The notes under the pieces: model-generated
The model's database searches: none
What the model was told of the DNA's origin: nothing
The model's input: the letters and a program-made list of their open reading frames with translations, nothing else
Source of the DNA: Kitasatospora acidiphila
GTDB lineage: Bacteria > Actinomycetota > Actinomycetes > Streptomycetales > Streptomycetaceae
DNA length: 64,000 nucleotides
Direction of reading: 5' to 3'
NCBI RefSeq assembly: GCF_006636205.1
Contig: NZ_VIGB01000003.1
Coordinates: forward strand, 6,140,501 to 6,204,500
Translations under genes and position numbers: made by a program
Shown: positions 1 to 64,000 of the stretch, piece after piece
How the letters are laid out: the number at the start of each line of letters is the position of its first letter
Position numbering within the stretch: the stretch's first letter is position 1

Positions 1-873
1 CGGGCCTACGACGCGTCCGTGCCGTTCGCCGAGCGGCAGGCCTGGCAGTCCGGCCGCGAGGGCTTCCTGCCACCGCTGGGGCAGAAGCTCGTCGTGGGGG
101 AGCAGGAGCAGATCCTGCTGGAGCAGTCCCACGGTGCGGACCAGGACAGGCTGATCGAGCTGCTGTACGACGACGTGGAGCGGCACGTGGAGGCCATCCG
201 CTCCCGGCTCGAACTCGCCGCAGGCGACGTGCTGTTGGACGGCAAGTTCACGCTGACCGGGGAGAACGGGCTGACGCTGGAGGTGGATTGGGGCGTGCCG
301 GCCGGGAACATGCCGGTCGCCGCGAAGCCCTGGTCCGACCCGACCAGTGACCCGATCGCCGATGAGCTGTCCTGGATCCAGTACCTGGACGACCTGTCGG
401 CGCCGGAGCCGGAGTTGGTCCTCACCTCCCGCAAGGCGTTCAGCTTCCTGGCGAAGAACAACGCCTACCGGGCCGCCTACTACGGCTCCGTGAACCCGAG
501 CACCACGCCGACCGCGACGCTCACCCCCGGACAGGTCAACACCGTGCGCGGCAACTACGGCCTCCCGCCGATCACCTTCTACAAGGCACAGGTCCGCGTC
601 GACGGGATGCCCACGCGGGTCCTGCCCGAGGACCGGTGGATCATGCTGCCTCCGGACCGGACCAAGTGGGGCCAGCTCCAGTTCGGTGCCACCGCCGAGT
701 CCCTGGTCCTCTCGCGCGGGTCGAACCCGGAGATCGCGGCCGAGGACGCGCCGGGCATCGTCATCACCCGCGGTGTGCAGGATGACCCCGTGCAGATCTG
801 GACCAAGGGCGCCGCCGTCGCCATGCCGGTCCTGCACACCCCGGACGCCCACATCGTCGCGAAGGTGCTGTGA
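1..873 (+). CDS. phage major capsid protein E (5' end outside window)
   Basis: The frame is open from base 1, so the N-terminus lies left of the window; about 290 residues are visible. The sequence fits the phage major capsid protein E family (lambda gpE-like): a charged N-terminal half, then a C-terminal beta-rich region with ITFYKAQ, DRWIMLPP and the terminal segment of the type PVLHTPDAHIVAKVL. It would form the icosahedral head shell. The next gene overlaps its stop (GTGATG over TGA), and a strong hairpin follows that gene, which suits a highly expressed capsid transcript. The family is inferred from sequence character and position among head genes. Confidence 0.85.
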   Translation, partial: RAYDASVPFAERQAWQSGREGFLPPLGQKLVVGEQEQILLEQSHGADQDRLIELLYDDVERHVEAIRSRLELAAGDVLLDGKFTLTGENGLTLEVDWGVPAGNMPVAAKPWSDPTSDPIADELSWIQYLDDLSAPEPELVLTSRKAFSFLAKNNAYRAAYYGSVNPSTTPTATLTPGQVNTVRGNYGLPPITFYKAQVRVDGMPTRVLPEDRWIMLPPDRTKWGQLQFGATAESLVLSRGSNPEIAAEDAPGIVITRGVQDDPVQIWTKGAAVAMPVLHTPDAHIVAKVL

Positions 874-1079
874 TGGGCGCCCGCCTGGCCGCCGCCGTGC
901 ATCTGGACCACCCGGTCACCCACGAGCGAATCCACCTCCAGCCCGGCGACGAACCCGAACCCGAAGTCGCCGCGCTCATCACCAACCCCGACGCCTGGCA
1001 GCCCGACGAACCGGCACCCGAGCCCGGGCCGGCAGCGCAGCAGCCGGAGGCGCCCGCACCCGAGACCGCCGAGCAGTAA
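870..1079 (+). CDS. small acidic phage head-region protein
   Basis: A 69-aa protein overlapping the capsid stop codon (GTG at 870 or ATG at 873), so probably translationally coupled to the capsid gene. It contains an HPVTHERIHL segment, then an acidic stretch rich in Pro, Glu and Ala (PEPGPAAQQPEAPAPE). Short proteins of this kind often follow major capsid genes in actinophages, but I do not recognise a named family. A head accessory or decoration role is only inferred from position. Confidence 0.6.
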   Translation: MMGARLAAAVHLDHPVTHERIHLQPGDEPEPEVAALITNPDAWQPDEPAPEPGPAAQQPEAPAPETAEQ

Positions 1080-1090
1080 CCTCGGCCGCA

Positions 1091-1132
1091 GTCGGCCTGG
1101 CCACCGAAACGACGAGCGGTGGCCAGGCCGAC
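1091..1132 (+). terminator. 16-bp perfect hairpin after capsid genes
   Basis: GTCGGCCTGGCCACCG (1091-1106) and its exact reverse complement (1117-1132) are separated by a 10-nt loop. The hairpin sits between the capsid-linked small gene and the next head gene. There is no T-tract, so it may be a partial (attenuating) terminator or an mRNA-stabilising stem that raises capsid expression relative to downstream genes. Confidence 0.65.
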
Positions 1133-1158
1133 CGCGGCCCCGACCAAGGGACCCGCCC

Positions 1159-1485
1159 GTGGACCAGAGCGTCCTCGCCTGGCTGCTCGCCCAGCTCGGC
1201 CCCAGCACCGACCACACCGACCTCGCCACCCGCTACGCCCGGCTCGGCACTGCGCGCTCCGTCGCCGCCGAGATTCTGGCCGAGCGTCGCGCACGCCTGC
1301 TGGCCGAGCCGCTGCGCTTGGTCGTGGACGGTGTGATCACCACCGACAACACCGCGAACCTGGCGGGCCTGGAGCGCCAGCTTGCATCCTTGGCCGACGC
1401 CATCGCGCCGGACGATCCGGCGGCGGCAGAGGACGGACACCAGCTGGTCACCGCCCAGCTGATCCGCTCCCGCACCACCCGGTAG
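1159..1485 (+). CDS. phage head-tail region hypothetical protein
   Basis: A 108-aa, mostly helical protein starting at ATG 1159 (MDQSVLAWLLAQLG). It lies between the capsid genes and the minor capsid gene, where siphoviruses encode head-tail adaptor or connector proteins. No catalytic motif or named domain is visible. It stops 8 bp before the GTG of the next gene, consistent with one late operon. The adaptor role is inferred from position only. Confidence 0.6.
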   Translation: MDQSVLAWLLAQLGPSTDHTDLATRYARLGTARSVAAEILAERRARLLAEPLRLVVDGVITTDNTANLAGLERQLASLADAIAPDDPAAAEDGHQLVTAQLIRSRTTR

Positions 1486-1493
1486 GCCCTGCC

Positions 1494-2300
1494 GTGCCGT
1501 ACGTGTGGCCGCCGCTGCTACCCGGCGATCAGGAAGAGGTCGCCGGCCGAGTCGCCGCCGTCCTCGAGGACGCCTGGCAGCGGCTGATCGCCAAGCAGGC
1601 CGCGGTGATCACGGCCTTCGCCGACAACTGGCGCACCCCATACGTGCTCGCCACCTTGGCCGAGTTCAGGAGAGCGATCGAGGACTTCCACAGGGCTGTG
1701 GACGAGGAGGCGGCAGGCTTCGTGCGGCGGCAGCTGCCCTACCTGTACGAGCAGGGGGCAACAGCGGCCGTCGCCGTGTCTGGCGGCAGGTTCGCGTGGA
1801 CGCTGATCCACCGCGATGCCCTCCAAGCCCTCGCCGCCGACTCCTACGCCGACTTCCTGCGCCGCTCCCAGGAGGCCGGCCGGATGGCCGAGCAGTTCTA
1901 CCGGGCGGCCCGAGCCGCCGCCCGCCGGGAGGTGCCGCTGCTGGCGGCAGGGAACACCACCGCGCGGCAGGCAGCCCGCGCTCTCGCCGACCGGCTCACT
2001 GCCGAGCACCGGCTCGACCACGTCATCTACCGCAACGGCGCGCGGGTCCCGGTCCGCGCCTGGGCGGAGGCGGCGACCCTGGCGAAGAGCGCGGTCGCCT
2101 ACAACTCGGGCACCCTCAACCAGGCCCGCCAGGCAGGGGTCACCATGGTCGAGGTCTTCGACGGCCCGGACTGCGGGTGGACCAGCCACACCGACCCGGA
2201 CAAGGCCACCGGGACGGTACGGTCCGTCGACGAGGCAGCCGCGTGGCCGATCTCCCACCCGAGGTGTCGTCGAAGCTTCGGGCCCCGTCCCGATCTGTGA
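1494..2300 (+). CDS. phage minor capsid / head morphogenesis protein
   Basis: A 268-aa protein. I chose GTG 1494 because the previous gene stops at 1485 and the open frame upstream overlaps that gene. It is long and helical, ending in a region rich in Cys, His and Trp (GPDCGWTSHTDPDK, then HPRCRRSFGPRPDL). That C-terminus resembles the metal-binding C-terminal domain of phage MuF-like minor capsid proteins, which act at the portal during head assembly. It is the last head gene before a 15-kb block of non-structural genes; head-to-tail genes resume near 17.8 kb. Confidence 0.7.
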   Translation: MPYVWPPLLPGDQEEVAGRVAAVLEDAWQRLIAKQAAVITAFADNWRTPYVLATLAEFRRAIEDFHRAVDEEAAGFVRRQLPYLYEQGATAAVAVSGGRFAWTLIHRDALQALAADSYADFLRRSQEAGRMAEQFYRAARAAARREVPLLAAGNTTARQAARALADRLTAEHRLDHVIYRNGARVPVRAWAEAATLAKSAVAYNSGTLNQARQAGVTMVEVFDGPDCGWTSHTDPDKATGTVRSVDEAAAWPISHPRCRRSFGPRPDL

Positions 2301-2346
2301 CGGGGGAGGTGGCGCCGGCAGGGGCTCACCGGGCAGGATCGCGTGC

Positions 2347-3375
2347 ATGAAGCTTCTCGTGCTGGGCGGTACCTGGTTTCTCGGTCGAGCGGTAGTGGTT
2401 GAAGCTCTGTCACGTGGCTGGGAGGTGACCACGTTCACCAGGGGAAGGTCGGGCATCCCGGTCCCCGGTGCGGTTGCCGTGCACGGAGACCGCGAGAACG
2501 CCGACGACGTGGCGAGGCTCGCCGCCCAGGGACCGTGGGACGCCGTGGTCGACACTTCGGCCTCCGAGCTGGCGCCGGTCACGGTGCTCCTGGGCACCCG
2601 GGCTCTGGCGCCTGTGGCGGCGCGGTACGTCTACATCTCGACGGTGAATGTCTATGAGGGCTGGCCCAGTGAGCCGCTGTCCTTGGACTCGCCTGTTCTC
2701 GACGGGCCGCCGGATGCCGACGTCGATTACGGGAGGCTCCCGGCGGACTGGACGGGGCCGGACTACTACTACGGCCGCCAGAAGGCGGGCGCGGAGCGGG
2801 CGGTGCTTGCGGCCTTCGGCGCTGACCGGGCGTCGCTGCTGCGGCCGGGCGTCATCCTCGGACCTGGGGAGTACGTCGGCCGGCTGCCTTGGTGGCTCCG
2901 CCGGGCTGAGCGTGGCGGGCGCATCCTTGCCCCGGGGGATCCCCGGAAGACGATCCAGCCGGTGGATGTGCGAGATGTGGCTGCCTTCGCACTGGACCAG
3001 GCTCAGCAGACGGGGCTGCAGGTGCACAACGTCGTTGCACCGATTGGCAGGGAGACCATGGGGGGCTTCCTGGAGGCTTGCATGACGGCGACCAGCAGTA
3101 CGGGTGAGCTGGTCTGGGTCCCGGATGAAGTCCTGCTGCGCAGCGACCTGCGGCAGTGGAGCGAGATCCCGCTGTGGCGGACGCATCCGGGGGTGTGGCA
3201 GGTCGACGGGACATCCGCCGTAGCGGCAGGCTTCCGCAGCCGGCCCATCGCCGAGACGGTCGCGGACACGTGGGCATGGCTGTCACAGGGCAATCTGCCT
3301 GTCCCACACGCCCGTTGGGGCGAACACGGGATCTCCCCGGAGAAGGAGATCAACATCCTGGCCGGGCTCGGTTAG
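2347..3375 (+). CDS. NAD-dependent epimerase/dehydratase (extended SDR)
   Basis: A 342-aa protein starting at ATG 2347. The Rossmann nucleotide-binding loop GGTWFLG is at residues 7-13, ISTVNVYEG occupies the SDR Ser position, and YYYGRQKAGAE gives the catalytic Tyr-x3-Lys as YGRQK. Extended SDRs of this type oxidise, reduce or epimerise nucleotide sugars or other small molecules; the substrate cannot be read here. It ends 4 bp inside the end of the convergent regulator gene. It is the first non-phage gene after the head block, so it marks the left part of the cargo segment. Confidence 0.8.
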   Translation: MKLLVLGGTWFLGRAVVVEALSRGWEVTTFTRGRSGIPVPGAVAVHGDRENADDVARLAAQGPWDAVVDTSASELAPVTVLLGTRALAPVAARYVYISTVNVYEGWPSEPLSLDSPVLDGPPDADVDYGRLPADWTGPDYYYGRQKAGAERAVLAAFGADRASLLRPGVILGPGEYVGRLPWWLRRAERGGRILAPGDPRKTIQPVDVRDVAAFALDQAQQTGLQVHNVVAPIGRETMGGFLEACMTATSSTGELVWVPDEVLLRSDLRQWSEIPLWRTHPGVWQVDGTSAVAAGFRSRPIAETVADTWAWLSQGNLPVPHARWGEHGISPEKEINILAGLG

Positions 3376-4724
3376 CTGGCAGGCCCGTCGATGGCGGCCC
3401 GCACCGCACCTGGTCCCAGGATCCGTGGTGCGGCCACCAGCGTGAAGTCCTCGATCCGCTCGGCGAGGGATGACGCTGCGAAAGCTGTGCGGAAGGTGGG
3501 CGCAACAAGTTCCTGGCGGACGGCGTTGATCCGGTCGACTACCCCGGAGCCGCGCCATTCTCGGGGGAGGCTGAGAACTGGGCGCAGGGCCTCGGCAGCG
3601 GCATCGAGATCGCGCCGGAGAAGGAGGGCCATCGCCAGGTCGGTCGACGCCTGAGGTGCGACCGCGAACGGCGTCGAGCCATCGGGAGCCTGGGCGATGA
3701 GGTCGAGCGACAGCCGGGCAGATGACTCGGCCCCGGCACCGTCGCGCAGCAGGAGGTAGCTCGCACTATTGGACATGGCGACGCGTTCGAAGCTGAAACC
3801 GAACTCGCCGCCGATGCCGTCGTGGATCTCGTCCCGGTCCAAGCTGCGATCCTGCAAGCTTCGCTCTATGGCCTGCTGGGTTTCTTCGACTCGGCCGAGG
3901 TGCGCGAAGGCGCGAGCCGCGATCGCGGCAAGCCGTGCCCGTCCGGTCGCTCCAACCCCCGTGAATTGCTGGGCCCGTTGGACGTGCTGAACCGCCTGGC
4001 GGGGGTTGCCGCCCCAGTACGAGAGGATCGCCAGATATCCGTAGGCGTATGCCTGGAGCGGACCGTGCTCTGCCACCTGGCCGTAGAGCGCGGCGGCGCG
4101 GAACAGTTCGACAGCCGTTGGCAGCGAGCCGAGGTCGAACGCACAGCCTCCGAGTAGGGCGGAACTCTCTCCAGCCACGAGAAGCAGGCGCTGCCGCTGG
4201 GAAGGGAGCTGGGTGCGGTCGAGCATCACGGTAGCGAGCCCGAGTACTTCCTTGGCCTGCCCGTAGATGATGTGGGGCGGCGTGTTGGTGTGGGCTCGGA
4301 CGAGGCGAACCAGGTCGTCCTCCAGCTGGTCCAGACTCAGGTCGGGAAGGATCTGGGCCGCGGCGTTGGTTGCGTGGTTGCGGGCTTCTCGCGCAGTCAT
4401 GCGTAGTTCACTTTCATCGAGCACGGGGGCCAGCGTGAGGGCGGCCACCTGCTCGTCGTTCGCTGGTGCCAGTAGGGCTTGGATGGAGTAGCCGGGGAAC
4501 ATCCGCTCCAGAATCCGTGGAGCAGGGTGACGCGGGATCGCGGTAGCCCCGGAGCGCCACCGCTGCCAGGTGACCTCCGAGATTCCAGCTTCCTTGAAAG
4601 CGACATCCCGAGTCGCTTCGAAGAGCTGGTTTCCGGTGCTTCGATAGGCGACGGCGAACTCGCGGTAGGTCTGGCCCTGTTGTGTGCCTAACAGCCCGAA
4701 CAGCGTCTTCTTCTCTGCATTCAC
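3372..4724 (-). CDS. TPR-containing transcriptional regulator (XRE-like)
   Basis: A 450-aa protein; start chosen at GTG 4724 (product begins MNAEKKTLFG). The N-terminal 80 residues look like a degenerate helix-turn-helix (GISEVTWQRWRSG in recognition-helix position). The rest is helical with repeated Ala/Leu pairs typical of TPR arrays. Streptomyces encodes many such HTH-TPR proteins that respond to peptides or small molecules. Its promoter region faces the cargo operon and holds a 9-bp inverted repeat (4838-4876), so control of the divergent genes is plausible but unproven. Confidence 0.65.
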   Translation of the reverse strand: MNAEKKTLFGLLGTQQGQTYREFAVAYRSTGNQLFEATRDVAFKEAGISEVTWQRWRSGATAIPRHPAPRILERMFPGYSIQALLAPANDEQVAALTLAPVLDESELRMTAREARNHATNAAAQILPDLSLDQLEDDLVRLVRAHTNTPPHIIYGQAKEVLGLATVMLDRTQLPSQRQRLLLVAGESSALLGGCAFDLGSLPTAVELFRAAALYGQVAEHGPLQAYAYGYLAILSYWGGNPRQAVQHVQRAQQFTGVGATGRARLAAIAARAFAHLGRVEETQQAIERSLQDRSLDRDEIHDGIGGEFGFSFERVAMSNSASYLLLRDGAGAESSARLSLDLIAQAPDGSTPFAVAPQASTDLAMALLLRRDLDAAAEALRPVLSLPREWRGSGVVDRINAVRQELVAPTFRTAFAASSLAERIEDFTLVAAPRILGPGAVRAAIDGPAS

Positions 4725-5169
4725 TGGACAGCCTTGCCTTCCGCTGATGCCGCAGCTTGTCCTGCGAGGTGCCGTCCCTCTGTGACTACCACGCGAATAC
4801 AGGGCCGCACACCCGTCACCGTGAAGTGATGGGCGAATGATGCCTCGATGCGCCAAAAGCCTCTGACGAGGCATCAAGTGAGGTGGTCGTTGACGTGGTT
4901 GTGTTCCGCGTTCGGCGGGACTCTGTCATCTCCGCAAGGCCCGACGCTCGGGTCCCGGCTATCCGTGAGGAGCCGTCTGAGTTGCGGGTGGTTCTCGATC
5001 AGCTCAGCGAGAGGTGCACGAGGTGAGTAACGCTGCAGTCCAGGGTCGACGGTGCGGCCAGGTGCGGGCACTGGTACGCAGGGCGCTCGGGATACACCGG
5101 CGGGGCGAGGTTCGTCGCCCGCCCGGCCGCCCGGCTCGGCCGGTTCGGGCGCCCTGGCGACCCTGGGCT
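4725..5169. promoter_or_regulatory. divergent intergenic region with inverted repeat
   Basis: No convincing gene lies in these 445 bp between the minus-strand regulator and the plus-strand cargo genes. TGATGCCTC (4838-4846) is repeated inverted as GAGGCATCA (4868-4876), with centres 30 bp apart, about three helical turns. This suits an operator bound by a dimeric regulator, or two half-sites. Short open frames here lack a ribosome binding site and normal codon use. Confidence 0.4.
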
Positions 5170-5496
5170 ATGGCGGGCGCGGGCTTCGTGTGCTCGGCGG
5201 CGGCGTACTCGGACGACCACGGAACCACGCATCTTGGGTACTTCGAGACCGCCGATGCCTACCAGGCCGTGACATGGGCGCAGACCCGCGTCGGACAGCT
5301 CGCTGAGCAGCTGCACCCGTGGACCGCCCCGTCCGCCATTACTTGGATGGCGAGTGTGGAGGAGGGGCGCGCCGCGATGGCCTCGCTCATGCTGGGCCAG
5401 CCGCTCCAGGTCGAGGTCGCGAACGCCGCACGGACACAGTACGTCGTGGTGGTCTCCAGGGCGCACAACGAGCAGCCCTCCAGGTGGTTGTCGTGA
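5170..5496 (+). CDS. small hypothetical protein
   Basis: A 108-aa product from ATG 5170; a longer reading from 5014 exists, but its extra N-terminus is Arg/Pro-rich and looks non-coding. It has a globular pattern (YSDDHGTTHLGYF, then WTAPSAITWMAS) without a recognised domain. Its stop overlaps the GTG of the ATPase gene (GTGA at 5493-5496), so the two are probably co-translated. Confidence 0.5.
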   Translation: MAGAGFVCSAAAYSDDHGTTHLGYFETADAYQAVTWAQTRVGQLAEQLHPWTAPSAITWMASVEEGRAAMASLMLGQPLQVEVANAARTQYVVVVSRAHNEQPSRWLS

Positions 5497-6017
5497 AGCC
5501 GAGCGGGGTCGCGAGGTCCGTGTCGACTCCTCGCCGGCCGATCCAGTTGCCTTCGCTGACCGCTGCCCCGAGTGCTCGTTCCTTTGACCACGGGAGCGAG
5601 GGCTGGGGAGGGCCGGGAACGCGTGAGCACTACTACGACGCCAAGGCCGACGAGGTGGAGGCTCGCCGCATCCGACACCGGCTGCTCGGCCTCGCAGAGC
5701 AGTGGTGGCCCGCAGCGACGGAAGACGAGCGGGACGCACTCGGCACCGTTGCCGCCGAACTCCTCGCAAACGTCGTCCGGCACGCTCCCGGACGCGTGAC
5801 GGCGCTCTTGATCGACTCGGGCAACGGCAGCTGCGTGCTGGCCGTCGCCGATCAGAGCCCCACGGGACCGGTCACACGGCACGCGGAGCCTGGCCAGGCC
5901 GAGTCCGGCCTCGGCCTGGTCCTCGTCCAGGAGCTGACCAATAACTGGGGCTGGCACCCGATCCCGCGCGGCAAGGTCGTCTGGGCTCAACTGCCCATAA
6001 GCAGCGCCGCCTCGTGA
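5493..6017 (+). CDS. HATPase_c_2 ATP-binding (anti-sigma-like) protein
   Basis: A 174-aa protein from GTG 5493, which overlaps the preceding stop. It shows GHKL-type ATPase motifs: AAELLANVVRHAP (N box with the Mg-binding Asn), VLAVADQSP (G1-like Asp) and SGLGLVLVQELTNNWG (G2 region). Single-domain HATPase_c_2 proteins are abundant in Streptomyces. They resemble RsbW/SpoIIAB anti-sigma factors and often sit beside DUF397 or DUF5753 regulators. A DUF5753 protein follows 1.2 kb downstream, so this is probably part of the same regulatory set. Confidence 0.8.
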   Translation: MKPSGVARSVSTPRRPIQLPSLTAAPSARSFDHGSEGWGGPGTREHYYDAKADEVEARRIRHRLLGLAEQWWPAATEDERDALGTVAAELLANVVRHAPGRVTALLIDSGNGSCVLAVADQSPTGPVTRHAEPGQAESGLGLVLVQELTNNWGWHPIPRGKVVWAQLPISSAAS

Positions 6018-6132
6018 AGCTCCGGCGGCCGCCGTCGGTAGAACCCGAGCGGCGGCCACCGGCACCAAGTCCCTCCCGGCGCTATCCGGGAGGTGCCTGA
6101 AATCAGTTCAACTCGCGATTCCAGAAGGGACC

Positions 6133-7011
6133 ATGAACACTACCTTCGAGATCTGCAATGACGCTGGGAAGCCTGGGGGCGACCTGGTCGACAGCATCAC
6201 CGTCGCTCTCCAGGCTGCTGCCCCCCTTGTCGAGCAGTTCTCCCAAATGCCGCTCCCGGACCGCGTGACGGTGCGCCTGCTGACGGTCGACGCGAGTTTG
6301 GACGTGTCGGCTCAGCATTTGAACCGCGGCTTCGCTGAAGCAGCGGAGCGCGTTGGGACGGAGAGAGCGCACCAGATGGCCGCGGTGCTTGCGGAAAGGG
6401 GCACTCGGCAGTACCGCCAGTCCGAACGGCTCATGAACCCCCTGCAGTTGGGCAAGGTCGTCTATGGTTCGGAGGACGGGGCTCCGCCAGAGCTGGTGAT
6501 CACGCCAGCCGCTCACGGGGCGGCACGCTCCACTACGCGCATTCAAACCATGGTTTTCGCACACGAGTTGACCCACATAGCTCAGTGCCACAAGTGGCCC
6601 GGCATGCTCGCGTTCAACAACCTGCAGCAGCTCGAGATCACGCTGACCGGCCGGCCCCGCTCGGAGATGCGGTTGATTCCGCCGGTTAGCGAAGGGCACG
6701 CCATGGTCGTCTTCCGGCAGGTAGCCGATGAGCTGTTCGGGGCAGGCGCCAAGTTCCACGAGAAGGGCGATCGGGGGCCGACGCTGCGGTACTGGGCAAC
6801 GGCGCTGCTGTCCTTGTTGCCTCCGCTGTGCTTGGTGCGTCTGATGTACAACCAGGGCACCAAGTTCATCAGGGCGGTCATGGCGGCTGGTGGTCCGCCG
6901 CTCGTACATTCCCTGTTCGAGGACGACGGAAAGCGCCTGCCCGTAGGGGTGGAAGTCGCCAGGCCAGGGCTGTGGTTGGCCCGTTTCGGCCCGGACGGCG
7001 GAGAGGCGTGA
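6133..7011 (+). CDS. zincin-like protein with HELTH motif
   Basis: A 292-aa protein starting at ATG 6133 after an AGAAGGGA ribosome binding site. MVFAHELTHIAQ contains HExxH, the zinc-metallopeptidase signature. PPVSEGHAMVV about 50 residues later could supply the third ligand or glutamate. A hydrophobic stretch (LLSLLPPLCLVRLMY) near residue 240 may be an amphipathic or buried helix. The layout resembles actinobacterial DUF2342-type zincins of unknown substrate. Its stop overlaps the next start (GTGA). Confidence 0.6.
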   Translation: MNTTFEICNDAGKPGGDLVDSITVALQAAAPLVEQFSQMPLPDRVTVRLLTVDASLDVSAQHLNRGFAEAAERVGTERAHQMAAVLAERGTRQYRQSERLMNPLQLGKVVYGSEDGAPPELVITPAAHGAARSTTRIQTMVFAHELTHIAQCHKWPGMLAFNNLQQLEITLTGRPRSEMRLIPPVSEGHAMVVFRQVADELFGAGAKFHEKGDRGPTLRYWATALLSLLPPLCLVRLMYNQGTKFIRAVMAAGGPPLVHSLFEDDGKRLPVGVEVARPGLWLARFGPDGGEA

Positions 7012-7223
7012 GACGGTCCCGGTGGCAGCCCACCCGGCACGGCATCGCCTCTGCGAGTGACGCCCGCACCGTCCTGCCGGCGGACATCGCGAGCCGGGGC
7101 CTCCCCTGGCCGGGGCCTGATACACCGGTCGACCTCGCAGTCCACCAACTCATCGACGTCATCCGCGAGTCCGTCTACCAGCCAGCGCGGTCCAGGCATG
7201 ACGTACCTCCTGAAGCGGCTTGA
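7008..7223 (+). CDS. small hypothetical protein
   Basis: A 71-aa product from GTG 7008, overlapping the TGA of the zincin gene by 4 bp. The N-terminus is basic; the C-terminal half (DLAVHQLIDVIRESVYQ) could form an amphipathic helix. No family is recognised. The overlap is the main reason to call it. Confidence 0.4.
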   Translation: MRRSRWQPTRHGIASASDARTVLPADIASRGLPWPGPDTPVDLAVHQLIDVIRESVYQPARSRHDVPPEAA

Positions 7224-7266
7224 ATCCGTGCTCGCCTTAACCCATCACCAGTGAAGGAAGACGCTT

Positions 7267-7833
7267 ATGGGAATCGCCACTCTCACCGACCTCGCCCCGT
7301 CACAGGAGAACTTCCTCGCGCTGGCTGCCAGCGCAAGGGACGAGAAGGTGTTTGAATCGCTGTTCATCTGGGGCGATCTGCAGACCCGCGACTATGCGAC
7401 CGAGCTGTTCCGGCGCGGCGGCACATCGCAGGCTGACGTCGACGCGGCTGTCGCCGCGCGGCTCGCGCGGCGACAGTACATGGACGGCACCCGCACCTAC
7501 CACGTCGTGATGACCGAGAGCACCTTGCTCTCGGGCTTCGGCGGACGAGAGGTGATGAACAATCAGCTCCGTTATCTACTGGAGGCCATGACCACGCCTG
7601 GCTTGACGCTCGGCATCATCCCGGCGACGGCTGAGATGCCGGTCGTCCCCGGTGGCGGCTTCGCGATCATCAACGGCGTGCGTGTGGAGTTCGACGACTA
7701 CGAGGGCCACAGCACTGCCACCGACATGGCAGCGGTCAGGCGCTTCAACGACGCCTTCGATCAGCTCAGTAACGTCGCTGTGTTCGGCGACGATGCGCGA
7801 GACCTGATCACCGCGGTGATCGACGCCCGCTGA
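7267..7833 (+). CDS. DUF5753 protein lacking its usual HTH domain
   Basis: A 188-aa protein starting at ATG 7267 behind GAAGGAAG. The sequence fits the DUF5753 domain of Streptomyces HTH regulators: WGDLQTRDYA near the N-terminus, RLARRQYM, QLRYLLEAM, LGIIP and the C-terminal FDQLSNVAVFGDDARDLI. DUF5753 proteins normally carry an HTH_31 domain of about 80 residues in front, which is absent here, and no HTH frame lies just upstream. It may act as a stand-alone sensor for another regulator, or be a truncated derivative. Confidence 0.75.
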   Translation: MGIATLTDLAPSQENFLALAASARDEKVFESLFIWGDLQTRDYATELFRRGGTSQADVDAAVAARLARRQYMDGTRTYHVVMTESTLLSGFGGREVMNNQLRYLLEAMTTPGLTLGIIPATAEMPVVPGGGFAIINGVRVEFDDYEGHSTATDMAAVRRFNDAFDQLSNVAVFGDDARDLITAVIDAR

Positions 7834-7908
7834 TCGACGCCGGTCACCGGAACTGCCTCCGCCCGATGCTCAACATGCCCTGCTCGGCTGTCGCCGGCGA
7901 GAGCATAC

Positions 7909-7942
7909 GGGGCCGCGCCACCCACAAGGACCGTGCGGCCCC
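7909..7942 (+). promoter_or_regulatory. hairpin in leader region upstream of queC
   Basis: GGGGCCGC (7909-7916) pairs exactly with GCGGCCCC (7935-7942) across an 18-nt loop. It lies in the 288-bp gap between the DUF5753 gene and queC, which should hold the promoter of the preQ0 operon. No T-tract follows. I could not recognise a preQ1 riboswitch here. Confidence 0.4.
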
Positions 7943-8121
7943 ACCCAGCATCTGACGACACCAAGTAACTGCCCAGCTCTTGCGCGGTGGTGAGAGCTGG
8001 GAGTTTCGAAGATCGGGCCGACGACCCGGTGTCTCTATTCCCAACTGACCGGCGCCTTAGGGCACTTGCCTGGGACCGACTCACTCCTCCCTCCATGCGG
8101 GGGACTACCGAAAGTACGGAG

Positions 8122-8829
8122 ATGACAGACAAGTCACCATGCCACGCCATAGTGATCGCCTCCGGTGGGCTCGACAGCACCACCGTGGCGTACTGGCTCG
8201 CCGACCGAGGAGCCATCCTCACCATGCTGTCGTTCGACTACGGGCAGCGGCACCGTACGGAGCTGCAGTACGCCGGGCGTATCGCCGGTCACCTCGGTGC
8301 TTCGCACGAGGTCGTCGACTTGAGTGGGCTCGGTCGGCTGCTGACCGGGTCGGCTCTCACGGACCTGGGTGTGAGGGTCCCGGATGGCCACTACACCGCC
8401 GAGACCATGCGCAGCACCGTCGTGCCGAACCGCAACACGATCATGCTGTCCGTTGCCGTCGCGGGGGCCGTCGCGACGGGCGCGGACGCCGTGGCGTTCG
8501 GCGCACACAGCGGGGATCACGCGATCTACCCGGACTGCCGAGCCAGTTTCTTCGACCAGTTCGCGGCGATGACGCGGGAAGGCAACGAGGGTTTCCTCGC
8601 CGACGGGTTCGAGCTGCTGGCGCCGTTCATCGGCCTGACGAAGGCCGACATCGTGGAGATCGGGCGGCAGTTGGGCGTGCCGTTCGAGGACACCTGGTCC
8701 TGCTACAAGGGCGGCCAGGTGCACTGCGGGACCTGCGGGACGTGCACCGAGCGGATCGAGGCGTTCGCGCTGGCGGGCGTAAGCGACCCCACCGTCTACG
8801 CCAGCGCCACCCCAGGGGCGGCCTCGTGA
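8122..8829 (+). CDS. queC: 7-cyano-7-deazaguanine (preQ0) synthase QueC
   Basis: A 235-aa protein from ATG 8122 after ACGGAG. QueC converts 7-carboxy-7-deazaguanine to preQ0 with ammonia and ATP. The PP-loop SGGLDST is at residues 14-20, the SFDYGQRH motif follows, and the C-terminal zinc-binding cysteines are in SCYKGGQVHCGTCGTC. It opens a chain of genes that mostly overlap by 4 bp (GTGA/ATGA) to 17022, so a single operon is likely. Length and motifs are those of an intact enzyme. Confidence 0.95.
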   Translation: MTDKSPCHAIVIASGGLDSTTVAYWLADRGAILTMLSFDYGQRHRTELQYAGRIAGHLGASHEVVDLSGLGRLLTGSALTDLGVRVPDGHYTAETMRSTVVPNRNTIMLSVAVAGAVATGADAVAFGAHSGDHAIYPDCRASFFDQFAAMTREGNEGFLADGFELLAPFIGLTKADIVEIGRQLGVPFEDTWSCYKGGQVHCGTCGTCTERIEAFALAGVSDPTVYASATPGAAS

Positions 8830-9221
8830 CCGCGTTAACCGGAGAGCACCGGATCGGCAAGCGGTTCCGGTTCGAGGCCGCGCACTACCTGCCCGGCCTG
8901 CCCGATGGGCACCAGTGCGCCCGGCTGCACGGCCACTCCTATGAGGTGGAGTTCGTCCTGACCGCCGACCGGCTGAGCGGGCCCGGCTTCGTCACGGACT
9001 TCGGGGACCTGGCGCCGGTCAAGATGATGATCGACAGTGCCCTCGACCACCGCGTCCTGAACGAGGCGCTGCCCGAGCTCGTACCGACCTCGGAGAACCT
9101 GGCCGCCTACTTGGCCGGCTGGTTCGTCGAGCACGTCGAGCCCGGCCTCCCTGGCCGCCTGACCGCGGTGCGGGTGTCGGAGACCGCGAGCAGCTGGGCG
9201 CAGTTCGAGGTGGCCCGGTGA
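8826..9221 (+). CDS. queD: 6-carboxytetrahydropterin synthase QueD
   Basis: A 131-aa protein from GTG 8826, overlapping the queC stop. QueD turns 7,8-dihydroneopterin triphosphate into 6-carboxy-5,6,7,8-tetrahydropterin. The zinc ligands are visible as His20 (FEAAHYL) and His35/His37 (LHGHSYEVE), with catalytic Cys31 just before them. DFGDLAPVK, DHRVLNE and the Glu near the C-terminus (RVSETASSWAQF) are also typical. It appears complete and active, and acts between FolE and QueE. Confidence 0.95.
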   Translation: MTALTGEHRIGKRFRFEAAHYLPGLPDGHQCARLHGHSYEVEFVLTADRLSGPGFVTDFGDLAPVKMMIDSALDHRVLNEALPELVPTSENLAAYLAGWFVEHVEPGLPGRLTAVRVSETASSWAQFEVAR

Positions 9222-9931
9222 GCGCGCCCGTCCGGGAGGAACCCGGGGCCCGGGGACTGCTGATCGCCGAGACCTTCGGCCCCACCTTCCAGGGCGAGGG
9301 CCCGACCGCCGGGCGGCAGGCGTTGTTCATCCGGCTTTCGCGCTGCAACCTGCACTGCCCCAGGTGCGACACCCCGTACACGTGGGACTGGACCAGGTTC
9401 GATCCGAGTGAGGTCTCCACCCGCCACAGCGTCGAGGACGTGGCGGCCTGGGTGACGGACCGGCTGACGGCGCGGGTGGTCGTCACCGGCGGTGAACCAC
9501 TGATCCAGCAGCGCGAGCTGCTGAGGCTGGTCCAGCTGCTGCCGGACCGGCGGGTCGAGATCGAGACCAACGGGACGATCGTTCCGCTGCCCGAACTCGT
9601 GGGACTGGTCGAGGGGTTCAACGTCTCCCCGAAGTTGGCCGGCTTCGCGGCCCTGGACGATCAGGCGGTCAACGGCGCGGCGCTGCGGGTGCTGGCGGCG
9701 TCCGGCAAGGCCCGATTCAAGTTCGTCGTCCGGCAGGTCGCGGAGCTGGAGGAAATCGCGGCCCTGGTCGACGAGTTCGATCTGACCGAGGTGTGGGTGA
9801 TGCCGGAGGGAACGAGCAGTGGCGCGGTGCTCGCGGGGATGCGCGCGCTGGCGGACGCGGTGCTGGCTCGCGGCTGGAATCTCAGCAACCGCCTGCATGT
9901 GCTGCTCTGGGAGGATGAACGTGGCCGGTAA
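9218..9931 (+). CDS. queE: 7-carboxy-7-deazaguanine synthase QueE
   Basis: A 237-aa radical SAM enzyme from GTG 9218, overlapping queD. It rearranges carboxytetrahydropterin to 7-carboxy-7-deazaguanine. The cluster ligands are Cys43, Cys47 and Cys50 (CNLHCPRC), preceded by FGPTFQGEG, the usual QueE N-terminal motif. VVVTGGEPL is the SAM-binding GGE motif, and NVSPKL is another QueE signature. With queC, queD and the downstream folE the four-step preQ0 route is complete. Confidence 0.95.
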   Translation: MSAPVREEPGARGLLIAETFGPTFQGEGPTAGRQALFIRLSRCNLHCPRCDTPYTWDWTRFDPSEVSTRHSVEDVAAWVTDRLTARVVVTGGEPLIQQRELLRLVQLLPDRRVEIETNGTIVPLPELVGLVEGFNVSPKLAGFAALDDQAVNGAALRVLAASGKARFKFVVRQVAELEEIAALVDEFDLTEVWVMPEGTSSGAVLAGMRALADAVLARGWNLSNRLHVLLWEDERGR

Positions 9932-10871
9932 GGACAGCAAGACGCCCGAGTGGGGCGGTCGTTCCGGATCCCCGAGGCCGCGCGTGTTGGGTAGCGGCCA
10001 AGCGTGTAGAGGGGGGAGCGGGAGCCTGCCTGCCACTCGGGCTGTGCCCAGCATACCCAACTCCTCGGCTGCGCGCGCCCATTCGCTGATGCCGTTTCTC
10101 GTGGATCCCAAGCACCTGAAGCGGGCGGCCCGTGCCTGCATGCGCCGGGGTGGGGCTCCTGGAGCGGACGGGATGAGCTGGGCGCAGTTCCGTACCGGCT
10201 TGTCCGGCCGCCTCGCAGATCTTGCTGAGCAGCTGCACGCCGGCACCTGGCAGCCGAGCCCCGTGCGGGAGGTCGCGATCACGGCCTACACCGGCAAGGT
10301 GTTCACGGCGGTGATTCCGACCGTCGCCGATCGGGTGGTGCAGCGGGCGATGCGCAACGCCATCGAACCGGTGCTGGAGGCAAGGGCGTTCGCCGACTGG
10401 GTGTCCGGCTACCGGGCCGGTCGCAACCGGATCACGGCGTTGCGAGACGCCGACCGGCACCTGCGGGCCGGGCACCGGTGGGTGGCGGACCTGGACGTGC
10501 GCCAGACCTCCGCCGGGTCCAGCGCGGCTGAGGTCACTGACTGGCTGGCCGAGCATGTCGCCGACGGGACCTTCCTCGGCTACTTCCGCAAGGTGCTGGA
10601 GCCGCTGCCGTACCCGATCGTGCCCGGCACCGCGCTGGCGCCGCTGCTGATCAACTTGCGGCTGTCTCGCGCAGACGCGGCGCTGGCCGGCTACTGGGTG
10701 GTGCGGTTCGCCGACAACTACTGCCTGTTCTGCCGTGACGAGAAGCAGGCTCGCGAGGCGATGGCCGCCGTCATGGAGGCCCTGGCCGGGTGCGGTCTTG
10801 AGCCGCATCCGGACAAGAGCCAGATCCGATGCGGTGTCAACGCCGAAGATCTCTTCCTGATCGCCGGATGA
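9915..10871 (+). CDS. reverse-transcriptase-like protein with altered active site
   Basis: A 318-aa protein from ATG 9915 (GGGAGG just upstream), overlapping queE by 17 bp. The first 60 residues look disordered. Then the fold follows group II intron/DGR-type reverse transcriptases: GADGMSWAQF, LAEQLHAGTWQP, IPTVADRVVQRAM, SGYRAGRN, VADLDV (first catalytic Asp region, but lacking the FFD that usually follows), GTALAPLLINL (where PQG-x-x-SP is usual) and VVRFADNYCLF, where YADD is replaced by FADN. Loss of the second Asp argues against normal polymerase activity. No maturase domain is seen. It sits directly before an FGE/C-type-lectin-fold gene, an arrangement known from diversity-generating retroelements. 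Confidence 0.8.
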   Translation: MNVAGKDSKTPEWGGRSGSPRPRVLGSGQACRGGSGSLPATRAVPSIPNSSAARAHSLMPFLVDPKHLKRAARACMRRGGAPGADGMSWAQFRTGLSGRLADLAEQLHAGTWQPSPVREVAITAYTGKVFTAVIPTVADRVVQRAMRNAIEPVLEARAFADWVSGYRAGRNRITALRDADRHLRAGHRWVADLDVRQTSAGSSAAEVTDWLAEHVADGTFLGYFRKVLEPLPYPIVPGTALAPLLINLRLSRADAALAGYWVVRFADNYCLFCRDEKQAREAMAAVMEALAGCGLEPHPDKSQIRCGVNAEDLFLIAG

Positions 10872-10885
10872 GGGGAGGCGACATC

Positions 10886-11446
10886 ATGGAGAACAACCCT
10901 GACCAGCAGTTGGTGTGGGTTCCGGTCCCGGGCGGCATCTGCCTGTTCGGCGACCGGCAGCGCCGGGTGAAGGTGCCAGACCTCGAATGGACAGTCACCC
11001 CGCTCACCTTGGCCCAGGCCGGGCAGGGCGGCGGTGCGCTCCCGCTGACCGGCCTGGTCCACGCACAGGCCGCCCGGCTGGCAGCCGACCTCGGCGGGCG
11101 GCTACCCCGCTCCTCAGAGTGGGAGTGGGCGGCTTCCGGCCCCGGCCGCAGGCTCTACCCGTGGGGCGGCGAGGAGCCCGGCCCCGGCAGGGCGAACTTG
11201 CGCGGCGGCCCCGGCCGGCTGACCGCGGTGGACGCCCATCCGGACGGAGTGACGCAGCAGGGCCTACTCGACATGGGCGGTAACTGCTGGGAGTGGACCT
11301 CATCTCCGACCATCGGCGGCGGCTTCATCATCCGGGGAGGCTCCTACAACTCCCTGTCCCTGTACGCCCGGTGCACGTTCCTGAACGCGGCTCCGGCCGA
11401 GCTGGGCTCCGCAGGCATCGGCGTGCGGGTGGTGAGGGCGACATGA
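10886..11446 (+). CDS. FGE/SUMF1-like (C-type-lectin-fold) protein
   Basis: A 186-aa protein from ATG 10886 behind GAGGGGAGG. It shows formylglycine-generating-enzyme family landmarks: VWVPVPGG at the start, RLPRSSEWEWAA, YPWGG, MGGNCWEWTSS, IIRGGSYNS and the terminal IGVRVVRAT. Catalytic FGE cysteines are not evident; only Cys in NCWEW and ARCTF occur in the core. The protein is short (about 180 instead of 280-300 residues), so it may be a binding rather than oxidase protein. In diversity-generating retroelements the variable region is the C-terminal part of just this fold (from the GGSY motif on), and an RT-like gene lies immediately upstream. Confidence 0.8.
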   Translation: MENNPDQQLVWVPVPGGICLFGDRQRRVKVPDLEWTVTPLTLAQAGQGGGALPLTGLVHAQAARLAADLGGRLPRSSEWEWAASGPGRRLYPWGGEEPGPGRANLRGGPGRLTAVDAHPDGVTQQGLLDMGGNCWEWTSSPTIGGGFIIRGGSYNSLSLYARCTFLNAAPAELGSAGIGVRVVRAT

Positions 11447-11886
11447 TCAGGGACCTGGTGATCGCGGGTTGCTCCCGTCGCAAGGCACCGGAGCGCAGGC
11501 CGCTGCCCGCGTTGGAGCGGTACACCGGCGGTATCGCCCCGCACTTGCGGACGAGATTCGCCGGCCATCGGCAGGCGCGGGAGCGCATCCGCTTCCTGTC
11601 GGCCGAGCACGGGCTCATCCGCGCCGACGCCCTGCTCACCTCGTACGACCGGCAGCTGACGGTCGCGCGTGCCGAACGGCTGCGCCCACTCATTGCCGAG
11701 CAACTGGAGCACGAGTTCCAGAACCGGGGAGTCCCCGAGCGAGTTCTACTCGTGCTGGAGCCCGCGTACCTGGTGCCGCTCGCCGACCTGCTCGCCCACC
11801 CAGCACGGCCCGCCCTGCAATGGATTTACGACCCGCGCGGTTGGGCCGAGGCCGCCGCCGTCCTCGACGAATGGAGGTGGCCGTGA
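11443..11886 (+). CDS. DUF6884-like protein
   Basis: A 147-aa protein from ATG 11443, overlapping the previous stop (ATGA). It has the DUF6884-type pattern: an N-terminal LVIAGCSRRK, ALERYTGG, IRFLSAEHGLI and LTSYDRQL. The biochemical function of the family is not known to me, but members occur in phages and in mobile islands. Within a preQ0 operon it could act on a deazaguanine-containing substrate; that is inference from context only. Confidence 0.65.
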   Translation: MIRDLVIAGCSRRKAPERRPLPALERYTGGIAPHLRTRFAGHRQARERIRFLSAEHGLIRADALLTSYDRQLTVARAERLRPLIAEQLEHEFQNRGVPERVLLVLEPAYLVPLADLLAHPARPALQWIYDPRGWAEAAAVLDEWRWP

Positions 11887-12917
11887 CCGCCACGCTCGCG
11901 GATACGCTCAAGACGCGCTCCAACGACCACAGTTACATCACCGGTGGGTTCTACGGCGGTACCAGGGTTGGCTGGCACCAGCCGACTCCAGCAGCGGCCG
12001 CCGAAGGCCGTCCGCTGTCGGTGGTGCTCCCGGCCCACAACACCGCATACGCCCTGCCGACGGTGCTGGACGCGCTCGCCGCGCAGCACACCGCCGGGCC
12101 GGTGGATGTGATCGTCGTGGACGACGCCTCCACCGACAACACCTTCGAGATTGCCCGTCGGCACCCCGTGGTCACCACCGCCGTGCGGTTGGCGACCCGG
12201 TCCGGCTCGGCCGGTGCCCGCAACGTCGGCGCCCGCCTCGCCCAAGCGGAGAACCTGCTGTTCGTGGACTCGGACATGGTGCTGCCCTCGCACGTGCTCG
12301 CGGACTTCGCCGCCCGTGCCCGGCCCGAGACCGTGCTGACCGGCTTCCGCCACAACCTTCCCTTCCTGCGCACCGCGTGCGGGCCGATGCTGCCCGAGAA
12401 CCCGCCGCAGCTGGCCGCCGACCACCGCGTCACCTGGACGCCGCCGATCAACACCCTGCTGCCGTACTCCGGCATCACGCTCACCGAGCCGCTGCACGGC
12501 CGACCGCTTGATGCCACCGACGACTTCCAGAACCTCGGGTACGGCCGGTTCTACTACGACTGGGACCTGCCCCGGATGGCTGTCACCGCGCTGCTCGGCG
12601 TCCCCCGCGAGCGCCTCGTGGACGTCGGCGGCTTCGACGAGGAGTTCGGCCGGATCGGCTGGGGCATGGAGGACACCTACCTGGGTGCCGCGCTGATTGC
12701 CGCTCGCTGCCTGGTCGTCCCGCTGCGTCAGGCCGTCGGCTACCACCTCGACCCGCCAGACGCCGCCGCCCAGTGGCAGACCAAGCTCGCCGCCTGGCCC
12801 GCCACCCTCGCCCACTACCGGACCCTGCTCGCCCAGCCGGCCCCCACCGGGCGAGGGCGCGACTTCGCTGCTGCCACCGACAAGCTCCTGACCGACGCCG
12901 AGGTGATCACCGCATGA
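11883..12917 (+). CDS. family 2 glycosyltransferase (GT-A fold)
   Basis: A 344-aa protein; GTG 11883 is chosen because GGAGGTGG lies just upstream and it overlaps the previous stop (ATG 11871 is an in-frame alternative). It has LSVVLPAHN at the start of the GT-A domain, VIVVDDASTDNT for nucleotide-sugar binding, FVDSDMVLP as the DxD motif and a GWGMEDTYLG acceptor-side motif. It would transfer a sugar from a nucleotide donor to an unknown acceptor. It is soluble, with no membrane segments. It is one of two glycosyltransferases in the operon. Confidence 0.9.
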   Translation: MTATLADTLKTRSNDHSYITGGFYGGTRVGWHQPTPAAAAEGRPLSVVLPAHNTAYALPTVLDALAAQHTAGPVDVIVVDDASTDNTFEIARRHPVVTTAVRLATRSGSAGARNVGARLAQAENLLFVDSDMVLPSHVLADFAARARPETVLTGFRHNLPFLRTACGPMLPENPPQLAADHRVTWTPPINTLLPYSGITLTEPLHGRPLDATDDFQNLGYGRFYYDWDLPRMAVTALLGVPRERLVDVGGFDEEFGRIGWGMEDTYLGAALIAARCLVVPLRQAVGYHLDPPDAAAQWQTKLAAWPATLAHYRTLLAQPAPTGRGRDFAAATDKLLTDAEVITA

Positions 12918-13861
12918 TCCGCACGTTCGCCGCCGCCGACATCCACGGCACCACCGTCGTCCACGACCCGGCCACCGGCACCAACCACCTGCCGGCGCGG
13001 CCGTTGCCGCCCGGACCCCTCGGCCTGGATGAGCAGGAGGTCGCGGCCTGGCCCGAGGCCATGCACGGCCAGCTCAAGCCGACCGCGCCGCTGAGCATGT
13101 GCTGGTCGCCGATCGTGCGGTGCAACCTCACCTGCCCGCAGTGCCTGGACGACAAGCGCGTGCGCGAGTCCACCGCCGAGGAGCGTCGCACCCTGGCCAG
13201 GCACATCGGCGAGTCCGGGATCTTGGGCGTGGACATCTCCGGCGGAGAGCCGCTGCTGTTGCGCGACCTGCCCGACCTCGCCCTGGCGATCCGCGCCGGC
13301 CGCCAGGCGGTGGTCAGCTGCACCACCAACGGCTGGCACCTGGCCAGGCGCGCCCCCGAGCTGGCCCCCGCGCTCGACGCCATCCGCATCTCACTGGACG
13401 GCGCCACCGAGGCCACCCACGACGCTTGGCGCGGAGCCGAGAGCTACAGCCGGGCGATCGACGGCACCCGTGCCGCAGTCGGCGAGGGTCTGCGGGTCCA
13501 GTTCCAGATGGTGCTGATGCGCTCCAACCAGCACGAGGCGCAGGCCCTGCTGGAGTTGGCCGCGCAGCTCGGCGTCGGCGGCGTGACCTTCCTGCAGATG
13601 CTGCCCATCGGCGAAGGCAAGGCCATCGCCGAACAGCAGATGCTCACCGACGACCAGGCCACCGCCGCCATCGAAGCCCTCACCGTCCCCGATGGGCTGC
13701 GGGTGCGGCTTCGTACCCGCGACAGCGCCGACGGCTTCACGGTGCTGCGTGCTGACGGCTACGCATGGCGCAATACCGGTGGCGCCACCGGCATCGCCGC
13801 GTTCATCCCCGTCACCGGCCCCCAGGATCTGCACCTGCCCACCGCCCGGAGCGCATCGTGA
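12914..13861 (+). CDS. radical SAM protein
   Basis: A 315-aa protein from ATG 12914 (ATGA overlap). Cys70, Cys74 and Cys77 (CNLTCPQC) bind the SAM [4Fe-4S] cluster; VDISGGEPLLL is the SAM-binding motif, and RISLDGATEATHDAWRG matches MoaA/SPASM-type radical SAM proteins. No extra C-terminal cysteine cluster (SPASM) is visible, so a single cluster is likely. The reaction is unknown. Candidates include C-C bond formation or dehydrogenation on the deazapurine or sugar, but nothing in the sequence decides. Confidence 0.85.
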   Translation: MIRTFAAADIHGTTVVHDPATGTNHLPARPLPPGPLGLDEQEVAAWPEAMHGQLKPTAPLSMCWSPIVRCNLTCPQCLDDKRVRESTAEERRTLARHIGESGILGVDISGGEPLLLRDLPDLALAIRAGRQAVVSCTTNGWHLARRAPELAPALDAIRISLDGATEATHDAWRGAESYSRAIDGTRAAVGEGLRVQFQMVLMRSNQHEAQALLELAAQLGVGGVTFLQMLPIGEGKAIAEQQMLTDDQATAAIEALTVPDGLRVRLRTRDSADGFTVLRADGYAWRNTGGATGIAAFIPVTGPQDLHLPTARSAS

Positions 13862-14415
13862 CCGACACCGCCCAGCAGCCCGCTGGCGGGCAGCGCCTCT
13901 TCGCCCGCACTGCGCCCTACGTCCCCACCCTCTACCAGTGCTACGCCGCCGCCCGCCTCATCGCCGAGTCCGTGGTCGGATGCGAGCCACCGGTGACCGC
14001 GGTTGTCGGCATCGCCAACGGTGGCACCAGGCCAGCCACCGTGATCGCCGACTACCTCAAGGTCCCGCTGCACCTCATCATCGCTCGGCACAACCCGACG
14101 GACGAGCTCTGGCAGCAGGCCACCGGCGATGTCACCGTGACCCTACCTGGCGGTCTGCCAAGGCAGTTCGACGGCACCGTGCTGCTGGTCGACGACATCG
14201 CTGGGTCCGGCGCCACCTTCACGGCCGTCTCCCGCGCCCTGCTCGGTACCGGGGCCGTACTGAAGACCGCGGCGCTGTGCCGCAATGCCGGCTGCGCCGA
14301 AGGCCCCGACCGCTGGGTCTGGGACGTGGACGACTGGGTCGTTTTCCCCTGGGAGGCAACCCACTCCGGCGAGACCCGGCAGCTGCCGGTGCCGAAGGAG
14401 GTGGCGACCCGGTGA
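13858..14415 (+). CDS. phosphoribosyltransferase
   Basis: A 185-aa protein from GTG 13858 (GTGA overlap). LLVDDIAGSGATF around residues 109-121 is the type I phosphoribosyltransferase PRPP-binding loop. VVGIANGGTRPA is the PPi-loop region. The end (DDWVVFPWEA) resembles the hypoxanthine/xanthine/GPRT subgroup. In toyocamycin clusters a PRTase (ToyH) attaches phosphoribose to preQ0, so a similar step is a reasonable inference here, giving a preQ0 nucleotide. The base specificity cannot be read from the sequence. Confidence 0.85.
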   Translation: MTDTAQQPAGGQRLFARTAPYVPTLYQCYAAARLIAESVVGCEPPVTAVVGIANGGTRPATVIADYLKVPLHLIIARHNPTDELWQQATGDVTVTLPGGLPRQFDGTVLLVDDIAGSGATFTAVSRALLGTGAVLKTAALCRNAGCAEGPDRWVWDVDDWVVFPWEATHSGETRQLPVPKEVATR

Positions 14416-15551
14416 CCACGAGCGCCACGTCCCGTGGCGTGCTGCTTGTCCTCGTATCCTGGGCGCCCGACGCCCCCGCCGGCATCGAACGCGCCACAGC
14501 TGCCCTCGCTCTGGGCCTCGCCCAAGCAGGGCACCGCCCCGTCATCGCCACCGCCGCCCCACTGCCTGACCGGCCTGGCCTGCCGGGCGTGCGGGTGGAG
14601 CGGCTGCACCTGGCCGGGGTGACGTTCCCCTGCGACGACGAGACCCTGCGCCGCGCTATCACCTGGCAGGACAATGACCTCTGCCAGCAGATCCGCGAGC
14701 TGATCACCCAGCACCGGACTGACACCGTCCTGTTCGCCGACGCGCTGTGGGGACTCGGTCGCCTGAGCGGTGACCTCCCAGGCCACGTTCACCGTGTCCT
14801 GGCCGCCCACGTCCAGCCCGCCACCCTGGACGCCGGCCCGGCGCTGGCCAGGGCGAGCCACGTCATCGTCCCCTCCGCCTTCATCCACGAGCAGCTGGAG
14901 CTGGCAGGATGGGCGCTGCCGGCTACGAGAATCGTGCCCAACGCCTTGCTGTCCGGCCCGGCAGTTGCCGCGCCCAGCAGTGCACGGCGCGAGGAGCTGC
15001 GCCGCAGCGGCCCGGTCAGGGTCCTGGCCCGGCTCGGGGCGGAGAAGGGCGTGGCCGAACTCCTCGAAGCCGCCGCCGGCTGGGACCGTCCGCTGGACGT
15101 TGCGCTCGCCGAAGCCGGATTCGAGGACGCCACAGGCTCCCAGGCCACGCTGCTGGCCCACTGCCGGACGCTGGCCGTCCAGCACTCGAACGTCCGACTT
15201 CGTGGCGCGCTCGCCTGGCAGGAGGTGCTTGGCTGGCTCGCGGACGCCGCTGTGGTGATCGTTCCGAGCCACCGGGAAACCTTCGGCCTGGTCGCGCTGG
15301 AGGCCATGAGCGTCGGAACTCCAGTCGTCGCCTACCGCGTCGGCAACCTGCCCGCGCTCATCGAGCCGACGGGGCACGGCGAACACCTGCTCGTGCCGCG
15401 CGACGCGGGCCCTAACGCCCTCCACAAGGCGGCACAGACCCTCCTGGAAGATGACATACTGTACGGCGCGACTACACAGACCGTGTACCGGCGGGCCCAG
15501 GACTTCACGCCCTACCGGATCGCCAACCTCTTCTTGGAGGCGATCTCGTGA
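14412..15551 (+). CDS. family 4 glycosyltransferase (GT-B fold)
   Basis: A 379-aa protein from GTG 14412 (GTGA overlap). PAGIERATAALALGLAQAGH is a GT4-type N-terminal motif (a variant of the usual GGxE region). ASHVIVPSAF leads into the linker, RVLARLGAEKGVAELLEA is the C-domain start, and IVPSHRETFGLVALEAMSVGTPVVA is split over the E-x7-E donor-binding motif, followed by NLPALIEP. It is a retaining GT-B enzyme using a nucleotide-sugar donor. Together with the GT2 enzyme and the deacetylase it implies a glycosylated, probably amino-sugar-bearing product. Confidence 0.9.
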   Translation: MTTSATSRGVLLVLVSWAPDAPAGIERATAALALGLAQAGHRPVIATAAPLPDRPGLPGVRVERLHLAGVTFPCDDETLRRAITWQDNDLCQQIRELITQHRTDTVLFADALWGLGRLSGDLPGHVHRVLAAHVQPATLDAGPALARASHVIVPSAFIHEQLELAGWALPATRIVPNALLSGPAVAAPSSARREELRRSGPVRVLARLGAEKGVAELLEAAAGWDRPLDVALAEAGFEDATGSQATLLAHCRTLAVQHSNVRLRGALAWQEVLGWLADAAVVIVPSHRETFGLVALEAMSVGTPVVAYRVGNLPALIEPTGHGEHLLVPRDAGPNALHKAAQTLLEDDILYGATTQTVYRRAQDFTPYRIANLFLEAIS

Positions 15552-16414
15552 TGCCCGCATCCACCACCGGCCCCGCCCCGCTCCTGCTCGTGGACGGCTT
15601 CAACGTCTTGTGGGCCGGAACCTTCGGCTTCCCCGCCGAGGTGCGCTCCCGCGACAAGACCCGTGAACTCACCGGCCTGTTCGCGTTCTTCGCCCTGCTG
15701 CGCGCCACGATCCGCGACGACCTCGATGTGGACCCACCTGAGGTCGTAGTTGTCTTCGACGGGGAACACGGCACCGCTGATCGCGTGGCCGCCGACCAGG
15801 GCTACAAGGCCAACCGCGAGGCGACCCCTGAAGCCCTCAAGCCGCTGCAGTTCCTCGCCCCGGTCAAGGAGGGCCTGGACCAGCACGGTATCCGTTGGGT
15901 CGAACTGCCAGATCAAGAGGCGGACGACGTGATCGCCACCCTCACCACACGGGCCGCCCAGACCCGACCGGTGCGGATCATGTCCCGCGACGCCGACTAC
16001 TACCAGCTGCTCACCGACCAGATCCGCATCATCAATCGATCCCGCAAGGCGACCCGGCGGCTCATCACCACCGCCGAAGTCATCGAACGCTACGGCGTCA
16101 CCCCCACACAGTGGCCGGACTTCCGCGCCCTGACCGGCGACAAGTCCGACAACATTCCTGGCGTCAGGGGAGTCGGCGCCAAAGTCGCCTCCCAACTCCT
16201 TCGCGACAACATCGCGTTGGATGACCTGCCGACCTCGGGTCGACTGGCCGGCGCCAAGGGTAAGGCGATCATCGCGAGCTGGGGCGACGTCTTGCGCTGG
16301 CGCGACGTGATCACGATGCAGCGCGACCTCGATGTGCCGCTCATCCCTACGGGCGAGGTCAGCCCCCAACTACCCAAGCCCGCTGAGGTGGTGGAGAAAC
16401 TGGGGCTGTGGTGA
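15548..16414 (+). CDS. 5'-3' exonuclease / flap endonuclease homologue
   Basis: A 288-aa protein from GTG 15548 (or ATG 15551). It corresponds to the N-terminal nuclease domain of DNA polymerase I, as in phage T5 and stand-alone exonucleases: LLVDGFNVLW, VVVVFDG, GYKANRE, DQEADDVIAT, IMSRDADYYQLL and GDKSDNIPGVRGVGAK (helix-hairpin-helix). Most metal-binding acidic residues appear present, so it may be catalytically active. A DNA-processing nuclease is unexpected inside a run of biosynthetic genes that overlap by 4 bp. It might act on modified nucleic acid, or give phage-related repair. Confidence 0.88.
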   Translation: MMPASTTGPAPLLLVDGFNVLWAGTFGFPAEVRSRDKTRELTGLFAFFALLRATIRDDLDVDPPEVVVVFDGEHGTADRVAADQGYKANREATPEALKPLQFLAPVKEGLDQHGIRWVELPDQEADDVIATLTTRAAQTRPVRIMSRDADYYQLLTDQIRIINRSRKATRRLITTAEVIERYGVTPTQWPDFRALTGDKSDNIPGVRGVGAKVASQLLRDNIALDDLPTSGRLAGAKGKAIIASWGDVLRWRDVITMQRDLDVPLIPTGEVSPQLPKPAEVVEKLGLW

Positions 16415-17022
16415 GCGCCCCTGGTTCGATCCTGGCCCTCTTCGCGCACCCCGACGACGCCGAACTCTGGGCAGGTGCCACTCTGGCCCACCATGCCGCC
16501 CACGCCCGGGTCACCGTCGCTGTTCCCCACCGGGACGCCGTTCGGGATGCCGAGGCCGTCGCAAGTGCCGCGGTGCTCGGCGCCGACCTGCGTCAGCTTC
16601 CCGTCCTCGATGCCCCGGCGGTTCATGCCCTGCTCATGGACACCGAGCCCGACATCGTCATCACCCACCCGCTGCGCGACGTGCACCCCGAGCACCGGGC
16701 CGTCGCCGAAGCCGTCCTCACGGCCCTGCCTGAACCGGTGATCGCCACCGGCCTTCCGAGCAGGCTCTACACCTGCGACACCTACAACTCGCTCACTCTG
16801 GACGGTCCGCTGCGGGCCGACACCATCGTGGACGCAACTGCCACGTTCCCCACCAAGATCCGGGCGCTGAAGGCCCACGCCTCCCAGCCAATCGCCGAGC
16901 ACTTCGGCCCGATGGCCGAACACCTCGGCCGACTCTGGGGTGCCCGGATCGGCGCCGACTACGCCGAAGCGTTCACCGCCCTGCCCATCCTCGGTCGCCT
17001 GCCTGCGGCCACCCAGCTCTGA
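16411..17022 (+). CDS. PIG-L family (LmbE-like) deacetylase
   Basis: A 203-aa protein from GTG 16411, overlapping the exonuclease stop. LFAHPDDAELWAG carries the zinc motif (His13, Asp16), and DVHPEHRAVAEAV gives the third ligand region. PIG-L enzymes remove acetyl groups from GlcNAc moieties, as in mycothiol (MshB) and several antibiotics. Here it would deacetylate a sugar added by one of the two glycosyltransferases; the substrate is inferred. It ends the overlapped part of the operon; folE follows after 102 bp. Confidence 0.9.
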   Translation: MSAPGSILALFAHPDDAELWAGATLAHHAAHARVTVAVPHRDAVRDAEAVASAAVLGADLRQLPVLDAPAVHALLMDTEPDIVITHPLRDVHPEHRAVAEAVLTALPEPVIATGLPSRLYTCDTYNSLTLDGPLRADTIVDATATFPTKIRALKAHASQPIAEHFGPMAEHLGRLWGARIGADYAEAFTALPILGRLPAATQL

Positions 17023-17124
17023 CCACACCATCGTCCGAGCCGAAATCGGGTCGACCCCACGCCGGGCCGCCACCGGTATCCGTCATGCAATGGCCTCAAC
17101 CGTCATGCCCTGAAAGGGGAAACC

Positions 17125-17715
17125 ATGGCATCCATACCAACTCCCACCCGCCGCCCTGTCGATACCGGGCGCGTCGAACACCTCACCCGCGAACTGCTCG
17201 TCGCTCTCGGCGAGGACCCCGACCGCGAGGGCCTGGCCGACACGCCACGCCGGGTCGCCGCGTGGTGGACGGACTTCCTCGACCGCGACCACGGCACACT
17301 CGGCACCACCTTCACCCACAGCACCACCCACGACGACTTCGTCCTGCTGCGCGGCATTGAGGTCTGGAGCCTGTGCGAGCACCACCTGCTCCCGTTCCGT
17401 CTCACCGTCTCCATCGCCTACGTTCCCCAAGCACAGGTCCTCGGCTTGTCCAAGCTCGTCCGTCAACTCCGAGTCCACGCCCACGCGTTGCAGCTCCAGG
17501 AGCGCATCACCGCTGACGTCGCCGGCGACCTTGCCAAGGCCGCCGGCACGGACGACGTCGCGGTCTACGCCGAGGGCGAGCATCTGTGCATGAGCATGCG
17601 TGGCGTCGAGACGGGATCGGTGCGGACCGTCACGTCCTGCCGTCTCGGCCGTACCGCCAGCGACCCCGAACTGGCCGCCCGGATTGAGCGGTTGGCTCTT
17701 GCATCTGCTCGATAG
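17125..17715 (+). CDS. folE: GTP cyclohydrolase I FolE
   Basis: A 196-aa protein from ATG 17125 with an AAAGGGG ribosome binding site. It opens the GTP imidazole ring to form dihydroneopterin triphosphate, the first step of preQ0 synthesis. The zinc ligands are in LCEHHLLPF (Cys84, His86 and/or His87) and EHLCMSMRGV (Cys155). GLSKLVR and LQLQERIT are standard FolE motifs. It is probably a second copy, dedicated to this cluster, since folate synthesis normally has its own folE. It lies 102 bp after the deacetylase and closes the cargo block. Confidence 0.95.
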   Translation: MASIPTPTRRPVDTGRVEHLTRELLVALGEDPDREGLADTPRRVAAWWTDFLDRDHGTLGTTFTHSTTHDDFVLLRGIEVWSLCEHHLLPFRLTVSIAYVPQAQVLGLSKLVRQLRVHAHALQLQERITADVAGDLAKAAGTDDVAVYAEGEHLCMSMRGVETGSVRTVTSCRLGRTASDPELAARIERLALASAR

Positions 17716-17798
17716 GCGCTCGGCGAAGCCTCGTCCCATCCTGGTGCTGGCGCGCCGGTCCGGTGGAGTGTCAGCTGCGATTCCTACGCTCAGAGCCA

Positions 17799-18262
17799 TG
17801 ACTACCCCCACACCCATGGCCACGGTCGACGCTGGCGGGCTGCTGCCCGCCAGCGTTGCTGGTTTGGTCGAACGACGACTCCTGACCGACATCGTGCGCA
17901 TCTACCGAGCGGGTGCACCCGTCCTCAACCCGGACACCGGCCAGATGGAACCCGGCCCGGACACCGTCATCTGGGAGGGGCCCGGAGCGCACAAACCCGC
18001 TGGAGGCCCTGGGCTGGTCCTGCGCCTGGAAGGCCAGGCGTACAAGGACGACGGGGACTCCCGGTACATCCTGTTCACTCCGCTGTCCGCCCCGGCCGCT
18101 CAGGTGGGCGACATGGTCACCGTCGTGCACAGCGATGACAGCGCGGCGGTCGGCCGGGTGTGGCGCGCCATGGATCCGGGCGAGTCCGGCACCGTGCAGG
18201 TCGTGCGGTCCACCTGGATGCGAATCGAACACGTCGCGTCGGCTCCGGGTGGTGCTTCGTGA
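17799..18262 (+). CDS. phage head-closure-like protein (DUF6093-type), copy 1
   Basis: A 154-aa protein from ATG 17799. It contains DIVRIYRAG, PVLNPDTGQ, IWEGPGA and FTPLSAPAAQVGDMVTVV, a pattern I associate with the DUF6093 family in actinophage head-tail connector regions. The next gene encodes a paralogue with the same order of motifs. It resumes the late phage operon after the cargo block. Confidence 0.65.
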
Positions 18263-18681
18263 CGGTACCTGTGGACCTGGGTGCGGTGCGCCAGCACCTG
18301 GAGACAACGGTGATGGTGGACCGGGTGCGGATCAGCCGCCCGACCGGCATCGCCGTGCTGGATCCGGAGACCGGTCTTGTTGGGCCGGTGCCCGTGGTGC
18401 TCGTATGGGAGGGGCCCGGAGCGGTGCTCTCGGCGCATGGCCTGACGACGGTCGAGCAGTTGGTGGGCGGCAAGTGGCTGGATGGCTCCGCGAGTTGGTA
18501 TGGCTTGGTGACGCCGCTGTCTGCGTCGCTGCCGCAGCGCGGCGATCTGGTGTCCGTCGTATCGGCGGCGTCGGCGACGGCCGGAACGGTAGGTCGCACC
18601 TGGCAGGTGCTGGATCCTGCGGAGGCCAGCACCGTGGAAGTGGCTCGTGTGACTCGTCTTGACGAGATCACCGGTCCATGA
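18259..18681 (+). CDS. phage head-closure-like protein (DUF6093-type), copy 2
   Basis: A 140-aa protein from GTG 18259, overlapping copy 1 by 4 bp. It shares the motif order VRISRPTG, AVLDPETG, VWEGPGA and TPLSASLPQRGDLVSVV with copy 1, so the two arose by tandem duplication or are related by family. A connector role is inferred from position. Confidence 0.65.
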   Translation: MTVPVDLGAVRQHLETTVMVDRVRISRPTGIAVLDPETGLVGPVPVVLVWEGPGAVLSAHGLTTVEQLVGGKWLDGSASWYGLVTPLSASLPQRGDLVSVVSAASATAGTVGRTWQVLDPAEASTVEVARVTRLDEITGP

Positions 18682-18724
18682 GTTTCCGAATCTGGAAGCA
18701 CCGCGACCGAGTACGGTCGGCAGC

Positions 18725-19297
18725 ATGACGCACACCTTCGCAAATCCCGCCGACGCTGCCGAAGCGATGATCCAGCAGGTCTTGGAGCTGCGCCACCGCG
18801 TGGTGCAGAGCCGGTTGGACGCTGTCGGGTTTGGGCGCACCAGCGCCACGTTCCACGGCGCGGAGCAGGTGACGAGCGCCATGCGGGAGGACGCTATCCT
18901 CCAGTGCCTTGGGTTCGTATTGGGGGCCACGGACGAGGCTTCCGTCGATGCCTTCGTCGAGGCCTGGGCCGTGAGAGCCGGTGTAGACCTTGGCGATGCT
19001 GCGGTGCGTATCCGGGAGATGCCGACTGCGGGTGACTTGTACGACCAGCAGGCCAAGGAGCAGGTGCTTGAATCGCTCCGCGACGCAGGTGAAGACGGCT
19101 TGTCGAAGACGAGGTTTCTCCAATTGCTCTCCGCTGACCGCCTCGCGTTCGGCCGTGGGGGTGAGGACAGTCGCTGGCTTCGACAGTGGCTTCGCGAAGG
19201 TGTAGTGATTGAGCGTCAGCGCGGGCGCGGCACGAACTACGTGCATCGAGAGTTCAGCATTTTCCGTGCTCCGGCCTCGGAGTCAGGCAAGCCGTAG
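18725..19297 (+). CDS. hypothetical protein, possible winged-helix C-terminus
   Basis: A 190-aa protein from ATG 18725, with a C-terminal half of the type VLESLRDAGEDGLSKTRFLQLL followed by WLRQWLREGVVIERQRGRGTNY, which resembles a winged-helix DNA-binding fold. Base composition and codon use are less extreme than its neighbours, so it may be a moron inserted between head and neck genes. I cannot name a family. Confidence 0.55.
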   Translation: MTHTFANPADAAEAMIQQVLELRHRVVQSRLDAVGFGRTSATFHGAEQVTSAMREDAILQCLGFVLGATDEASVDAFVEAWAVRAGVDLGDAAVRIREMPTAGDLYDQQAKEQVLESLRDAGEDGLSKTRFLQLLSADRLAFGRGGEDSRWLRQWLREGVVIERQRGRGTNYVHREFSIFRAPASESGKP

Positions 19298-19363
19298 CCA
19301 GTAGTGCGGACCGCTGATGATCGTGACCGAGCTGTGTCGGTTGCGCTGCCTAGGGTCGTCGGT

Positions 19364-19759
19364 ATGAGTACTGACACGCAGGTGCCGAGCCGGGTGCGGA
19401 TCACTGCATCCGGCCTGGACTCCTCGCTGACGATCGACGGGCACGATGTGTCCGATCAGGTCCGCTCCTACACGCTGCACCACCAGGCGGGGCAGGTGCC
19501 TCAACTCGCGCTGTTGCTCGGACCCTCTGCGGCAGATCATTGGGAGGGCGTAGCCAAGGTAGTGGTCGGCGTTCCGCCGGACCCGGGTCCGGCTGCTGCC
19601 TCCTTTCTGGAGGCGATCGACGCGGGCGAGCTGGAGCGGACCGTACTGAACCGGCACGACCTGATGGATGGGCAGCCGGGGGAGTACACCCGGGCCGTGC
19701 TGGCGCAGCTGACCGAGTGGGCAGCAGGCCGGTGGGGGCTGCTGGAGGAGATCGCTTGA
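19364..19759 (+). CDS. phage neck-region hypothetical protein
   Basis: A 131-aa protein from ATG 19364. The N-terminal half is beta-rich (RVRITASGLDSSLTIDGHDV, then SYTLHHQAGQVPQLALLLG), the C-terminal half helical. It overlaps the next gene by 1 bp (TGATG). Proteins of this layout lie between head-closure and tail-completion genes in actinophages; function unknown. Confidence 0.55.
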   Translation: MSTDTQVPSRVRITASGLDSSLTIDGHDVSDQVRSYTLHHQAGQVPQLALLLGPSAADHWEGVAKVVVGVPPDPGPAAASFLEAIDAGELERTVLNRHDLMDGQPGEYTRAVLAQLTEWAAGRWGLLEEIA

Positions 19760-20199
19760 TGGCCTCGCCTGTGAACCCGCACCCGAACGCGCACCCGTCA
19801 GCCGGGGCGTACAGCAACGGCGCGCAGCTGGCGGTCCAGTTGGAGGCGCGGGCTGCCGCGCTGCTCCCTGCGGCCGTTGCGGTGGTGCGGCATCATGCGA
19901 TGCTGCTGGAGACTGCGATCAAGGCGCAGGCGTCCGGCCGGCCGGGCCCGAACGCGGTGACGGGCGACTACCGGCGGTCCTGGACGCACGAGGTGCGCAC
20001 CGTGTCAGGTGGGGTGGAGGCGGTAGTCGGGACGAACAAGCCTCAGGCCCGTCGTCTGGAGTTCGGGTTCGTCGGCCCGGACATTCTGGACAGGGTCTTC
20101 CACCAGCCGCCCTACCCGCACGTTGCTCCGGCCGTGGCCCAGATCGAGCCGCTGTTCACCGCTGCCATGGCCCGGCTTGCCGAAGGGAGCGGTCAGTGA
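19759..20199 (+). CDS. HK97 gp10-like tail-completion/neck protein
   Basis: A 146-aa protein from ATG 19759 (TGATG overlap with the gene before). A helical N-terminus ends in HHAMLLETAIKAQASGRPGPNAVTG split across the helix-loop. Then come YRRSWTHEV, ARRLEFGF and PYPHVAPAVAQIEPLF, the order typical of HK97-gp10-type neck proteins that join head and tail. It overlaps the next start (GTGAGTG). Confidence 0.75.
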   Translation: MASPVNPHPNAHPSAGAYSNGAQLAVQLEARAAALLPAAVAVVRHHAMLLETAIKAQASGRPGPNAVTGDYRRSWTHEVRTVSGGVEAVVGTNKPQARRLEFGFVGPDILDRVFHQPPYPHVAPAVAQIEPLFTAAMARLAEGSGQ

Positions 20200-20459
20200 G
20201 TGCGTTCGACGACGATCTGCACGCCGCGATCGCGGGAGTTCTCAGCTCGCATGGCCTGGGCATGCTCGGCCGGGCGGTAGTGGTCGCCGAAGTCCATGAC
20301 GACGACGGCGAGCTCGGCCTGATCACCCAGCCGCTGCCCGACACCATGCCGATCTGGGACCGCACCGGCCTGCTCGGCTACGCCTCATTGGACCTGGCCG
20401 GGCAGGTGACCGCCGCGCGGGTCGTAGAGGTGGAAGCCGACGACGAGGAGGAGGAGTAG
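20196..20459 (+). CDS. small phage tail-junction protein
   Basis: An 87-aa protein from GTG 20196, overlapping the gp10-like gene by 4 bp. It ends in an acidic tail (VEADDEEEE). No named domain is recognised. Its place between neck and tail-terminator genes is its only functional clue. Confidence 0.6.
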   Translation: MSAFDDDLHAAIAGVLSSHGLGMLGRAVVVAEVHDDDGELGLITQPLPDTMPIWDRTGLLGYASLDLAGQVTAARVVEVEADDEEEE

Positions 20460-20461
20460 CC

Positions 20462-20902
20462 GTGGCCGTATCAGGGCGGGTGATCTCTCTGGCGGTGCAG
20501 GCGGCGCTCGCGTCCGCGACCGGGCGCAGCTGCGGCTACGGGGCGGCGCCGCTGGTCGCCGACAAGCCGACCGGGAACACCATCCCGTACTGCGTGCTCT
20601 ACCCACTTGGTACCGCCCCGATGGACGGGCCGCCGTTCGGCGATGCGGATGCGGACGCGAAGGTGCTGGTGCAGGTGACGAGCATCGGGTCGACCGCCGA
20701 GCAGGCCGAGTGGATGGCCGACAAGGTCCGCACCACGCTGCTCGGACGGACCGTCAACAGCGGCTTCGCCACGCCGATCACGCCGACCGGGTTCGCGGTG
20801 ATGGGCCGGGAGCTGGACAAGAGCGATGGGATCAGTGTGGTCAGCGGCGTATACAGTTACGTCGAGCGGTTCGCCCTGCACGTGACGACTCCGGGTAGCT
20901 GA
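20462..20902 (+). CDS. phage tail terminator-like protein
   Basis: A 146-aa protein from GTG 20462. The motif order IPYCVLYPLG, DADADAKVLVQVTSIG and MADKVRTTLLG matches tail-terminator/DUF3168-type minor tail proteins, which cap the growing tail tube. It directly precedes the tail tube gene, the usual order. The family is inferred from pattern and synteny. Confidence 0.7.
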   Translation: MAVSGRVISLAVQAALASATGRSCGYGAAPLVADKPTGNTIPYCVLYPLGTAPMDGPPFGDADADAKVLVQVTSIGSTAEQAEWMADKVRTTLLGRTVNSGFATPITPTGFAVMGRELDKSDGISVVSGVYSYVERFALHVTTPGS

Positions 20903-21045
20903 CCGCTGAGCACGTTCTCACCGTGGAGACCTCGCACGGACGCCCGGCCGCCGGCACGGGCTGACTCCCTTCCGCCCTGCTGGGGCGGCTGGTTGGGGTC
21001 GGGTCTCCGGGTACTCCGGGCCGTCCCCGGATTGCGAGAGTCAGC

Positions 21046-21543
21046 GTGGCCACCACGCAGCAGCGGTTCATGCGCCGCGGCGTCACCAGGATCTTCTTCG
21101 TCAAGACCATCGCGGCGGCGAGCAACATCCCGACCCGGGCCGAGCTGAGCGGGCCCGGCGGGACGGACCTGTCGAAGCTGGTGTCCGACGTCGAGGGCTG
21201 GGCGCTGGAGAACAGCCCGATCGACACCCCCGACCTGGGCTCTACGTTCGCCAGCAGCATTCCGGGCGAGGACAAGGCTGCCACCTCCAGCCTCACCTTC
21301 TACGAGGACCTGGCGAGCGAGGTCGTGGAGACCCTGCTCAGCAAGGGCGTCACCGGGTACGTGGTGATCCTCCGCAAGGGCGACGTCCCGAACTCCAAGT
21401 CGATGGATGCCTTCCCGGTGCGGGTCGCCTCGCGCGCCGCGTCGTACTCGACCGGCACGGAGCCGGCGAAGTTCAAGGTCGTCTTCGCGGTGACCGACGT
21501 GCCGACCCTGGATGCCGCGGTCCCGGCCGCTGCGGCTGGCTGA
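21046..21543 (+). CDS. phage tail tube protein
   Basis: A 165-aa protein from GTG 21046. The motifs RRGVTRIFFV, DVEGWALENSPIDTPDLGS split by loops, TFYEDLASEVVETLL, and a C-terminal FKVVFAVTDVP agree with actinophage major tail (tube) proteins. It lies just before the tail chaperone pair. The 143-bp gap upstream holds a short hairpin (CCGCCC 20972-20977 / GGGCGG 20983-20988) that could tune its expression. Confidence 0.75.
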   Translation: MATTQQRFMRRGVTRIFFVKTIAAASNIPTRAELSGPGGTDLSKLVSDVEGWALENSPIDTPDLGSTFASSIPGEDKAATSSLTFYEDLASEVVETLLSKGVTGYVVILRKGDVPNSKSMDAFPVRVASRAASYSTGTEPAKFKVVFAVTDVPTLDAAVPAAAAG

Positions 21544-21554
21544 GCGGGGCGGCG

Positions 21555-22160
21555 ATGAGCAGCATGATCGAGCCGCCGCCGACAGCGGTAGCCAAGGACG
21601 CGCACTGGGCGCGGAAGATGGCCCGGCTGCGGGCCCGCCGCCTGCCAGAGCGCACCGCCTCCTTCTGCGATGACCAGAGCGCCAAGGACGCGGTGAACCG
21701 CGCCTCGATCGGCCTGGCGACCGCGCGGGCAGCAGCGCGCACCGCCGCCGACACCGAGGGCGTGCCGCCGGAGCAGCGCGAGCAGTGGGCCGAGCAGCAC
21801 CCCCTGGTCACCGCCGCGAAGGAGGCGCTGGACCGGGCGGAGCGTGAACTGGACTGCGCCACGGTCGAGCTGACGTTCCGGGGGTTGCCGAGGCCGGTGT
21901 GGGAGCAGCTGCTCGCGGAGCATCCGCCGACCCAGGAGCAGGCCGACAAGGGCCAGGAGTACAACGTGCACTCCTTCCCGGCCGCGCTGGTGGCCGCCTG
22001 CCACGTCGAGCGCGACACCGACGGCGCCGAGGTCGATGGGCTGAGCGTGGCCGAGGCCCAGGAGCTGCTGGACACCTGGTCCGATGCTGACGCGCGGGCG
22101 CTGTTCACCGCGGCGCTGCTGGTCAACCAGACGGTTCGGGCCGACCTGGGAAAAGGCTGA
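21555..22160 (+). CDS. tail assembly chaperone (G product)
   Basis: A 201-aa protein from ATG 21555, right after the tail tube gene. It is helical, charged, and carries FRGLPRPVWEQLLAEHPPT, typical of actinophage tail assembly chaperones that coat the tape measure before tail assembly. The last codons before the stop are CTG GGA AAA GGC TGA, which contain a slippery heptamer, so some ribosomes should enter the next frame and make a longer G-T protein. Confidence 0.8.
   Translation: MSSMIEPPPTAVAKDAHWARKMARLRARRLPERTASFCDDQSAKDAVNRASIGLATARAAARTAADTEGVPPEQREQWAEQHPLVTAAKEALDRAERELDCATVELTFRGLPRPVWEQLLAEHPPTQEQADKGQEYNVHSFPAALVAACHVERDTDGAEVDGLSVAEAQELLDTWSDADARALFTAALLVNQTVRADLGKG
22148..22154 (+). 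promoter_or_regulatory. -1 ribosomal frameshift site GGGAAAA
   Basis: The heptamer fits X-XXY-YYZ in the zero frame (G GGA AAA) four codons before the G stop. A -1 slip continues as AGG CTG ACC GCC into the downstream frame without a stop until 22489. Frameshifting at this exact place is the conserved rule for siphovirus tail chaperones. Confidence 0.85.
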
Positions 22161-22489
22161 CCGCCGACCCGGCCTTCCGGGCGGAGATGGAGCTCGCCGA
22201 CCGGTACGGGATCCCGCACAGCCAGCTGACCGGCGCCGGATCGGGCCGGTGGACGGCGCTGGACCGAGCGAAGGCGCTGGCCTTCCTCGCCTACCGGCGG
22301 CATGTGTGCGACGGGTGCGGAACCCGGGCGGCGGAGTGGGACGAACGCGCGGGAGGTGACCGGTTCGCGTACGTCGCCGAGACGGTGCGCTGCCCGGGCT
22401 GCGAGCTGGTGGAGATGGAGCGTGAACGGGTCCCGGACGGGGCCGAGGGACGCGGGGTGAAGATCGGGCTGCGGCCCAGGAAGGAGTGA
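22154..22489 (+). CDS. tail assembly chaperone T extension (by -1 frameshift)
   Basis: This frame is open from the slippery site to 22489 and adds about 111 residues to the chaperone. There is an internal ATG at 22187 but no good ribosome binding site before it, so expression as a G-T fusion is the better model. It carries two CxxC pairs (CDGCG and CPGCE), suggesting a zinc ribbon. The tape measure gene follows immediately, as expected. Confidence 0.75.
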   Translation, partial: RLTADPAFRAEMELADRYGIPHSQLTGAGSGRWTALDRAKALAFLAYRRHVCDGCGTRAAEWDERAGGDRFAYVAETVRCPGCELVEMERERVPDGAEGRGVKIGLRPRKE

Positions 22490-22494
22490 CCGGC

Positions 22495-25400
22495 GTGGCC
22501 GGCGCCTACACCCTATACGTCCAACTCCAGGCCGGGCTGTCCGGGTTGACGAACGGCCTGCGCGGCGGGGCCCAGCAACTGCGGGCCTTCGACGGGCAGC
22601 TTGGCGCCACCCGGGCAGCCCTGGAGCGAGTGGAGGCGGCGGCCGAACGTCTGGGCCGCGCCCAGGTCTCGGCGGCGGCCGAAGCGGCGCGCGCCCAGAC
22701 CACGGTCCGCGAAGCCGTCGAGCGCACGGCCGCCGCCGAGACGGCCGCCGCAGCCGCCGGCGAGCGGGCCGGGCGGGCTCAGGCGGTCGCCGCCTCGGCC
22801 GCCGCCCGCGCGCAGGCCGAGCAGACGGCGGCAGTGGAGGCCACGGCCCGCGCCCTGCGGGCTCAGGAGCTGGCCGCGACGATGGCCGCCCGCGCCCAGC
22901 AGACCACGGGAGCCGGTGCGCTCGCCGCCCAGCGCACCGCCGAGGCCGCAGCCGCTTCAGCAGCACGGGCAGGCGAGGCACAGGCAGCGCAGGCGGTGCG
23001 GGCCGCGGCCGCACAGGAGACGGCTGCTCGTGCGGCACGCCTGGCCGAGTCGACCAGCGCCAGCGCCACAGCGGCAGCGGTCGCTGCCACCCAGGCCCGC
23101 ACCGCCCAGGCCGCTACAGAGGAGCAGGCCGCGCGCCGCACTGCAACGGCCACTGCCCAAGTCACGGCTGCCGAACGGGAAGCCGCCGCGGCGACGCAGG
23201 CCGCCAACGCCGCCCGCACCGCCAGCTACGCCAAGAGCGGCCTGCTGATCGGCGCGATTCTCGCGGCTGGCATCGCCCAATCGGTGGCACTGCAACGGGA
23301 GATGGCCAACGTCCTGACCATCTCCGAGCAGATCACGCCCCGCAACCTCGGCGTCTACACCGAGCAGATCATTGCAATGTCCAAGGAACTTCCGCAGTCT
23401 GCCCGGCAGTTGGCCGAAGGCCTCTACCAGGTCGTCTCGACCGGGTTCGACGGCGCGCAGGCGATGGAGATCTTGCACGTCGCCGCGAAGGGCGCCTCCG
23501 CCGGCCTGACCACCACCGAGGTCTCCGCCAGGGCCCTGCTCGGGGTCCTGAAGGCGTACGGGCTGCCCGCCTCGCAGGCGTCCGACGTGATGGACGTGAT
23601 GTTCCAGATCGTCAACAAGGGTGTCGTCTCGTTCGCCGAACTCGCCCAGCAGCTCGGCGACGTGGTGCCTATGGCGGCGGCCGCCGGAGTGAAGTTCGAC
23701 GACCTCGGCGCAGCCCTGGCGGGCATCACCCTGGCCGGCATCCCAGCCGCCGAGTCGGCCACCGCACTCAACATGCTGATGACCCGCCTGATGCGCCCCA
23801 CACGGGAACTGACCGACCTGATGCACGACTTGGGGTACGAGTCGGCGGCCAGCGCCGTGCAGCAGGATGGCCTGTACGTGGTCATCCAGAAGGTGAACGC
23901 CGCGACCAAGGGCAGCGCCGAGCAGACCGTGCAGCTGTTCAAGGACATCCGCGCCGTCCGCGCCGTGCTGGCACTCGCGGCCGCCGACGGGAAGAACTAC
24001 TCAGACGCCTACCAGGCGATCGCCATCGCGACCGAGCGCGCCGGAGCCACCCAGAAGGCATACGCCCTGCAGGCGAACACGGTGGCCGGGCAGTGGGACC
24101 TGGCCCGCAACCGCGCCGCAGCCCTGGGCATGGACATCTCGCGGCTGCTGCTGCCGGTCCTCCAAGAGCTGACGGCCGACACCTCGGCGGTCATCGGAGC
24201 GATCGGCGACTTGCCCGCACCGGTCAAGGACCTCGCCGGAGTCCTGATCGCGTTGGCCGCCGCCGGGATGCTGACCCGTTCCGCCCTCTCCGTGGTCTCC
24301 TCCCAGCTGACAGCGTTCCGTGCCGCCACTGCCGAGGCCGCGGCCGGCGGCTCCGTGCTGCCGGTGATCCTGCGCGGCGCCAGCCTGGCGGTGACCGGCC
24401 TGTCTTCGGTCCTGGCACTCGGTGTGCTCGGCTACGCCGCCTACTCGGCGTCCAAGCAGCACGCCAAGCAGGTCACCGACGACCTGGCGGCGGCGCTGCG
24501 CCGCGAACGCGAAGAACACGAGCAGGGCGCGGGACTTCGAGCACTGGCTGAGTCGTTGTCCGGCTCTGACGACCTGAAGAAGCTCCAGGCCGCTGGCTTG
24601 GCGTTCAACGAGATCGTCGACGGGCTGGTGAACGGCGGCGACAAGCTGAGCCAGCTCAAGGACCGCCTGGACGTGGGCAAGCTCGCCTCCTGGAACAAGG
24701 ACCTGATGGCGTACGACCCGAGCTACGACAAGGCCAAGGAGATCCTCGACCAGCGCCGCAAGACCTGGTCGGACGCCGTCCGCAAGGATGCCGAGCTGGC
24801 GGACGCGATGAACATCATCAGCGCCAAGGTGAACAACGCCGTCCAGACCTCGGCGAAGGCCTGGAACCTCGACATGCTCGTCCCGCATGGCAAGAACGGC
24901 GAAGCCCAGTACACCGACCAGATGAAGGCCATGGCCAAGGCGATCGGTGACGTCGTCTCGCCGACGACCGCGTGGAAGGACGCGCAGGACAAGGCCGCTT
25001 CCTCCACCCGCGCGGGCGCGCTGTCGGTGGACCTGGCCAAGACCAGCATCGGCGAGTACATCGACAAGCTCGCCGACCAGCACAAGACCACTCAGCAGTT
25101 CCAGCAGGACCTTCAGGAGCTACGGGAGCGCGGCTACGGCCAGCTCGCCGAGCACTTCGCGCAGCTCGGCGATGCCTCCGCCGGCATGGCCTCCCAGCTG
25201 GTGGAGAACCTGCGCCAGGGCAAGGCCGGGGCCGCTGAGCAGCTGACCGGCCTGGTCCAGGTCACCAAGGCCAAGCTGGACGACTACATGGCCGAGCTGC
25301 GCACCCAGCTGCAGGCCCAGCGCGACTGGCAGCACAACCTGTCCGAACTCGCGCTGGCCGGCTACAGCGATCTGACCGCGCACTTCGCCGACCTCGGCCA

Positions 25401-26655
25401 GTCGGCGGCGCCGATCCTGGACGAGCTGGTCAAGCAGCTCAAGGCCGGGCACACCCAGGTCGCCGACGAGCTCCAGTCGATCGTGGCGGAGTCCACCGCC
25501 CGCTCCCAGGCCACCTACCAGGCCGGGCTGGAGCAGCTGCCCGCGATCGCCGCCAAGTACGGCGCCGACACCGCCCGCGCCTGGGCCACGGCGGCCGAGA
25601 CCAACGACGTCGCAGCCTTCGGCAAGGTCCTCCAGCAGATGGCGGTCGCCGACATGGCCAACGCGGTCAAGATGGGCACCGACGCCTCCCGCCAGCAGAT
25701 GGCCATCGGCTTGGACCTGGTCACCCAGGTCGCCGGCGCCAAGGGCCTCGACTCCGCGCAGGCCTTCGCCGACGCCCTGCTCGCCGGGGACATCAACCGG
25801 GCGATGACCACGCTGGCCACGATCTGGGGCGCCGACCAGCCGATCAGCCCGCCCGACCTGAGCGCCGTCATCGCCGCGTTCGGCACCGCCGGGTCCCAGG
25901 CCAAGGACCAGTGGTCCGCGATGCTCCAGCTGATCGAGCAGGTCTCCAAGGAGCGCGGCCAGGCCACCGCCCAGGCCCTCACCAAGGCGCTGCTTTCCGG
26001 CGACATGGGCGCCGTGCAGGCTGAACTCGACAAGATCGGCGCCTCCGTGCGCGCTATCCCCGGCCAGAAGACCATCACCGTGTCCGTGGACGCGCCAAGC
26101 TCAGTGAACATCCCGATCTACCTCCAGCAGCAGAGCAAGAACGAGAAGGAGATGGAGCGCCTCGGTCGGGAAGCCAACGGCGGTGTGCTGTCCTTCTACG
26201 CCCAAGGCGGCATCCGGCGCGAAGAGCACGTCGCGCAGATCGCCCCGGCCGGGGCCTGGCGGGTCTGGGCCGAGCCGGAGACCGCCGGCGAGGCGTACAT
26301 CCCGCTCGCAGCTGGCAAGCGGGCTCGCTCCAGGCAGATCCTCCAGGAAGTCGCCCATCGGTTCGGCGGCCAGGTTGTATACGGCCTCGCGGCAGGGCGC
26401 CAGTTCGCCGACGGCGGCATCCTCACCTCGACGGCCGCACCGCCGCGCACGTTGGCCGCCACCCAACGGGTCATCAAGCTCGTCCCGGCCCAGCCGCCGG
26501 GCCGAACCGTTGTGATCGTCCAATCACCCGAACAGGCACGGCCGTTGATCGGCTCGATGCCGATCACCATCACCGGTGGCGGCGACCGGCCCGAAGCGTT
26601 CGCCGACGCCGTGATGCGCCGAGTACGCCACCTCCAGCGCGGAGGCCGCGCATGA
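22495..26655 (+). CDS. phage tail tape measure protein
   Basis: A 1386-aa protein, the longest in the window. I prefer GTG 22495 (AAGGAG eight bases upstream) over GTG 22486, which overlaps the Shine-Dalgarno sequence. Residues ~1-240 are extremely Ala-rich coiled coil. A hydrophobic helix (LLIGAILAAGIAQSV) follows, then the TP901-type core (ISEQITPRNLG, SKELPQSARQLAEGLYQV, TALNMLMTRLMRPT). A second hydrophobic region lies near residue 640. The length sets the tail at roughly 200 nm by the usual 1.5 angstrom per residue rule. The C-terminus overlaps the next gene. Confidence 0.92.
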   Translation: MAGAYTLYVQLQAGLSGLTNGLRGGAQQLRAFDGQLGATRAALERVEAAAERLGRAQVSAAAEAARAQTTVREAVERTAAAETAAAAAGERAGRAQAVAASAAARAQAEQTAAVEATARALRAQELAATMAARAQQTTGAGALAAQRTAEAAAASAARAGEAQAAQAVRAAAAQETAARAARLAESTSASATAAAVAATQARTAQAATEEQAARRTATATAQVTAAEREAAAATQAANAARTASYAKSGLLIGAILAAGIAQSVALQREMANVLTISEQITPRNLGVYTEQIIAMSKELPQSARQLAEGLYQVVSTGFDGAQAMEILHVAAKGASAGLTTTEVSARALLGVLKAYGLPASQASDVMDVMFQIVNKGVVSFAELAQQLGDVVPMAAAAGVKFDDLGAALAGITLAGIPAAESATALNMLMTRLMRPTRELTDLMHDLGYESAASAVQQDGLYVVIQKVNAATKGSAEQTVQLFKDIRAVRAVLALAAADGKNYSDAYQAIAIATERAGATQKAYALQANTVAGQWDLARNRAAALGMDISRLLLPVLQELTADTSAVIGAIGDLPAPVKDLAGVLIALAAAGMLTRSALSVVSSQLTAFRAATAEAAAGGSVLPVILRGASLAVTGLSSVLALGVLGYAAYSASKQHAKQVTDDLAAALRREREEHEQGAGLRALAESLSGSDDLKKLQAAGLAFNEIVDGLVNGGDKLSQLKDRLDVGKLASWNKDLMAYDPSYDKAKEILDQRRKTWSDAVRKDAELADAMNIISAKVNNAVQTSAKAWNLDMLVPHGKNGEAQYTDQMKAMAKAIGDVVSPTTAWKDAQDKAASSTRAGALSVDLAKTSIGEYIDKLADQHKTTQQFQQDLQELRERGYGQLAEHFAQLGDASAGMASQLVENLRQGKAGAAEQLTGLVQVTKAKLDDYMAELRTQLQAQRDWQHNLSELALAGYSDLTAHFADLGQSAAPILDELVKQLKAGHTQVADELQSIVAESTARSQATYQAGLEQLPAIAAKYGADTARAWATAAETNDVAAFGKVLQQMAVADMANAVKMGTDASRQQMAIGLDLVTQVAGAKGLDSAQAFADALLAGDINRAMTTLATIWGADQPISPPDLSAVIAAFGTAGSQAKDQWSAMLQLIEQVSKERGQATAQALTKALLSGDMGAVQAELDKIGASVRAIPGQKTITVSVDAPSSVNIPIYLQQQSKNEKEMERLGREANGGVLSFYAQGGIRREEHVAQIAPAGAWRVWAEPETAGEAYIPLAAGKRARSRQILQEVAHRFGGQVVYGLAAGRQFADGGILTSTAAPPRTLAATQRVIKLVPAQPPGRTVVIVQSPEQARPLIGSMPITITGGGDRPEAFADAVMRRVRHLQRGGRA

Positions 26656-27548
26656 CCAACACCCCGCTCGCGGACTGGCAGTTCGACCTGGCCGGCCTGG
26701 TGATCGGCCACGGCACCGACATCCCGGTCTCCGACATCGAGCAACAGACGGAACAGCGCACTGCCGACGTACCGATCCCCGGCGAGGACGGCACCTTCCC
26801 CGGCCGCGACCTCCTCGGCAGCCGCACCCTGCGCATCGAGGCCGGCATCCGCACCCCGGGCGACCCCGAGGCCGCGCTCGCCCTCCTGGCCCGCCTGGAG
26901 CAGACCGCCGCCGACCCGGCCGTGCGAACCACAGCCGGCTCCACCGCGGTGCTGCGGGCCAAGCGGCCCGGCCAGGGCGTGCGCCGCCTGGTCGGCAGAG
27001 TCCGCCGCGCCGGAGCGGTCAGCATGGCCCGCGCCGTGCACGGCTGGATCCCCGTGGAGATCGAGTTCACCGCCACCGACCCGGCCTGGCAGGCCGACGA
27101 CCTGTCCGGCCTCACCGTCGGACTCGACCCCGGCGCCCAGCTCGGCCAGGGCTTCACGGCGCCGCTGCGCGCCCCGATCACGACCGGCGTCGCCACACCG
27201 GAGGCCCGGCCCGGCTGGGCCACCAACCGGGGAGACCGGGCGGCGTGGCCGAGCCTGCGGATCACCGGGCCGGTCGTCAACCCCAGCGTGTGGGTGGTAG
27301 AGACCGGCCAGCGCCTCGACCTGGCCATCACCCTCGCCGTGGGCGAGTACCTGGACATCGAGACCGCCCCCGGCACCCGGTGGCTGATGCTCAACGGCCG
27401 CTCCTACGCCGCCGGAGCCCTGCGGTCCGGGCGCCTGGACCGCCTCACCCTCCCACCGGGGCGCAGCGAGATCCGCTGGACCGCGCTCGACTACAGCGGC
27501 ACCTCCCGTCTCGCCGTCACCTGGCGCGACACCTACAACAGCCTTTAA
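26652..27548 (+). CDS. phage distal tail protein (Dit-like)
   Basis: A 298-aa protein from ATG 26652, overlapping the tape measure stop. The pattern is that of siphovirus distal tail/minor tail proteins: an N-terminal beta domain with FPGRDLLGSRTLRIEAGIRT split across strands, IPVEIEFTATDPAW in the middle, and a C-terminal galectin-like part with GPVVNPSVWVV and WLMLNGRSY. It would form the hub below the tail tube. Position right after the tape measure supports the call. Confidence 0.8.
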   Translation: MTNTPLADWQFDLAGLVIGHGTDIPVSDIEQQTEQRTADVPIPGEDGTFPGRDLLGSRTLRIEAGIRTPGDPEAALALLARLEQTAADPAVRTTAGSTAVLRAKRPGQGVRRLVGRVRRAGAVSMARAVHGWIPVEIEFTATDPAWQADDLSGLTVGLDPGAQLGQGFTAPLRAPITTGVATPEARPGWATNRGDRAAWPSLRITGPVVNPSVWVVETGQRLDLAITLAVGEYLDIETAPGTRWLMLNGRSYAAGALRSGRLDRLTLPPGRSEIRWTALDYSGTSRLAVTWRDTYNSL

Positions 27549-27559
27549 GGAGACACGAG

Positions 27560-28489
27560 TTGACCCTGATCAATCCGCCGCTGATGGTCACCGGCGGCAT
27601 CCACCCCGCCAGGGCCATGCGGATGATGATCCGTGACCTGTCCCGGGGCTCCCAAGGCATCACCGAGGGCGGCGACTTGAAAGTCAGCGCCCTCACCACG
27701 CCCGGCCCCGGGGTGCGGGTCGGGCCAGGCAGTGCGGTGATCCGCGGCGCCGCGTGGGGCCAGGGCTCCTACACCCAGGCCAACGCGGGCGACACCGTCG
27801 TGCCGATCGCCCCGACCAGCGCCAGGGACCGCATCGACCTGATCGTCCTGCGGATCGAGGACCCCGAGTACGAGGGCAACCGCGACCCCGCGAAGGACGA
27901 CATCGGCTACATCCAGGTCATCTCCGACGTGTCCCGCGGCGCGCTCACCGTCCCGCCCGGCATGACCGCCATCCCGCTGGCCTGGGTCTGGCAGCCGCCG
28001 AACTGCCAGACCGTCACCAGCAACATGATCAACGACCTGCGGCAGCTGGCGAACCCGCGCCGGGACCGGCGCCTCCAGACGATCACCTCGTTCACGCCCT
28101 CGGAACTGCCTGCCCAGTCAGGAGTCTGGCAGTCGAACTGGCCACCCAACGCGGCCATCACCATCGACGTGCCGCCGTGGGCCACACTCGCCCACTTCGT
28201 CACGACCCTCACCGGTCTGCGAGTGTGGGGCGAGACCTACATCGGATTTCGGAACCTCTACGGCGGCAACCCGCTGACCGAGTTCAAGGTCGACACCGAC
28301 ACCATCACCAGCGCCTCTCGCGTGAGCCAGGTCTGCGCAGACGTCGTGTTCGTCCAACCCGCCCATCGCGGCACAAGGCAGGAACTGCGCCTCCAGGCAG
28401 GTCGGTACCTCGACATCAAGGGCGGCTGCAACGTGGACGGCGCCACCGCCTTTGTCTTCGATGTCGAGTTCGTCGAAGGGGTGCGGTGA
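27560..28489 (+). CDS. phage tail-tip (baseplate) protein
   Basis: A 309-aa protein using TTG 27560 with AAGGAG at 27547-27552. The N-terminal third (PLMVTGGIHPARAMRMMI, GVRVGPGSAVIRG, DRIDLIVLRIEDPEYEGN) matches a common actinophage tail-tip family. The C-terminal third is beta-rich. It lies between the distal tail protein and the tail hub. The exact role is unknown. Confidence 0.7.
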   Translation: MTLINPPLMVTGGIHPARAMRMMIRDLSRGSQGITEGGDLKVSALTTPGPGVRVGPGSAVIRGAAWGQGSYTQANAGDTVVPIAPTSARDRIDLIVLRIEDPEYEGNRDPAKDDIGYIQVISDVSRGALTVPPGMTAIPLAWVWQPPNCQTVTSNMINDLRQLANPRRDRRLQTITSFTPSELPAQSGVWQSNWPPNAAITIDVPPWATLAHFVTTLTGLRVWGETYIGFRNLYGGNPLTEFKVDTDTITSASRVSQVCADVVFVQPAHRGTRQELRLQAGRYLDIKGGCNVDGATAFVFDVEFVEGVR

Positions 28490-28492
28490 CAC

Positions 28493-29578
28493 ATGCCCGG
28501 CGCCTACCGGTACTTCACCACCCACGCCGTCACCGGCGAGGTACTGAGCATCGACCTGCCGCTCGCCGACGTCGAGTTCGGCCCCGAGCTCAACGGTCCC
28601 GGTCGCTTCACCGGCACCCTGGCACCAGACCTGCCAGGCCTGGACGTCCGCCAACTGGACTCCGGGACCGTGCTGTTGTGGGCCGAGCGCGGCGAACAAC
28701 TGCTCTGGGGCGGCCTGGTGTGGCGCGCCGAACCCGACGAGGAGCGGTACCGGATCGAGGCCGCAGGGTTCTCCTCCTACCTCGGACGCCGCTTCGACCT
28801 GCACGGCAACCTCTCCGGCCGTGCACCGTACAAGGGCACGGACCCGTGCCAGGTGATCGCCGACGTGTGGGCATACTGCCAGGCGCAACCCGACGGCGAC
28901 CTCGCCGTGATCGTCGAGCAGCCACCCGGCGGCAGCCCAGGCCGACTCGGCACCACGGAGCAGCCCTACACCGTCAAGGAATGGGAAGCACCGAGCCTCG
29001 CAGCCGTCGTGCGCGACGCCGCAGGCGTGGACGGCGGACCGGAATGGACCGAGCGCGTCACCCGCACCCCGGACGGCCGCCTGGAGCGCCGTATCGTCCT
29101 GGACTCACCGCGCCTGGGCACTCGCCGCGCCGACCTGGTCTTCGCCACCGGAGTCAACATCATCGACAAACCGACCGCGGCAGCCGACGGCGACCAGTAC
29201 GCCCAGGTCCTCGTCGCGCTCGGCGCCGGCGACGGCAGCGCGAAAGTCCGCACCACCGACGCTATCCGTGACGGACGCCTACGCCTGGAAGCCGTCCTGG
29301 ATCGGCCCTCCATCACCGACCGCACCGCCCTGGCAGCCCTGGCCCGCACCGAGCGGATCCGCCGCTCCCAACTCGCCCAGGTCACCGAGATCACCGTGCA
29401 CGACCACCCAGCCGCGCCGATCGGCTCGTGGCAGGTAGGCGACGACGTGCGCGTGCAGATCCACGAGCCGCGGATCGACTTCGACGGCTGGCGACGCATC
29501 GTCGGCTGGACCCTCCAACCCGACCACGCCGGCCAGGAAACCGCCACCCTCCACCTTGCCAACGCCTACACCTCGTGA
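28493..29578 (+). CDS. phage minor tail / tail hub (Gp37-like) protein
   Basis: A 361-aa protein from ATG 28493. LADVEFGPELNGPGRFTGTL, LLWAERGEQLLWGGLVW, GFSSYLGRRF and the C-terminal IGSWQVGDDVRVQIHEP are typical of the Gp37/tail hub family in Streptomyces and Rhodococcus phages. It would join the distal tail protein to the receptor-binding part. The ribosome binding site is weak, but the gene follows its neighbour by 3 bp, so coupling is likely. Confidence 0.75.
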   Translation: MPGAYRYFTTHAVTGEVLSIDLPLADVEFGPELNGPGRFTGTLAPDLPGLDVRQLDSGTVLLWAERGEQLLWGGLVWRAEPDEERYRIEAAGFSSYLGRRFDLHGNLSGRAPYKGTDPCQVIADVWAYCQAQPDGDLAVIVEQPPGGSPGRLGTTEQPYTVKEWEAPSLAAVVRDAAGVDGGPEWTERVTRTPDGRLERRIVLDSPRLGTRRADLVFATGVNIIDKPTAAADGDQYAQVLVALGAGDGSAKVRTTDAIRDGRLRLEAVLDRPSITDRTALAALARTERIRRSQLAQVTEITVHDHPAAPIGSWQVGDDVRVQIHEPRIDFDGWRRIVGWTLQPDHAGQETATLHLANAYTS

Positions 29579-29590
29579 GGAGACCGAGAG

Positions 29591-31279
29591 TTGACCGATG
29601 CCATCACCCAACTCGCCCAGCGCATCGCCGCGCTGGAGACCGCCCTGCCCGAACTCTCCCGCTCTTCCAACCTGGCGCACAGCAGCATCGACGACGGTGC
29701 GCTGACCGTCATCTCCGACGGCACGGTGCGCGCCATCATCGGCCAGCAGTCCGACGGCACCACCGCCTTCAACGTCGTCAACGGACCCGTCCCGCCCACC
29801 CCCAGCGCCCCAACGGCGACTTCGATCCTCGGCGGTGTCCGTGTGACGTGGGACGGTCGCTTCACCGCCGGCCAGGTGTGCCCGCTCGACTTCGCCCGCA
29901 TCGAAGTCCACGCCGCCCCTGCCGCCGACTTCGTGCCGTCCTCGCAGAGCCTGATCAGCACGATCGAGTCGCCGCGAGGCGGCAGCGCCACCATCCCCAC
30001 CACCGTCCCGGTGCAGGTGGTGCTGGTGGCGCGCACCACCAGCGGGAAGGCATCCGCCACCTCCGGCACAGCCACGGCCGGCCCGGCGAAGGTGGTCGCC
30101 GACGAGGTGCTGCCCGGGATCATCGGCGAGCTGCAACTCGCCGACGACGCGGTCACCGCAGCGAAGGTGGCCACCGGCGCGATCGACGCCACAGCCATCG
30201 CCGACTTGGCCGTGACAGCCACCAAGCTCGGCCAGGCCGCCGTGATTGCAGGCAAGATCGCCGCCGACGCAGTCACCCCGGGCACCATCGCGGCCGGCGC
30301 CATCACTGCACGCGAGATCACCGCCGGCGCCGTCACCGCCACCAAGCTCGCCGCCGGTGCCGTCACCGCAGCCGCCCTGAGCGCCGACGCCGTCAATGGG
30401 CGCACCATCACCGGCGCAACCATCCAAGGCGGCACCGTGACTGGCAGTCAGGTCCGCACCGCCGCGACCGGCCGCCGCATCGAGATCACCCCCAGCGACC
30501 CGATCCGCGCCAGTCCCGGCGTCACCTTCTATAGCGGATCCGACACCGAACTCCAGCCCGGCCTGCTCTCCGCCACCAGCACCACAGGCACCATCACCAC
30601 CCCCGCACTCACCCTCCAAGCCCCCAGTATCGACAAGAGCAGCAGCTGGCTCTACCCCAGCGACGCCGCCTCCCTGCGCCTCACCTCCCGCTCGGGCAAC
30701 AACCGCTCCGACGGCACGTTCTCCCTCTCGGCCGCCGCGGGCATCAACGAGTTGGGCATCTGTACGGTTCGAGGCGTCGCACCCGGAGACCAAAGCCAGC
30801 CCGCCATGTTGACATTCGAGGTGCGCAACCCCGTTCCGACGGGCACCTCCGACTACCGCAACACCATCATCGACATCACCGGGCGACAGATGAAGATCGC
30901 GTTCAACGCGGTCGGGATTGTCCTGGACGAGCACGGGCTGCGCTACGACGACACCGGGTGGCAGCCCCTCGCCTTCGCCAACGGCTGGACGAGTCTGCCC
31001 GGTTGGCGGGCAGTGGAGTACCGCCGCACACCCGACGGCATGGCGCACCTGCGGGGTATCGGCAAGACCCCGGCCAGCTTCACCAGCGGGCGCATCGGAA
31101 CCATCACCGACCCCAACTGCCGTCCTAAGGCCCCAGAAGTCATTCCTGTCGCCAACGACAACAGCTCCAAGTGCTGCATCTTCATCTACCCCGAGGGCGG
31201 AGTTGACCTGTCGAGCAACGCCGGTTGGCCCGGCAGCTGGGTGTCTTTCGGCTACAGCCGTTGGTCAGTTACCGGCTAG
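29591..31279 (+). CDS. phage tail fibre / receptor-binding protein
   Basis: A 562-aa protein using TTG 29591 after GTGAGGAGACC. Residues ~170-270 are a repetitive Ala/Thr-rich stretch of DDAVTAAKVATGAI, GAVTATKLAAGAV type, a short-repeat fibre shaft seen in many tail fibres. An N-terminal coiled coil (ITQLAQRIAALETAL) probably trimerises it. The C-terminal 200 residues (WTSLPGWRAVEYRRTPDGM, HLRGIG) form a tip domain with the usual fibre-head signature. It is the last structural gene and likely decides host binding. Confidence 0.8.
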   Translation: MTDAITQLAQRIAALETALPELSRSSNLAHSSIDDGALTVISDGTVRAIIGQQSDGTTAFNVVNGPVPPTPSAPTATSILGGVRVTWDGRFTAGQVCPLDFARIEVHAAPAADFVPSSQSLISTIESPRGGSATIPTTVPVQVVLVARTTSGKASATSGTATAGPAKVVADEVLPGIIGELQLADDAVTAAKVATGAIDATAIADLAVTATKLGQAAVIAGKIAADAVTPGTIAAGAITAREITAGAVTATKLAAGAVTAAALSADAVNGRTITGATIQGGTVTGSQVRTAATGRRIEITPSDPIRASPGVTFYSGSDTELQPGLLSATSTTGTITTPALTLQAPSIDKSSSWLYPSDAASLRLTSRSGNNRSDGTFSLSAAAGINELGICTVRGVAPGDQSQPAMLTFEVRNPVPTGTSDYRNTIIDITGRQMKIAFNAVGIVLDEHGLRYDDTGWQPLAFANGWTSLPGWRAVEYRRTPDGMAHLRGIGKTPASFTSGRIGTITDPNCRPKAPEVIPVANDNSSKCCIFIYPEGGVDLSSNAGWPGSWVSFGYSRWSVTG

Positions 31280-31297
31280 ATGAACAAAGAAATGCTC

Positions 31298-32242
31298 TTA
31301 AGAACTCTGCTTGTATCTCCGCACCACATCATCAAGCAAGGATCGTTGGGACTGTGCCACGGCGATCAACTCGCGATTGACTTTTTCTAGAGCATTTTGA
31401 GCAGTCCGTTCGTCCTCAGTTTCTCGCTTTTGAATCGCTTCGGAGTATTTATGCTCAAATTCCCGAAGATGAGAAACTATTTGCTCATGAGTTCGGACGA
31501 TTGACGGATCGGGAGGAGGGTCAGTGCGCTTAAGCTCTCCGAGTAGTTCATGAAATCTCGAAGCAAACTCAATATATTCACGACTGGATTGCGGGTATGC
31601 GTTCTGGACTTCCTGGCTCACGCTATTCAGTAGCTTGGAGACGCTCTCGTAATATCTGACTAGTGAATCCTTCTGTTGACTTTTCTCCTGCTCCGACTGC
31701 ATTGCTTCCCTGAGGCCCAGGGCTCCGAATGCACCTATGGCTAGTAGTCCACCTATACGTTTCGCTCTTTTTGCCTTTTCGCCCAGATCGTGTTCTTGTG
31801 CCCATTGGCGGGCATTCTGAGTAAGGTGACGAGCATTCTTGTTAAATTGGAGTGACAGCTTCTTTTGTTCTGATTCGGGCGCCCCGGAAAGGTTCTTGCT
31901 GTCCTGGTCGGAGACGTTGCGAACTGCTGTTATAAGGGCGGAAAAGTCACCCTTCTGTGCATTTACAAATAGCCAGTCATCTGAGTGTGGAAGACTTGCG
32001 ACAGGATCGCCGAAGTCCTCTGCTGGTGATACAGAGACACCTAGTATCGGGCGATTGCTGGCGCGAGCTTTTTCGACCTTGGCCCAAGTGTCTACCAGTT
32101 TTGTCGGTTCGGGATCCCCAGACACCAACGCCACGAAGACGTCGCCCTCCTCGGACACCAAGCTGTGGCCTACCTCAGCCAGCTCCATCCGTACACGCTC
32201 TGTGAGTTCAGGGGACTCTGTGGAAGCGATTGCGATCCTCAT
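31298..32242 (-). CDS. TIR/Rossmann-like membrane protein, putative defence partner
   Basis: A 314-aa protein in clearly lower-GC DNA. The first ~110 residues form an alpha/beta domain (MRIAIAST, GDVFVALVSGDP, ASNRPILGVSVS, DDWLFVN) resembling TIR-like or nucleotide-binding folds. Then come a basic helix, a hydrophobic segment (IGGLLAIGAFGALGL, ~169-183) and a long coiled coil to the end. It is divergent from a TIR-like gene and lies between tail fibre and lysis genes, a common place for phage-borne defence cargo. Function is inferred. Confidence 0.5.
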   Translation of the reverse strand: MRIAIASTESPELTERVRMELAEVGHSLVSEEGDVFVALVSGDPEPTKLVDTWAKVEKARASNRPILGVSVSPAEDFGDPVASLPHSDDWLFVNAQKGDFSALITAVRNVSDQDSKNLSGAPESEQKKLSLQFNKNARHLTQNARQWAQEHDLGEKAKRAKRIGGLLAIGAFGALGLREAMQSEQEKSQQKDSLVRYYESVSKLLNSVSQEVQNAYPQSSREYIEFASRFHELLGELKRTDPPPDPSIVRTHEQIVSHLREFEHKYSEAIQKRETEDERTAQNALEKVNRELIAVAQSQRSLLDDVVRRYKQSS

Positions 32243-32427
32243 CAGCTACCCGCCCTTGTGTGCTGGCCTGTCACACTGCTACCAATCATTGCCGCGCTTA
32301 TGAGGTTTTGCAACTGGCGGCTACATTAGGCTTGTTGCACCCGAAATAGTTGCGGGGGCAACGAAAATGCCCTTCAATCGATATCGGACAGCTTGCGATC
32401 ATGGGTGCACCCAGATAGATTCCAAGC

Positions 32428-33147
32428 ATGAAGGAAAGTGAGCGACTTTTGGTGATATTGCCTGCGGCAGATCGGTTTGTCCAAATGTCGGAAGGGGAGG
32501 CGCGTGCAGTGCTTTCCTATCTGGGGTTTGAGAACCCTCAGGATTCGCTATTTTGGGTATATTCCGAAGAGGTCAAAAAGGGCATCTGGCTACGATTCCT
32601 GAGAGATGCATCGGATGAAGCTATAAGTCGACTAAGGGAGTTTCTTGGCATCGAAATCGGGGCGACAGAAAGCACTCGAACGAAGGTGGACGATCGCGAG
32701 AAGTTGAGTGACCCGATCTTTGTAGTGCACGGCCATGATTCTGCACTTCTCTATGAAGTCCTACGACTCCTTGAGCGCACTACCCAGCGCGAAGTAGTCG
32801 TTTTGCGTGAACAGCTGGATCATGGAAGAACCGTCCTGGAGAAGCTTGAAGATCACACGACTGGAATTGCCTATGCTGTAGTGCTGCTCACGGGGGATGA
32901 TTTGGGTCAAGTTAAGTCTGGCGGCGACCTGAGGCCACGGGCTCGTCAAAATGTAGTCTTTGAGCTTGGATATTTATTTGGGAAGCTGGGACGTAAGTAC
33001 ATCGCGGTAATTTACGAGGATGGCGTCGAATTGCCATCGGACATTACTGGCCTGGTGTACATCTCTCGTGCGAGTCAATGGAAATTGCGCCTTGCGCATG
33101 AGGTTGGTGCATCAGGAATCGAGGTCGATTATCGCCAGATTGTGTGA
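32428..33147 (+). CDS. TIR-like nucleotide-binding protein (CAP12/Pycsar-type)
   Basis: A 239-aa protein from ATG 32428. The C-terminal ~150 residues match the TIR-like family described as predicted nucleotide-binding proteins (PF10137, CAP12/PycTIR): IFVVHGHDSAL, LREQLDHGRTVLEKLE, AYAVVLLTGDD, RARQNVVFELGYLFGKLGR and IYEDGVELPSDITGLVYI are split strand by strand. Such domains cleave NAD+ when activated in CBASS/Pycsar defence. The N-terminal 90 residues are a separate helical domain. No cyclase gene lies next to it, so its trigger is unknown. Low GC suggests separate acquisition. Confidence 0.8.
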   Translation: MKESERLLVILPAADRFVQMSEGEARAVLSYLGFENPQDSLFWVYSEEVKKGIWLRFLRDASDEAISRLREFLGIEIGATESTRTKVDDREKLSDPIFVVHGHDSALLYEVLRLLERTTQREVVVLREQLDHGRTVLEKLEDHTTGIAYAVVLLTGDDLGQVKSGGDLRPRARQNVVFELGYLFGKLGRKYIAVIYEDGVELPSDITGLVYISRASQWKLRLAHEVGASGIEVDYRQIV

Positions 33148-33527
33148 ATATTTCTGGTGCTCACGGGCGTACGGAGATGTGGGTTAGTCACGCGCCGGTT
33201 GAGCGATTTTGGCTTGCCGCGGCGCCGCAAGTTCGTATGTCGGGCAGTGTGCGGACTTGCCGCTCGCATCCGTACTATCGGTTTCTAGCCGATCTGGTCC
33301 CGCAGATGCTGGCGTGCGCTGGCGTCACGACTGCCCGATTTCGTGGCTCGAAGGCAACCCGAGCTCCAGCGCCGCCTCAGTGCTCTCACCCACGGCCAGC
33401 ATTCCTCTTCCATGCTTCGGCCGCTGTCAGGGGAACAGCAACTAACATATCCAGCCCAGTTCAATAGCGTACGACGGATCTGCCGTAGGATGGTGTCCGG
33501 CGCGGGGGCGCTGTCCTGGAGAGCACG
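33148..33527. other. gene-free interval before the lysis genes
   Basis: No convincing coding frame occurs in these 380 bp. GC rises from the low-GC TIR gene back to the phage norm, so the right edge of the inserted defence cargo probably lies here. A promoter for the lysis genes is likely near 33460-33490 (TAGGAT about 45 bp before the next start), but no clear -35 box is seen. Confidence 0.35.
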
Positions 33528-33884
33528 ATGACCGCCCCCACCTCTGAGCCCACCCTGTGGGAACTGCAGCGTGCGCTCTCCCAGATCCGCCAGGACCAGC
33601 GCGACGGTATGGTCCAGCTCCGCGACGACCTACGCGCTGACATCGCCCTGCTGACTAACCGTCTGGAGCAGGTCGTCACCAAGGATGTCTACCAGGCGGA
33701 CCAACGAGCCACCGCGCAGCGGATCGAGGTTCTGGAGCGGGACCTGCGCGCGGAGATCCAAGACCGCGAGGACGATCAGGCCAAGGCGGCAGCCGCCCGT
33801 CGGTGGCTCGTCGGCGCCTTCATCGCTCCGATCGCCGTCACCGTCATGCAGATCTGGCTCATGTCCAAGGGGACCAGCCCGTAG
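33528..33884 (+). CDS. small phage coiled-coil membrane protein
   Basis: A 118-aa protein from ATG 33528 after GGAGAGCACG. Residues ~10-85 are heptad-rich coiled coil (TLWELQRALSQIRQ, ERDLRAEIQDRED); a single C-terminal transmembrane helix follows (LVGAFIAPIAVTVMQIWLM). Proteins of this plan are common beside actinophage endolysins, where they may be holin partners or spanin-like. No enzyme motif. Confidence 0.7.
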   Translation: MTAPTSEPTLWELQRALSQIRQDQRDGMVQLRDDLRADIALLTNRLEQVVTKDVYQADQRATAQRIEVLERDLRAEIQDREDDQAKAAAARRWLVGAFIAPIAVTVMQIWLMSKGTSP

Positions 33885-33944
33885 TCGAGTTGGCGCTACC
33901 ATCCACATCGAAGCAGGCGCGGGGGAGAAGCAGGACGCGCAGCT

Positions 33945-34736
33945 TTGCAGTTCGTCACCCGCGACCAGTGGGGCGCATGCCCTCCGAAGTCCGACTTCAC
34001 CTGGATCGACGGCACCCGCGGTGTCAAGGTCCACTACGAGGGCACCCCGGTCCCCGCAGATCTCGCCGCGCCTGACCAGCACGGCCGCTGCGCTGGCCGG
34101 ATGCGGGACCTCCAGGCGAGCCACCAGGCCAATACGGCCGAGGGGTACATCTGCGTCGCGTACAGCGCGGTCGTGTGCCCGCACGGCTTCGTCTTCGAGG
34201 GACGCGGCGTCCACCACCTCCAGGCAGCCAACGGTCCTGGGCTCAACTCGCAGCACTACAGCGTCTGCGCGATGCTCGGCGACTCCGGCCTGACGCAGCC
34301 CACCGACGCGCAGCTGAACGGCATCCGCGACGCCATCGAGTGGCTCCAGCGCGACGGCGGCGCCGGCTCCGAGATCAAGGGCCACCGCGACGGCTACGCC
34401 ACCGACTGCCCGGGTGAGCCGCTGTACCGGTGGGTGCAGGCGGGAACGCCCCGCCCCGGCTCCTCCGCCCAGCCGACCCCGCAGCCCCAGCCTGCTCCGG
34501 GGCCGAACTGCCCGGCCTGGCCCGGCATCTACCTGCGCGACTTCACCGCCGACGGCGCGGTGCGGGTCTGGCAGCAGCGCATGGCAGAGAGGGGCTGGCA
34601 GATCGCGGTGGACGGCCAGTACGGGCCCAAGTCGGCTCAGGTCTGCCTGAAGTTCCAGACCGAGAAGAACCTGCAGCGTGACGGCGTGGTCGGCCCCGAG
34701 ACCTGGAACGCCACCTGGACATCCCCCATCACCTGA
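33945..34736 (+). CDS. endolysin: N-acetylmuramoyl-L-alanine amidase with PG-binding domain
   Basis: A 263-aa protein; the best start is TTG 33945 with GGGGGAG about 15 bases upstream. The N-terminal amidase_2/PGRP domain begins FVTRDQWGA and has KVHYEGTP, GYICVAYSAVVCPHG and IKGHRDGYATDCPG (zinc His and Cys). A Pro-rich linker (PRPGSSAQPTPQPQPAPGP) leads to a C-terminal peptidoglycan-binding repeat (RVWQQRMAERGWQIAVDGQYG, split at the loop, then VVGPETW). It would cut the amide bond of peptidoglycan at lysis. The holin follows. Confidence 0.9.
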   Translation: MQFVTRDQWGACPPKSDFTWIDGTRGVKVHYEGTPVPADLAAPDQHGRCAGRMRDLQASHQANTAEGYICVAYSAVVCPHGFVFEGRGVHHLQAANGPGLNSQHYSVCAMLGDSGLTQPTDAQLNGIRDAIEWLQRDGGAGSEIKGHRDGYATDCPGEPLYRWVQAGTPRPGSSAQPTPQPQPAPGPNCPAWPGIYLRDFTADGAVRVWQQRMAERGWQIAVDGQYGPKSAQVCLKFQTEKNLQRDGVVGPETWNATWTSPIT

Positions 34737-34761
34737 CCAACTCCACTGATTGGAAGCCTCC

Positions 34762-35013
34762 TTGAACATCTACCTCTCGCTCGTCCGCACCGGCATCCCC
34801 GCTCTGGTCGGCTGGCTGGTCGCCCTCGCGGCCGGCTATGGCCTGAACCTCGACCCCGCTGCACTGGCGGGCGTTCTGGCGCCGCTGGCTGGCTTTGCCT
34901 ACTACGGCCTGTTCCGCATCGCCGAGGAGCACCTGAGCCCGCGCTTCGGCTGGCTGCTCGGCTATGCCCGGCCCCCGCATTACGCGGCGCAGATCGAGTC
35001 GGCTTCGAGCTGA
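34762..35013 (+). CDS. holin-like membrane protein
   Basis: An 83-aa protein from TTG 34762 (TTG 34750 is an alternative). Two hydrophobic helices, IPALVGWLVALAAGYGL and AALAGVLAPLAGFAYYGLF, are joined by a short loop, with a charged C-terminus. Size, topology and position after the endolysin fit a class II phage holin. A strong terminator follows 19 bp after the stop. Confidence 0.75.
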   Translation: MNIYLSLVRTGIPALVGWLVALAAGYGLNLDPAALAGVLAPLAGFAYYGLFRIAEEHLSPRFGWLLGYARPPHYAAQIESASS

Positions 35014-35031
35014 CCGTCTGCAGAACGCGGC

Positions 35032-35058
35032 GAGGCCCCCAACCGCGTTGGGGGCCTC
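35032..35058 (+). terminator. rho-independent-type hairpin ending the late operon
   Basis: GAGGCCCCCAA and TTGGGGGCCTC form a perfect 11-bp stem with a CCGCG loop. It lies 19 bp after the holin stop, where the late transcript should end. The following T content is low (CGACCTCTT), as is common in high-GC actinobacteria. Confidence 0.85.
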
Positions 35059-35116
35059 GACCTCTTGGAGGACTTCAGGCTACCAGCCAATCCGCCTCGC
35101 ACCGAAAGCACTGCCC

Positions 35117-35133
35117 GCGCATAGAATCAAGCT
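35117..35133 (+). promoter_or_regulatory. promoter-like box GCATAGAATCAAGCTG (family copy 1)
   Basis: This is one of four related boxes: 35117-35133, 35807-35829, 39657-39681 and 45781-45798. The consensus is TGCRTATAGAATTAAG. It resembles an extended -10 element, with no clear -35. It lies 21 bp before the ATG of the first early gene, so a short leader is expected. Confidence 0.5.
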
Positions 35134-35153
35134 GTAACGTGAGCGAGTAGGGA

Positions 35154-35783
35154 ATGGCGGTGGGTGGCATGAAGCCGCTGCTGGCAGGCAAATCGGAGTT
35201 CGGCGCGATCTACGGCACGACGGCGGCGCGGGTTTCGGAGTGGGTCACCCGAGGAGTCCTGGACTACTCGTACGCCCGGGTGATCTCCGGCTCCCCCTAC
35301 TGGCTGCTCGACTATGCCCGCAAGTTTGGCGAGCTGACCGCCAGGCCGAAAGCCGTCGACGAGGCCGCCCTGGAGGCTGTGGTCGCTTCACAGCAGCCGG
35401 CCGCGTGGATGGCGAACGTGGCCGACCTTCCGGTCATCGTGGGGCAGCAGGAGGTCATGGCGATCTTCGGGCTTGAGCACGGCACGCTGGTGGAGCAGGC
35501 GCAGCAGCGTGGCGTGTGGCCGGCGGGCGACTGGCATCTGTCGGGGTCACACCTGTGGCTGCTGTCCACGGCGCTCGAAGCGGCGGAGCTGGTCACGGCC
35601 GATCCGACTGCCCGACCGTGGGCGCCGCCGGGGGCGGAGCGCGTACGGCAGAAGCCGCTGTCGAGGATCTGGGCGGCGGACGACAAGGTTGTCGATGCGC
35701 TGCGCGCGGACACCTATGACGGGCCTGGCTCGCGGATCCTGCCCCGCGGGCGAGCGGCAAAGAAGTCGACCTCGGAGTCGTAG
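35154..35783 (+). CDS. phage early protein, likely DNA-binding
   Basis: A 209-aa protein from ATG 35154, the first gene of the early region and just behind a TATAGAAT-like box. It appears to have two similar HTH-like segments: FGAIYGTTAARVSEWVTRGVL near residue 20 (split at the turn) and VIVGQQEVMAIFGLEHGTLVEQA near residue 95 (same remark). Both could read as MerR/excisionase-type winged helices. A regulatory role is inferred. No family is named. Confidence 0.6.
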   Translation: MAVGGMKPLLAGKSEFGAIYGTTAARVSEWVTRGVLDYSYARVISGSPYWLLDYARKFGELTARPKAVDEAALEAVVASQQPAAWMANVADLPVIVGQQEVMAIFGLEHGTLVEQAQQRGVWPAGDWHLSGSHLWLLSTALEAAELVTADPTARPWAPPGAERVRQKPLSRIWAADDKVVDALRADTYDGPGSRILPRGRAAKKSTSES

Positions 35784-35806
35784 CGCATTGGACGCCGAGG
35801 CTGAAT

Positions 35807-35829
35807 GCGTATAGAATTAAGCTAGAAGG
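35807..35829 (+). promoter_or_regulatory. promoter-like box TATAGAATTAAG (family copy 2)
   Basis: TGCGTATAGAATTAAGC begins at 35807, 24 bp after the preceding stop and 188-210 bp before the next gene (36017). The leader between them holds the GGTGGCAAC inverted pair. Confidence 0.5.
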
Positions 35830-35961
35830 GGGAGGGTCCCGCCGGTCTGGAGAGTCATGCGAATCGGCCGCGGTCGGGAATCGGGGGCCGACCATCCGCC
35901 CTTGGGTCCGTGGGTGGTCGGGTCGTCGTTCGCACCGCCTTGATCAATCCACTTCGTTCCT

Positions 35962-35997
35962 AAAAGATAGGTGGCAACTTAACGAGAGGTTGTCACC
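35962..35997 (+). promoter_or_regulatory. AGATAGGTGGCAACTT box with inverted partner
   Basis: GGTGGCAAC (35970-35978) is followed by GTTGTCACC (35989-35997), an inverted repeat with one mismatch. The left arm belongs to the family AGATAGGTRRCAACT also found at 39616-39630 and 39907-39921. It could be a repressor operator or a hairpin at the 5' end of the next gene's message. Confidence 0.4.
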
Positions 35998-36016
35998 TTC
36001 TGAGGGGGGATTCGTC

Positions 36017-36367
36017 ATGCCCAGCCGCCAGCCGCGCCTTCCCGGCCTGGAGGACATCGAGCAGTTGGTCTACCCGGACCACACGCCAAGCGCCTCCATC
36101 CAGACGCGCTTCGAGGCGTTCCACGAACTGAACCCCTGGGTTCTGCGGGAGCTGGAGCGCCGAACCGCCGAGTGCGTCGAGGCCGGATGGCGCCGGATCG
36201 GCATCGGGATGCTCTTCGAGCTCCTGCGCTTCCGCTACGGCCAGGCGACCAGGGGCGATGAGTTCCGGCTCAACAACAACTGGCGCTCCCGCTACGTCCG
36301 GCTGCTCCTCGAGCGCCATCCCGATTGGGAGCCCCTGTTCGAAGTCCGCGCCCTGCGCGCGGTCTGA
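36017..36367 (+). CDS. phage early hypothetical protein
   Basis: A 116-aa protein from ATG 36017 with GAGGGGGG upstream. It contains TRFEAFHELNPWVLRELERRT, split before the second helix, and NNNWRSRYVRLLLERHPDW. This pattern recurs in small proteins of unknown function in many phages of Gram-negative and Gram-positive hosts. The basic C-terminal region could bind nucleic acid. Function unknown. Confidence 0.7.
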   Translation: MPSRQPRLPGLEDIEQLVYPDHTPSASIQTRFEAFHELNPWVLRELERRTAECVEAGWRRIGIGMLFELLRFRYGQATRGDEFRLNNNWRSRYVRLLLERHPDWEPLFEVRALRAV

Positions 36368-36398
36368 CCCACCGACACGACCTCTTGGAGAGAGAACC

Positions 36399-37468
36399 GT
36401 GCCACCCGAGATCAAAAGCAGGAAGCCCAGCGGCCAAGTGCCCTTCCCCCTCGTCCTGATCGAGGGTGAGGAGGGCGCCGGAAAGACCTACAGCGCCGCC
36501 CAGTTCAGCTCCTCCGAGCTCATCGGCCAGATGTACTGGATCGACCTGGATGAGGGGTCGGCCGACGAGTATGCGGCCATCCCCGGCGCCAACTACCTGA
36601 TCATCGAGCACGACGGCACATACCGGGACATCTTCGAACAGATCCAGGCCGTCTACTACGAGGCCGCGAAGCCGCGTCCAAGCGCAAGCCGCCGGTGGTC
36701 CTGACGATCGACTCGGTCAGCGCGCTGTGGCGGATGCTCACCAACTGGACCCAGGAGCGAGCCCGGCGCACGAAGAAGAACAGCCAGGCGCTGGCCACCG
36801 ATCCCGACGCGGCAGTGGACGTCGCGATGAACCTTTGGAACGACGCCGTGGACCGGTGGTCGGCCGTCATGTACTACCTGCGGACCTTCCCCGGCATCGT
36901 GATCGTCCTCGCGCGCGGCAAGCAGGTCAGCTCGGTGGACGACAACGGCAACCCGATCAGCGGCCGTAAGGAGTGGAAGGTCGTCGGGCACAAGGACCTC
37001 GGCTTCGATTGCAACGTGTGGGTGCGGATGCGCCGCGGCCAGGAGACCGAGGTCGTCAAGGTCCGCTCGCTGCGCATGGCCGTCAACCCGCGCAGGCCCC
37101 TCCAGATCCCGGACTTCAGCATCGAAGACCTGGTGTTCAACCGGATGGGCTGCTCCGTGGAGTCCCAGCCGCGCGTCATGCCGGAGTTGGCAGGCGACCG
37201 CACCAAGCCGTGGCTCGCCAAGGTCGAAGCGGCCAAGGACAAGGACACGCTCGCCGAGCTGTGGCGCGAGCTGCACCCGGACAAGTCCGGCCTCACCGAC
37301 CAGGAGGCTGGCACCGTCGCGGCCGCCATCAGGCGCCGCGTCAGCAAGCTTGCCGAGCCGCACCGTGAACTCGACGACCAGCCCCCCAGCGACGCCGAGA
37401 AGCTGCGGGCCGCAGCCCAGCGCGAAGCAGACGCGGAATTCGCAGGCGACGAACCCGCCGACAGCTGA
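36399..37468 (+). pseudogene. phage RecA-like (Sak4-type) ATPase, frameshifted
   Basis: The 5' part from GTG 36399 carries the Walker A motif EGEEGAGKTYSAAQ. The 3' part, in the -1 frame up to 37468, carries VVLTIDSVSALWRML (Walker B) and the rest of the RecA core, followed by a charged tail. Adding one base near 36663-36666 (GAGGCC-GCGAAG) joins them as YYEA-REAASKRKPP, giving about 356 residues. Such ATPases anneal or recombine phage DNA with the neighbouring exonuclease. It may be intact in reality, as discussed under the frameshift finding. A CCTCTTGGAG leader precedes it. Confidence 0.75.
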
Positions 37469-37527
37469 CGCCCGGCCCGGCCGCTCCAGACGGCCGGGCG
37501 CACCATGACCTCTTGGAGAAGAGACCC

Positions 37528-38658
37528 ATGACCCTTTCGCCTGCCCGCTTGTCGCCGTCGATCTGGACGGCCGCCGACCAGGCCGACGCCCGCCGGCCGC
37601 GATCCCGGCAGACACAGCTCGGCGCCAGCGACACCGTCTGCGAGCGCCGCGCCGCCTACATCCTCCACGGACACCCGCGCACCGACCACGTCGTGAGCCC
37701 GGCCGCGATCCTCGGCACCTACATCCACGCCGGCCTGACTGCCGACGCGAAGCAGGAGTTCGGCTGGCTCGTCGAGCGCAAGGTCGCCGACACCGCCGTG
37801 CGCGGCAGCGTCGACATCGTCCAGCTCGACGACGCCACCGCCCGCAAGTTGCCCACGCGGCTGCGCCCGAAGGCGCCCGCTGAGGCCGTCACCGTCGAGG
37901 ACATCAAGACGAAGACCGTCTGGAAGTGGGACGACGTGCTGCGCTACGGCGCCACTGAGGCCGAGCTGCGCCAGGTCCACCTGTACGCGGACCTGATTCG
38001 CACCGACGGGTTCGAAGACCGCTCGGGGCAGCGGGTCCTGGCTCGCCTCGGGCCAGTCGATGTCCGCCAGATCCGCCTGCGCTTCATCTGCCGAGACAAC
38101 GGCGCCGAGCACGTCCAGGAGATCGACTTCGACCCGCAGCGAGCCGAGGAGGCCCGCTGGTGGCTCGACCGCGTGGCCGAGACCGCAAGCCCCGAGGAAG
38201 CCCGGCGGGACTTCAACGGTCCCGGCCTCGATGCGGCCTGCGACTTCTGTCCGTTCGTCACCGCATGCTGGGGCGTTCCCGCTCCCGGCCGACCCGCGCA
38301 GACCACCTTGATCCACAACGACATGGACGTGGAGCAGGCGCTGATCGACTACTCCGAGGCGCACCAGCTGTTCGTGCGCGGCAAGCGCGTCAAGGACCTC
38401 GTCCGCAAGATGGTCGATGCCTCGCCAGAGGGCCGCTATGGTCCCAACATCCTCAAGTGGGGCGGTGGAAGCCCGGTCGAGGAACCGGACCTGGCGAAGA
38501 TGATCGAGCAGTTCGATGACGCCGAACTGACCGTGCCCCAGATGCCTGATGCAGCCAAGATGGTGAAGATCCTCACGGCGGCAGGCCTGGCTGTGCCGAT
38601 GCGCGAGACCAGCCGCCGAACCGCCCGCACCATCCGCATCGTGCCCTACCGCGAGTGA
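37528..38658 (+). CDS. phage PD-(D/E)XK exonuclease (Cas4/RecB-like)
   Basis: A 376-aa protein from ATG 37528 behind CCTCTTGGAG. RGSVDIVQL and TVEDIKTKT give the D...ExK nuclease core, and an upstream CERRAAYILHG adds a cysteine. A C-terminal CDFCPFVTACWG supplies three more cysteines, as in Cas4/AddB-type proteins with an iron-sulphur cluster. It would resect DNA ends for recombination together with the RecA-like ATPase just upstream. It appears intact. Confidence 0.82.
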   Translation: MTLSPARLSPSIWTAADQADARRPRSRQTQLGASDTVCERRAAYILHGHPRTDHVVSPAAILGTYIHAGLTADAKQEFGWLVERKVADTAVRGSVDIVQLDDATARKLPTRLRPKAPAEAVTVEDIKTKTVWKWDDVLRYGATEAELRQVHLYADLIRTDGFEDRSGQRVLARLGPVDVRQIRLRFICRDNGAEHVQEIDFDPQRAEEARWWLDRVAETASPEEARRDFNGPGLDAACDFCPFVTACWGVPAPGRPAQTTLIHNDMDVEQALIDYSEAHQLFVRGKRVKDLVRKMVDASPEGRYGPNILKWGGGSPVEEPDLAKMIEQFDDAELTVPQMPDAAKMVKILTAAGLAVPMRETSRRTARTIRIVPYRE

Positions 38659-38707
38659 TCCCGCCTCGCGCCGAGGAAGAGCACGTTCGCATCGCTGAGG
38701 GGACCCG

Positions 38708-39621
38708 TTGAGCATCCACCTGATGATCGTCGCCGCGTATCTGCCGGAGGACGTCGTCACCGCGACCCAGAAGCTGGCGCTGATGAAGATCTGCGACAGC
38801 GCCGACGACGAGTCGCGGTTGTCGCGGCCCGGCATGGTCCGCCTGCGCGCCTGGACCGGCGTCGGTCGTACTCGGGCCACCACGATCGTCACCGAGTTGG
38901 TGGAGAAGGGGCTGGTGGAGCGGGTGGAGATCGGGAGGCCTGGCCGTGCCGCGCTGTTCCGGGTGTTTCCTCTGGGCCTTCCAGGTATTCCGACCACGGA
39001 GGAGCTGAAGGCGCGCCAGGCAGCTCTGGACGCCGCGCCGAAGAACGCCGCCAAGGCACGCAAGGGGGTCAAGCGGGCGGCTCCGTCCGCGCCGGCGCGC
39101 ACCTTCGCGGACGTCGAGGCTCGCAAGGCAGTGCGCGGCGTGGGCCCCGAAGCTGGTGGGTTCCACCTGGGGAACCCACCAGGTGGCGAGGAGGATGTTC
39201 CACCGGTGGAACCCAGCGAGTTCCACACGGGGAACCCAGCGAGTTCCACCGGTGGAACCCCTTCCTTTCCTGGTTCTTCCTCAGTCCTTCCTTTCCCCCT
39301 ACCCCCGCGGCTGACGCCGCAGGGGAGTGCGGTGCCGCACCCGACGACCCGTCATCTGCTGCTGTGCAGCGTTGCCCCAGCCACCCCACTCCTGCGAAGA
39401 GTTGCCGTGCGTGTGGAACCAGCCCGAGGGCCCGCAGGAAGCAGCAGCAGGACGCCGAGAAGGAGGCTTCACGGGCCCGTGAAGGGCAGTTCTGGACCGA
39501 CTGGCACGCGGAGTCCGGCGAGCGCCGAGAGAAGGCGCAGCAGGGCGCGCAGACAGTTCGCGCCGCGCAGCGGGCGGCCCGGCAGGCGATCCAGAGCGCC
39601 AGGCAGAGCACCGGAAGATAG
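38708..39621 (+). pseudogene. phage replication initiator with internal iterons, frameshifted
   Basis: From TTG 38708 the N-terminal ~95 residues form a winged helix (LALMKICDSADDESRLSRP, WTGVGRTRATTIVTELVEKG). Then follows a low-complexity part holding the iterons. The C-terminal part (RCPSHPTPAKSCRACGTSPRA, split at the cysteines, then a charged helix to 39621) is in the -1 frame. One extra C in the run 39302-39306 joins them as PFPLPP-AADAAGEC. A lambda O-like layout, with the origin inside the initiator gene, is likely. A downstream helicase loader was not found. Confidence 0.7.
39158..39258 (+). repeat. iterons: putative phage replication origin
   Basis: GTTCCACCGGTGGAAC occurs at 39197-39212 and 39243-39258, a variant GTTCCACACGGGGAAC at 39220-39235, and a further variant in 39158-39177 (GGGTTCC...GGAACCC). 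The last three start exactly 23 bp apart and share the flank CCAGCGA. The 23-bp period is not a multiple of three, so the repeats are kept for DNA, not for protein. This fits initiator-binding sites of an origin. Confidence 0.75.
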
Positions 39622-39640
39622 GTAACAACTTGATCAAGTT
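39616..39640 (+). promoter_or_regulatory. AGATAGGTAACAACTT box overlapping a 14-bp palindrome
   Basis: AGATAGGTAACAACTT (39616-39631) is the second member of the AGATAGGTRRCAACT family. It runs into the perfect palindrome AACTTGATCAAGTT (39627-39640). It sits at the end of the initiator gene and 17 bp before the third TATAGAAT box, so it is well placed as an operator. Confidence 0.45.
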
Positions 39641-39656
39641 CGCCAGAATGAGGAGT

Positions 39657-39681
39657 TATGCATATAGAATTAAGACGTAAG
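39657..39681 (+). promoter_or_regulatory. promoter-like box TATAGAATTAAG (family copy 3)
   Basis: TGCATATAGAATTAAG lies downstream of the initiator gene and about 40-60 bp before the small gene at 39720. Confidence 0.5.
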
Positions 39682-39719
39682 AATGAAGCAAGAAAGCGAG
39701 TCGACCGGAGGGGATCGGC

Positions 39720-39860
39720 GTGGCTGTCCTGAAATGCAACCTAGTGCTGGCGCAGCCTGCCGAAGGCCGCTGCAAGCGCCGTCGCGAAGCGGAGCGCGCC
39801 AGCATCAGGCTCAACTCGCGTGGGCTCGGTACTGGAGGCTCGATCACTCGTCCTTGCTAG
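39720..39860 (+). CDS. small basic protein
   Basis: A 46-aa product from GTG 39720 preceded by GGAGGGG at 39707-39713. It is rich in Arg and Lys (GRCKRRREAERASIRLNSRG). An overlapping frame from ATG 39683 lacks a good ribosome binding site. Evidence is the ribosome binding site and the TATAGAAT box upstream. No family. Confidence 0.4.
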   Translation: MAVLKCNLVLAQPAEGRCKRRREAERASIRLNSRGLGTGGSITRPC

Positions 39861-39906
39861 ATCGCAGCCGGTCTGACTCGGGGTGGCTTGCTTGCCCCGA
39901 GCCAGA

Positions 39907-39921
39907 AGATAGGTAACAACT
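39907..39921 (+). promoter_or_regulatory. AGATAGGTAACAACT box (third copy)
   Basis: The 15-bp box is identical to that at 39616 and lies 45 bp before the gene at 39966, ahead of a CCTCTTGGAG leader. Confidence 0.45.
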
Positions 39922-39965
39922 CAAAGCGCACAGAAGGTCATGTGCGCCGGCCTCTTGGAGAAGCC

Positions 39966-40594
39966 ATGCACCGCACCACTCCGCACCTGCGGTTCGAAAC
40001 CCGCTACGACCACATCCTGACCCCGCTGCGCCAGCGCGGAATGCCTGCCGCCATCGAGATCCTGGGCGCCCTGATCTACATCCACGCGCCTCTTCCCGAC
40101 GGCAGCCACCTTCAGATCACCTCCGACGGCACTCTCCCGAGCGACCCCGACGCGGTGCGCGCCTGGCAGGCATACCGCCACCACGACGACAACCCCACTG
40201 TCAGTGCCCTGATCTACGACTCCACCACCGACGGCGAACACCGACTTGAATGCGGCCTGCGTTCTCCGCTGTTCGCGGCGATCGACGCCTTTCTAGCCGC
40301 CCGCGGACTCGTTCCCACCTGGCGCTCGGAGTTCCGGCCCGTTGCCGTCCACGTCCGCCACCAAGGTCTCACCGGCGTACTCGGCCGCCCCTGGTGTTCC
40401 CGGGCCGCGAACAGGCCGCCGCCCACTACATCCAGCTCAACACGGCTCTCCTCAACGGAGGCTGGCAGCGCCTCCTCGCCCACTCGAGTGTCAGTTGGCC
40501 CCGCAGCTCGTGGGCTCGCGATCACGACGTCATCGCGGTGAGCGTCCTGAGCGCCGAGTTCGCACCGAGCGGTTGGCGGGTTCCCCGTGGCTGA
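39966..40594 (+). pseudogene. phage hypothetical protein, frameshifted
   Basis: From ATG 39966 (CCTCTTGGAG leader) the frame runs to GLTGVLGRP and then degenerates. Adding one C to the run at 40388-40391 continues it in the -1 frame as LVFPGREQAAAHYIQLNTAL, then to a stop at 40594, giving about 209 residues. A Trp- and His-containing globular protein without a recognised domain. Whether it is broken in the organism is uncertain. Confidence 0.6.
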
Positions 40595-40648
40595 CCTTGC
40601 TCGACTGACGACCGCGCCCAACTGCCCGGCCCGCCAGACGGAGGAGCC

Positions 40649-40795
40649 GTGACGCAGACCCAGCTCACCGGCGTCCTGATCGGCACGGTCCTGGTCGTCG
40701 GCGCCGTTCTCGCCAGCCTGCTGATCGAGCAGTTCCGCTGGGAGCGCCGCACCACCAAGTGCCCCTCCTGCGGGCACCGCTACCGCCATCTGTGA
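40649..40795 (+). CDS. small membrane protein with C-terminal zinc ribbon
   Basis: A 48-aa product from GTG 40649 after GAGGAG. The first 25 residues are a transmembrane helix (GVLIGTVLVVGAVLASLL). The C-terminus TKCPSCGHRYRHL has a CxxC followed by two histidines, a half zinc ribbon. Similar tiny proteins occur in Streptomyces phage early regions. Function unknown. Confidence 0.6.
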   Translation: MTQTQLTGVLIGTVLVVGAVLASLLIEQFRWERRTTKCPSCGHRYRHL

Positions 40796-40840
40796 AGCAC
40801 CGCCCGGTCGGTCCGACCGGCTGAACCTCTTGGAGAACTC

Positions 40841-41395
40841 ATGGGCTACGACCTGTACACCGCCAACCCGCCACGTCCGAACGCGATCCACCCTTTCCGC
40901 GTCGCCTTTGACGGCGGGTTGGGCTCACTGGTGGACCGACAGCAGCGCCACGACATCGCAACCGGCTACTTCCGCATCGGCTACTTCGAAATGCCCTCCC
41001 TGATAGGCGTCATGACCGAGGTCGGGATAGTGGACACCACTGTTCCCGCGCCGGCCTGGCCGACAGCCGACGACTACGGGCTGACCTTCCAGGACCTGAA
41101 CGCACCGCAGGATCAGCTCAGCGATGCGAAGAAGACCGCCGTCGAGTCCTTCCACAGCCACATCGCCGCCGTGCGGGGTGGCGAGCAGCCGGAACCGGCA
41201 GGGATCCCCGCCTACAAGCTCGACAGCAACGATCTCTGGCTCGTCACCCCGTGCGAGATCCGCGCCGCACTGGCCGCCTACCGCCGACAAGAAGCCAGCG
41301 TCCAGGACGACTTGGCCGCGCGCATTGCCCTGTGGCGTGGGTGGATCGCCTACCTGGAGGTCGCCAAGGACTGCGGCGGGTTCCGCGTGCACTGA
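40841..41395 (+). CDS. phage early hypothetical protein
   Basis: A 184-aa protein from ATG 40841, six bases behind a CCTCTTGGAG leader. It starts MGYDLYTANPP, a start seen in many actinophage proteins of unknown role. It includes GYFRIGYFEMPSLIGVM and a helical C-terminus ending in IALWRGWIAYLEVAKDCGGF. No enzymatic motif can be named. Confidence 0.7.
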   Translation: MGYDLYTANPPRPNAIHPFRVAFDGGLGSLVDRQQRHDIATGYFRIGYFEMPSLIGVMTEVGIVDTTVPAPAWPTADDYGLTFQDLNAPQDQLSDAKKTAVESFHSHIAAVRGGEQPEPAGIPAYKLDSNDLWLVTPCEIRAALAAYRRQEASVQDDLAARIALWRGWIAYLEVAKDCGGFRVH

Positions 41396-41490
41396 CCCCT
41401 TTGCCTGCCCGGCCGCCGCTGTCGGCCGGGCAGGCCCCACCTGGCCGCTGACTAGAGCGGCACCCCGCAGCCTCTTGGAGAAAAACAGCC

Positions 41491-42998
41491 ATGGCTTTGA
41501 AGTTCATCGACTTCCTGTGCGGAGCTGGCGGCTTCAGCACCGGACTGGTCGAGTCCGGGATGGAACTCCTGCTCGGCGTCAACCACTGGGACGTGGCACT
41601 GCGAACCCACGCGGCCAACCATCCGAGGGCGGACCACGCACTCAGCGATGTCGCCGACCTACGGATGCGCTATCTGCCGAAGGCGGACGGCCTGGTGGCC
41701 AGTCCCATCTGTACCGAGCTCAGTCCCGCAGGTGGCAACGTCATCGAGCAGCCGGACAACCAGCTGGATCTGTTCGACGAGGACGAGAACGGCTTCAAGG
41801 AACTGCCCAAGGAGGCGTTCGAGAAGACCCGGGTCACCGCGTGGTGCACAGTGCGGGCCGTCGAAGCTCGCCCCGGAAGCTTCAAGTTCGTCGTCATCGA
41901 GAACGTCCCCGACTTCGTCACCAGGTGGCCGCTGTTCCGCGCATACGTCTCCGCGATGGCCGACCTCGGCCTCCAACAGCACCAGGTCATCAGCCTCAAC
42001 TCCGCCCACATCGGCGACGACACCAACCTGTCCGCGCCCCAATGGCGCGATCGCGTCTACGTGATCTTCACCCCAAGGGCGCCCGCAAGCCCGACCTGAC
42101 TCCCAGGCCATGGGCCTGGTGCTTCCACTGCGACAGGAACGTCAGAGCCCGCCAAAGCTGGAGGGACCCGAAGACCCGGGCTGGTCGGTACGGCGTCCAG
42201 TACGACTACCGCTGCCCCAACTCCCGCTGCCGGCACGCGATCGTCGAGCCGTACGTGCGCCCGGCGGCCGCCGCCATCAACTGGAGCGACATCGGTACGC
42301 GGATCGGGGATCGGCGCAAGCCGCTGGTCCCCACCACGATGGCCCGCATCCGGGCCGGACTGGAGATGTACCCGCACCAGCCCAGCGCACTGACTCTCAC
42401 CCACGGCAAGGCCGGCGACGCCCGAGCCTTCGACCCCAAGGTTCGGCCCCTTCCGACGCGTTCGACCAAGCAGGGCGAGGCGCTCCTTGTGCCCGCCGGT
42501 GGCTCCTGGAACACCGACGCCGCCCGCACCGATGCCCCGTTCCGCGCCCGCACCACCCGCGAGAGTGAAGCCCTGGTCGCCCTGCCCGAGCCGTACATCG
42601 TCGAGTACCGCAACCACTCGACCGCCAGTCCGGTCAGCGCGCCTATGGCGGGCGTTACTGCCCAGGGCAACCACCACGGCCTAGTGGTGCTCGGCAGTGT
42701 CCCTGACCACTATCGGGACACCCTCGTCATCCCCTACCGCAAGGGCGCCGCCAGGACCGCCGGCCACCCCTTCCATACCTTCGGCACCAAGGCATCCGCC
42801 GCCCTGGTCCACACATCGCCGGACATCGCCGACTGCCACTTCCGGATGCTCCAGCCCCGCGAGCAGCTCCTCGGCCAACGATTCCCCGCCGACTACATCG
42901 TGTTCGGCACCCCCGCGGCCCAGACCATGCAGGCCGGAAACGCGGTGAGCGTCAACGTCGCCCGCTTCATCGGCGAGCGCCTCCAGGCCGTTCTCTGA
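41491..42998 (+). pseudogene. DNA (cytosine-5) methyltransferase, frameshifted
   Basis: From ATG 41491 (CCTCTTGGAG leader): FIDFLCGAGGFSTGL is motif I, and GLVASPICTELSPAG stands in motif IV position with Cys. VVIENVPDF is motif VI (ENV), and WRDRVYVIFTP is motif VIII. The run CCCC at 42071-42074 shifts the frame; one more C joins PKGARKPDL. The rest to 42998 carries a CFHCDRN/CPNSRCRH cysteine insert and the C-terminal motif AGNAVSVNVARFIGERL (motif X). About 502 residues if repaired. Probably protects phage DNA from restriction. Confidence 0.85.
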
Positions 42999-43059
42999 CA
43001 CCGACTCAGCCGCTGACTTGCCCGCCCGGCCGCCGCGGCGGCCCCAGACAAGGACCCAC

Positions 43060-43470
43060 ATGCCCTACTCCGCGCTCCCCACCACCGACACCCTCATCCC
43101 CGGCTGCTACGGCCACCCCGGGTTCGCCCCCAAGTCCGCGCTGTACAGCGACCGATCCCAGCTCCTGAAACTGTGCCTTCCGCTACTGCCCACCTGCGGC
43201 CCCTGCCCGGTGCGCGCCCGATGCCTCAAGCAAACCCAGCCACGCGCTGGGCGGCTCGACGGTATCGCTGGAGGACGGATCTGGTTCCAGGGCGAGGTTC
43301 TCGCCACCGTCGAAGGCGCCGACGACCAGGAGCTCCCCCCGGCCCTCGGTTCCCGCCAGGCCTGCGGTACCCGCAGCGGCATTGACGAGCACTACAAGCG
43401 CGGCGAGCGGTACTGCGACGCCTGCCGCACCGTGCTGACGAGCAGCACCCAGCTCCAGCTGACCGAGTAA
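43060..43470 (+). CDS. WhiB-like iron-sulphur regulator (phage type)
   Basis: A 136-aa protein from ATG 43060. It has a Cys at residue ~16, CLPLLPTCGPCPVRARCL with the CxxC...C pattern, and DGIAGGRIW in place of the G[VI]WGG turn. A C-terminal CGTRSGIDEHYKRGERYCDAC, split in the middle, adds a second cysteine set seen in some actinophage WhiB-like proteins. WhiB proteins bind a 4Fe-4S cluster and sigma factor region 4. Phage copies, such as that of TM4, can interfere with host regulation. Confidence 0.75.
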   Translation: MPYSALPTTDTLIPGCYGHPGFAPKSALYSDRSQLLKLCLPLLPTCGPCPVRARCLKQTQPRAGRLDGIAGGRIWFQGEVLATVEGADDQELPPALGSRQACGTRSGIDEHYKRGERYCDACRTVLTSSTQLQLTE

Positions 43471-43496
43471 CCCACCACGACCACGAAGGACCGACG

Positions 43497-43682
43497 ATGA
43501 CTCACGACACCGCAACCCTGGCCACGCTCGCCGAACTCCGCCAGCACCAAGACGAGCTGGAACAGGCCGTCTGCGAGGACACCCAGAAGCGGGCTCCCCT
43601 CTCGACTCTGCGCCTCGTGACCAAGCTGCGCACCGCATTCGGCGGCAGCACCTCCGCTGACGCCGGCGGGAGCCCGTCATGA
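43497..43682 (+). CDS. small phage hypothetical protein
   Basis: A 61-aa helical protein from ATG 43497 with GAAGGA upstream (LATLAELRQHQDELEQAV). Its stop overlaps the next ATG by 4 bp, so it is probably real. No family. Confidence 0.55.
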   Translation: MTHDTATLATLAELRQHQDELEQAVCEDTQKRAPLSTLRLVTKLRTAFGGSTSADAGGSPS

Positions 43683-43987
43683 CGGCACAGGTCGCGACGC
43701 TCGACCGGCAAGTCCCGCCCCATCACCGTGAAGCCGTCAGCAGGATCCTCGCCGCAGCGCCCCCAGGCATCCCGATCCACGCGCTTGTCAACAGTGCCAC
43801 CATCGCCGCCTGGGCCCTCCGGCCAGACGATCTACGGTCGCTCACCCTCGGCCAGTACACCGACCTCGTCATGGCCGCCGCGTTCCCCGTCGGGCTGCGT
43901 ATCGCACTGCGACACCGAGGCGACCGGCGCCACATCCGCACCGTCGCCGACGAGATCACCCGACACATCGCCCTTCACTTCAACTGA
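43679..43987 (+). CDS. small phage hypothetical protein
   Basis: A 102-aa protein from ATG 43679 (ATGA overlap). Helical throughout, ending HIRTVADEITRHIALHFN. No motif can be assigned. Confidence 0.55.
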   Translation: MTAQVATLDRQVPPHHREAVSRILAAAPPGIPIHALVNSATIAAWALRPDDLRSLTLGQYTDLVMAAAFPVGLRIALRHRGDRRHIRTVADEITRHIALHFN

Positions 43988-44035
43988 CCCCGGCACCGTG
44001 CCACGGTCCGGCTCCCACCTCAACCAAGGAGACAC

Positions 44036-44653
44036 ATGGCCACCCGCTGGTTCCTCGCCTCACCGACCGCCGACGGCTACATCGGACGCCACGTACAGCA
44101 GGACGGCTACCCCGACACCGCCGTCCCGATCCTGATGCAGCTCGTCCTCGCCGTTCACGGCGGTGACGTCCAAGCCGCGCGACACCACCTCATCACCGAG
44201 CACCCCGACGGATGGCTCAACGTCCCCGATGCCCACGGGGCAGGCCAGTGCTTTTGCCACGACATCAAGGTGTTCCGGAGCAGCAACTTCGACGGCACAG
44301 AAGACAAAGTCGCCAACCCCCAACAGCACCAGTGGCTCTACGTCATGCACGCCACCCATCTGGCTGTCTTCGCCAGCGACGGCGAACAGTTCACCCACGC
44401 GGCCGACCACCCCTGGGGCCCTGAGAACACCGACCGCGTAACCGGCGCGGCCAAGAACTGGCGCGTCATCTACAACCCCAGCACCACCACACCCCTGCTC
44501 CTACTCGGAGCCTTTCCGAGCGGCGAAGACGCCGAGCTCGACGAGGAACTCGGGAGCTACACGACCGCCAACTCCCTGTCCTCCGTGACCGTCGAGTCGC
44601 GCACGCTCACCGACGCCCTACGCCAAGCCCGTGCCCTGATCGACCACAGCTGA
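44036..44653 (+). CDS. phage hypothetical protein
   Basis: A 205-aa protein from ATG 44036 after AAGGAG. It has HDIKVFRSSNFDGTEDK, WLYVMHATHLAVF and an acidic C-terminal third (SGEDAELDEELG). The alternating pattern suggests a beta-rich fold. Not recognised; nothing in the neighbours decides its role. Confidence 0.6.
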   Translation: MATRWFLASPTADGYIGRHVQQDGYPDTAVPILMQLVLAVHGGDVQAARHHLITEHPDGWLNVPDAHGAGQCFCHDIKVFRSSNFDGTEDKVANPQQHQWLYVMHATHLAVFASDGEQFTHAADHPWGPENTDRVTGAAKNWRVIYNPSTTTPLLLLGAFPSGEDAELDEELGSYTTANSLSSVTVESRTLTDALRQARALIDHS

Positions 44654-44669
44654 CCGCTGAGGAGCCGTC

Positions 44670-45740
44670 ATGCAGATGGACCTGTTCAACCAAACCCCCG
44701 AGCAGCGGCCCAAGCTGAACATTCGCAAGCGGGCTCAACCGGCGAAGCCAGCGACCGGAATAGCGTCGGCCAAGAACGAAGCCCACGCGCAAGCCGAGCG
44801 CCCGCACCGGGTCGCCGGGGACGCGGCAACGCCCAGCAAGCGGGTGGGCCAGCGCCGCATCAACCCACCAAGCCGCCCTCACGAAGCCGCTTTCGACCTT
44901 GCCGAGGCTGTCGCCAGCGCCTGGTACAAGGCCGGCGGGGACAACCGCTTCGAGGTCCCCCTCGGCGCCATCGCGGGCGTCGCGCTCTGGCCGCTCAAGG
45001 GTCACGACATCGCCCCCATCGTCGCCGACTGGTGGCGAACCCTCACCGAGACCGAAACCAACACCGCCCTTGAGGAATGCTTCGCCCGCTGGTGGATTGC
45101 GCGCCCCGACCTGATCGAGGCAGCTCGCCCCATCCACGAATGGCTCACCTACGAAGCCACCGCAACCAAGTACGCCACCCCGGTCCGGGCGGCCATCACC
45201 GCGGCACTCGACGCCGGCCTGCTCGACCTCCTCGGCGACCACGACCCGTACTACCGATCAACCACTGACGTGGTCGGCAGCCTCATGACCTGCTTCCGCT
45301 CGACCGGACACCGGTACGCTCTCGCGGAGTTTCACACCCCGCCGGAGGTCGCCGAACTGATGGCCAGGATCCTGCTCGGCGGCGAACGCCATCCCGGCGA
45401 GTCCTTTGACGACCCGTGCGCGGGCAGCGGCGGCATGCACCGCGCTACGGCCCAGATCCTTCGCGAACAGGGCCACGACCCGGCCGACTACCAGTGGTCC
45501 ATGACCGACGTGGACCCGATCGCCACCGCCTGCGCTGCCGTCAACGCGATCCTCTGGGAACTGGGCCCCCACGTCCTGGTGTGGTGCGGCGACACCCTGG
45601 CGGAAGGCGATGGACCGCAGCGGGCAGCGAGGCGGCGCGCCAGGGTCATAGAACATCGCGACCAGCAAATCAGTGTGGCGAAGCTGCTGAAGGCGACGCG
45701 CGAGCTGACCGCAGGCGCCCTCGCCTCCGTAGCCGCCTGA
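44670..45740 (+). CDS. N6-adenine-methyltransferase-like protein without clear NPPY
   Basis: A 356-aa protein from ATG 44670. Residues ~220-310 match the SAM-binding half of HsdM-like methyltransferases: ALAEFHTPPEVAELMARIL, FDDPCAGSGGMHRAT (motif I) and MTDVDPIATACAAVNA. The catalytic (D/N)PP(Y/F) motif expected after the next strand is not visible; the strand is followed instead by GDTLAEGDGPQ and a charged end. It may bind SAM without methylating, or act with a partner. The N-terminal 70 residues are basic and disordered. Confidence 0.65.
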   Translation: MQMDLFNQTPEQRPKLNIRKRAQPAKPATGIASAKNEAHAQAERPHRVAGDAATPSKRVGQRRINPPSRPHEAAFDLAEAVASAWYKAGGDNRFEVPLGAIAGVALWPLKGHDIAPIVADWWRTLTETETNTALEECFARWWIARPDLIEAARPIHEWLTYEATATKYATPVRAAITAALDAGLLDLLGDHDPYYRSTTDVVGSLMTCFRSTGHRYALAEFHTPPEVAELMARILLGGERHPGESFDDPCAGSGGMHRATAQILREQGHDPADYQWSMTDVDPIATACAAVNAILWELGPHVLVWCGDTLAEGDGPQRAARRRARVIEHRDQQISVAKLLKATRELTAGALASVAA

Positions 45741-45816
45741 TCTGCGGATCCCCGCAGAAGGGGCAGATCCATACCCCAAATGCGTATAGAAGTAAGCCAT
45801 AGGGGAGATCTGCCCC
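45741..45816 (+). promoter_or_regulatory. terminator-like hairpin and promoter box before the last early gene
   Basis: TCTGCGG...CCGCAGA (45741-45758) is a 7-bp hairpin overlapping the end of the methyltransferase-like gene's downstream region. GGGGCAGATC (45760-45769) is repeated inverted as GATCTGCCCC (45807-45816). Between these arms lies the fourth promoter-like box, TGCGTATAGAAGTAAG (45781-45796). Terminator plus promoter, with a possible operator, is a reasonable reading. Confidence 0.45.
45781..45798 (+). promoter_or_regulatory. promoter-like box TATAGAAGTAAG (family copy 4)
   Basis: TGCGTATAGAAGTAAGCC lies 40 bp before the ATG at 45838 and is enclosed by the GGGGCAGATC inverted repeat. 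It differs by one base from the other family members. Confidence 0.5.
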
Positions 45817-45837
45817 TATCGACCTCTTGGAGAAGAG

Positions 45838-46524
45838 ATGAAGATCCACGCAACAGATCTCGGTGCCATCGCCAAGGCCACCGCCGACCTACTCGGCGCC
45901 CCCTGGACCATCAACCCCGATCTCAGCAGCACCGGAATCGCCCACCTCGACGGACCCGGTGGCCGCCGAGCCGGCCTCCGCGCCCGACAGGATGGCACCA
46001 CCCTCCAGCTGTGGATCACCGGCGCACCCGCCCCGAGCCTTTCGGACGGCGTCAATCAGGCTGCACGCGAAGCCAATCGCCAGCACCTCGCCGAGCCCCT
46101 TGGGCCAGGCGCCAACTACCACACTGTCCTCAACCTCGCCGAGCTCGACGACGCTCCCATCGCCATTGCCTGTACCTTCCGCGAAGACCTCTTCCCCGCC
46201 TTCGACCACAAGCCCCTCGCCGTCAACCACCGCCCCTGGCTCGACGCTTCAGAGCAGGCAAGCTCCGCCGATCCTCAGCCGCAACAGCAAGTCCCCGCCG
46301 AGCCTGCTGACACTGCCGACTCCCAGATGCGCACCGCTGCAGCAACCCTCGCCAAGGCGCCCCGAGCACCCCGCCGCACAACCAAGGCGGCGGCCGCCAT
46401 GCCGCGCACGGCCGAGACCAAGGCCACGCGCACCAGGGAGCCGGTCGCAGTCGAAACGCCTGCCGCCAAGAAGACCGCGAAGCCGCGCACCAGTCGAACC
46501 AAGTCCGTCACCACCAACAGCTGA
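45838..46524 (+). CDS. phage hypothetical protein with basic histone-like tail
   Basis: A 228-aa protein from ATG 45838 (CCTCTTGGAG leader and TATAGAAG box upstream). Residues 1-140 are globular (LLGAPWTINPDLSSTGIAHL, with HTVLNLAELDDAPIAIACTF). The last ~75 residues are Lys/Arg/Ala/Pro/Thr-rich, as in histone H1 tails, so DNA binding is likely. The strong signals suggest it is highly transcribed. It is the last recognisable phage gene; no integrase follows. Confidence 0.6.
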   Translation: MKIHATDLGAIAKATADLLGAPWTINPDLSSTGIAHLDGPGGRRAGLRARQDGTTLQLWITGAPAPSLSDGVNQAAREANRQHLAEPLGPGANYHTVLNLAELDDAPIAIACTFREDLFPAFDHKPLAVNHRPWLDASEQASSADPQPQQQVPAEPADTADSQMRTAAATLAKAPRAPRRTTKAAAAMPRTAETKATRTREPVAVETPAAKKTAKPRTSRTKSVTTNS

Positions 46525-47025
46525 TCCCAGGCGGGGGTGCCGCCCTCGCGGGATCATCGGCGCAAGCCCGGCGAAGCGCCAGAGGTGGCTCTCTCGGGGT
46601 GGTGTGAGTTCCATAGCGTGATCAGCCCAATGCAGCCCGACTATCGATTCTGACGATCTTTCGGGTAGTTCGGGACCCGGCGTGAAAGCCTCGCTCTGGC
46701 GGGCTCCGGCTCCGTCCCCCACTGGGGGCGGAGCCGTTTTCGTTGGGAAGGGGAATCCCTGTGGCCCTGCTTCTGCCACTTGATGCATCGCCAGGTCAGG
46801 GCCCCGGGCCGCTTGCCGTACCTCTGGGCGGCGCCCCGTGTAAACGTCAGGTAGACGGCAGGACGGTGCAACCCGGTGCGAGGCGGTGCATCACCAATCA
46901 GCTATCACCCCGCTGACCTGCAGCGCAGTGCAATCTAGTGCCGCATCAACCAACCTTTGCCCCTTGAGGCCGGGCTGGCCACTCCTGGGATGATCTTCGA
47001 TACGAGTCCACCATGAGGGGATCCA
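46525..47025. other. prophage-chromosome junction region with terminator
   Basis: No gene is supported in these 501 bp. GGCTCCG-T-CCCCC / GGGGG-CGGAGCC followed by GTTTT (46708-46740) is a good terminator hairpin. The right attachment site may lie in this interval, but its partner would be outside the window, so it cannot be shown. A minus-strand 76-codon frame (46641-46871) is basic and overlaps the terminator, so I do not call it. Confidence 0.5.
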
Positions 47026-47894
47026 GTGGAGATCATCGAGCACGCGATCAATGCGCACTGCGAGGGTGTGGTGGTGGAGCCCGTCGGGGGCAGCGCGGTG
47101 GGCGTTCTGGTGCTGGCTGGTTCGAGCGGTCGCATCGAAACCGACCGCTGCCGTCTGCTCGCGCGCACCGGGATGACTGCGCTGTCGATCCGATGGTTTG
47201 GCGGCGAAGGGCAACCCGCAGGAATCTGCGAGATTCCACTGGAGACCTTCAGCACCGCGATCGATCTGCTGCGGGCGAAGGGGGCGGAGAGGATAGGTGT
47301 GCTTGGGGTGTCCAAGGGTGCCGAAGCAGCCCTGCTCCTCGCCGTCCACGATCCGCGTGTTGATGCGGTGGTTGCGTTGTCGCCCACCTCGGTGGTCTGG
47401 GCGAACGTCGGCCCCGGGTCCGACGGGGAGATCTACCCCTATCGCTCGTCGTGGACGTGGAGGGGGAGCCTGTCCCGTTCGTTTCCTACGACGACAGTTG
47501 GGCTCCCACGGAAGCGGAAGGGGAGCCCACTGCCTACCGAACGCACTACGAGCGGAGTCTGCAGACCTTTGACGAGGCGGCGAGGCAGGCCGTGATCCCG
47601 ATCGAGCAGTCCGCTGCTGAGATTCTGCTCGTGGCGGGTGGTGACGATGAAATGTGGCCGTCGTTGGTGTTCGCGCAGGAGTTGGCGTCACGCCGCGTTT
47701 CGGCGGGCCGCACTGCCAAGGTCATCAGCTCGGCCGACGCAGGGCATCGCCCGCGGTTGCCGGGGGAAGGGCCGGCCGCTTCTTCCCACCGGTTCCGCTA
47801 CGGCGGTACTGCCGAGGCCGACGCTGACCTCGGTGCGAAGGCATGGCCTGACATCGTGGGCGTGCTTGCAGGACCTGTGGTCCCGGGGAATTGA
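47026..47894 (+). pseudogene. acyl-CoA thioester hydrolase/BAAT-type alpha/beta hydrolase, frameshifted
   Basis: From GTG 47026: GVLVLAGSSGR (oxyanion region), IGVLGVSKGAEAALLLA (nucleophile elbow G-x-S-x-G variant GVSKG) and VVALSPTSVVW. One extra G in the run 47462-47466 joins SSWTWRG to GEPVPFVSYDD in the -1 frame, which continues with LLVAGGDDEMWPS (catalytic Asp) and DAGHRP (catalytic His) to 47894. This makes about 289 residues with the whole triad. Probably a chromosomal gene flanking the prophage. Confidence 0.75.
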
Positions 47895-47910
47895 TCGGGC
47901 CGGTTTGGTG

Positions 47911-49044
47911 TCAGGCGACGTTCGCCTTGGCCACGACCTGGCGGAGGCGCTCGTCGGCGGCGTGCTTGTTCCGCCAGATGATGTAGCGGCGGATCATGCT
48001 GCCCTGCTCCTTGTGGCTGGCGTGGTCGGTGCCGTCGAGCGTGAAGTAGCGCAGGGCGGTGAACTGGGCCTCGATCCGGTTGAGCCAGGAGCTGTTGGTC
48101 GGGGTGTAGGCGATCTCGACGTTGTTCGCCGCCGCCCACGTCCCGACCCGCTGGCACCGTTTCGTCGTCAGGTGCGGCGAGTAGTTGTCACAGACGATCG
48201 CGATCCGCACTTCCGCCGGGTGCAGCGAGCGCAGGTAGCGACAGAACTCCAGGAATTTCGACCTGTTCTTTGTCTTCTTGATGTGCCCGTAGAGCTTGTC
48301 CTTGGCCAGGTCGTAGGCGGCGAACAGGTGCCTCACGCCGTGCGGGCGGGTGTAGGTCGCCCGCCGTCTGGGCCGGGGCTCGCGGTCGGGGTCCTTGCCC
48401 TTGCCACCGCGTTCGGTCCACTGTCGGCCGGGGTGGGGCTGGAGGTTGAGTGGTCCGAACTCGTCGAGGCAGAAGACGACTTCGGGTTCGCCCTCCTCGG
48501 GTATGACCTCGCCGTCGGCGATCGCATAGAGGTGTTCGACGCGGGCCTTCTTGGTGGCGTAGTCGGGGTCGCGGGAGGTATTCCAGGTCTTCACGCGTTG
48601 AAACGAGACGCCCTCCTCTCGGAGCAGGACCCGAAGGCCCTCGTGGCTGATGTCGTCGACCACCCCCTCGGCGACCAGGAAGTCGGCCAGCTTGACCAGG
48701 CTCCAGGTCGAGAACGGCAGGCCGTGCTCGGTCGGCTTTGACTTGGCGATCTTCTTGATCTCACGGCGCTCGGGCAGCGTGAACGTCCTCGGCCGTCCGC
48801 CCTTGTATTTCGGGTACAGGGAGTCGAAGCCGTCGGCGTTGAAGTTGTGGATCACGTCGCGAACCCGATCCGCGCTGGTGAACGTGACCTCGGCGATCTT
48901 CGCCACGGGCATGCGCTGGGCGGACAGCAGCACCATCTGAGCCCGCCGCCAGGTCACCACCGAACCAGTGCCCCGGCGGACGATCCGCAGCAGCCGTCTA
49001 CCTTCGGCATCATCGATCTCACGGACCTGCACGCGTTCAGCCAC
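47911..49044 (-). mobile_element. IS630-family transposase
   Basis: A 377-aa transposase; GTG 49044 is the preferred start (product begins VAERVQVREIDD), though the frame is open to 49083. An N-terminal HTH (ADRVRDVIHNFNADGFDSLY) is followed by the DDE catalytic core: VVFCLDEFGP, AIVCDNYSPH and SSWLNRIEAQF supply Asp, Asp and Glu. The gene is intact and lies 17 bp after the hydrolase and 237 bp before the distal end of the CRISPR array. I could not define its terminal inverted repeats or TA target duplication by eye. Confidence 0.88.
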
Positions 49045-49280
49045 GTGATCATTCTGACGGTCCGGTACCGCCCGGCACAGCAACCGGACGACGCGTCACA
49101 ACAGGGCGAAGGTTGTCTGAAGCGGCACTAGCGCAGGGCAAAGCTGGGCAGGGCGGGTGATTTGATGACTGCCATGTGCCGGGCTAGTGATCGTACAGTC
49201 GCAATCCCTGTATGCCAGGTTTCGTGCTGATGGCTGCATCGGTCTGATCCCCGTTGACGAGGCGGGCCCTCGCACATCGG

Positions 49281-52200
49281 GGACCATCCCCGCGAGCGCG
49301 GGGCCGACCTCGATGCGGTGCTTGGCGCTCGCGGGGCCGACCACTGGCAGTTCGTGTGCCGCTGGAAGTCGGCAGGGCCACCCCCGCGAGCGCGGGGCCG
49401 ACGTGCCAGCCGTTGAAGCAGTGACAAGCAGCCCGGGACCACCCCGCGAGCGCGGGGCCGACCCTGTGCAAACTGGCGATGCTGGGCCCAACGAGGACCA
49501 CCCCCGCGAGCGCGGGGCCGACACCATGCCGCTGGAGTCGACGGCCGGGTATGCCGGGCCACCCCCGCGAGGGCGGGGCCGACAACCGCACCAGCTGCTG
49601 GTCGATGGTCTGCCCGGGACCACCCCCGCGAGCGCGGGGCCGACGTGCCAGCCGCGACCATGGCCAGCCCGCCGAAGGGACCACCCCCGCGAGCGCGGGG
49701 CCGACTACGCCTGGGACGACCAGCAGCTCCCGCCCATCGGACCACCCCCGCGAGCGCGGGGCCGACTGCAAGTGGTGCAGTCACGGCAGCCCGCCACGAG
49801 GACCACCCCCGCGAGCGCGGGGCCGACGATGCGCGGCCGGTCCACGCCAGGGGCCGGGCGGGACCACCCCCGCGAGCGCGGGGCCGACGTCCTGCCGAGC
49901 GATGGACTCGGCGAGTGCGCGGGACCACCCCCGCGAGCGCGGGGCCGACTTTCGCCACCCTTGCCGACCTGCGGTGGTGAGTGGACCACCCCCGCGAGCG
50001 CGGGGCCGACTCCGTCGCTTTCCTGATTCCGCACCAGTACGGAGGACCACCCCCGCGAGCGCGGGGCCGACGGGTGTTCGGGTGGTGCAACGGGCCTCGG
50101 TGGGGGACCACCCCCGCGAGCGGGGTGGTGCAACGGGCCTCGGTGGGGGACCACCGCGAGCGCGGGGCCGACTAACCGAGGAGCGTCTCGGTGCCCACGC
50201 TGCCGGGACCACCCCCGCGAGCGCGGGGCCGACCCGCGCTGGCCCGGATCGCCTTCAATCGTGCGGGGACCACCCCCGCGAGCGCGGGGCCGACTCGCTG
50301 GTCGACGAGGCCGGCCCCTTCTCGGCGGGACCACCCGCGCGAGCGCGGGGCCGACGTGGCCGCCGCCGCCGGGCGGGGAAGGCCGGCCGGACCACCCCCG
50401 CGAGCGCGGGGCCGACTGCGCCTTCTCCAGCGCCTTGACGGTCTCGGCCGGACCACCCCCGCGAGCGCGGGGCCGACTCCCACCCGGCACGCTTGGCGGC
50501 CCGAATCAGCGGACCACCCCCGCGAGCGCGGGGCCGACTTGGGGCGCGGGCAGCACAGGATCCCGGACGCGGGACCACCCCCGCGAGCGCGGGGCCGACC
50601 CGGGGTAGGGGCGGGGGTGTTCACCGAACGGCGGGACCACCCCCGCGAGCGCGGGGCCGACAGCGGCGGCAGGCCGTCGCCCTCCTCAAAGGGCGGACCA
50701 CCCCCGCGAGCGCGGGGCCGACCCGGGCGGCGGCCGGCAGAAAGTCCGGACGGGGGGACCACCCCCGTGAGCGCGGGGCCGACCTTGCCGAGAGACAGCG
50801 CGTCATACAGCACCCCGGACCACCCCCGCGAGCGCGGGGCCGACGGGATGCGGCAGTTCCTCGACTTGGGATGCGGGGGACCACCCCCGCGAGCGCGGGG
50901 CCGACGCGTCGTGGGCGGTGGTGTGCTCGGCCCGGCGCGGACCACCCCCGCGAGCGCGGGGCCGACTGGCCGAGCTTCTGGTACACCGCGCGCTTGGCCG
51001 GACCACCCCCGCGAGCGCGGGCCGACAAGATCAGCACTCGCATCCGCGTCCGCCCCCAGGGACCACCCCCGCGAGCGCGGGGCCGACCACCTACTCAGGC
51101 ATCGCCGCCCGCTATGGCCAGGACCACCCCCGCGAGCGCGGGGCCGACAAGGTGCAACCCAATGGCCGTACTAGTCGCGGGGGACCACCCCCGCGAGCGC
51201 GGGGCCGACTCCGTCGTCACCACACAGTCGATGGTCGATGCAGGACCACCCCGCGAGCGCGGGGCCGACTTCTGCTGGATGACGACAATGACTTTCGTCG
51301 TTGGACCACCCCCGCGAGCGCGGGGCCGACCACGTACTTCATGGCGTAGTACAGGTCCATGAGGGACCACCCCCGCGAGCGCGGGGCCGACGGCGGTTCG
51401 CGGCTCGGGATCGGCCGGGGCCGGGGACCACCCCCGCGAGCGCGGGGCCGACGTGCAGCACGTCCGCTCCACCACTGAGGAGACGGGACCACCCCCGCGA
51501 GCGCGGGGCCGACAGCCCGGGAGGTGAGATGCCCGGGCTTCAGCCGGGACCACCCCGCGAGCGCGGGGCCGACCTCCACGCGATGCTGCACGACCTGGCC
51601 GTGAAGGGACCACCCCCGCGAGCGCGGGGCCGACGTCATCTCGGCGGCGACGGGGCGGGCGGTGATCGGACCACCCCCGCGAGCGCGGGGCCGACCATTC
51701 CAGGACGCTGCGCTGGCTGGCGGAGAGGGGACCACCCCCGCGAGCGCGGGGCCGACCCGTCCCCCATCAGGGGGATGGGCCCTGCGGCGGGACCACCCCC
51801 GCGAGCGCGGGGCCGACAACCTCCCGGGCGGGGCGACCGGCGGCCGGACCGGACCACCCCCGCGAGCGCGGGGCCGACGACGGCGAGGAGGGCGGGGGGC
51901 AGCCAGGCGGGGGACCACCCCCGCGAGCGCGGGGCCGACACCGCCGGGCCGTGGAGAGCGAAGCTGCGGAGGGGACCACCCCCGCGAGCGCGGGGCCGAC
52001 GGTGTGCTTGCCTAGCCACTGGGACCAGATGTGGGACCACCCCCGCGAGCGCGGGGCCGACTGCATGAGCGCAACCGACATGCGGTGCAACGGGGGACCA
52101 CCCCCGCGAGCGCGGGGCCGACCGCTGCGCCTGCAGCGCGAGCCGTGCTCCCGGGGACCACCCCCGCGAGCGCGGGGCCGACGGAGTTGAAGCGGCAGCC

Positions 52201-54072
52201 GGCGGCGGCCGGTTCGGACCACCCCCGCGAGCGCGGGGCCGACAGTGGCGGTCATCGTGTGGGCTCCCAGCCGGCGGGACCACCCCCGCGAGCGCGGGGC
52301 CGACCTGCTGCTGGTCGCCTTGGCCCCCGACCTCGACGGACCACCCCCGCGAGCGCGGGGCCGACTTCTGGGCGGCCGGGGAAAGCGGGGTACCCGGCGG
52401 ACCACCCCCGCGAGCGCGGGGCCGACCCTGGGCGTCGTTCCAGTGCGGCAGGGCAACGAGGACCACCCCCGCGAGCGCGGGGCCGACGGGCGCGGTGCGC
52501 GCCGGCAGCACTTGCCCTGGGGACCACCCCCGCGAGCGCGGGGCCGACCCGCTGGTGGTGGATGCGGGTGCCGGTGCCGCGGGACCACCCCCGCGAGCGC
52601 GGGGCCGACGGCTTCGGGGTCGACCAGGTCGGCGATCCAATGGGACCACCCCGCGAGCGCGGGGCCGACTCCCAGCATGCAAGCATGCTGGGACCCTTGT
52701 CGGGACCACCCCCGCGAGCGCGGGGCCGACGTGCCAGCCTGCTGGACCACGGCCTTGCGCTCGGGACCACCCCCGCGAGCGCGGGGCCGACGCGAGGAGG
52801 CCGAGCTGGGCGGCGCGGGCTGCTGGACCACCCCCGCGAGCGCGGGGCCGACACCGCGGTGCGCGGCGCCGTCTGTTACGACTGGGGACCACCCCCGCGA
52901 GCGCGGGGCCGACTCTTCGGGTGGCGTGAGGGCGGCGCTGAAATGGGGACCACCCCCGCGAGCGCGGGGCCGACATCAAGGAGGTTCCATGCGCCGTGCC
53001 ACCCTCAGGACCACCCCCGCGAGCGCGGGGCCGACTTCTGCTCGCCAGTGACTGAGCCGCCCGACACCGGACCACCCCCGCGAGCGCGGGGCCGACACCG
53101 GGTCGGCGCCGTGGAACTGGGCGGTGGAGGGACCACCCCCGCGAGCGCGGGGCCGACATCGAGAGCGCGTCCCGGGTGGCTGCCGGCACGGGACCACCCC
53201 CGCGAGCGCGGGGCCGACTTCTGCTCGCCAGTGACTGAGCCGCCCGACACCGGACCACCCCCGCGAGCGCGGGGCCGACACCGGGTCGGCGCCGTGGAAC
53301 TGGGCGGTGGAGGGACCACCCCCGCGAGCGCGGGGCCGACATCGAGAGCGCGTCCCGGGTGGCTGCCGGCACGGGACCACCCCCGCGAGCGCGGGGCCGA
53401 CGGGGCGGCGCCGACGGACCGGAGGTCGAGGTAGGGACCACCCCCGCGAGCGCGGGGCCGACTCTGGGAGGCGCGCGCACAGGCGCCGGGTCAGGGGACC
53501 ACCCCCGCGAGCGCGGGGCCGACTCACCACCAGCCTGGTCGACTCGCTCGGCCCCAGGACCACCCCCGCGAGCGCGGGGCCGACTTGCCGGCGCCCTGGC
53601 CGATCAGCCTGACCTCGGGACCACCCCCGCGAGCGCGGGGCCGACGGACGGCGGAAGCGTCAACATCGGCGGCACTGAGGACCACCCCCGCGAGCGCGGG
53701 GCCGACACGGGCTGCAGCAGCATGAGCCTGGGGCCGAGGGGACCACCCCCGCGAGCGCGGGGCCGACCCTTCCAAGGGGAGAGAAATGGGCAGCAAGTCG
53801 GGACCACCCCCGCGAGCGCGGGGCCGACGGGGATGCCGGCGGCCCGCACGGCGGCCCCGAAGGACCACCCCCGCGAGCGCGGGGCCGACATCAGGAACAG
53901 CAGGCCGACGGTGACCGCGCCGGGACCACCCCCGCGAGCGCGGGGCCGACCATCAGGCCACCGTGCCGCGGGTCGCTCCCGCGGGACCACCCCCGCGAGC
54001 GCGGGGCCGACAAGAACGTCCGGCTCGGCGACCAGTTCGAGAAGGGACCACCCCCGCGAGCGCGGGGCCGAC
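49281..54072 (-). CRISPR. type I-E CRISPR array, about 80 repeat units
   Basis: A 28-bp repeat (on the plus strand GGACCACCCCCGCGAG then CGCGGGGCCGAC) alternates with spacers of mostly 33 bp, giving a 61-bp period. It holds a stem CCCCGCG/CGCGGGG. Read 5'-3' as type I-E repeats (GTCGGCCCC...), the array points to the minus strand, away from cas2. Repeats at the low-coordinate end are degenerate (49281, 49324-49341, 49376, 49557), which marks it as the old (trailer) end. My hand count is about 80 units including degenerate ones. Internal variants have CCCC instead of CCCCC at about 49437, 51243, 51547 and 52642. Confidence 0.97.
53036..53401 (-). repeat. tandem duplication of three spacer-repeat units
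   Basis: The 183-bp block 53036-53218 (three spacers and three repeats) is repeated exactly at 53219-53401. The spacers begin TTCTGCTCGCC, ACCGGGTCGGC and ATCGAGAGCGC. This is a recombination product within the array, not new acquisition. Confidence 0.9.
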
Positions 54073-54090
54073 ACTTCGTGACCTGCGGTG

Positions 54091-54369
54091 CTATCGGCGC
54101 AGGCGGGCGGAGAGAATCAGTCCGTCGTAGTCGACGGGGTGCCAGCGGTCTTTGCCGGCGGTTCTGACGGTCCAGCCTTGTTCGTTGTTGGCGGGTTCGA
54201 CGAGAACGGCTTGGCCGTTGCCGATGCGAGTGGTGAGGAGGTCCCAGATGCGGTCGCGGATGCGACGGCTGGGGGAGCCGACGAAGACGCCCGCGTTGAC
54301 CTCGACCATCCAGCGGGTGAGGTGCCCTCGGAGGCCCTCGGGGGCGGCGATGAGGATGATCACGGTCAT
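54091..54369 (-). CDS. cas2: CRISPR-associated endoribonuclease Cas2 (type I-E)
   Basis: A 92-aa protein from ATG 54369. It starts MTVIILIAAPEGLRGHLTRW, typical of Cas2e/CasB-type Cas2, and has VFVGSPSRRIRDRIWDLL in the middle. With Cas1 it integrates new spacers. It begins 4 bp after the cas1 stop and its own stop is only 18 bp from the first CRISPR repeat, so the normal leader interval is missing. Confidence 0.95.
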   Translation of the reverse strand: MTVIILIAAPEGLRGHLTRWMVEVNAGVFVGSPSRRIRDRIWDLLTTRIGNGQAVLVEPANNEQGWTVRTAGKDRWHPVDYDGLILSARLRR

Positions 54370-54373
54370 GTGG

Positions 54374-55381
54374 TCAGGCCTCCGGAGGGTTCTGCTCGAA
54401 CTCGGGGCCGATGACGGCGATGTGTTCGTCGCCCATGCCTGGGTCGATCCGCGGTGCGGAGGCTGCCCAGTTGACGCCTCCGGGGACAGCACCCAGGTGC
54501 TCGTCCCAGAGTTCGTTGACCTCCGCGTCGGGGAGGTCGCTCCCTTCAGGCGTGAGGAGGGTCTTGACGTCGCTCACGATGCGTCCGAGCAGACGGTCTT
54601 CAGCGATTCGGTCGCGTAGGGCGAGGCGGGCGTCGCGTTCCTCGGTTCGGCCTTGCTTGGCGAGGTCGAAGGCGAGGGGGATGGTGTAGTCAGCTTTGTA
54701 CAGGTCGGCGATGTCCAGGACAAAGGAAGTGGCCAGGCCGGTGTGTACGAAGCCGAGCCCGGGGCTGACACCGAGGCCGGTGATAACGGCGTGGCAAATG
54801 CCGTAGAGGGCCGCATTGGCAGCCGAGAGCAAGCGGTTGAGGTCGTCGCCGGCCGCGTGAGCGTCGCCTGCCTTGTAGACGCGGCCGTTCCAGGGCACAC
54901 CAGTGCGGCGTGACTCGGCCTGGTACAGCTTGCGGATGCGGGCGCCCTCGCGGCCGCGCAGCTGCTGCATGGTGGCGGAGTCGACGTCCTCGCCGGGGAA
55001 GCGCATGCGGTACATGGCGCGGGCTACAGCGAGCCGTTCTCTGGTGCGACTGACCAGCCAGGCCTGGCGGTTCAGCAGGCCCGCGCCGCGGCTTGGTCCC
55101 AGGCCAGCGGCGTACATGCGCACGCCCTGCTCGCCGACCCAGCACACGGTGGTGCCGGAGTCGGCGAGCAGGTTGATGGCGCCGTGGGTGACGCGGGTGC
55201 CAGGTCCGAGAAGGACGACGGCAACCATGGCGGCTGGGACTCGGACGGTTTCGCGTTTGTTGATGATGACGACGGCGTTCTCGTCGCGGTCGAGGTGGCT
55301 GCGCTCGATGTAGAGGCTGGAGACGCGGTCGGCGAGGCGGTGCAGGTCGTGGGGGTGGGCTTTCCACCAGATGTCAGCCAC
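54374..55381 (-). CDS. cas1: CRISPR-associated integrase Cas1 (type I-E)
   Basis: A 335-aa protein from GTG 55381, overlapping the cas6e stop by 8 bp. VSSLYIERSHLDRDENAV and the C-terminal LGFVHTGLATSFVLDIADLYK split at the turn give the Cas1e catalytic His and Asp. The Glu lies in QQLRGREGARIRKLY. It is the metal-dependent integrase of spacer acquisition. Intact, so adaptation is possible in principle. Confidence 0.95.
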   Translation of the reverse strand: MADIWWKAHPHDLHRLADRVSSLYIERSHLDRDENAVVIINKRETVRVPAAMVAVVLLGPGTRVTHGAINLLADSGTTVCWVGEQGVRMYAAGLGPSRGAGLLNRQAWLVSRTRERLAVARAMYRMRFPGEDVDSATMQQLRGREGARIRKLYQAESRRTGVPWNGRVYKAGDAHAAGDDLNRLLSAANAALYGICHAVITGLGVSPGLGFVHTGLATSFVLDIADLYKADYTIPLAFDLAKQGRTEERDARLALRDRIAEDRLLGRIVSDVKTLLTPEGSDLPDAEVNELWDEHLGAVPGGVNWAASAPRIDPGMGDEHIAVIGPEFEQNPPEA

Positions 55382-56151
55382 CAGTTGGTGCCCCTTGCTG
55401 GTGCAGGGGAGCGAGGGTGAGCAGGCCGCAGCCGTAGGCCTTGGACGGCCCTATGCCGTCAAGGAGCGCGGCTTCCAGGAGCTTTGGGTCGGTGATGCGC
55501 AGTCGTCCCTCGAAGGTGGCAGTGGTGAGGGTCACCCGGGTGCGTGTGCCTGGCTTGCTGAACGTGTGGCGGTTGCGGTCGGTGATCCGCACGTCCCTTG
55601 CCATCTCGCCTCCTGCCGGCGTCTCCGCTTCGGCTAGTCCCGGGGCGGCCGGATCGGTGCGGGCCGTCGGGATCTCGAATCCGCAGCGTGTCGTGCGCTG
55701 AAGGAACCAGCCGAGCTGGTGCGCGGCGGTGCGGTGGGGGATGCGGTAGGAGCGGTGGTGCAGCTCGTCGGCGGTCTTGGTGCGGTGCGGGCTGGACCCG
55801 TTCGGAGTCGAGGTGTTCTGAACCGGGCTGGCGGTGAGGCGGAAGGCGAACTCCCGGCCCGCGGCCAGTTGGGTGAGTAGCGGGGTGTAGTCGCGGATGG
55901 CGTAGTGCTCGCCGTCGGCGTCCGGCCAGCCGGCCTGCTCGACCAGGTGGTTCCAGTCGGGCCGGGTAGGGTGAGGACGAGGAGCTGGGGGCGGCGCGGG
56001 TTGTCGGCATCCAGCCGCCACAGGGCTCGCTGGTCGGTGGGAGGTCGGCGATACCGGCGTTGACCGCGCCGTGCAGGGCCCGCGGATTGGCGAGCAGGGT
56101 TCGGCTGGCGGCGCGCAGTGGGTTGATGCGGATGCGGGACAGGTAGGTCAT
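55374..56151 (-). pseudogene. cas6e: Cas6e (CasE) crRNA endoribonuclease, two frameshifts
   Basis: From ATG 56151 the product begins MTYLSRIRINPLRAASRTLL, as in Cas6e. Two -1 shifts interrupt it: near 56038-56040 (GGG on plus, one G short) and near 55969-55971 (again one G short). Repairing both gives DLP-TDQRALWRLDADNP, then LVLTPTRPDWNHLVEQAGW, then the normal C-terminus with GPSKAYGCGLLTLAPL, about 260 residues. Cas6e cleaves the repeat stem and stays with Cascade. If truly broken, the array could not be processed. Confidence 0.85.
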
Positions 56152-56155
56152 CGGG

Positions 56156-57025
56156 TCACCAGCCCAGTAGGGCGAACGGGTCGTGGCTGCCTTCGGAGCG
56201 TTCGATGTCGGCGGCGCGGCGGGCGGTGGTCTGCGGGGTCAAACCGGTGGGGGTGGCGAGCCAGGTGTGGCGAATGCGGCGGGTGGTGAACTGTCGGCCG
56301 CGCGGGTCGAAGGTGAGGGGCACGTCCTGCCAGGTGTCGTCGCCGACTGGGTCGTCGAGGGTGGCGGGCAGGTCGATGCGATCGGTGCGGTCGGCGGGGG
56401 TGCGGCGTAGGAACGCTTCGCGTTCGTGGTGCCCGGCCTGCCAAGGTTCGTTGCGTAGTGCCGCCTCAAGGCCGGGGTCGCGCAGGTCGCCTAGGACGAC
56501 GGGTTGGGTCGGAGGGCAGGAGCGCCGTCCCAGCGTGAGCGGGAACGAGGGGCGGCGGATCGCGGCTGCCAGGGCTTCCAGGAGAGGCAGCGGGCCTTCG
56601 AGGGCACAGACGAAGACCGCGTCCTGCAGGTAGAAACGCTGGGTGACGTGGGTTTCCTTCGCGGGGGAGGTCGGCTTCTGCAGGCCCTTGGCGTTGACCC
56701 CGGCCTGCGGCAGCGGCCTGCCGCGGTAGTCGCTGACGGTGTGGTAGTCGCGCAACAGGGTGCCCGGCTGGTCGACCCGCACGCCTAGGTGAAGGTCGGT
56801 CAGATCGGTGATGTCCGCTTCGCGGGGGCGCCCGGCGGCCGCCGCGAGTAGCCCCACGACGCCGGACTTGGTCGGCTGAGGGCGGGTCTCCCGTCGGTTG
56901 AAGGCGCTGCGGTCGCCCCAGGATTGCAAGGGGCCCGCCAGGCGCAGGAGCAGGACCGCTCGTGCCGGCTCCGACGTCCGCGGGGAAGTGCCGTCCGCAT
57001 TCGGCGTACCGGAGTGAGGGGACAT
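56156..57025 (-). CDS. cas5e: Cas5e (CasD), Cascade subunit
   Basis: A 289-aa protein from ATG 57025, which overlaps the cas7e stop. LLLRLAGPLQSWGDRSAFNRR, split at the loop, and RPQPTKSGVVGLLAAAAGR are the Cas5 N-terminal RAMP signatures. RRSCPPTQPVVL is the glycine/proline-rich loop. It binds the crRNA 5' handle in Cascade. Intact. Confidence 0.95.
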   Translation of the reverse strand: MSPHSGTPNADGTSPRTSEPARAVLLLRLAGPLQSWGDRSAFNRRETRPQPTKSGVVGLLAAAAGRPREADITDLTDLHLGVRVDQPGTLLRDYHTVSDYRGRPLPQAGVNAKGLQKPTSPAKETHVTQRFYLQDAVFVCALEGPLPLLEALAAAIRRPSFPLTLGRRSCPPTQPVVLGDLRDPGLEAALRNEPWQAGHHEREAFLRRTPADRTDRIDLPATLDDPVGDDTWQDVPLTFDPRGRQFTTRRIRHTWLATPTGLTPQTTARRAADIERSEGSHDPFALLGW

Positions 57026-58161
57026 CAGTTGACGTCCAGTGCGGAGCTGAGAGCTGCCTGCAGGCCTTCGAGGAGCTGCGAGAAGGTCTTGTTGACGCCG
57101 AACGCCTCCGCCAGCTCAGCGGCCTCAGGGTCAGCGTCGCCCAGGGTGTGGCAGACGGCGGCGTAGAGCGGGACGTCGCCCCACTGGCGGGTCGCGGTGA
57201 GGTACTCGCCGGCCAGGCGGAGGGCGGAGGTACAGACGACGCCGTCGCCGACCGGGACGGGCCGCTCGTAAGCGGACACCAGATTGACCGGCTGGTCGGC
57301 GCGGACGACCACCGCGACGAGGCTGGGGCGAGTGCGGTGGGCGAAGGAGTTCGCGTAACCCGTGGGCATGGAACGGGAGAACGAGTCGACGAACAGATCA
57401 ACGGCCTCGAGGGCGGCCTTGTCCTCGCCCAGGTTCTCCTGGAGCTGATGCACGCCGACAGTGGCGTAGCGATAGAGCGTGGCAGAGTTGAAGCCGATGG
57501 TGCCGATCATGCCGGCGCCGGTCTCGTCCGCGGTGTTCTCATCGTCCACTGCCGTGTAGTAGTCGAACTCCAACTCCGTGGCATGAGTGGAGATCGCGTG
57601 GGCTACCTGGGTCGCGGCGTCCACGTTCAACCCGGGGATGTCCGCCACCATCCGCCCGAACAGGGCCACATCGGCCGGGTGTCCGTGCTGCAGCTGCTCG
57701 CGCACGGGAAGACCGGAGACCGCCTTGTCGAGCGCCTCATCGTCCAGCGCCGCCAGATCGACGGCGTCGTCGGCGACCAGGTCGACGATGTTCTCCAGCT
57801 GACGGCGCCCGAAGAACAGTAGGTAGGCGGTGTCCCCGGCCTTCTTGCCCGCCGTGATGCCCATCGGCTTCAGAACCGCTCCGGCGATCCGCTCGGCATC
57901 CTGCGCCGCGATCCCGCTGCGGGCCTGCAGCCGCTTGGCCAGCTGGCCGGCGATCCGCTTGGTCCGGGTTGCGAGGTCCTGCGGGCCGCACCGCTCGGCG
58001 AAGTGCATCCGGGTCGCCCGCTTCCACGCCTGCGACGAGACCCGGGAACGGCGCTTGCCCCCGAAATAGGCCTCCTTCGGGTTCCCGTTGTCGTCGCGGT
58101 TCAGGTTCGCCGGTGGGACGGTCTGCAGGATGTGCACGTCGACAAAGAGACGCCTGATCAT
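57025..58161 (-). CDS. cas7e: Cas7e (CasC), Cascade backbone subunit
   Basis: A 378-aa protein from ATG 58161. FVDVHILQTVPPANLNRDDNG and RSRVSSQAWKRATR are classic Cas7e motifs, as are ELEFDYYTAVDDE and GMIGTIGFNSATLYRY. Six copies form the crRNA-binding spine in Cascade. It is 71 bp from cse2 and intact. Confidence 0.96.
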   Translation of the reverse strand: MIRRLFVDVHILQTVPPANLNRDDNGNPKEAYFGGKRRSRVSSQAWKRATRMHFAERCGPQDLATRTKRIAGQLAKRLQARSGIAAQDAERIAGAVLKPMGITAGKKAGDTAYLLFFGRRQLENIVDLVADDAVDLAALDDEALDKAVSGLPVREQLQHGHPADVALFGRMVADIPGLNVDAATQVAHAISTHATELEFDYYTAVDDENTADETGAGMIGTIGFNSATLYRYATVGVHQLQENLGEDKAALEAVDLFVDSFSRSMPTGYANSFAHRTRPSLVAVVVRADQPVNLVSAYERPVPVGDGVVCTSALRLAGEYLTATRQWGDVPLYAAVCHTLGDADPEAAELAEAFGVNKTFSQLLEGLQAALSSALDVN

Positions 58162-58232
58162 GCGCTGCTCCTCAGAGGTTTGATCAACATAGCTGTGCAT
58201 TAAGGGAGTTCTGTGACAGAAGGCGCTCGCCG

Positions 58233-58841
58233 TCAGGTCCGCGCTTTCTCGCCCGGCTGCTCTTGGCGCCACGCCTGGTAGCCGAGTGCCCAGCGTCGGC
58301 GAACCGCAGGTCGCCGCTCCACGTCGTGCCAGGAGCGAATGTCGGCCATCAGATGGCTGTAGTCCAACGGTTGTTGAACTGCCCGCAGTTGAGTGATCAG
58401 GCCGCGCAGGTGCATCAGCAGAGCGGGCACGCTGGTGGCACCGGCCATCGTGGACACCCGCCGGTCGACCGCATCCTCGCTGAACTTGCCGCTGCGCCGC
58501 AGGGCGAGCAGCGCCTGGCCGACCTTGACGCCGTTGCGGTGCATGGGCGCGACCTGACTCTGCTGGTGCAGACCGAACAGGGCGAGGGCGGCGTGCTCTG
58601 CCTCCTGCTCATCCGAGATCCGATCCTGCAGAGCCAGCACGTCGTCGACCGGACTGGTGTAGAACGGCCAGATCTTGGCACTGTCCATGGCCGGCCTGCC
58701 CAACCCGCCACGCAGGGCGGCGAGTTCCTCACCGGGCGGCAGTGCGGGCCCACCGGTCGCCCAGTCGGTGCGCCACCGGCTATCGGGGCCCACGTACCGG
58801 TCCCAGTAGAGGCGCTTAGCCACGCTCTGCTCTCCCATCAA
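58233..58841 (-). CDS. cse2: Cse2/Cas11e (CasB), Cascade small subunit
   Basis: A 202-aa protein from ATG 58841, overlapping the cas8e stop. It is all-helical with basic faces: LAALRGGLGRPAMDS, WPFYTSPVD and VKVGQALLALRRSGK are the Cse2 landmarks. Two copies stabilise the non-target strand in Cascade. Intact. Confidence 0.93.
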   Translation of the reverse strand: MMGEQSVAKRLYWDRYVGPDSRWRTDWATGGPALPPGEELAALRGGLGRPAMDSAKIWPFYTSPVDDVLALQDRISDEQEAEHAALALFGLHQQSQVAPMHRNGVKVGQALLALRRSGKFSEDAVDRRVSTMAGATSVPALLMHLRGLITQLRAVQQPLDYSHLMADIRSWHDVERRPAVRRRWALGYQAWRQEQPGEKART

Positions 58842-60555
58842 GTATCAGCTCCAGCCATCTCGTCGGCAGACTCTTCGCGGGCCGCCTTCCGCTGCGCCTG
58901 CGCTGCACGCAGCGCCTCCGCCTGACGGGGCAGTACCGCTTCCATTTGCCGGTGGAAGTGATAAGCGGCCGTGCCCAGCGAGTGCAGCGGCGGTTCCGCG
59001 CTCTTGCCGGCGGACGCCGCCCGCCGGCCCGCGAAGGCCGTCGCGGGGGCTGCATCGAACAGCGGCTCGGCCACACTCAGCGCCACCCGCCAGGCAGCGC
59101 CCTCCCACCCATTCCGAAGCTCTTCGACGAGTTCATCACCACCGGCACGCTGCACGGCAACCAGAAGACGCCGCACCAACGGGTCGACCTGGTGAAGAAG
59201 GATCTCGCCGGGGCGCTGCCCCTTGTCCCACGGGATCGGATCAGCCCCAACAGCGCGCCGTAGGTCGGCAGAGAGGTTGTTGACGGCCCACGACAGCTTC
59301 TCGGCCTGCTCGGCGACCTCCAGCAGCATGTCGTGCACCTCCTGGTCTGCGCGCAGGGCCAGGAGCGGGAGCGGGATCGCGTCGTGCAAGACGTCTTCCA
59401 CCACCGCTGACTGCGTGCCGTACACCATCCCGAAGGTCTCGATGCGCAGTGGGTACTCGGCTGCCAACTGCCCATCCTCGACCATGCCCGAGATCTGGTC
59501 GAGCAGGACGCTGGTCTCGAATTTCTCCGTCGTCTGCCTGGCGGGCGCAAGCAACGCCTCAAGCCCCCGCCACACGGCCCTTCCCGCCATGTGGCGGCGC
59601 GGGCGGCGCTCACCGACCGCTGCCTTGGCCGCGCTCGCCTTTCGTGTCGTCGGTTGCCCCAGGTTCCACGCGGTGTGCGGTTCGGTGGCAGGCGCCGGGT
59701 CGAGCCGGTCGCCGGCGCAGAGAACGACCCGCGTGACCATGATGCCGTCGCTACGGTCTTCGGGGATCAGCCGGATCCGGCGGGCCTGCCACGTCCACAG
59801 ATCCAGCAGCCCGTCAGAAGGGCGCGACTCCCACGTGGGCCCGAGAGGATCGCGGTCCCACTGGGGGCGGCCCACCTGCAACTTCGGGGTCACGGGGAGA
59901 TTGAGCAGCAGCGTCTCGTACAGGCTGCGGCCCATCGGTACAACAACGCCCAACTGGCCGAGTGGGCCTGTCGGGTTGCCTGTCGTCTTTCCCGCCTTCA
60001 CCTTCGGATCGCCGGCCGCACCCGTCTTGATCGCGGCGGTGTCCCAGCAGTGCGCGTGCAGGAGCCAGTGAACGGCCTGAGCCGGTGTCAGCTCCAGGGG
60101 ATCGGCGTCAGTCCGAGCTGCGAACAGTGGAACGTTATTGCCGCTAGCCGCAGTTGCCACCAGCGCGGCTGAGCCCTTCGTCTCATCCTTCGGTGTTCGC
60201 AGGTGCGCTGCCTGGGCGAACGGCGCGACGGGGTCGAAGAGGTCGAACCTGGCCCGGTGCTTCTCGAAATACGCTTGCAGCTCTCGTCGTTCGTCCTCGC
60301 TGAAGCGCCCCCGTTTGAAACGGTCGGCCCGCTCGGCCAGGCTGGCCGGGACGCCGAGCGCGTGTCCGACCAGGGGAGCAGGACCTGGCGCAGCAAGGCT
60401 GGCAACTGGGTGGCGAACTCGACCACCACGCCGTCGAACTCGTCGGCCCGCAGCACCGCATCCCGTAGTCCTAAGTGTTCTGGAGCACTGCCGCCGAGCG
60501 GGCGCAGCGTCAGCCACGGCTCGTCGAGCAGGTTGTACTTGGGCACCCGAAACAT
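58838..60555 (-). pseudogene. cas8e: Cas8e (CasA/Cse1) large subunit, frameshifted
   Basis: From ATG 60555: FRVPKYNLLDEPWLTLRPLG is the Cse1 N-terminus. A -1 shift lies at GGGG 60373-60376 (plus strand); one more G joins LLRQVLLP to LVGHALGVPASLAERADRF. The remainder to 58838 is a normal Cse1, including DLFDPVAPFAQ and a C-terminal four-helix bundle, about 572 residues in all. Cas8e recognises the PAM and recruits Cas3. If genuine, the shift would abolish interference. Confidence 0.88.
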
Positions 60556-60642
60556 CCTCCAACTGGCCATGTATAGGCCGTGAGTTGATGACATCATGGC
60601 ACTGTCGGAAGTAGCGTGTGGCTGGAATGCTTGAACTTCTCG

Positions 60643-60790
60643 GTCGGCCCCGCATCGCTGGGCGGGGATGGCTCCTGGCCCTGTATGAGGTCCGCAAGGA
60701 GACGACGATGGGTCCTGCGTTCGCGGGTGCGTCCCCAGGACTGGGGTGTGGCGATGAAGCCTCGTCGAGTCCTAGCCCTGGGGTGACGCC
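60643..60790 (+). repeat. degenerate CRISPR-like repeats in the cas8e-cas3 gap
   Basis: GTCGGCCCCGCATCGCTGG (from 60643, ending GGGGATGGCTCC at 60675), GGTCCTGCGTTCGCGGG (from 60711) and a weaker GTCCTAGCCCTGGGGTG near 60769 lie roughly 60-67 bp apart. They resemble decayed type I-E repeats in the plus orientation, opposite to the main array. The interval 60556-60960 holds no other feature that I can support. Confidence 0.5.
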
Positions 60791-60960
60791 GAAGCTTCGG
60801 AGAATCAAGAAGTCGAACGGTATAGCTCAACCACGTGCGTCGAAAAGGGACTTGATGACACGTCAGCTCGTATGGATGCGCTAGGGTGGGCCACCAACGA
60901 CGGAAGGGCGCCCCGGCTCTTGCACAGCCATTGGGGCGCCCCTGGCAATCTGGAGGCTCG

Positions 60961-61197
60961 ATGTCTCTCCCGATCGGTGATGCCCACAGTCCGCGGCGCA
61001 TCACGCCCAGCAGCCTGGCACGTTTCGGAGGGTGCCACAAGGACCTGACTGCTCTCGTGACCCTGGTCACCGCCTGTGTGATCAGCGGTGACACGGTCTC
61101 CAGGGTGCTCAAGCAAGTCACCATCTTGGTGGTCGCGGTGATCTTCCTGATCATCGTCACCTCGGCGGCGCGGATGTTCGATGCACTTCACGAGTGA
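60961..61197 (+). CDS. small membrane protein inside the cas locus
   Basis: A 78-aa product from ATG 60961, with a well-placed GGAGG (CTGGAGGCTCGATG). It lies on the strand opposite to cas. Near its C-terminus is one transmembrane helix (VTILVVAVIFLIIVTSAA). Just upstream, GGGCGCCCC (60905-60913) and GGGGCGCCCC (60933-60942) form a hairpin that could be a terminator or leader structure. No family is recognised. Confidence 0.5.
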   Translation: MSLPIGDAHSPRRITPSSLARFGGCHKDLTALVTLVTACVISGDTVSRVLKQVTILVVAVIFLIIVTSAARMFDALHE

Positions 61198-61225
61198 GTA
61201 GTCTTTGCGGCTGAGTCCTGCCAGT

Positions 61226-61302
61226 GTGGCCCCGCGTTCGCGGGGATGGTTCCGGCATAGCTCAACCTCGGGCGTCGGCTCCGCGTTCGCGGGGTTGGAC
61301 CG
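61226..61302 (+). repeat. two type I-E-like repeats near cas3
   Basis: GTGGCCCCGCGTTCGCGGGG (start of a 29-bp unit at 61226-61254) and GTCGGCTCCGCGTTCGCGGGG-like (29-bp unit at 61274-61302) flank only 19 bp. The sequence differs from the main array repeat (stem CCCCGCGTTCGCGGGG) and the orientation is plus. They look like a remnant of a second array downstream of cas3. Confidence 0.65.
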
Positions 61303-61395
61303 CTGTCACGATTGGCCTTGGCCTGACGGCACAGGTGAGATTGCCCGCGTGATCGCAGCGAGCGGGGTGGATTCCACTGGCGGGGTCCACCCCGC

Positions 61396-64000
61396 TCACC
61401 TGGGCGTCGGCCCGGCTGACACCAGCAGGCCCAGTGCCTCGTCGTAAGCCAGCTGAAACTCACCCAGCTGCGCCCTCCCGGCCTCATCGAGCTCCAAAGC
61501 GCGGCTGTACCGGAGCCACGGGTGATCCCGCCAGCCCGGGAGAGGGCTGAGCTGCTGCTCGGCCGTCGCAGTCAGCTTGCTGGGTAGTCGCACGGTGCCC
61601 GCCAGTACGTCGTCGACCAACTCGGGCGCCACTTCGCCGTTCGGGCCCAGGCGTCGCCCCGACACAGCGCACGGCCCCTTGCCGTCGTAGCGCACCAGCA
61701 CCACTTCCACGCTCCGCTCACCATCGCGAACTAGAGCCTCGAACTGCCCCTCGTTCAGGCTCCCATGGGCCCCTGCGTAGTGCATGCCCGCCAGGTTCGG
61801 CGCGCCATGCTCGCCGGCACGGGTCAACAGGTAGTCCTGTGCGGCTGCCGCGCGACGGTTCTGCCTGTCCGTCCACTGCTCACGCGCTGAGTTGAGCGCC
61901 TGCCTCCAGTCGAGTGGAACCAGACCCTGGTCCGTTCCGTAGCCCTCCGCGACCAAGCCTGGCACTTGTGCCGGAATCTGCCAGCCGTCCTTGCCCGCTG
62001 CCATGACCTGCGCGGCCGTGCGCAGAAGCAGATATCGCCCGTAGATGGCCTCGCTGGCCGGCAGAATCGACGGTGGCCCGTCATCGTGTGGTGCGAATCC
62101 GGTGACCACTACTGCTGGAACGGCCAGGCGCTCCGGCCGCACCACGCCGTCATGCCGATGCAAGCGGCCGATCCGCTGCAGCAGCAGGTCGATTGGCGCC
62201 AGATCGGTCACCAGAAGGTCCGCGTCCACATCGAAGGACTGCTCTGCCAGTTGGGTAGCGACAACGATCAATCGGCCAGGTCGCTTCCGATCCGGACCAG
62301 GAGGCCCGAGCAACTTCAGACACTCCTCTGTGCGTTCCGCCCGATGGCCCGCGTGCAAGCGGCCGTGCAGTAGCTGGACATCCGCGCCGAACACCTTGCG
62401 GAGGGCCTCGTACGAATCCTGCGCACGCGCGACGGTGTTCCGGATTACAAGCGCACAGCCACGGTCGCCGAGGCGCTTGCTCAACAGCTCGACCAGGCTC
62501 TTGTGGGGCGCAGCTGTTGTCGCACTCCGCTCGGCCGCCTGCGTCTCTGGCGGCAGCTCAGGCAGCATCTCTACCTGGACGTTCAGGCCCTGGGAACGCC
62601 ATGGTGTCGTGCTTTCGACCAGGAACTGCGGCTTGCCACAGTTTAGCCAGGCCGCCGTGACACTCGGGTACCCAGCCGGCTCCGCGAGCTCGGCCGCAAT
62701 TGCCTCGGTAACGTCGGCAACCTCGGCCGACCGGGCTCCGGCCAGGTAGGCCGCCACCAACTCCCGGCGCTGCGAAGGCGGAAGAGTGGCTGAGAGCAGT
62801 AGCACCGGTACCTGCCCTTGGCCCAGCCACCACAGGCCCTCCTTGAGGAACTGAGACATATAGACGTCCGCCGCGTGGACTTCATCCAGCACCACGACCT
62901 TCCCCGCCAGACCCGCGGCGCGCAGCATGACGTGCTTGGTGCGGGTCGCGGTGAAGAGCAGCTGGTCGATCGTGCCTACGGCAAACGGGCTCAGCAGCCC
63001 ACGGCGCCGACCGAGGAACCACTCTGCCGGAGCCCGCCGGACATGGTGGCCGTGGTCGCCTGCTTCGAAGTCAGCCGCCATGCCGTACTCGTCTGGCTCG
63101 TCCTCACCCACTGACGCGAAGCACGCGTCTGCATCGAGACTCCAATCCTCGACGTCCGCCAGCAGCCCGCGCCACTCTCGATTGAACATGCGCTTGCCAT
63201 GCAGGAGAGCGACCTGCTCCTCCAGGCCACCCCTGAGACCTTCCAGCCACTTCCGGACCTGACTGAACATGGGGTCGCTGGTCGCCTGTGTGGGCATGCC
63301 CACGAACACGCCGTCCACACCGAACCGGGCCGCGATCAGCTCGACAGCAGCCAGCGCCGCCTTCGTCTTACCCTCACCCATCGGCCCCTCGACAACCAGC
63401 AAGCCGGGCCCGCTCATCCGTCCAGCGACATCGAGCAACAACCGCTGCGAGTCACGGGGTTGTGCGCCGAACCGATCCGCGAATGCTGTCGGGCTTGGAA
63501 ACGGCAGATGCCCCCACCCGCCGCGCAGGCCCAACTTCGACCACGCCGCGGATGCTCGATCCTGCGCGGCAGGCATCCGCACCCTTGAAAGGTCGTCGAC
63601 GCCACTGAAATAGCGTTCATCGCTGGCGATCCAGTCACACATCACTACCAGGCCGGACAGCTGGAGCTGTAATGCGCGAGAAGGCTGACGCTGCGGCTGG
63701 ACCCCCTGCAACGGTCGCTCACCCGTGTAGCCCACCTCGTAGCTGAACAACTCGACCAGGGCATCCTGAGCGGCTTCCCAAGCGGGCCCTTGGCCTTGCA
63801 GTTTCGGTTTTCCGGCGCCGAGCTGGCCGAGAGTCGGGAACTTTCCGTGATGGCCGGCGATCAGAGGCCACACCCAGTCGATGTGTGCAGCGTCCCACTG
63901 ATTTGCTGTCAACAGACGGCGGATCAACTTGCCGCCAGCCTTGTCATGCCGCCACGACGTGCGACCCACTGCGAACCGGTCCCACGTCAGCCCCGACGCC
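61396..64000 (-). CDS. cas3: Cas3 helicase-nuclease (type I-E), 5' end outside window
   Basis: About 868 residues are visible; the frame is open to the right edge, so the N-terminus is missing. The HD nuclease part has RHDKAGGKLI and IAGHHGKFP. The helicase has VEGPMGEGKTKAALAA (Walker A), VVLDEVHAADVYM (DEVH box), LLLSATLP (motif III) and QRIGRLHRHD (motif VI). Cas3 unwinds and degrades target DNA recruited by Cascade. It is separated from cas8e by 840 bp, so it may be transcribed on its own. Confidence 0.95.
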   Translation of the reverse strand, partial: ASGLTWDRFAVGRTSWRHDKAGGKLIRRLLTANQWDAAHIDWVWPLIAGHHGKFPTLGQLGAGKPKLQGQGPAWEAAQDALVELFSYEVGYTGERPLQGVQPQRQPSRALQLQLSGLVVMCDWIASDERYFSGVDDLSRVRMPAAQDRASAAWSKLGLRGGWGHLPFPSPTAFADRFGAQPRDSQRLLLDVAGRMSGPGLLVVEGPMGEGKTKAALAAVELIAARFGVDGVFVGMPTQATSDPMFSQVRKWLEGLRGGLEEQVALLHGKRMFNREWRGLLADVEDWSLDADACFASVGEDEPDEYGMAADFEAGDHGHHVRRAPAEWFLGRRRGLLSPFAVGTIDQLLFTATRTKHVMLRAAGLAGKVVVLDEVHAADVYMSQFLKEGLWWLGQGQVPVLLLSATLPPSQRRELVAAYLAGARSAEVADVTEAIAAELAEPAGYPSVTAAWLNCGKPQFLVESTTPWRSQGLNVQVEMLPELPPETQAAERSATTAAPHKSLVELLSKRLGDRGCALVIRNTVARAQDSYEALRKVFGADVQLLHGRLHAGHRAERTEECLKLLGPPGPDRKRPGRLIVVATQLAEQSFDVDADLLVTDLAPIDLLLQRIGRLHRHDGVVRPERLAVPAVVVTGFAPHDDGPPSILPASEAIYGRYLLLRTAAQVMAAGKDGWQIPAQVPGLVAEGYGTDQGLVPLDWRQALNSAREQWTDRQNRRAAAAQDYLLTRAGEHGAPNLAGMHYAGAHGSLNEGQFEALVRDGERSVEVVLVRYDGKGPCAVSGRRLGPNGEVAPELVDDVLAGTVRLPSKLTATAEQQLSPLPGWRDHPWLRYSRALELDEAGRAQLGEFQLAYDEALGLLVSAGPTPR

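Follow-up and report, generated by a model that had tools for sequence, protein, structure and literature searches.

Mobility, mutagenesis and defence all include known cases of reverse transcriptases (RTs) that have a partner RNA. A literature search yielded no paper in which an RT and its partner RNA were tied to small-molecule or base-modification chemistry, and no described pathway with the gene combination reported here was found. The closest known system is the huimycin cluster (huiA-huiG) of Kutzneria albida, which shares with our operon homologues of queC, queD, queE and folE and a glycosyltransferase, the product being a preQ0-derived glycoside bearing N-acetylglucosamine, according to the available parts of its description (PMC7439116). 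An earlier note on this DNA had stated that no known preQ0 user contained the present combination. As worded, this is not supported, since preQ0 genes and a glycosyltransferase, both present in our operon, are already united in huimycin, although the seven huimycin genes, as annotated in those parts, include no RT, FEN-type 5' nuclease, FGE-domain protein, DUF6884 protein, phosphoribosyltransferase (PRT), PIG-L deacetylase or radical SAM enzyme besides QueE. They do include a SAM methyltransferase (HuiC, 6-methoxy group) and a regulator, whereas none of the operon's 13 genes has a Pfam match to a methyltransferase family. The toyocamycin cluster is similar in its preQ0 genes (toyB, toyC, toyD and toyM) but lacks a counterpart of the huimycin glycosyltransferase, and no RT, FEN or RNA appears in its description in the available parts of the same source (PMC7439116). 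Dpd DNA modification resembles the operon in its preQ0 supply and, putatively, in a DUF6884/DUF328-type protein (DpdC); however, the genome carrying the operon lacks DpdA/TGT and the 13 genes include no restriction family (Pfam).

The operon comprises 13 genes on the + strand at positions 8122-17715 of the window, the whole stretch of 64,000 nucleotides that was analysed. Every gene named in the earlier note was recovered by Pfam in this single operon, and its description of mostly 4-bp overlaps was accurate: 7 of the 12 junctions have exactly this overlap, the others being gaps of 157 nt (queE/RT), 14 nt (RT/FGE) and 102 nt (PIG-L/folE) and overlaps of 1 bp (GT4/FEN) and 7 bp (FEN/PIG-L). The features are as follows.

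8122..8829, +: queC, 7-cyano-7-deazaguanine synthase (PF06508, 8.7e-64; TIGR00364, 191 bits, cut-off 150)
8826..9221, +: queD, 6-carboxytetrahydropterin synthase (PTPS, PF01242, 3.6e-29)
9218..9931, +: queE, 7-carboxy-7-deazaguanine synthase, radical SAM (PF04055, 4.4e-9)
9944..10042, +: structured RNA, a single long hairpin with internal loops and a 10-bp basal stem (covariation; blind matches)
10089..10871, +: RT-like protein, group II intron RT type, thumbless (RVT_1, 1.6e-13)
10886..11446, +: FGE-sulfatase-domain protein (PF03781, 7e-16)
11443..11886, +: DUF6884 protein, DpdC/YaaA-like (Pfam DUF6884, 1.5e-6, 28.8 bits, cut-off 30)
11883..12917, +: GT2 glycosyltransferase (Glycos_transf_2, PF00535, 1.3e-18)
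12914..13861, +: radical SAM enzyme, CX3CX2C (PF04055, 3.5e-17)
13858..14415, +: class I PRT (Pribosyltran, PF00156, 4.6e-17)
14412..15551, +: GT4 glycosyltransferase, MshA/BshA-like (Glyco_trans_1_4, PF13692, 1.7e-20; GT4-conflict, 9.6e-9)
15551..16414, +: 5' nuclease, FEN / Pol I 5'-3' exonuclease type (N-domain PF02739, 3e-31; C-domain, 4.7e-16)
16408..17022, +: PIG-L deacetylase, BshB1-like (PF02585, 7.2e-10; TIGR04001, 6.5e-13, below cut-off)
17125..17715, +: folE, GTP cyclohydrolase I (GTP_cyclohydroI, PF01227, 7.1e-52)

All four enzymes of preQ0 synthesis (FolE, QueD, QueE and QueC) are thus encoded. We suggest, with a probability of about 0.45, that the operon is a dedicated pathway for a glycosylated, preQ0-derived 7-deazaguanine nucleotide, including a ribonucleoprotein (RNP) module that acts on ribonucleotides. 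The earlier note had recognised no TGT/DpdA, and PF01702 indeed has no match in the whole genome, while being positive in 14/14 control genomes; no other enzyme known to insert preQ0 into nucleic acid was recognised.

The 13 RT clusters compared here derive from 12 sampled genomes (that of the window included) and one plasmid record. Co-conservation, which the earlier note had proposed as a check, was found for queD, queE, RT, FGE, DUF6884, GT4 and FEN, present together in all 13. A single gene order is kept in 11 of them, that of the window and 10 others, and since the same order recurs in those 10 clusters, the grouping is far beyond chance; the gene set is old. The queE homologues of the 12 other clusters are 51-75% identical to that of the window, and GT2 occurs in 11/13. 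A folE homologue was found in 8/13 clusters and in none of the stretches compared for the other five, which means that not every cluster has a full preQ0 set. Comparison of the flanks revealed no additional protein family that all RT clusters, or most of them, have in common. HAD, TPR and methyltransferase families are among those found in three to five clusters, along with some lacking a Pfam match, and it is therefore possible that an exporter lies among the flanks. The earlier note did not mention how old the gene set is, nor the structured RNA, nor that the operon lies in a prophage, nor what DUF6884 probably does.

The RT-like protein belongs to the same RT subfamily as the group II intron proteins by both sequence (best NCBIfam model TIGR04416, 5e-40 and 137.7 bits, with a cut-off of 300; match to the structure 5hhj, 6.1e-33) and fold (best structural match of the model 6ar1, Z 18.4), and, as in these introns, an RNA adjoins its gene. 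However, this protein of 260 aa ends after the palm, without a thumb or maturase domain, and has FADN rather than YADD ([FM][AT]DN in 13/13); no Rfam match, intron ribozyme RNA included, was obtained at E<=1 in 7000-18500. D135, D208 and N209 are each conserved in 13/13 sequences and S140 in 12/13, the aromatic steric gate being replaced with Ser (Ala once, in the Embleya cluster) and both metal-binding Asp residues being kept. The start is conserved at ATG 10089, the mechanical ORF call having begun at 9819; a longer form from GTG 9921, reading through the RNA, is possible. At E<=1e-45, this RT was found in 9/297 family genomes, always inside this cluster. The adjoining FGE-domain gene recalls diversity-generating retroelements, but between 1.5 and 22 kb in the window a comparison at 60 nt gave no template/variable repeat pair, and three loci gave none for FGE at 40 or 60 nt, at the thresholds applied; an alignment of nine FGE-domain sequences showed no invariant Cys.

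The structured RNA, of about 100 nt, lies in the gap between queE and the RT gene (the model match spans 9926-10091). Compensatory double changes were observed in 15/30 base pairs. In the alignment of nine sequences, 95.9% of cells were paired and double-change cells numbered 21, versus 6.3 in shuffles (0/500); with 13 sequences the values were 54 versus 18.1, and a model-free alignment gave double changes in 13/24 pairs. Blind matches were obtained in four further clusters (L038, 51.1 bits; L086, 48.6; L103, 97.0; L107, 71.4), and the RNA was detected in all 13 RT clusters. The two type II RNAs, when folded alone, showed no gain in stability over shuffles (z 0.26 and -0.70). The RNA lies on the operon sense strand, because a U-G pair is invariant in 13/13. 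The downstream reading frame is open across it in 13/13 clusters and shows weak signs of coding (pN/pS 0.77, the other frames having 1.11 and 1.04); the RNA may therefore be translated as a leader and not exist as a free RNA. It may act as substrate, template or regulator. A metabolite riboswitch controlling RT/FGE, with the RT as a generic RNA chaperone, would account for the upstream position and the long conserved structure; we consider it very improbable, since under strict filters (E<=0.01) the RNA was found in 9/297 family genomes, exactly the nine with this RT, and in none of the other 288. Both RT and RNA are absent from the nine other genomes of an 18-genome GT4 set, and the RNA is missing from RT-less preQ0 clusters, apart from a weak antisense match in the RT-less locus L106 (20.1 bits, E 0.019); the lack of an Rfam match also argues against a riboswitch.

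The RT might instead bind the RNA of its own message and so control the operon's second half, a habit left over from group II intron RTs, in an ordinary nucleoside natural-product cluster of the huimycin/toyocamycin kind that releases a free preQ0 glycoside, self-protection being provided by FEN or, in some RT-less clusters, by an RNase T family exonuclease. We give this alternative appreciable weight, though less than the RNP pathway. The RNA directly upstream of RT or FGE, with the frame open across it, is consistent with such regulation, as is the binding of a group II RT/maturase to its own coding segment, reported in the title of reference 18 of PMC4005650. However, in L038 and L086 the RNA precedes FGE, not RT, and in type II clusters, with the RNA before FGE, GT4 sits between the RNA and the RT; the constant company of FGE and FEN would also be left unexplained. 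The GT4 gene accompanies preQ0 genes even at 33-40% identity, and the two recur without RT and RNA: among the 18 genomes, seven have preQ0 genes and GT4 without RT, FGE or FEN. Two more, G043 and G137, carry decayed copies without RT and FGE, and the system is therefore dispensable. In the 12 RT-less GT4 clusters compared, RT and FGE are always absent and FEN occurs only in the two decayed ones. The earlier note had regarded loci without most of the non-que genes as telling against its reading, and these genomes partly conform to that description. GT4 and preQ0 genes, sometimes with PRT/DUF6884, thus occur without RT, RNA and FGE, so the sugar chemistry is independent of the RNP. The natural-product reading also draws on the seven RT-less type III clusters (RNase T exonuclease, DegT aminotransferase, a different radical SAM protein, a kinase-like gene in most and IMPDH in one), on the huimycin-like make-up of G184, G200 and G331 (queC, queD, queE, folE and GT4, with a common methyltransferase gene nearby), on the DegT and Gfo/Idh sugar genes of some type I clusters, and on the location of the G039 and G286 loci less than 200 kb from the end of a long contig. 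Against it, no exporter or regulator family common to most RT clusters was found. The absence of TGT, and the possibility that RT and RNA are regulatory only, were counted against the RNP pathway.

The dedicated RNP-containing pathway that we prefer is consistent with the conservation of the remaining enzymes. PF21818 was detected in 10/10 DUF6884 members and PF03883 weakly in 5/10 (best 0.0045), and the AF2 model (pLDDT 93.7) matched the YaaA structures 5caj (Z 10.9) and 2q07 (Z 8.8). The CxxxK motif is invariant (C10 and K14 in 13/13), and a motif of this type may be common to ArcS and DUF6884. As a member of the DpdC/YaaA fold group with this motif, the protein probably processes the preQ0 nitrile. 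According to the sections available, DUF6884 is the name given for dpdC (PMC11888242) and DpdC hydrolyses dPreQ0 to dADG (PMC12839542). Archaeosine synthase ArcS, a separate protein, likewise targets a nucleoside's preQ0 nitrile, and a 5'-phosphate improves its activity, as far as the available text goes (PMC11298593); a PRT product would therefore suit nitrile processing. The PRPP loop of the PRT is kept in 12/12 sequences (no PRT was detected in the Embleya cluster), the GT4 residues R, K and E-x7-E in 13/13, the three Cys of the radical SAM enzyme in 11/11, the AHPDD motif of PIG-L in 11/11 and the nine acidic active-site positions of FEN in 13/13. The two products proposed in the earlier note, a glycosylated 7-deazapurine nucleoside or a hypermodified nucleic acid, are still the alternatives to consider in view of the GT4-preQ0 tie, the PRPP loop and the DpdC/YaaA-group protein.

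In the proposed pathway, preQ0 would be made by FolE, QueD, QueE and QueC by the established route and coupled with PRPP by the PRT to give a 5'-phosphate nucleotide; a phosphoribosyltransferase also belongs to the toyocamycin pathway. DUF6884 would then alter the nitrile, GT4 would add an amino sugar to be deacetylated by PIG-L, as in mycothiol/bacillithiol synthesis, and GT2 would supply a second sugar, possibly tailored by the radical SAM enzyme. The RT-like protein, coupled with the RNA by genome comparison, would bind this RNA encoded directly upstream, and the RNP would work on ribonucleotides, the modified base being assembled on RNA, copied into it or joined to it. In the least certain step, FEN would trim or release the RNA-linked product. 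The specific version in which a group II intron RT has been recast as a ribonucleotide-handling enzyme, its own small RNA scaffolding or templating the glycosylated 7-deazaguanine and the 5' nuclease releasing or trimming it, is more speculative, and we rate it as rather unlikely. If the RNP does help to make the product, both RTs and RNA would gain a new use in metabolism, with a bearing on bacterial routes to glycosylated 7-deazaguanines. On a modest reading, the structured RNA is still a new family, the RTs form a distinct group and the preQ0 glycoside clusters make up an uncharacterised family, two of whose members lie in related prophages. The gene set is compact and testable in Streptomyces.

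The operon sits as cargo inside a prophage, with head genes on one side and tail genes on the other; three of the prophage genes are given here.

19..873, +: major head protein, upstream of the cargo (phrog_29, 3.6e-55)
17762..18262, +: DUF6093 protein, downstream of the cargo (PF19586, 1.3e-21; phrog_13779, 2.3e-28)
23302..26655, +: tape measure protein (phrog_1533, 2.1e-41)

Such cargo in two genomes is compatible with self-marking defence or phage competition, in which prophage or host nucleic acid would be marked with a glycosylated 7-deazaguanine, FEN would attack unmarked molecules and the RT-RNA pair would serve as a sensor. RT-RNA pairs are common in defence, and the GT4-conflict match, the DpdC-like DUF6884 and the match of the radical SAM protein to prokaryotic viperin (PADLOC pVip, 2.9e-16) point in the same direction. 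The RT, which has an RNA partner, matches the generic PADLOC RT model (8.1e-39) better than the DRT class models (RT_UG4, 1e-12). For the radical SAM protein, however, MoaA models score higher than viperin, and the NCBIfam viperin model gives 39 bits, far below its cut-off of 180; the models behind the PADLOC matches are broad. TGT/DpdA is absent from the genome, in the 13 genes Pfam detected neither helicase nor ATPase nor restriction families, and no relatives of these phage genes were seen in the 11 other RT clusters. We therefore judge defence improbable. The host is a soil bacterium, and one other Kitasatospora carries the operon at the corresponding position in a related prophage; the major head protein has a 92% identical homologue in the same place in G002, and the tape measure protein is 69% identical in L001.

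The operon comprises 13 genes on a single strand, from queC at 8122 to folE, which ends at 17715, and the gene families named in an earlier note on this DNA were all recovered in it. That note described the genes as joined mostly by 4-bp overlaps, which are found at 7 of the 12 junctions. It had recognised no TGT or DpdA, and this extends to the whole genome (8.58 Mb, 3 contigs), which lacks any TGT-family protein, such proteins being present in all 14 control genomes. As shown by homology, the operon encodes the preQ0 enzymes; the genome has one full-length QueC-type match and a second with partial profile coverage (24 bits). The reverse transcriptase (RT) ORF obtained by mechanical calling starts at 9819, within queE, and the conserved protein starts at the ATG at 10089, leaving 157 nt between the queE stop at 9931 and this codon (the query used in RT searches started at 10092, one codon past the ATG). 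Upstream from queC, at 5655–7833, lie genes for a histidine-kinase-like ATPase domain protein and a DUF5753 protein, which are possibly operon regulators; ATPase genes related to the former (34–40% identity) were also observed near queC in genomes G002 and G061.

QueC proper is uncommon among the relatives: some match was obtained in 84 of 100 genomes, with scores of at least 60 bits in only 12 and of no more than 32 bits in the rest. The GT4 glycosyltransferase was detected (1e-40) in 18 of 297 family genomes, 17 of which had a que gene or folE in the fetched stretch, the exception being the broken copy that G137 carries on a short contig. For the RT (1e-45), nine of the 297 genomes gave a match, in every case within this cluster. 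Together with clusters from G061, Embleya sp. NBC_00888, G801 and G890 (the last two from the class sample), these nine gave a set of 13 RT clusters, in which gene presence was scored by tblastn at 1e-5 with the window proteins as queries. The genes queD, queE, RT, FGE, DUF6884, GT4 and FEN were present in all 13 clusters, queC in 12 (none was seen near the locus of G185), the phosphoribosyltransferase in 12 (none was detected in Embleya), GT2 and the window-type radical SAM and PIG-L genes in 11 each, and folE in eight (none was seen in G061, G262, G286, G801 and G890). Eleven clusters have the gene order of the window (type I). The other two, those of G185 and Embleya, are rearranged (type II); their GT2 is replaced by another glycosyltransferase, and they carry a PIG-L of another subfamily, assigned by Pfam in G185 and, in Embleya, by 78% identity to the G185 protein. 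A phylum-wide RT search (1e-30) identified 18 of 396 genomes: that of the window (495 bits) and 17 with scores of 106–133 bits, nearly all within longer open frames, which are probably true group II introns.

Neither RT nor FGE was found in the 12 RT-less GT4 clusters fetched, and RT, FGE and FEN were all absent outright in 7 of the 18 GT4 genomes. Seven RT-less clusters (type III: G056, G015, G141, G206, G786, G921 and G891) contain an RNase T exonuclease, a DegT aminotransferase and a different radical SAM protein. The clusters of G184, G200 and G331 contain queC, queD, queE, folE and GT4, with a methyltransferase gene nearby common to all three. Two further loci look like decayed relatives of the cluster: that of G043 (L034) lacks queCDE, RT and FGE, with its DUF6884 gene truncated, and that of G137 (L037) has a frame-broken GT4 and a truncated FEN. 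Most members of the second family of preQ0–GT4 clusters, without RT or RNA but with the RNase T, DegT and different radical SAM genes (L039–L041, L044 and L104–L106), also encode a thymidylate-kinase-like protein, and L044 additionally has an IMP dehydrogenase gene. Protein families common to the flanks of several clusters were identified in part.

The structured RNA in the gap between queE and the RT gene, and the RT gene itself, lie at:

9944–10042, + strand, structured RNA hairpin
10089–10871, + strand, start and end of the RT gene that follows

This gap is strongly conserved in an alignment of nine loci (mean column identity 75%), for which RNAalifold predicted a long hairpin with double changes in 11 of 32 pairs. 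When 30 named pairs were scored in these loci, 95.9% of the cells were paired and double changes were observed in 10 pairs and 21 cells, versus 4.8 pairs and 6.3 cells in shuffled alignments, none of 500 of which reached the observed level; shifting the partner by 1–3 columns reduced pairing to 37–54%. A covariance model built from the nine RNAs was run over 25 sources and recovered, in addition to the nine, loci L038 (51.1 bits) and L086 (48.6 bits), the next best scores being 10.9 and 10.7 bits; in both loci, its position is between folE and FGE rather than ahead of the RT gene. Over 14 sources, some of them repeats, it recovered L103 (97.0 bits) and L107 (71.4 bits). These four loci were outside the training set. 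The RNA is therefore present in all 13 RT clusters, and the family sample of 297 genomes yielded it in nine, which are those with the RT. In the RT-less loci searched, nothing exceeded 20.1 bits, the score of a single weak antisense match in L106. With all 13 sequences, double changes occurred in 15 of 30 pairs (54 cells, versus 18.1 in shuffles) in an alignment fitted to the model, and in 13 of 24 pairs in an unfitted MAFFT alignment. An invariant U-G pair (13/13) shows that the RNA corresponds to the sense strand. Folded alone, the window RNA was more stable than its shuffles (z −3.3), as were those of L012 (z −2.8, with a different fold) and L036 (z −1.95); the type II RNAs were not better than shuffles (z 0.26 and −0.70). 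A known RNA family was rejected, with no Rfam match at E ≤ 1.

We initially suspected an extension of the RT protein, since the RT reading frame continues through the gap without a stop. At none of the 13 loci is the RNA interrupted by a stop in the frame of the gene that follows (RT in type I, FGE in type II), and the stop codon of the preceding gene is overlapped by a GTG or ATG. The internal gaps among the first nine loci are of 3, 6 or 9 nt, and L107 also has 1- and 2-nt gaps. The ratio pN/pS was 0.77 in the open frame versus 1.11 and 1.04 in the other frames for the 13 sequences, 0.69 versus 1.22 and 1.09 for seven divergent sequences, and 0.29 in the open frame for the type II pair alone, which has few differences. 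However, divergence over the codon positions of the gap is flat (0.256/0.280/0.253, nine loci), versus about 0.22/0.19/0.42–0.49 inside the RT, and coding cannot explain the compensatory pair changes. A plain protein extension was therefore rejected as the sole explanation, and we take the element to be a structured RNA, possibly translated as well.

The RT is closest to group II intron RTs, both by sequence and by fold, and the fold matches listed include 6ar1 (Z 18.4, 242 residues, 3.6 Å) and the DGR RT 8ub7 (Z 17.9). Since the structure model is only moderate (pLDDT 72), the reading of the active site is based on sequence alignment. The protein ends after the palm. The motif A aspartate is kept, and the residue five positions on, a phenylalanine in the aligned group II RT, is a serine in 12 of the 13 proteins and an alanine in the other; motif C has DN instead of DD in all 13. 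By steric-gate logic, an RT without this aromatic residue would come to prefer ribonucleotides. A diversity-generating retroelement was rejected: a scan for A-directed template/variable repeats (60-nt windows, 1.5–22 kb of the window) was empty, and 40- and 60-nt windows for the FGE genes of the window, L086 and L107 gave none, with two chance matches in total in the shuffled controls. In FEN, the nine acidic positions tested are all kept (13/13). The nine FGE sequences have no invariant cysteine; FGE enzymes have copper-site cysteines.

In group II introns, the RT binds the intron RNA at domain IV (PMC4005650), described as its own coding segment in the title of a work cited there, and this offers an origin for the RNA–RT arrangement. 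Comparison of the clusters shows the proposed preQ0–sugar chemistry to be coupled, in a subset of them, to an RT–RNA–FEN–FGE module.

The DUF6884 protein has CxxxK and LSAxxGL motifs, with C10 and K14 kept in all 13 clusters, and its model (pLDDT 93.7) matches YaaA (Z 10.9) and AF0587 (2q07, Z 8.8), the next match listed having a Z of 6.0. The CxxxK motif is also carried by ArcS. The Pfam authors connect DUF6884 with YaaA and nucleic-acid lesions (PMC11701544), and DpdC, reported to hydrolyse dPreQ0 to dADG, is placed in the DUF6884/YaaA group (PMC11888242, PMC12839542). GT4 and PIG-L resemble the mycothiol and bacillithiol enzymes that transfer and deacetylate GlcNAc, all below curated cut-offs. 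GT2 and GT4 may also be similar to the animal queuosine glycosyltransferases QTGAL and QTMAN. Type I loci L035, L036, L049 and L107 have DegT aminotransferase and Gfo/Idh/MocA genes after PIG-L, joined in L036 by a HAD phosphatase gene, and the sugar may therefore differ between clusters; by analogy with kanosamine, these genes may form a cassette that supplies an amino sugar.

The pathway probably yields a preQ0 nucleotide with a processed nitrile and one or two attached sugars; a phosphoribosyltransferase is also part of the toyocamycin pathway. The RT–RNA–FEN–FGE module may act on an RNA that carries or templates the product. The chief alternative is that the nucleoside product is free and the RT–RNA pair serves as a regulator. 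The nearest described pathway to the operon is that of huimycin (PMC7439116), the cluster of which is resembled in make-up by L042, L043 and L045 (queC, queD, queE, folE, GT4 and a methyltransferase). Among titles in the open-licence literature, we found no paper joining preQ0, 7-deazaguanine or deazapurine with an RT and a glycosyltransferase, and none that links, in Streptomyces, a group II-like RT with a noncoding RNA and gene clusters; the combination may have been described elsewhere.

Much of a prophage falls within the window, and the operon is inserted among its genes:

19–873, major head protein, before the operon
1494–2300, minor-head-type protein, before the operon
from 17762, DUF6093 protein, after the operon

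The DUF6093 gene is followed by the neck, major tail, tape measure and endolysin genes. At 2479–3375, after the head genes and before the operon, is a gene resembling those of NAD-dependent epimerases (PF01370, 1e-5), for which PHROG gave no match at 0.001. The IMG/VR viral contig IMGVR_UViG_2896115756_000003 (66.9 kb) matches GT4 and RT of the window at 100% identity, and was calculated to extend from about 21 kb ahead of the window to about 45.7 kb inside it; it is the only one in the viral-contig set with both genes, two others being short GT4-profile matches. Megablast yielded no similar DNA in phages or plasmids, and the GT4 protein had no match in phages at 1e-10 and two plasmid records at 1e-20. 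In G002, of the same genus, a related prophage carries the operon at the same position, with 92% identity in the head protein and 69% in the tape measure protein. No relatives of four phage proteins were found in the stretches fetched around the other 11 RT clusters, and it therefore seems that the phage acquired the cluster. Beyond the computed prophage end, and separated from it by an IS630 transposase gene (47911–48936), we observed a long CRISPR array with type I-E genes (49268–54100 and 54091–63417), with about 75 repeats, most of them spaced at 61 bp, and Cas2e, Cas1e, Cas5, Cas7, Cse2 and Cas3 helicase genes, together with a short Cse1 match of 43.4 bits (cut-off 70).
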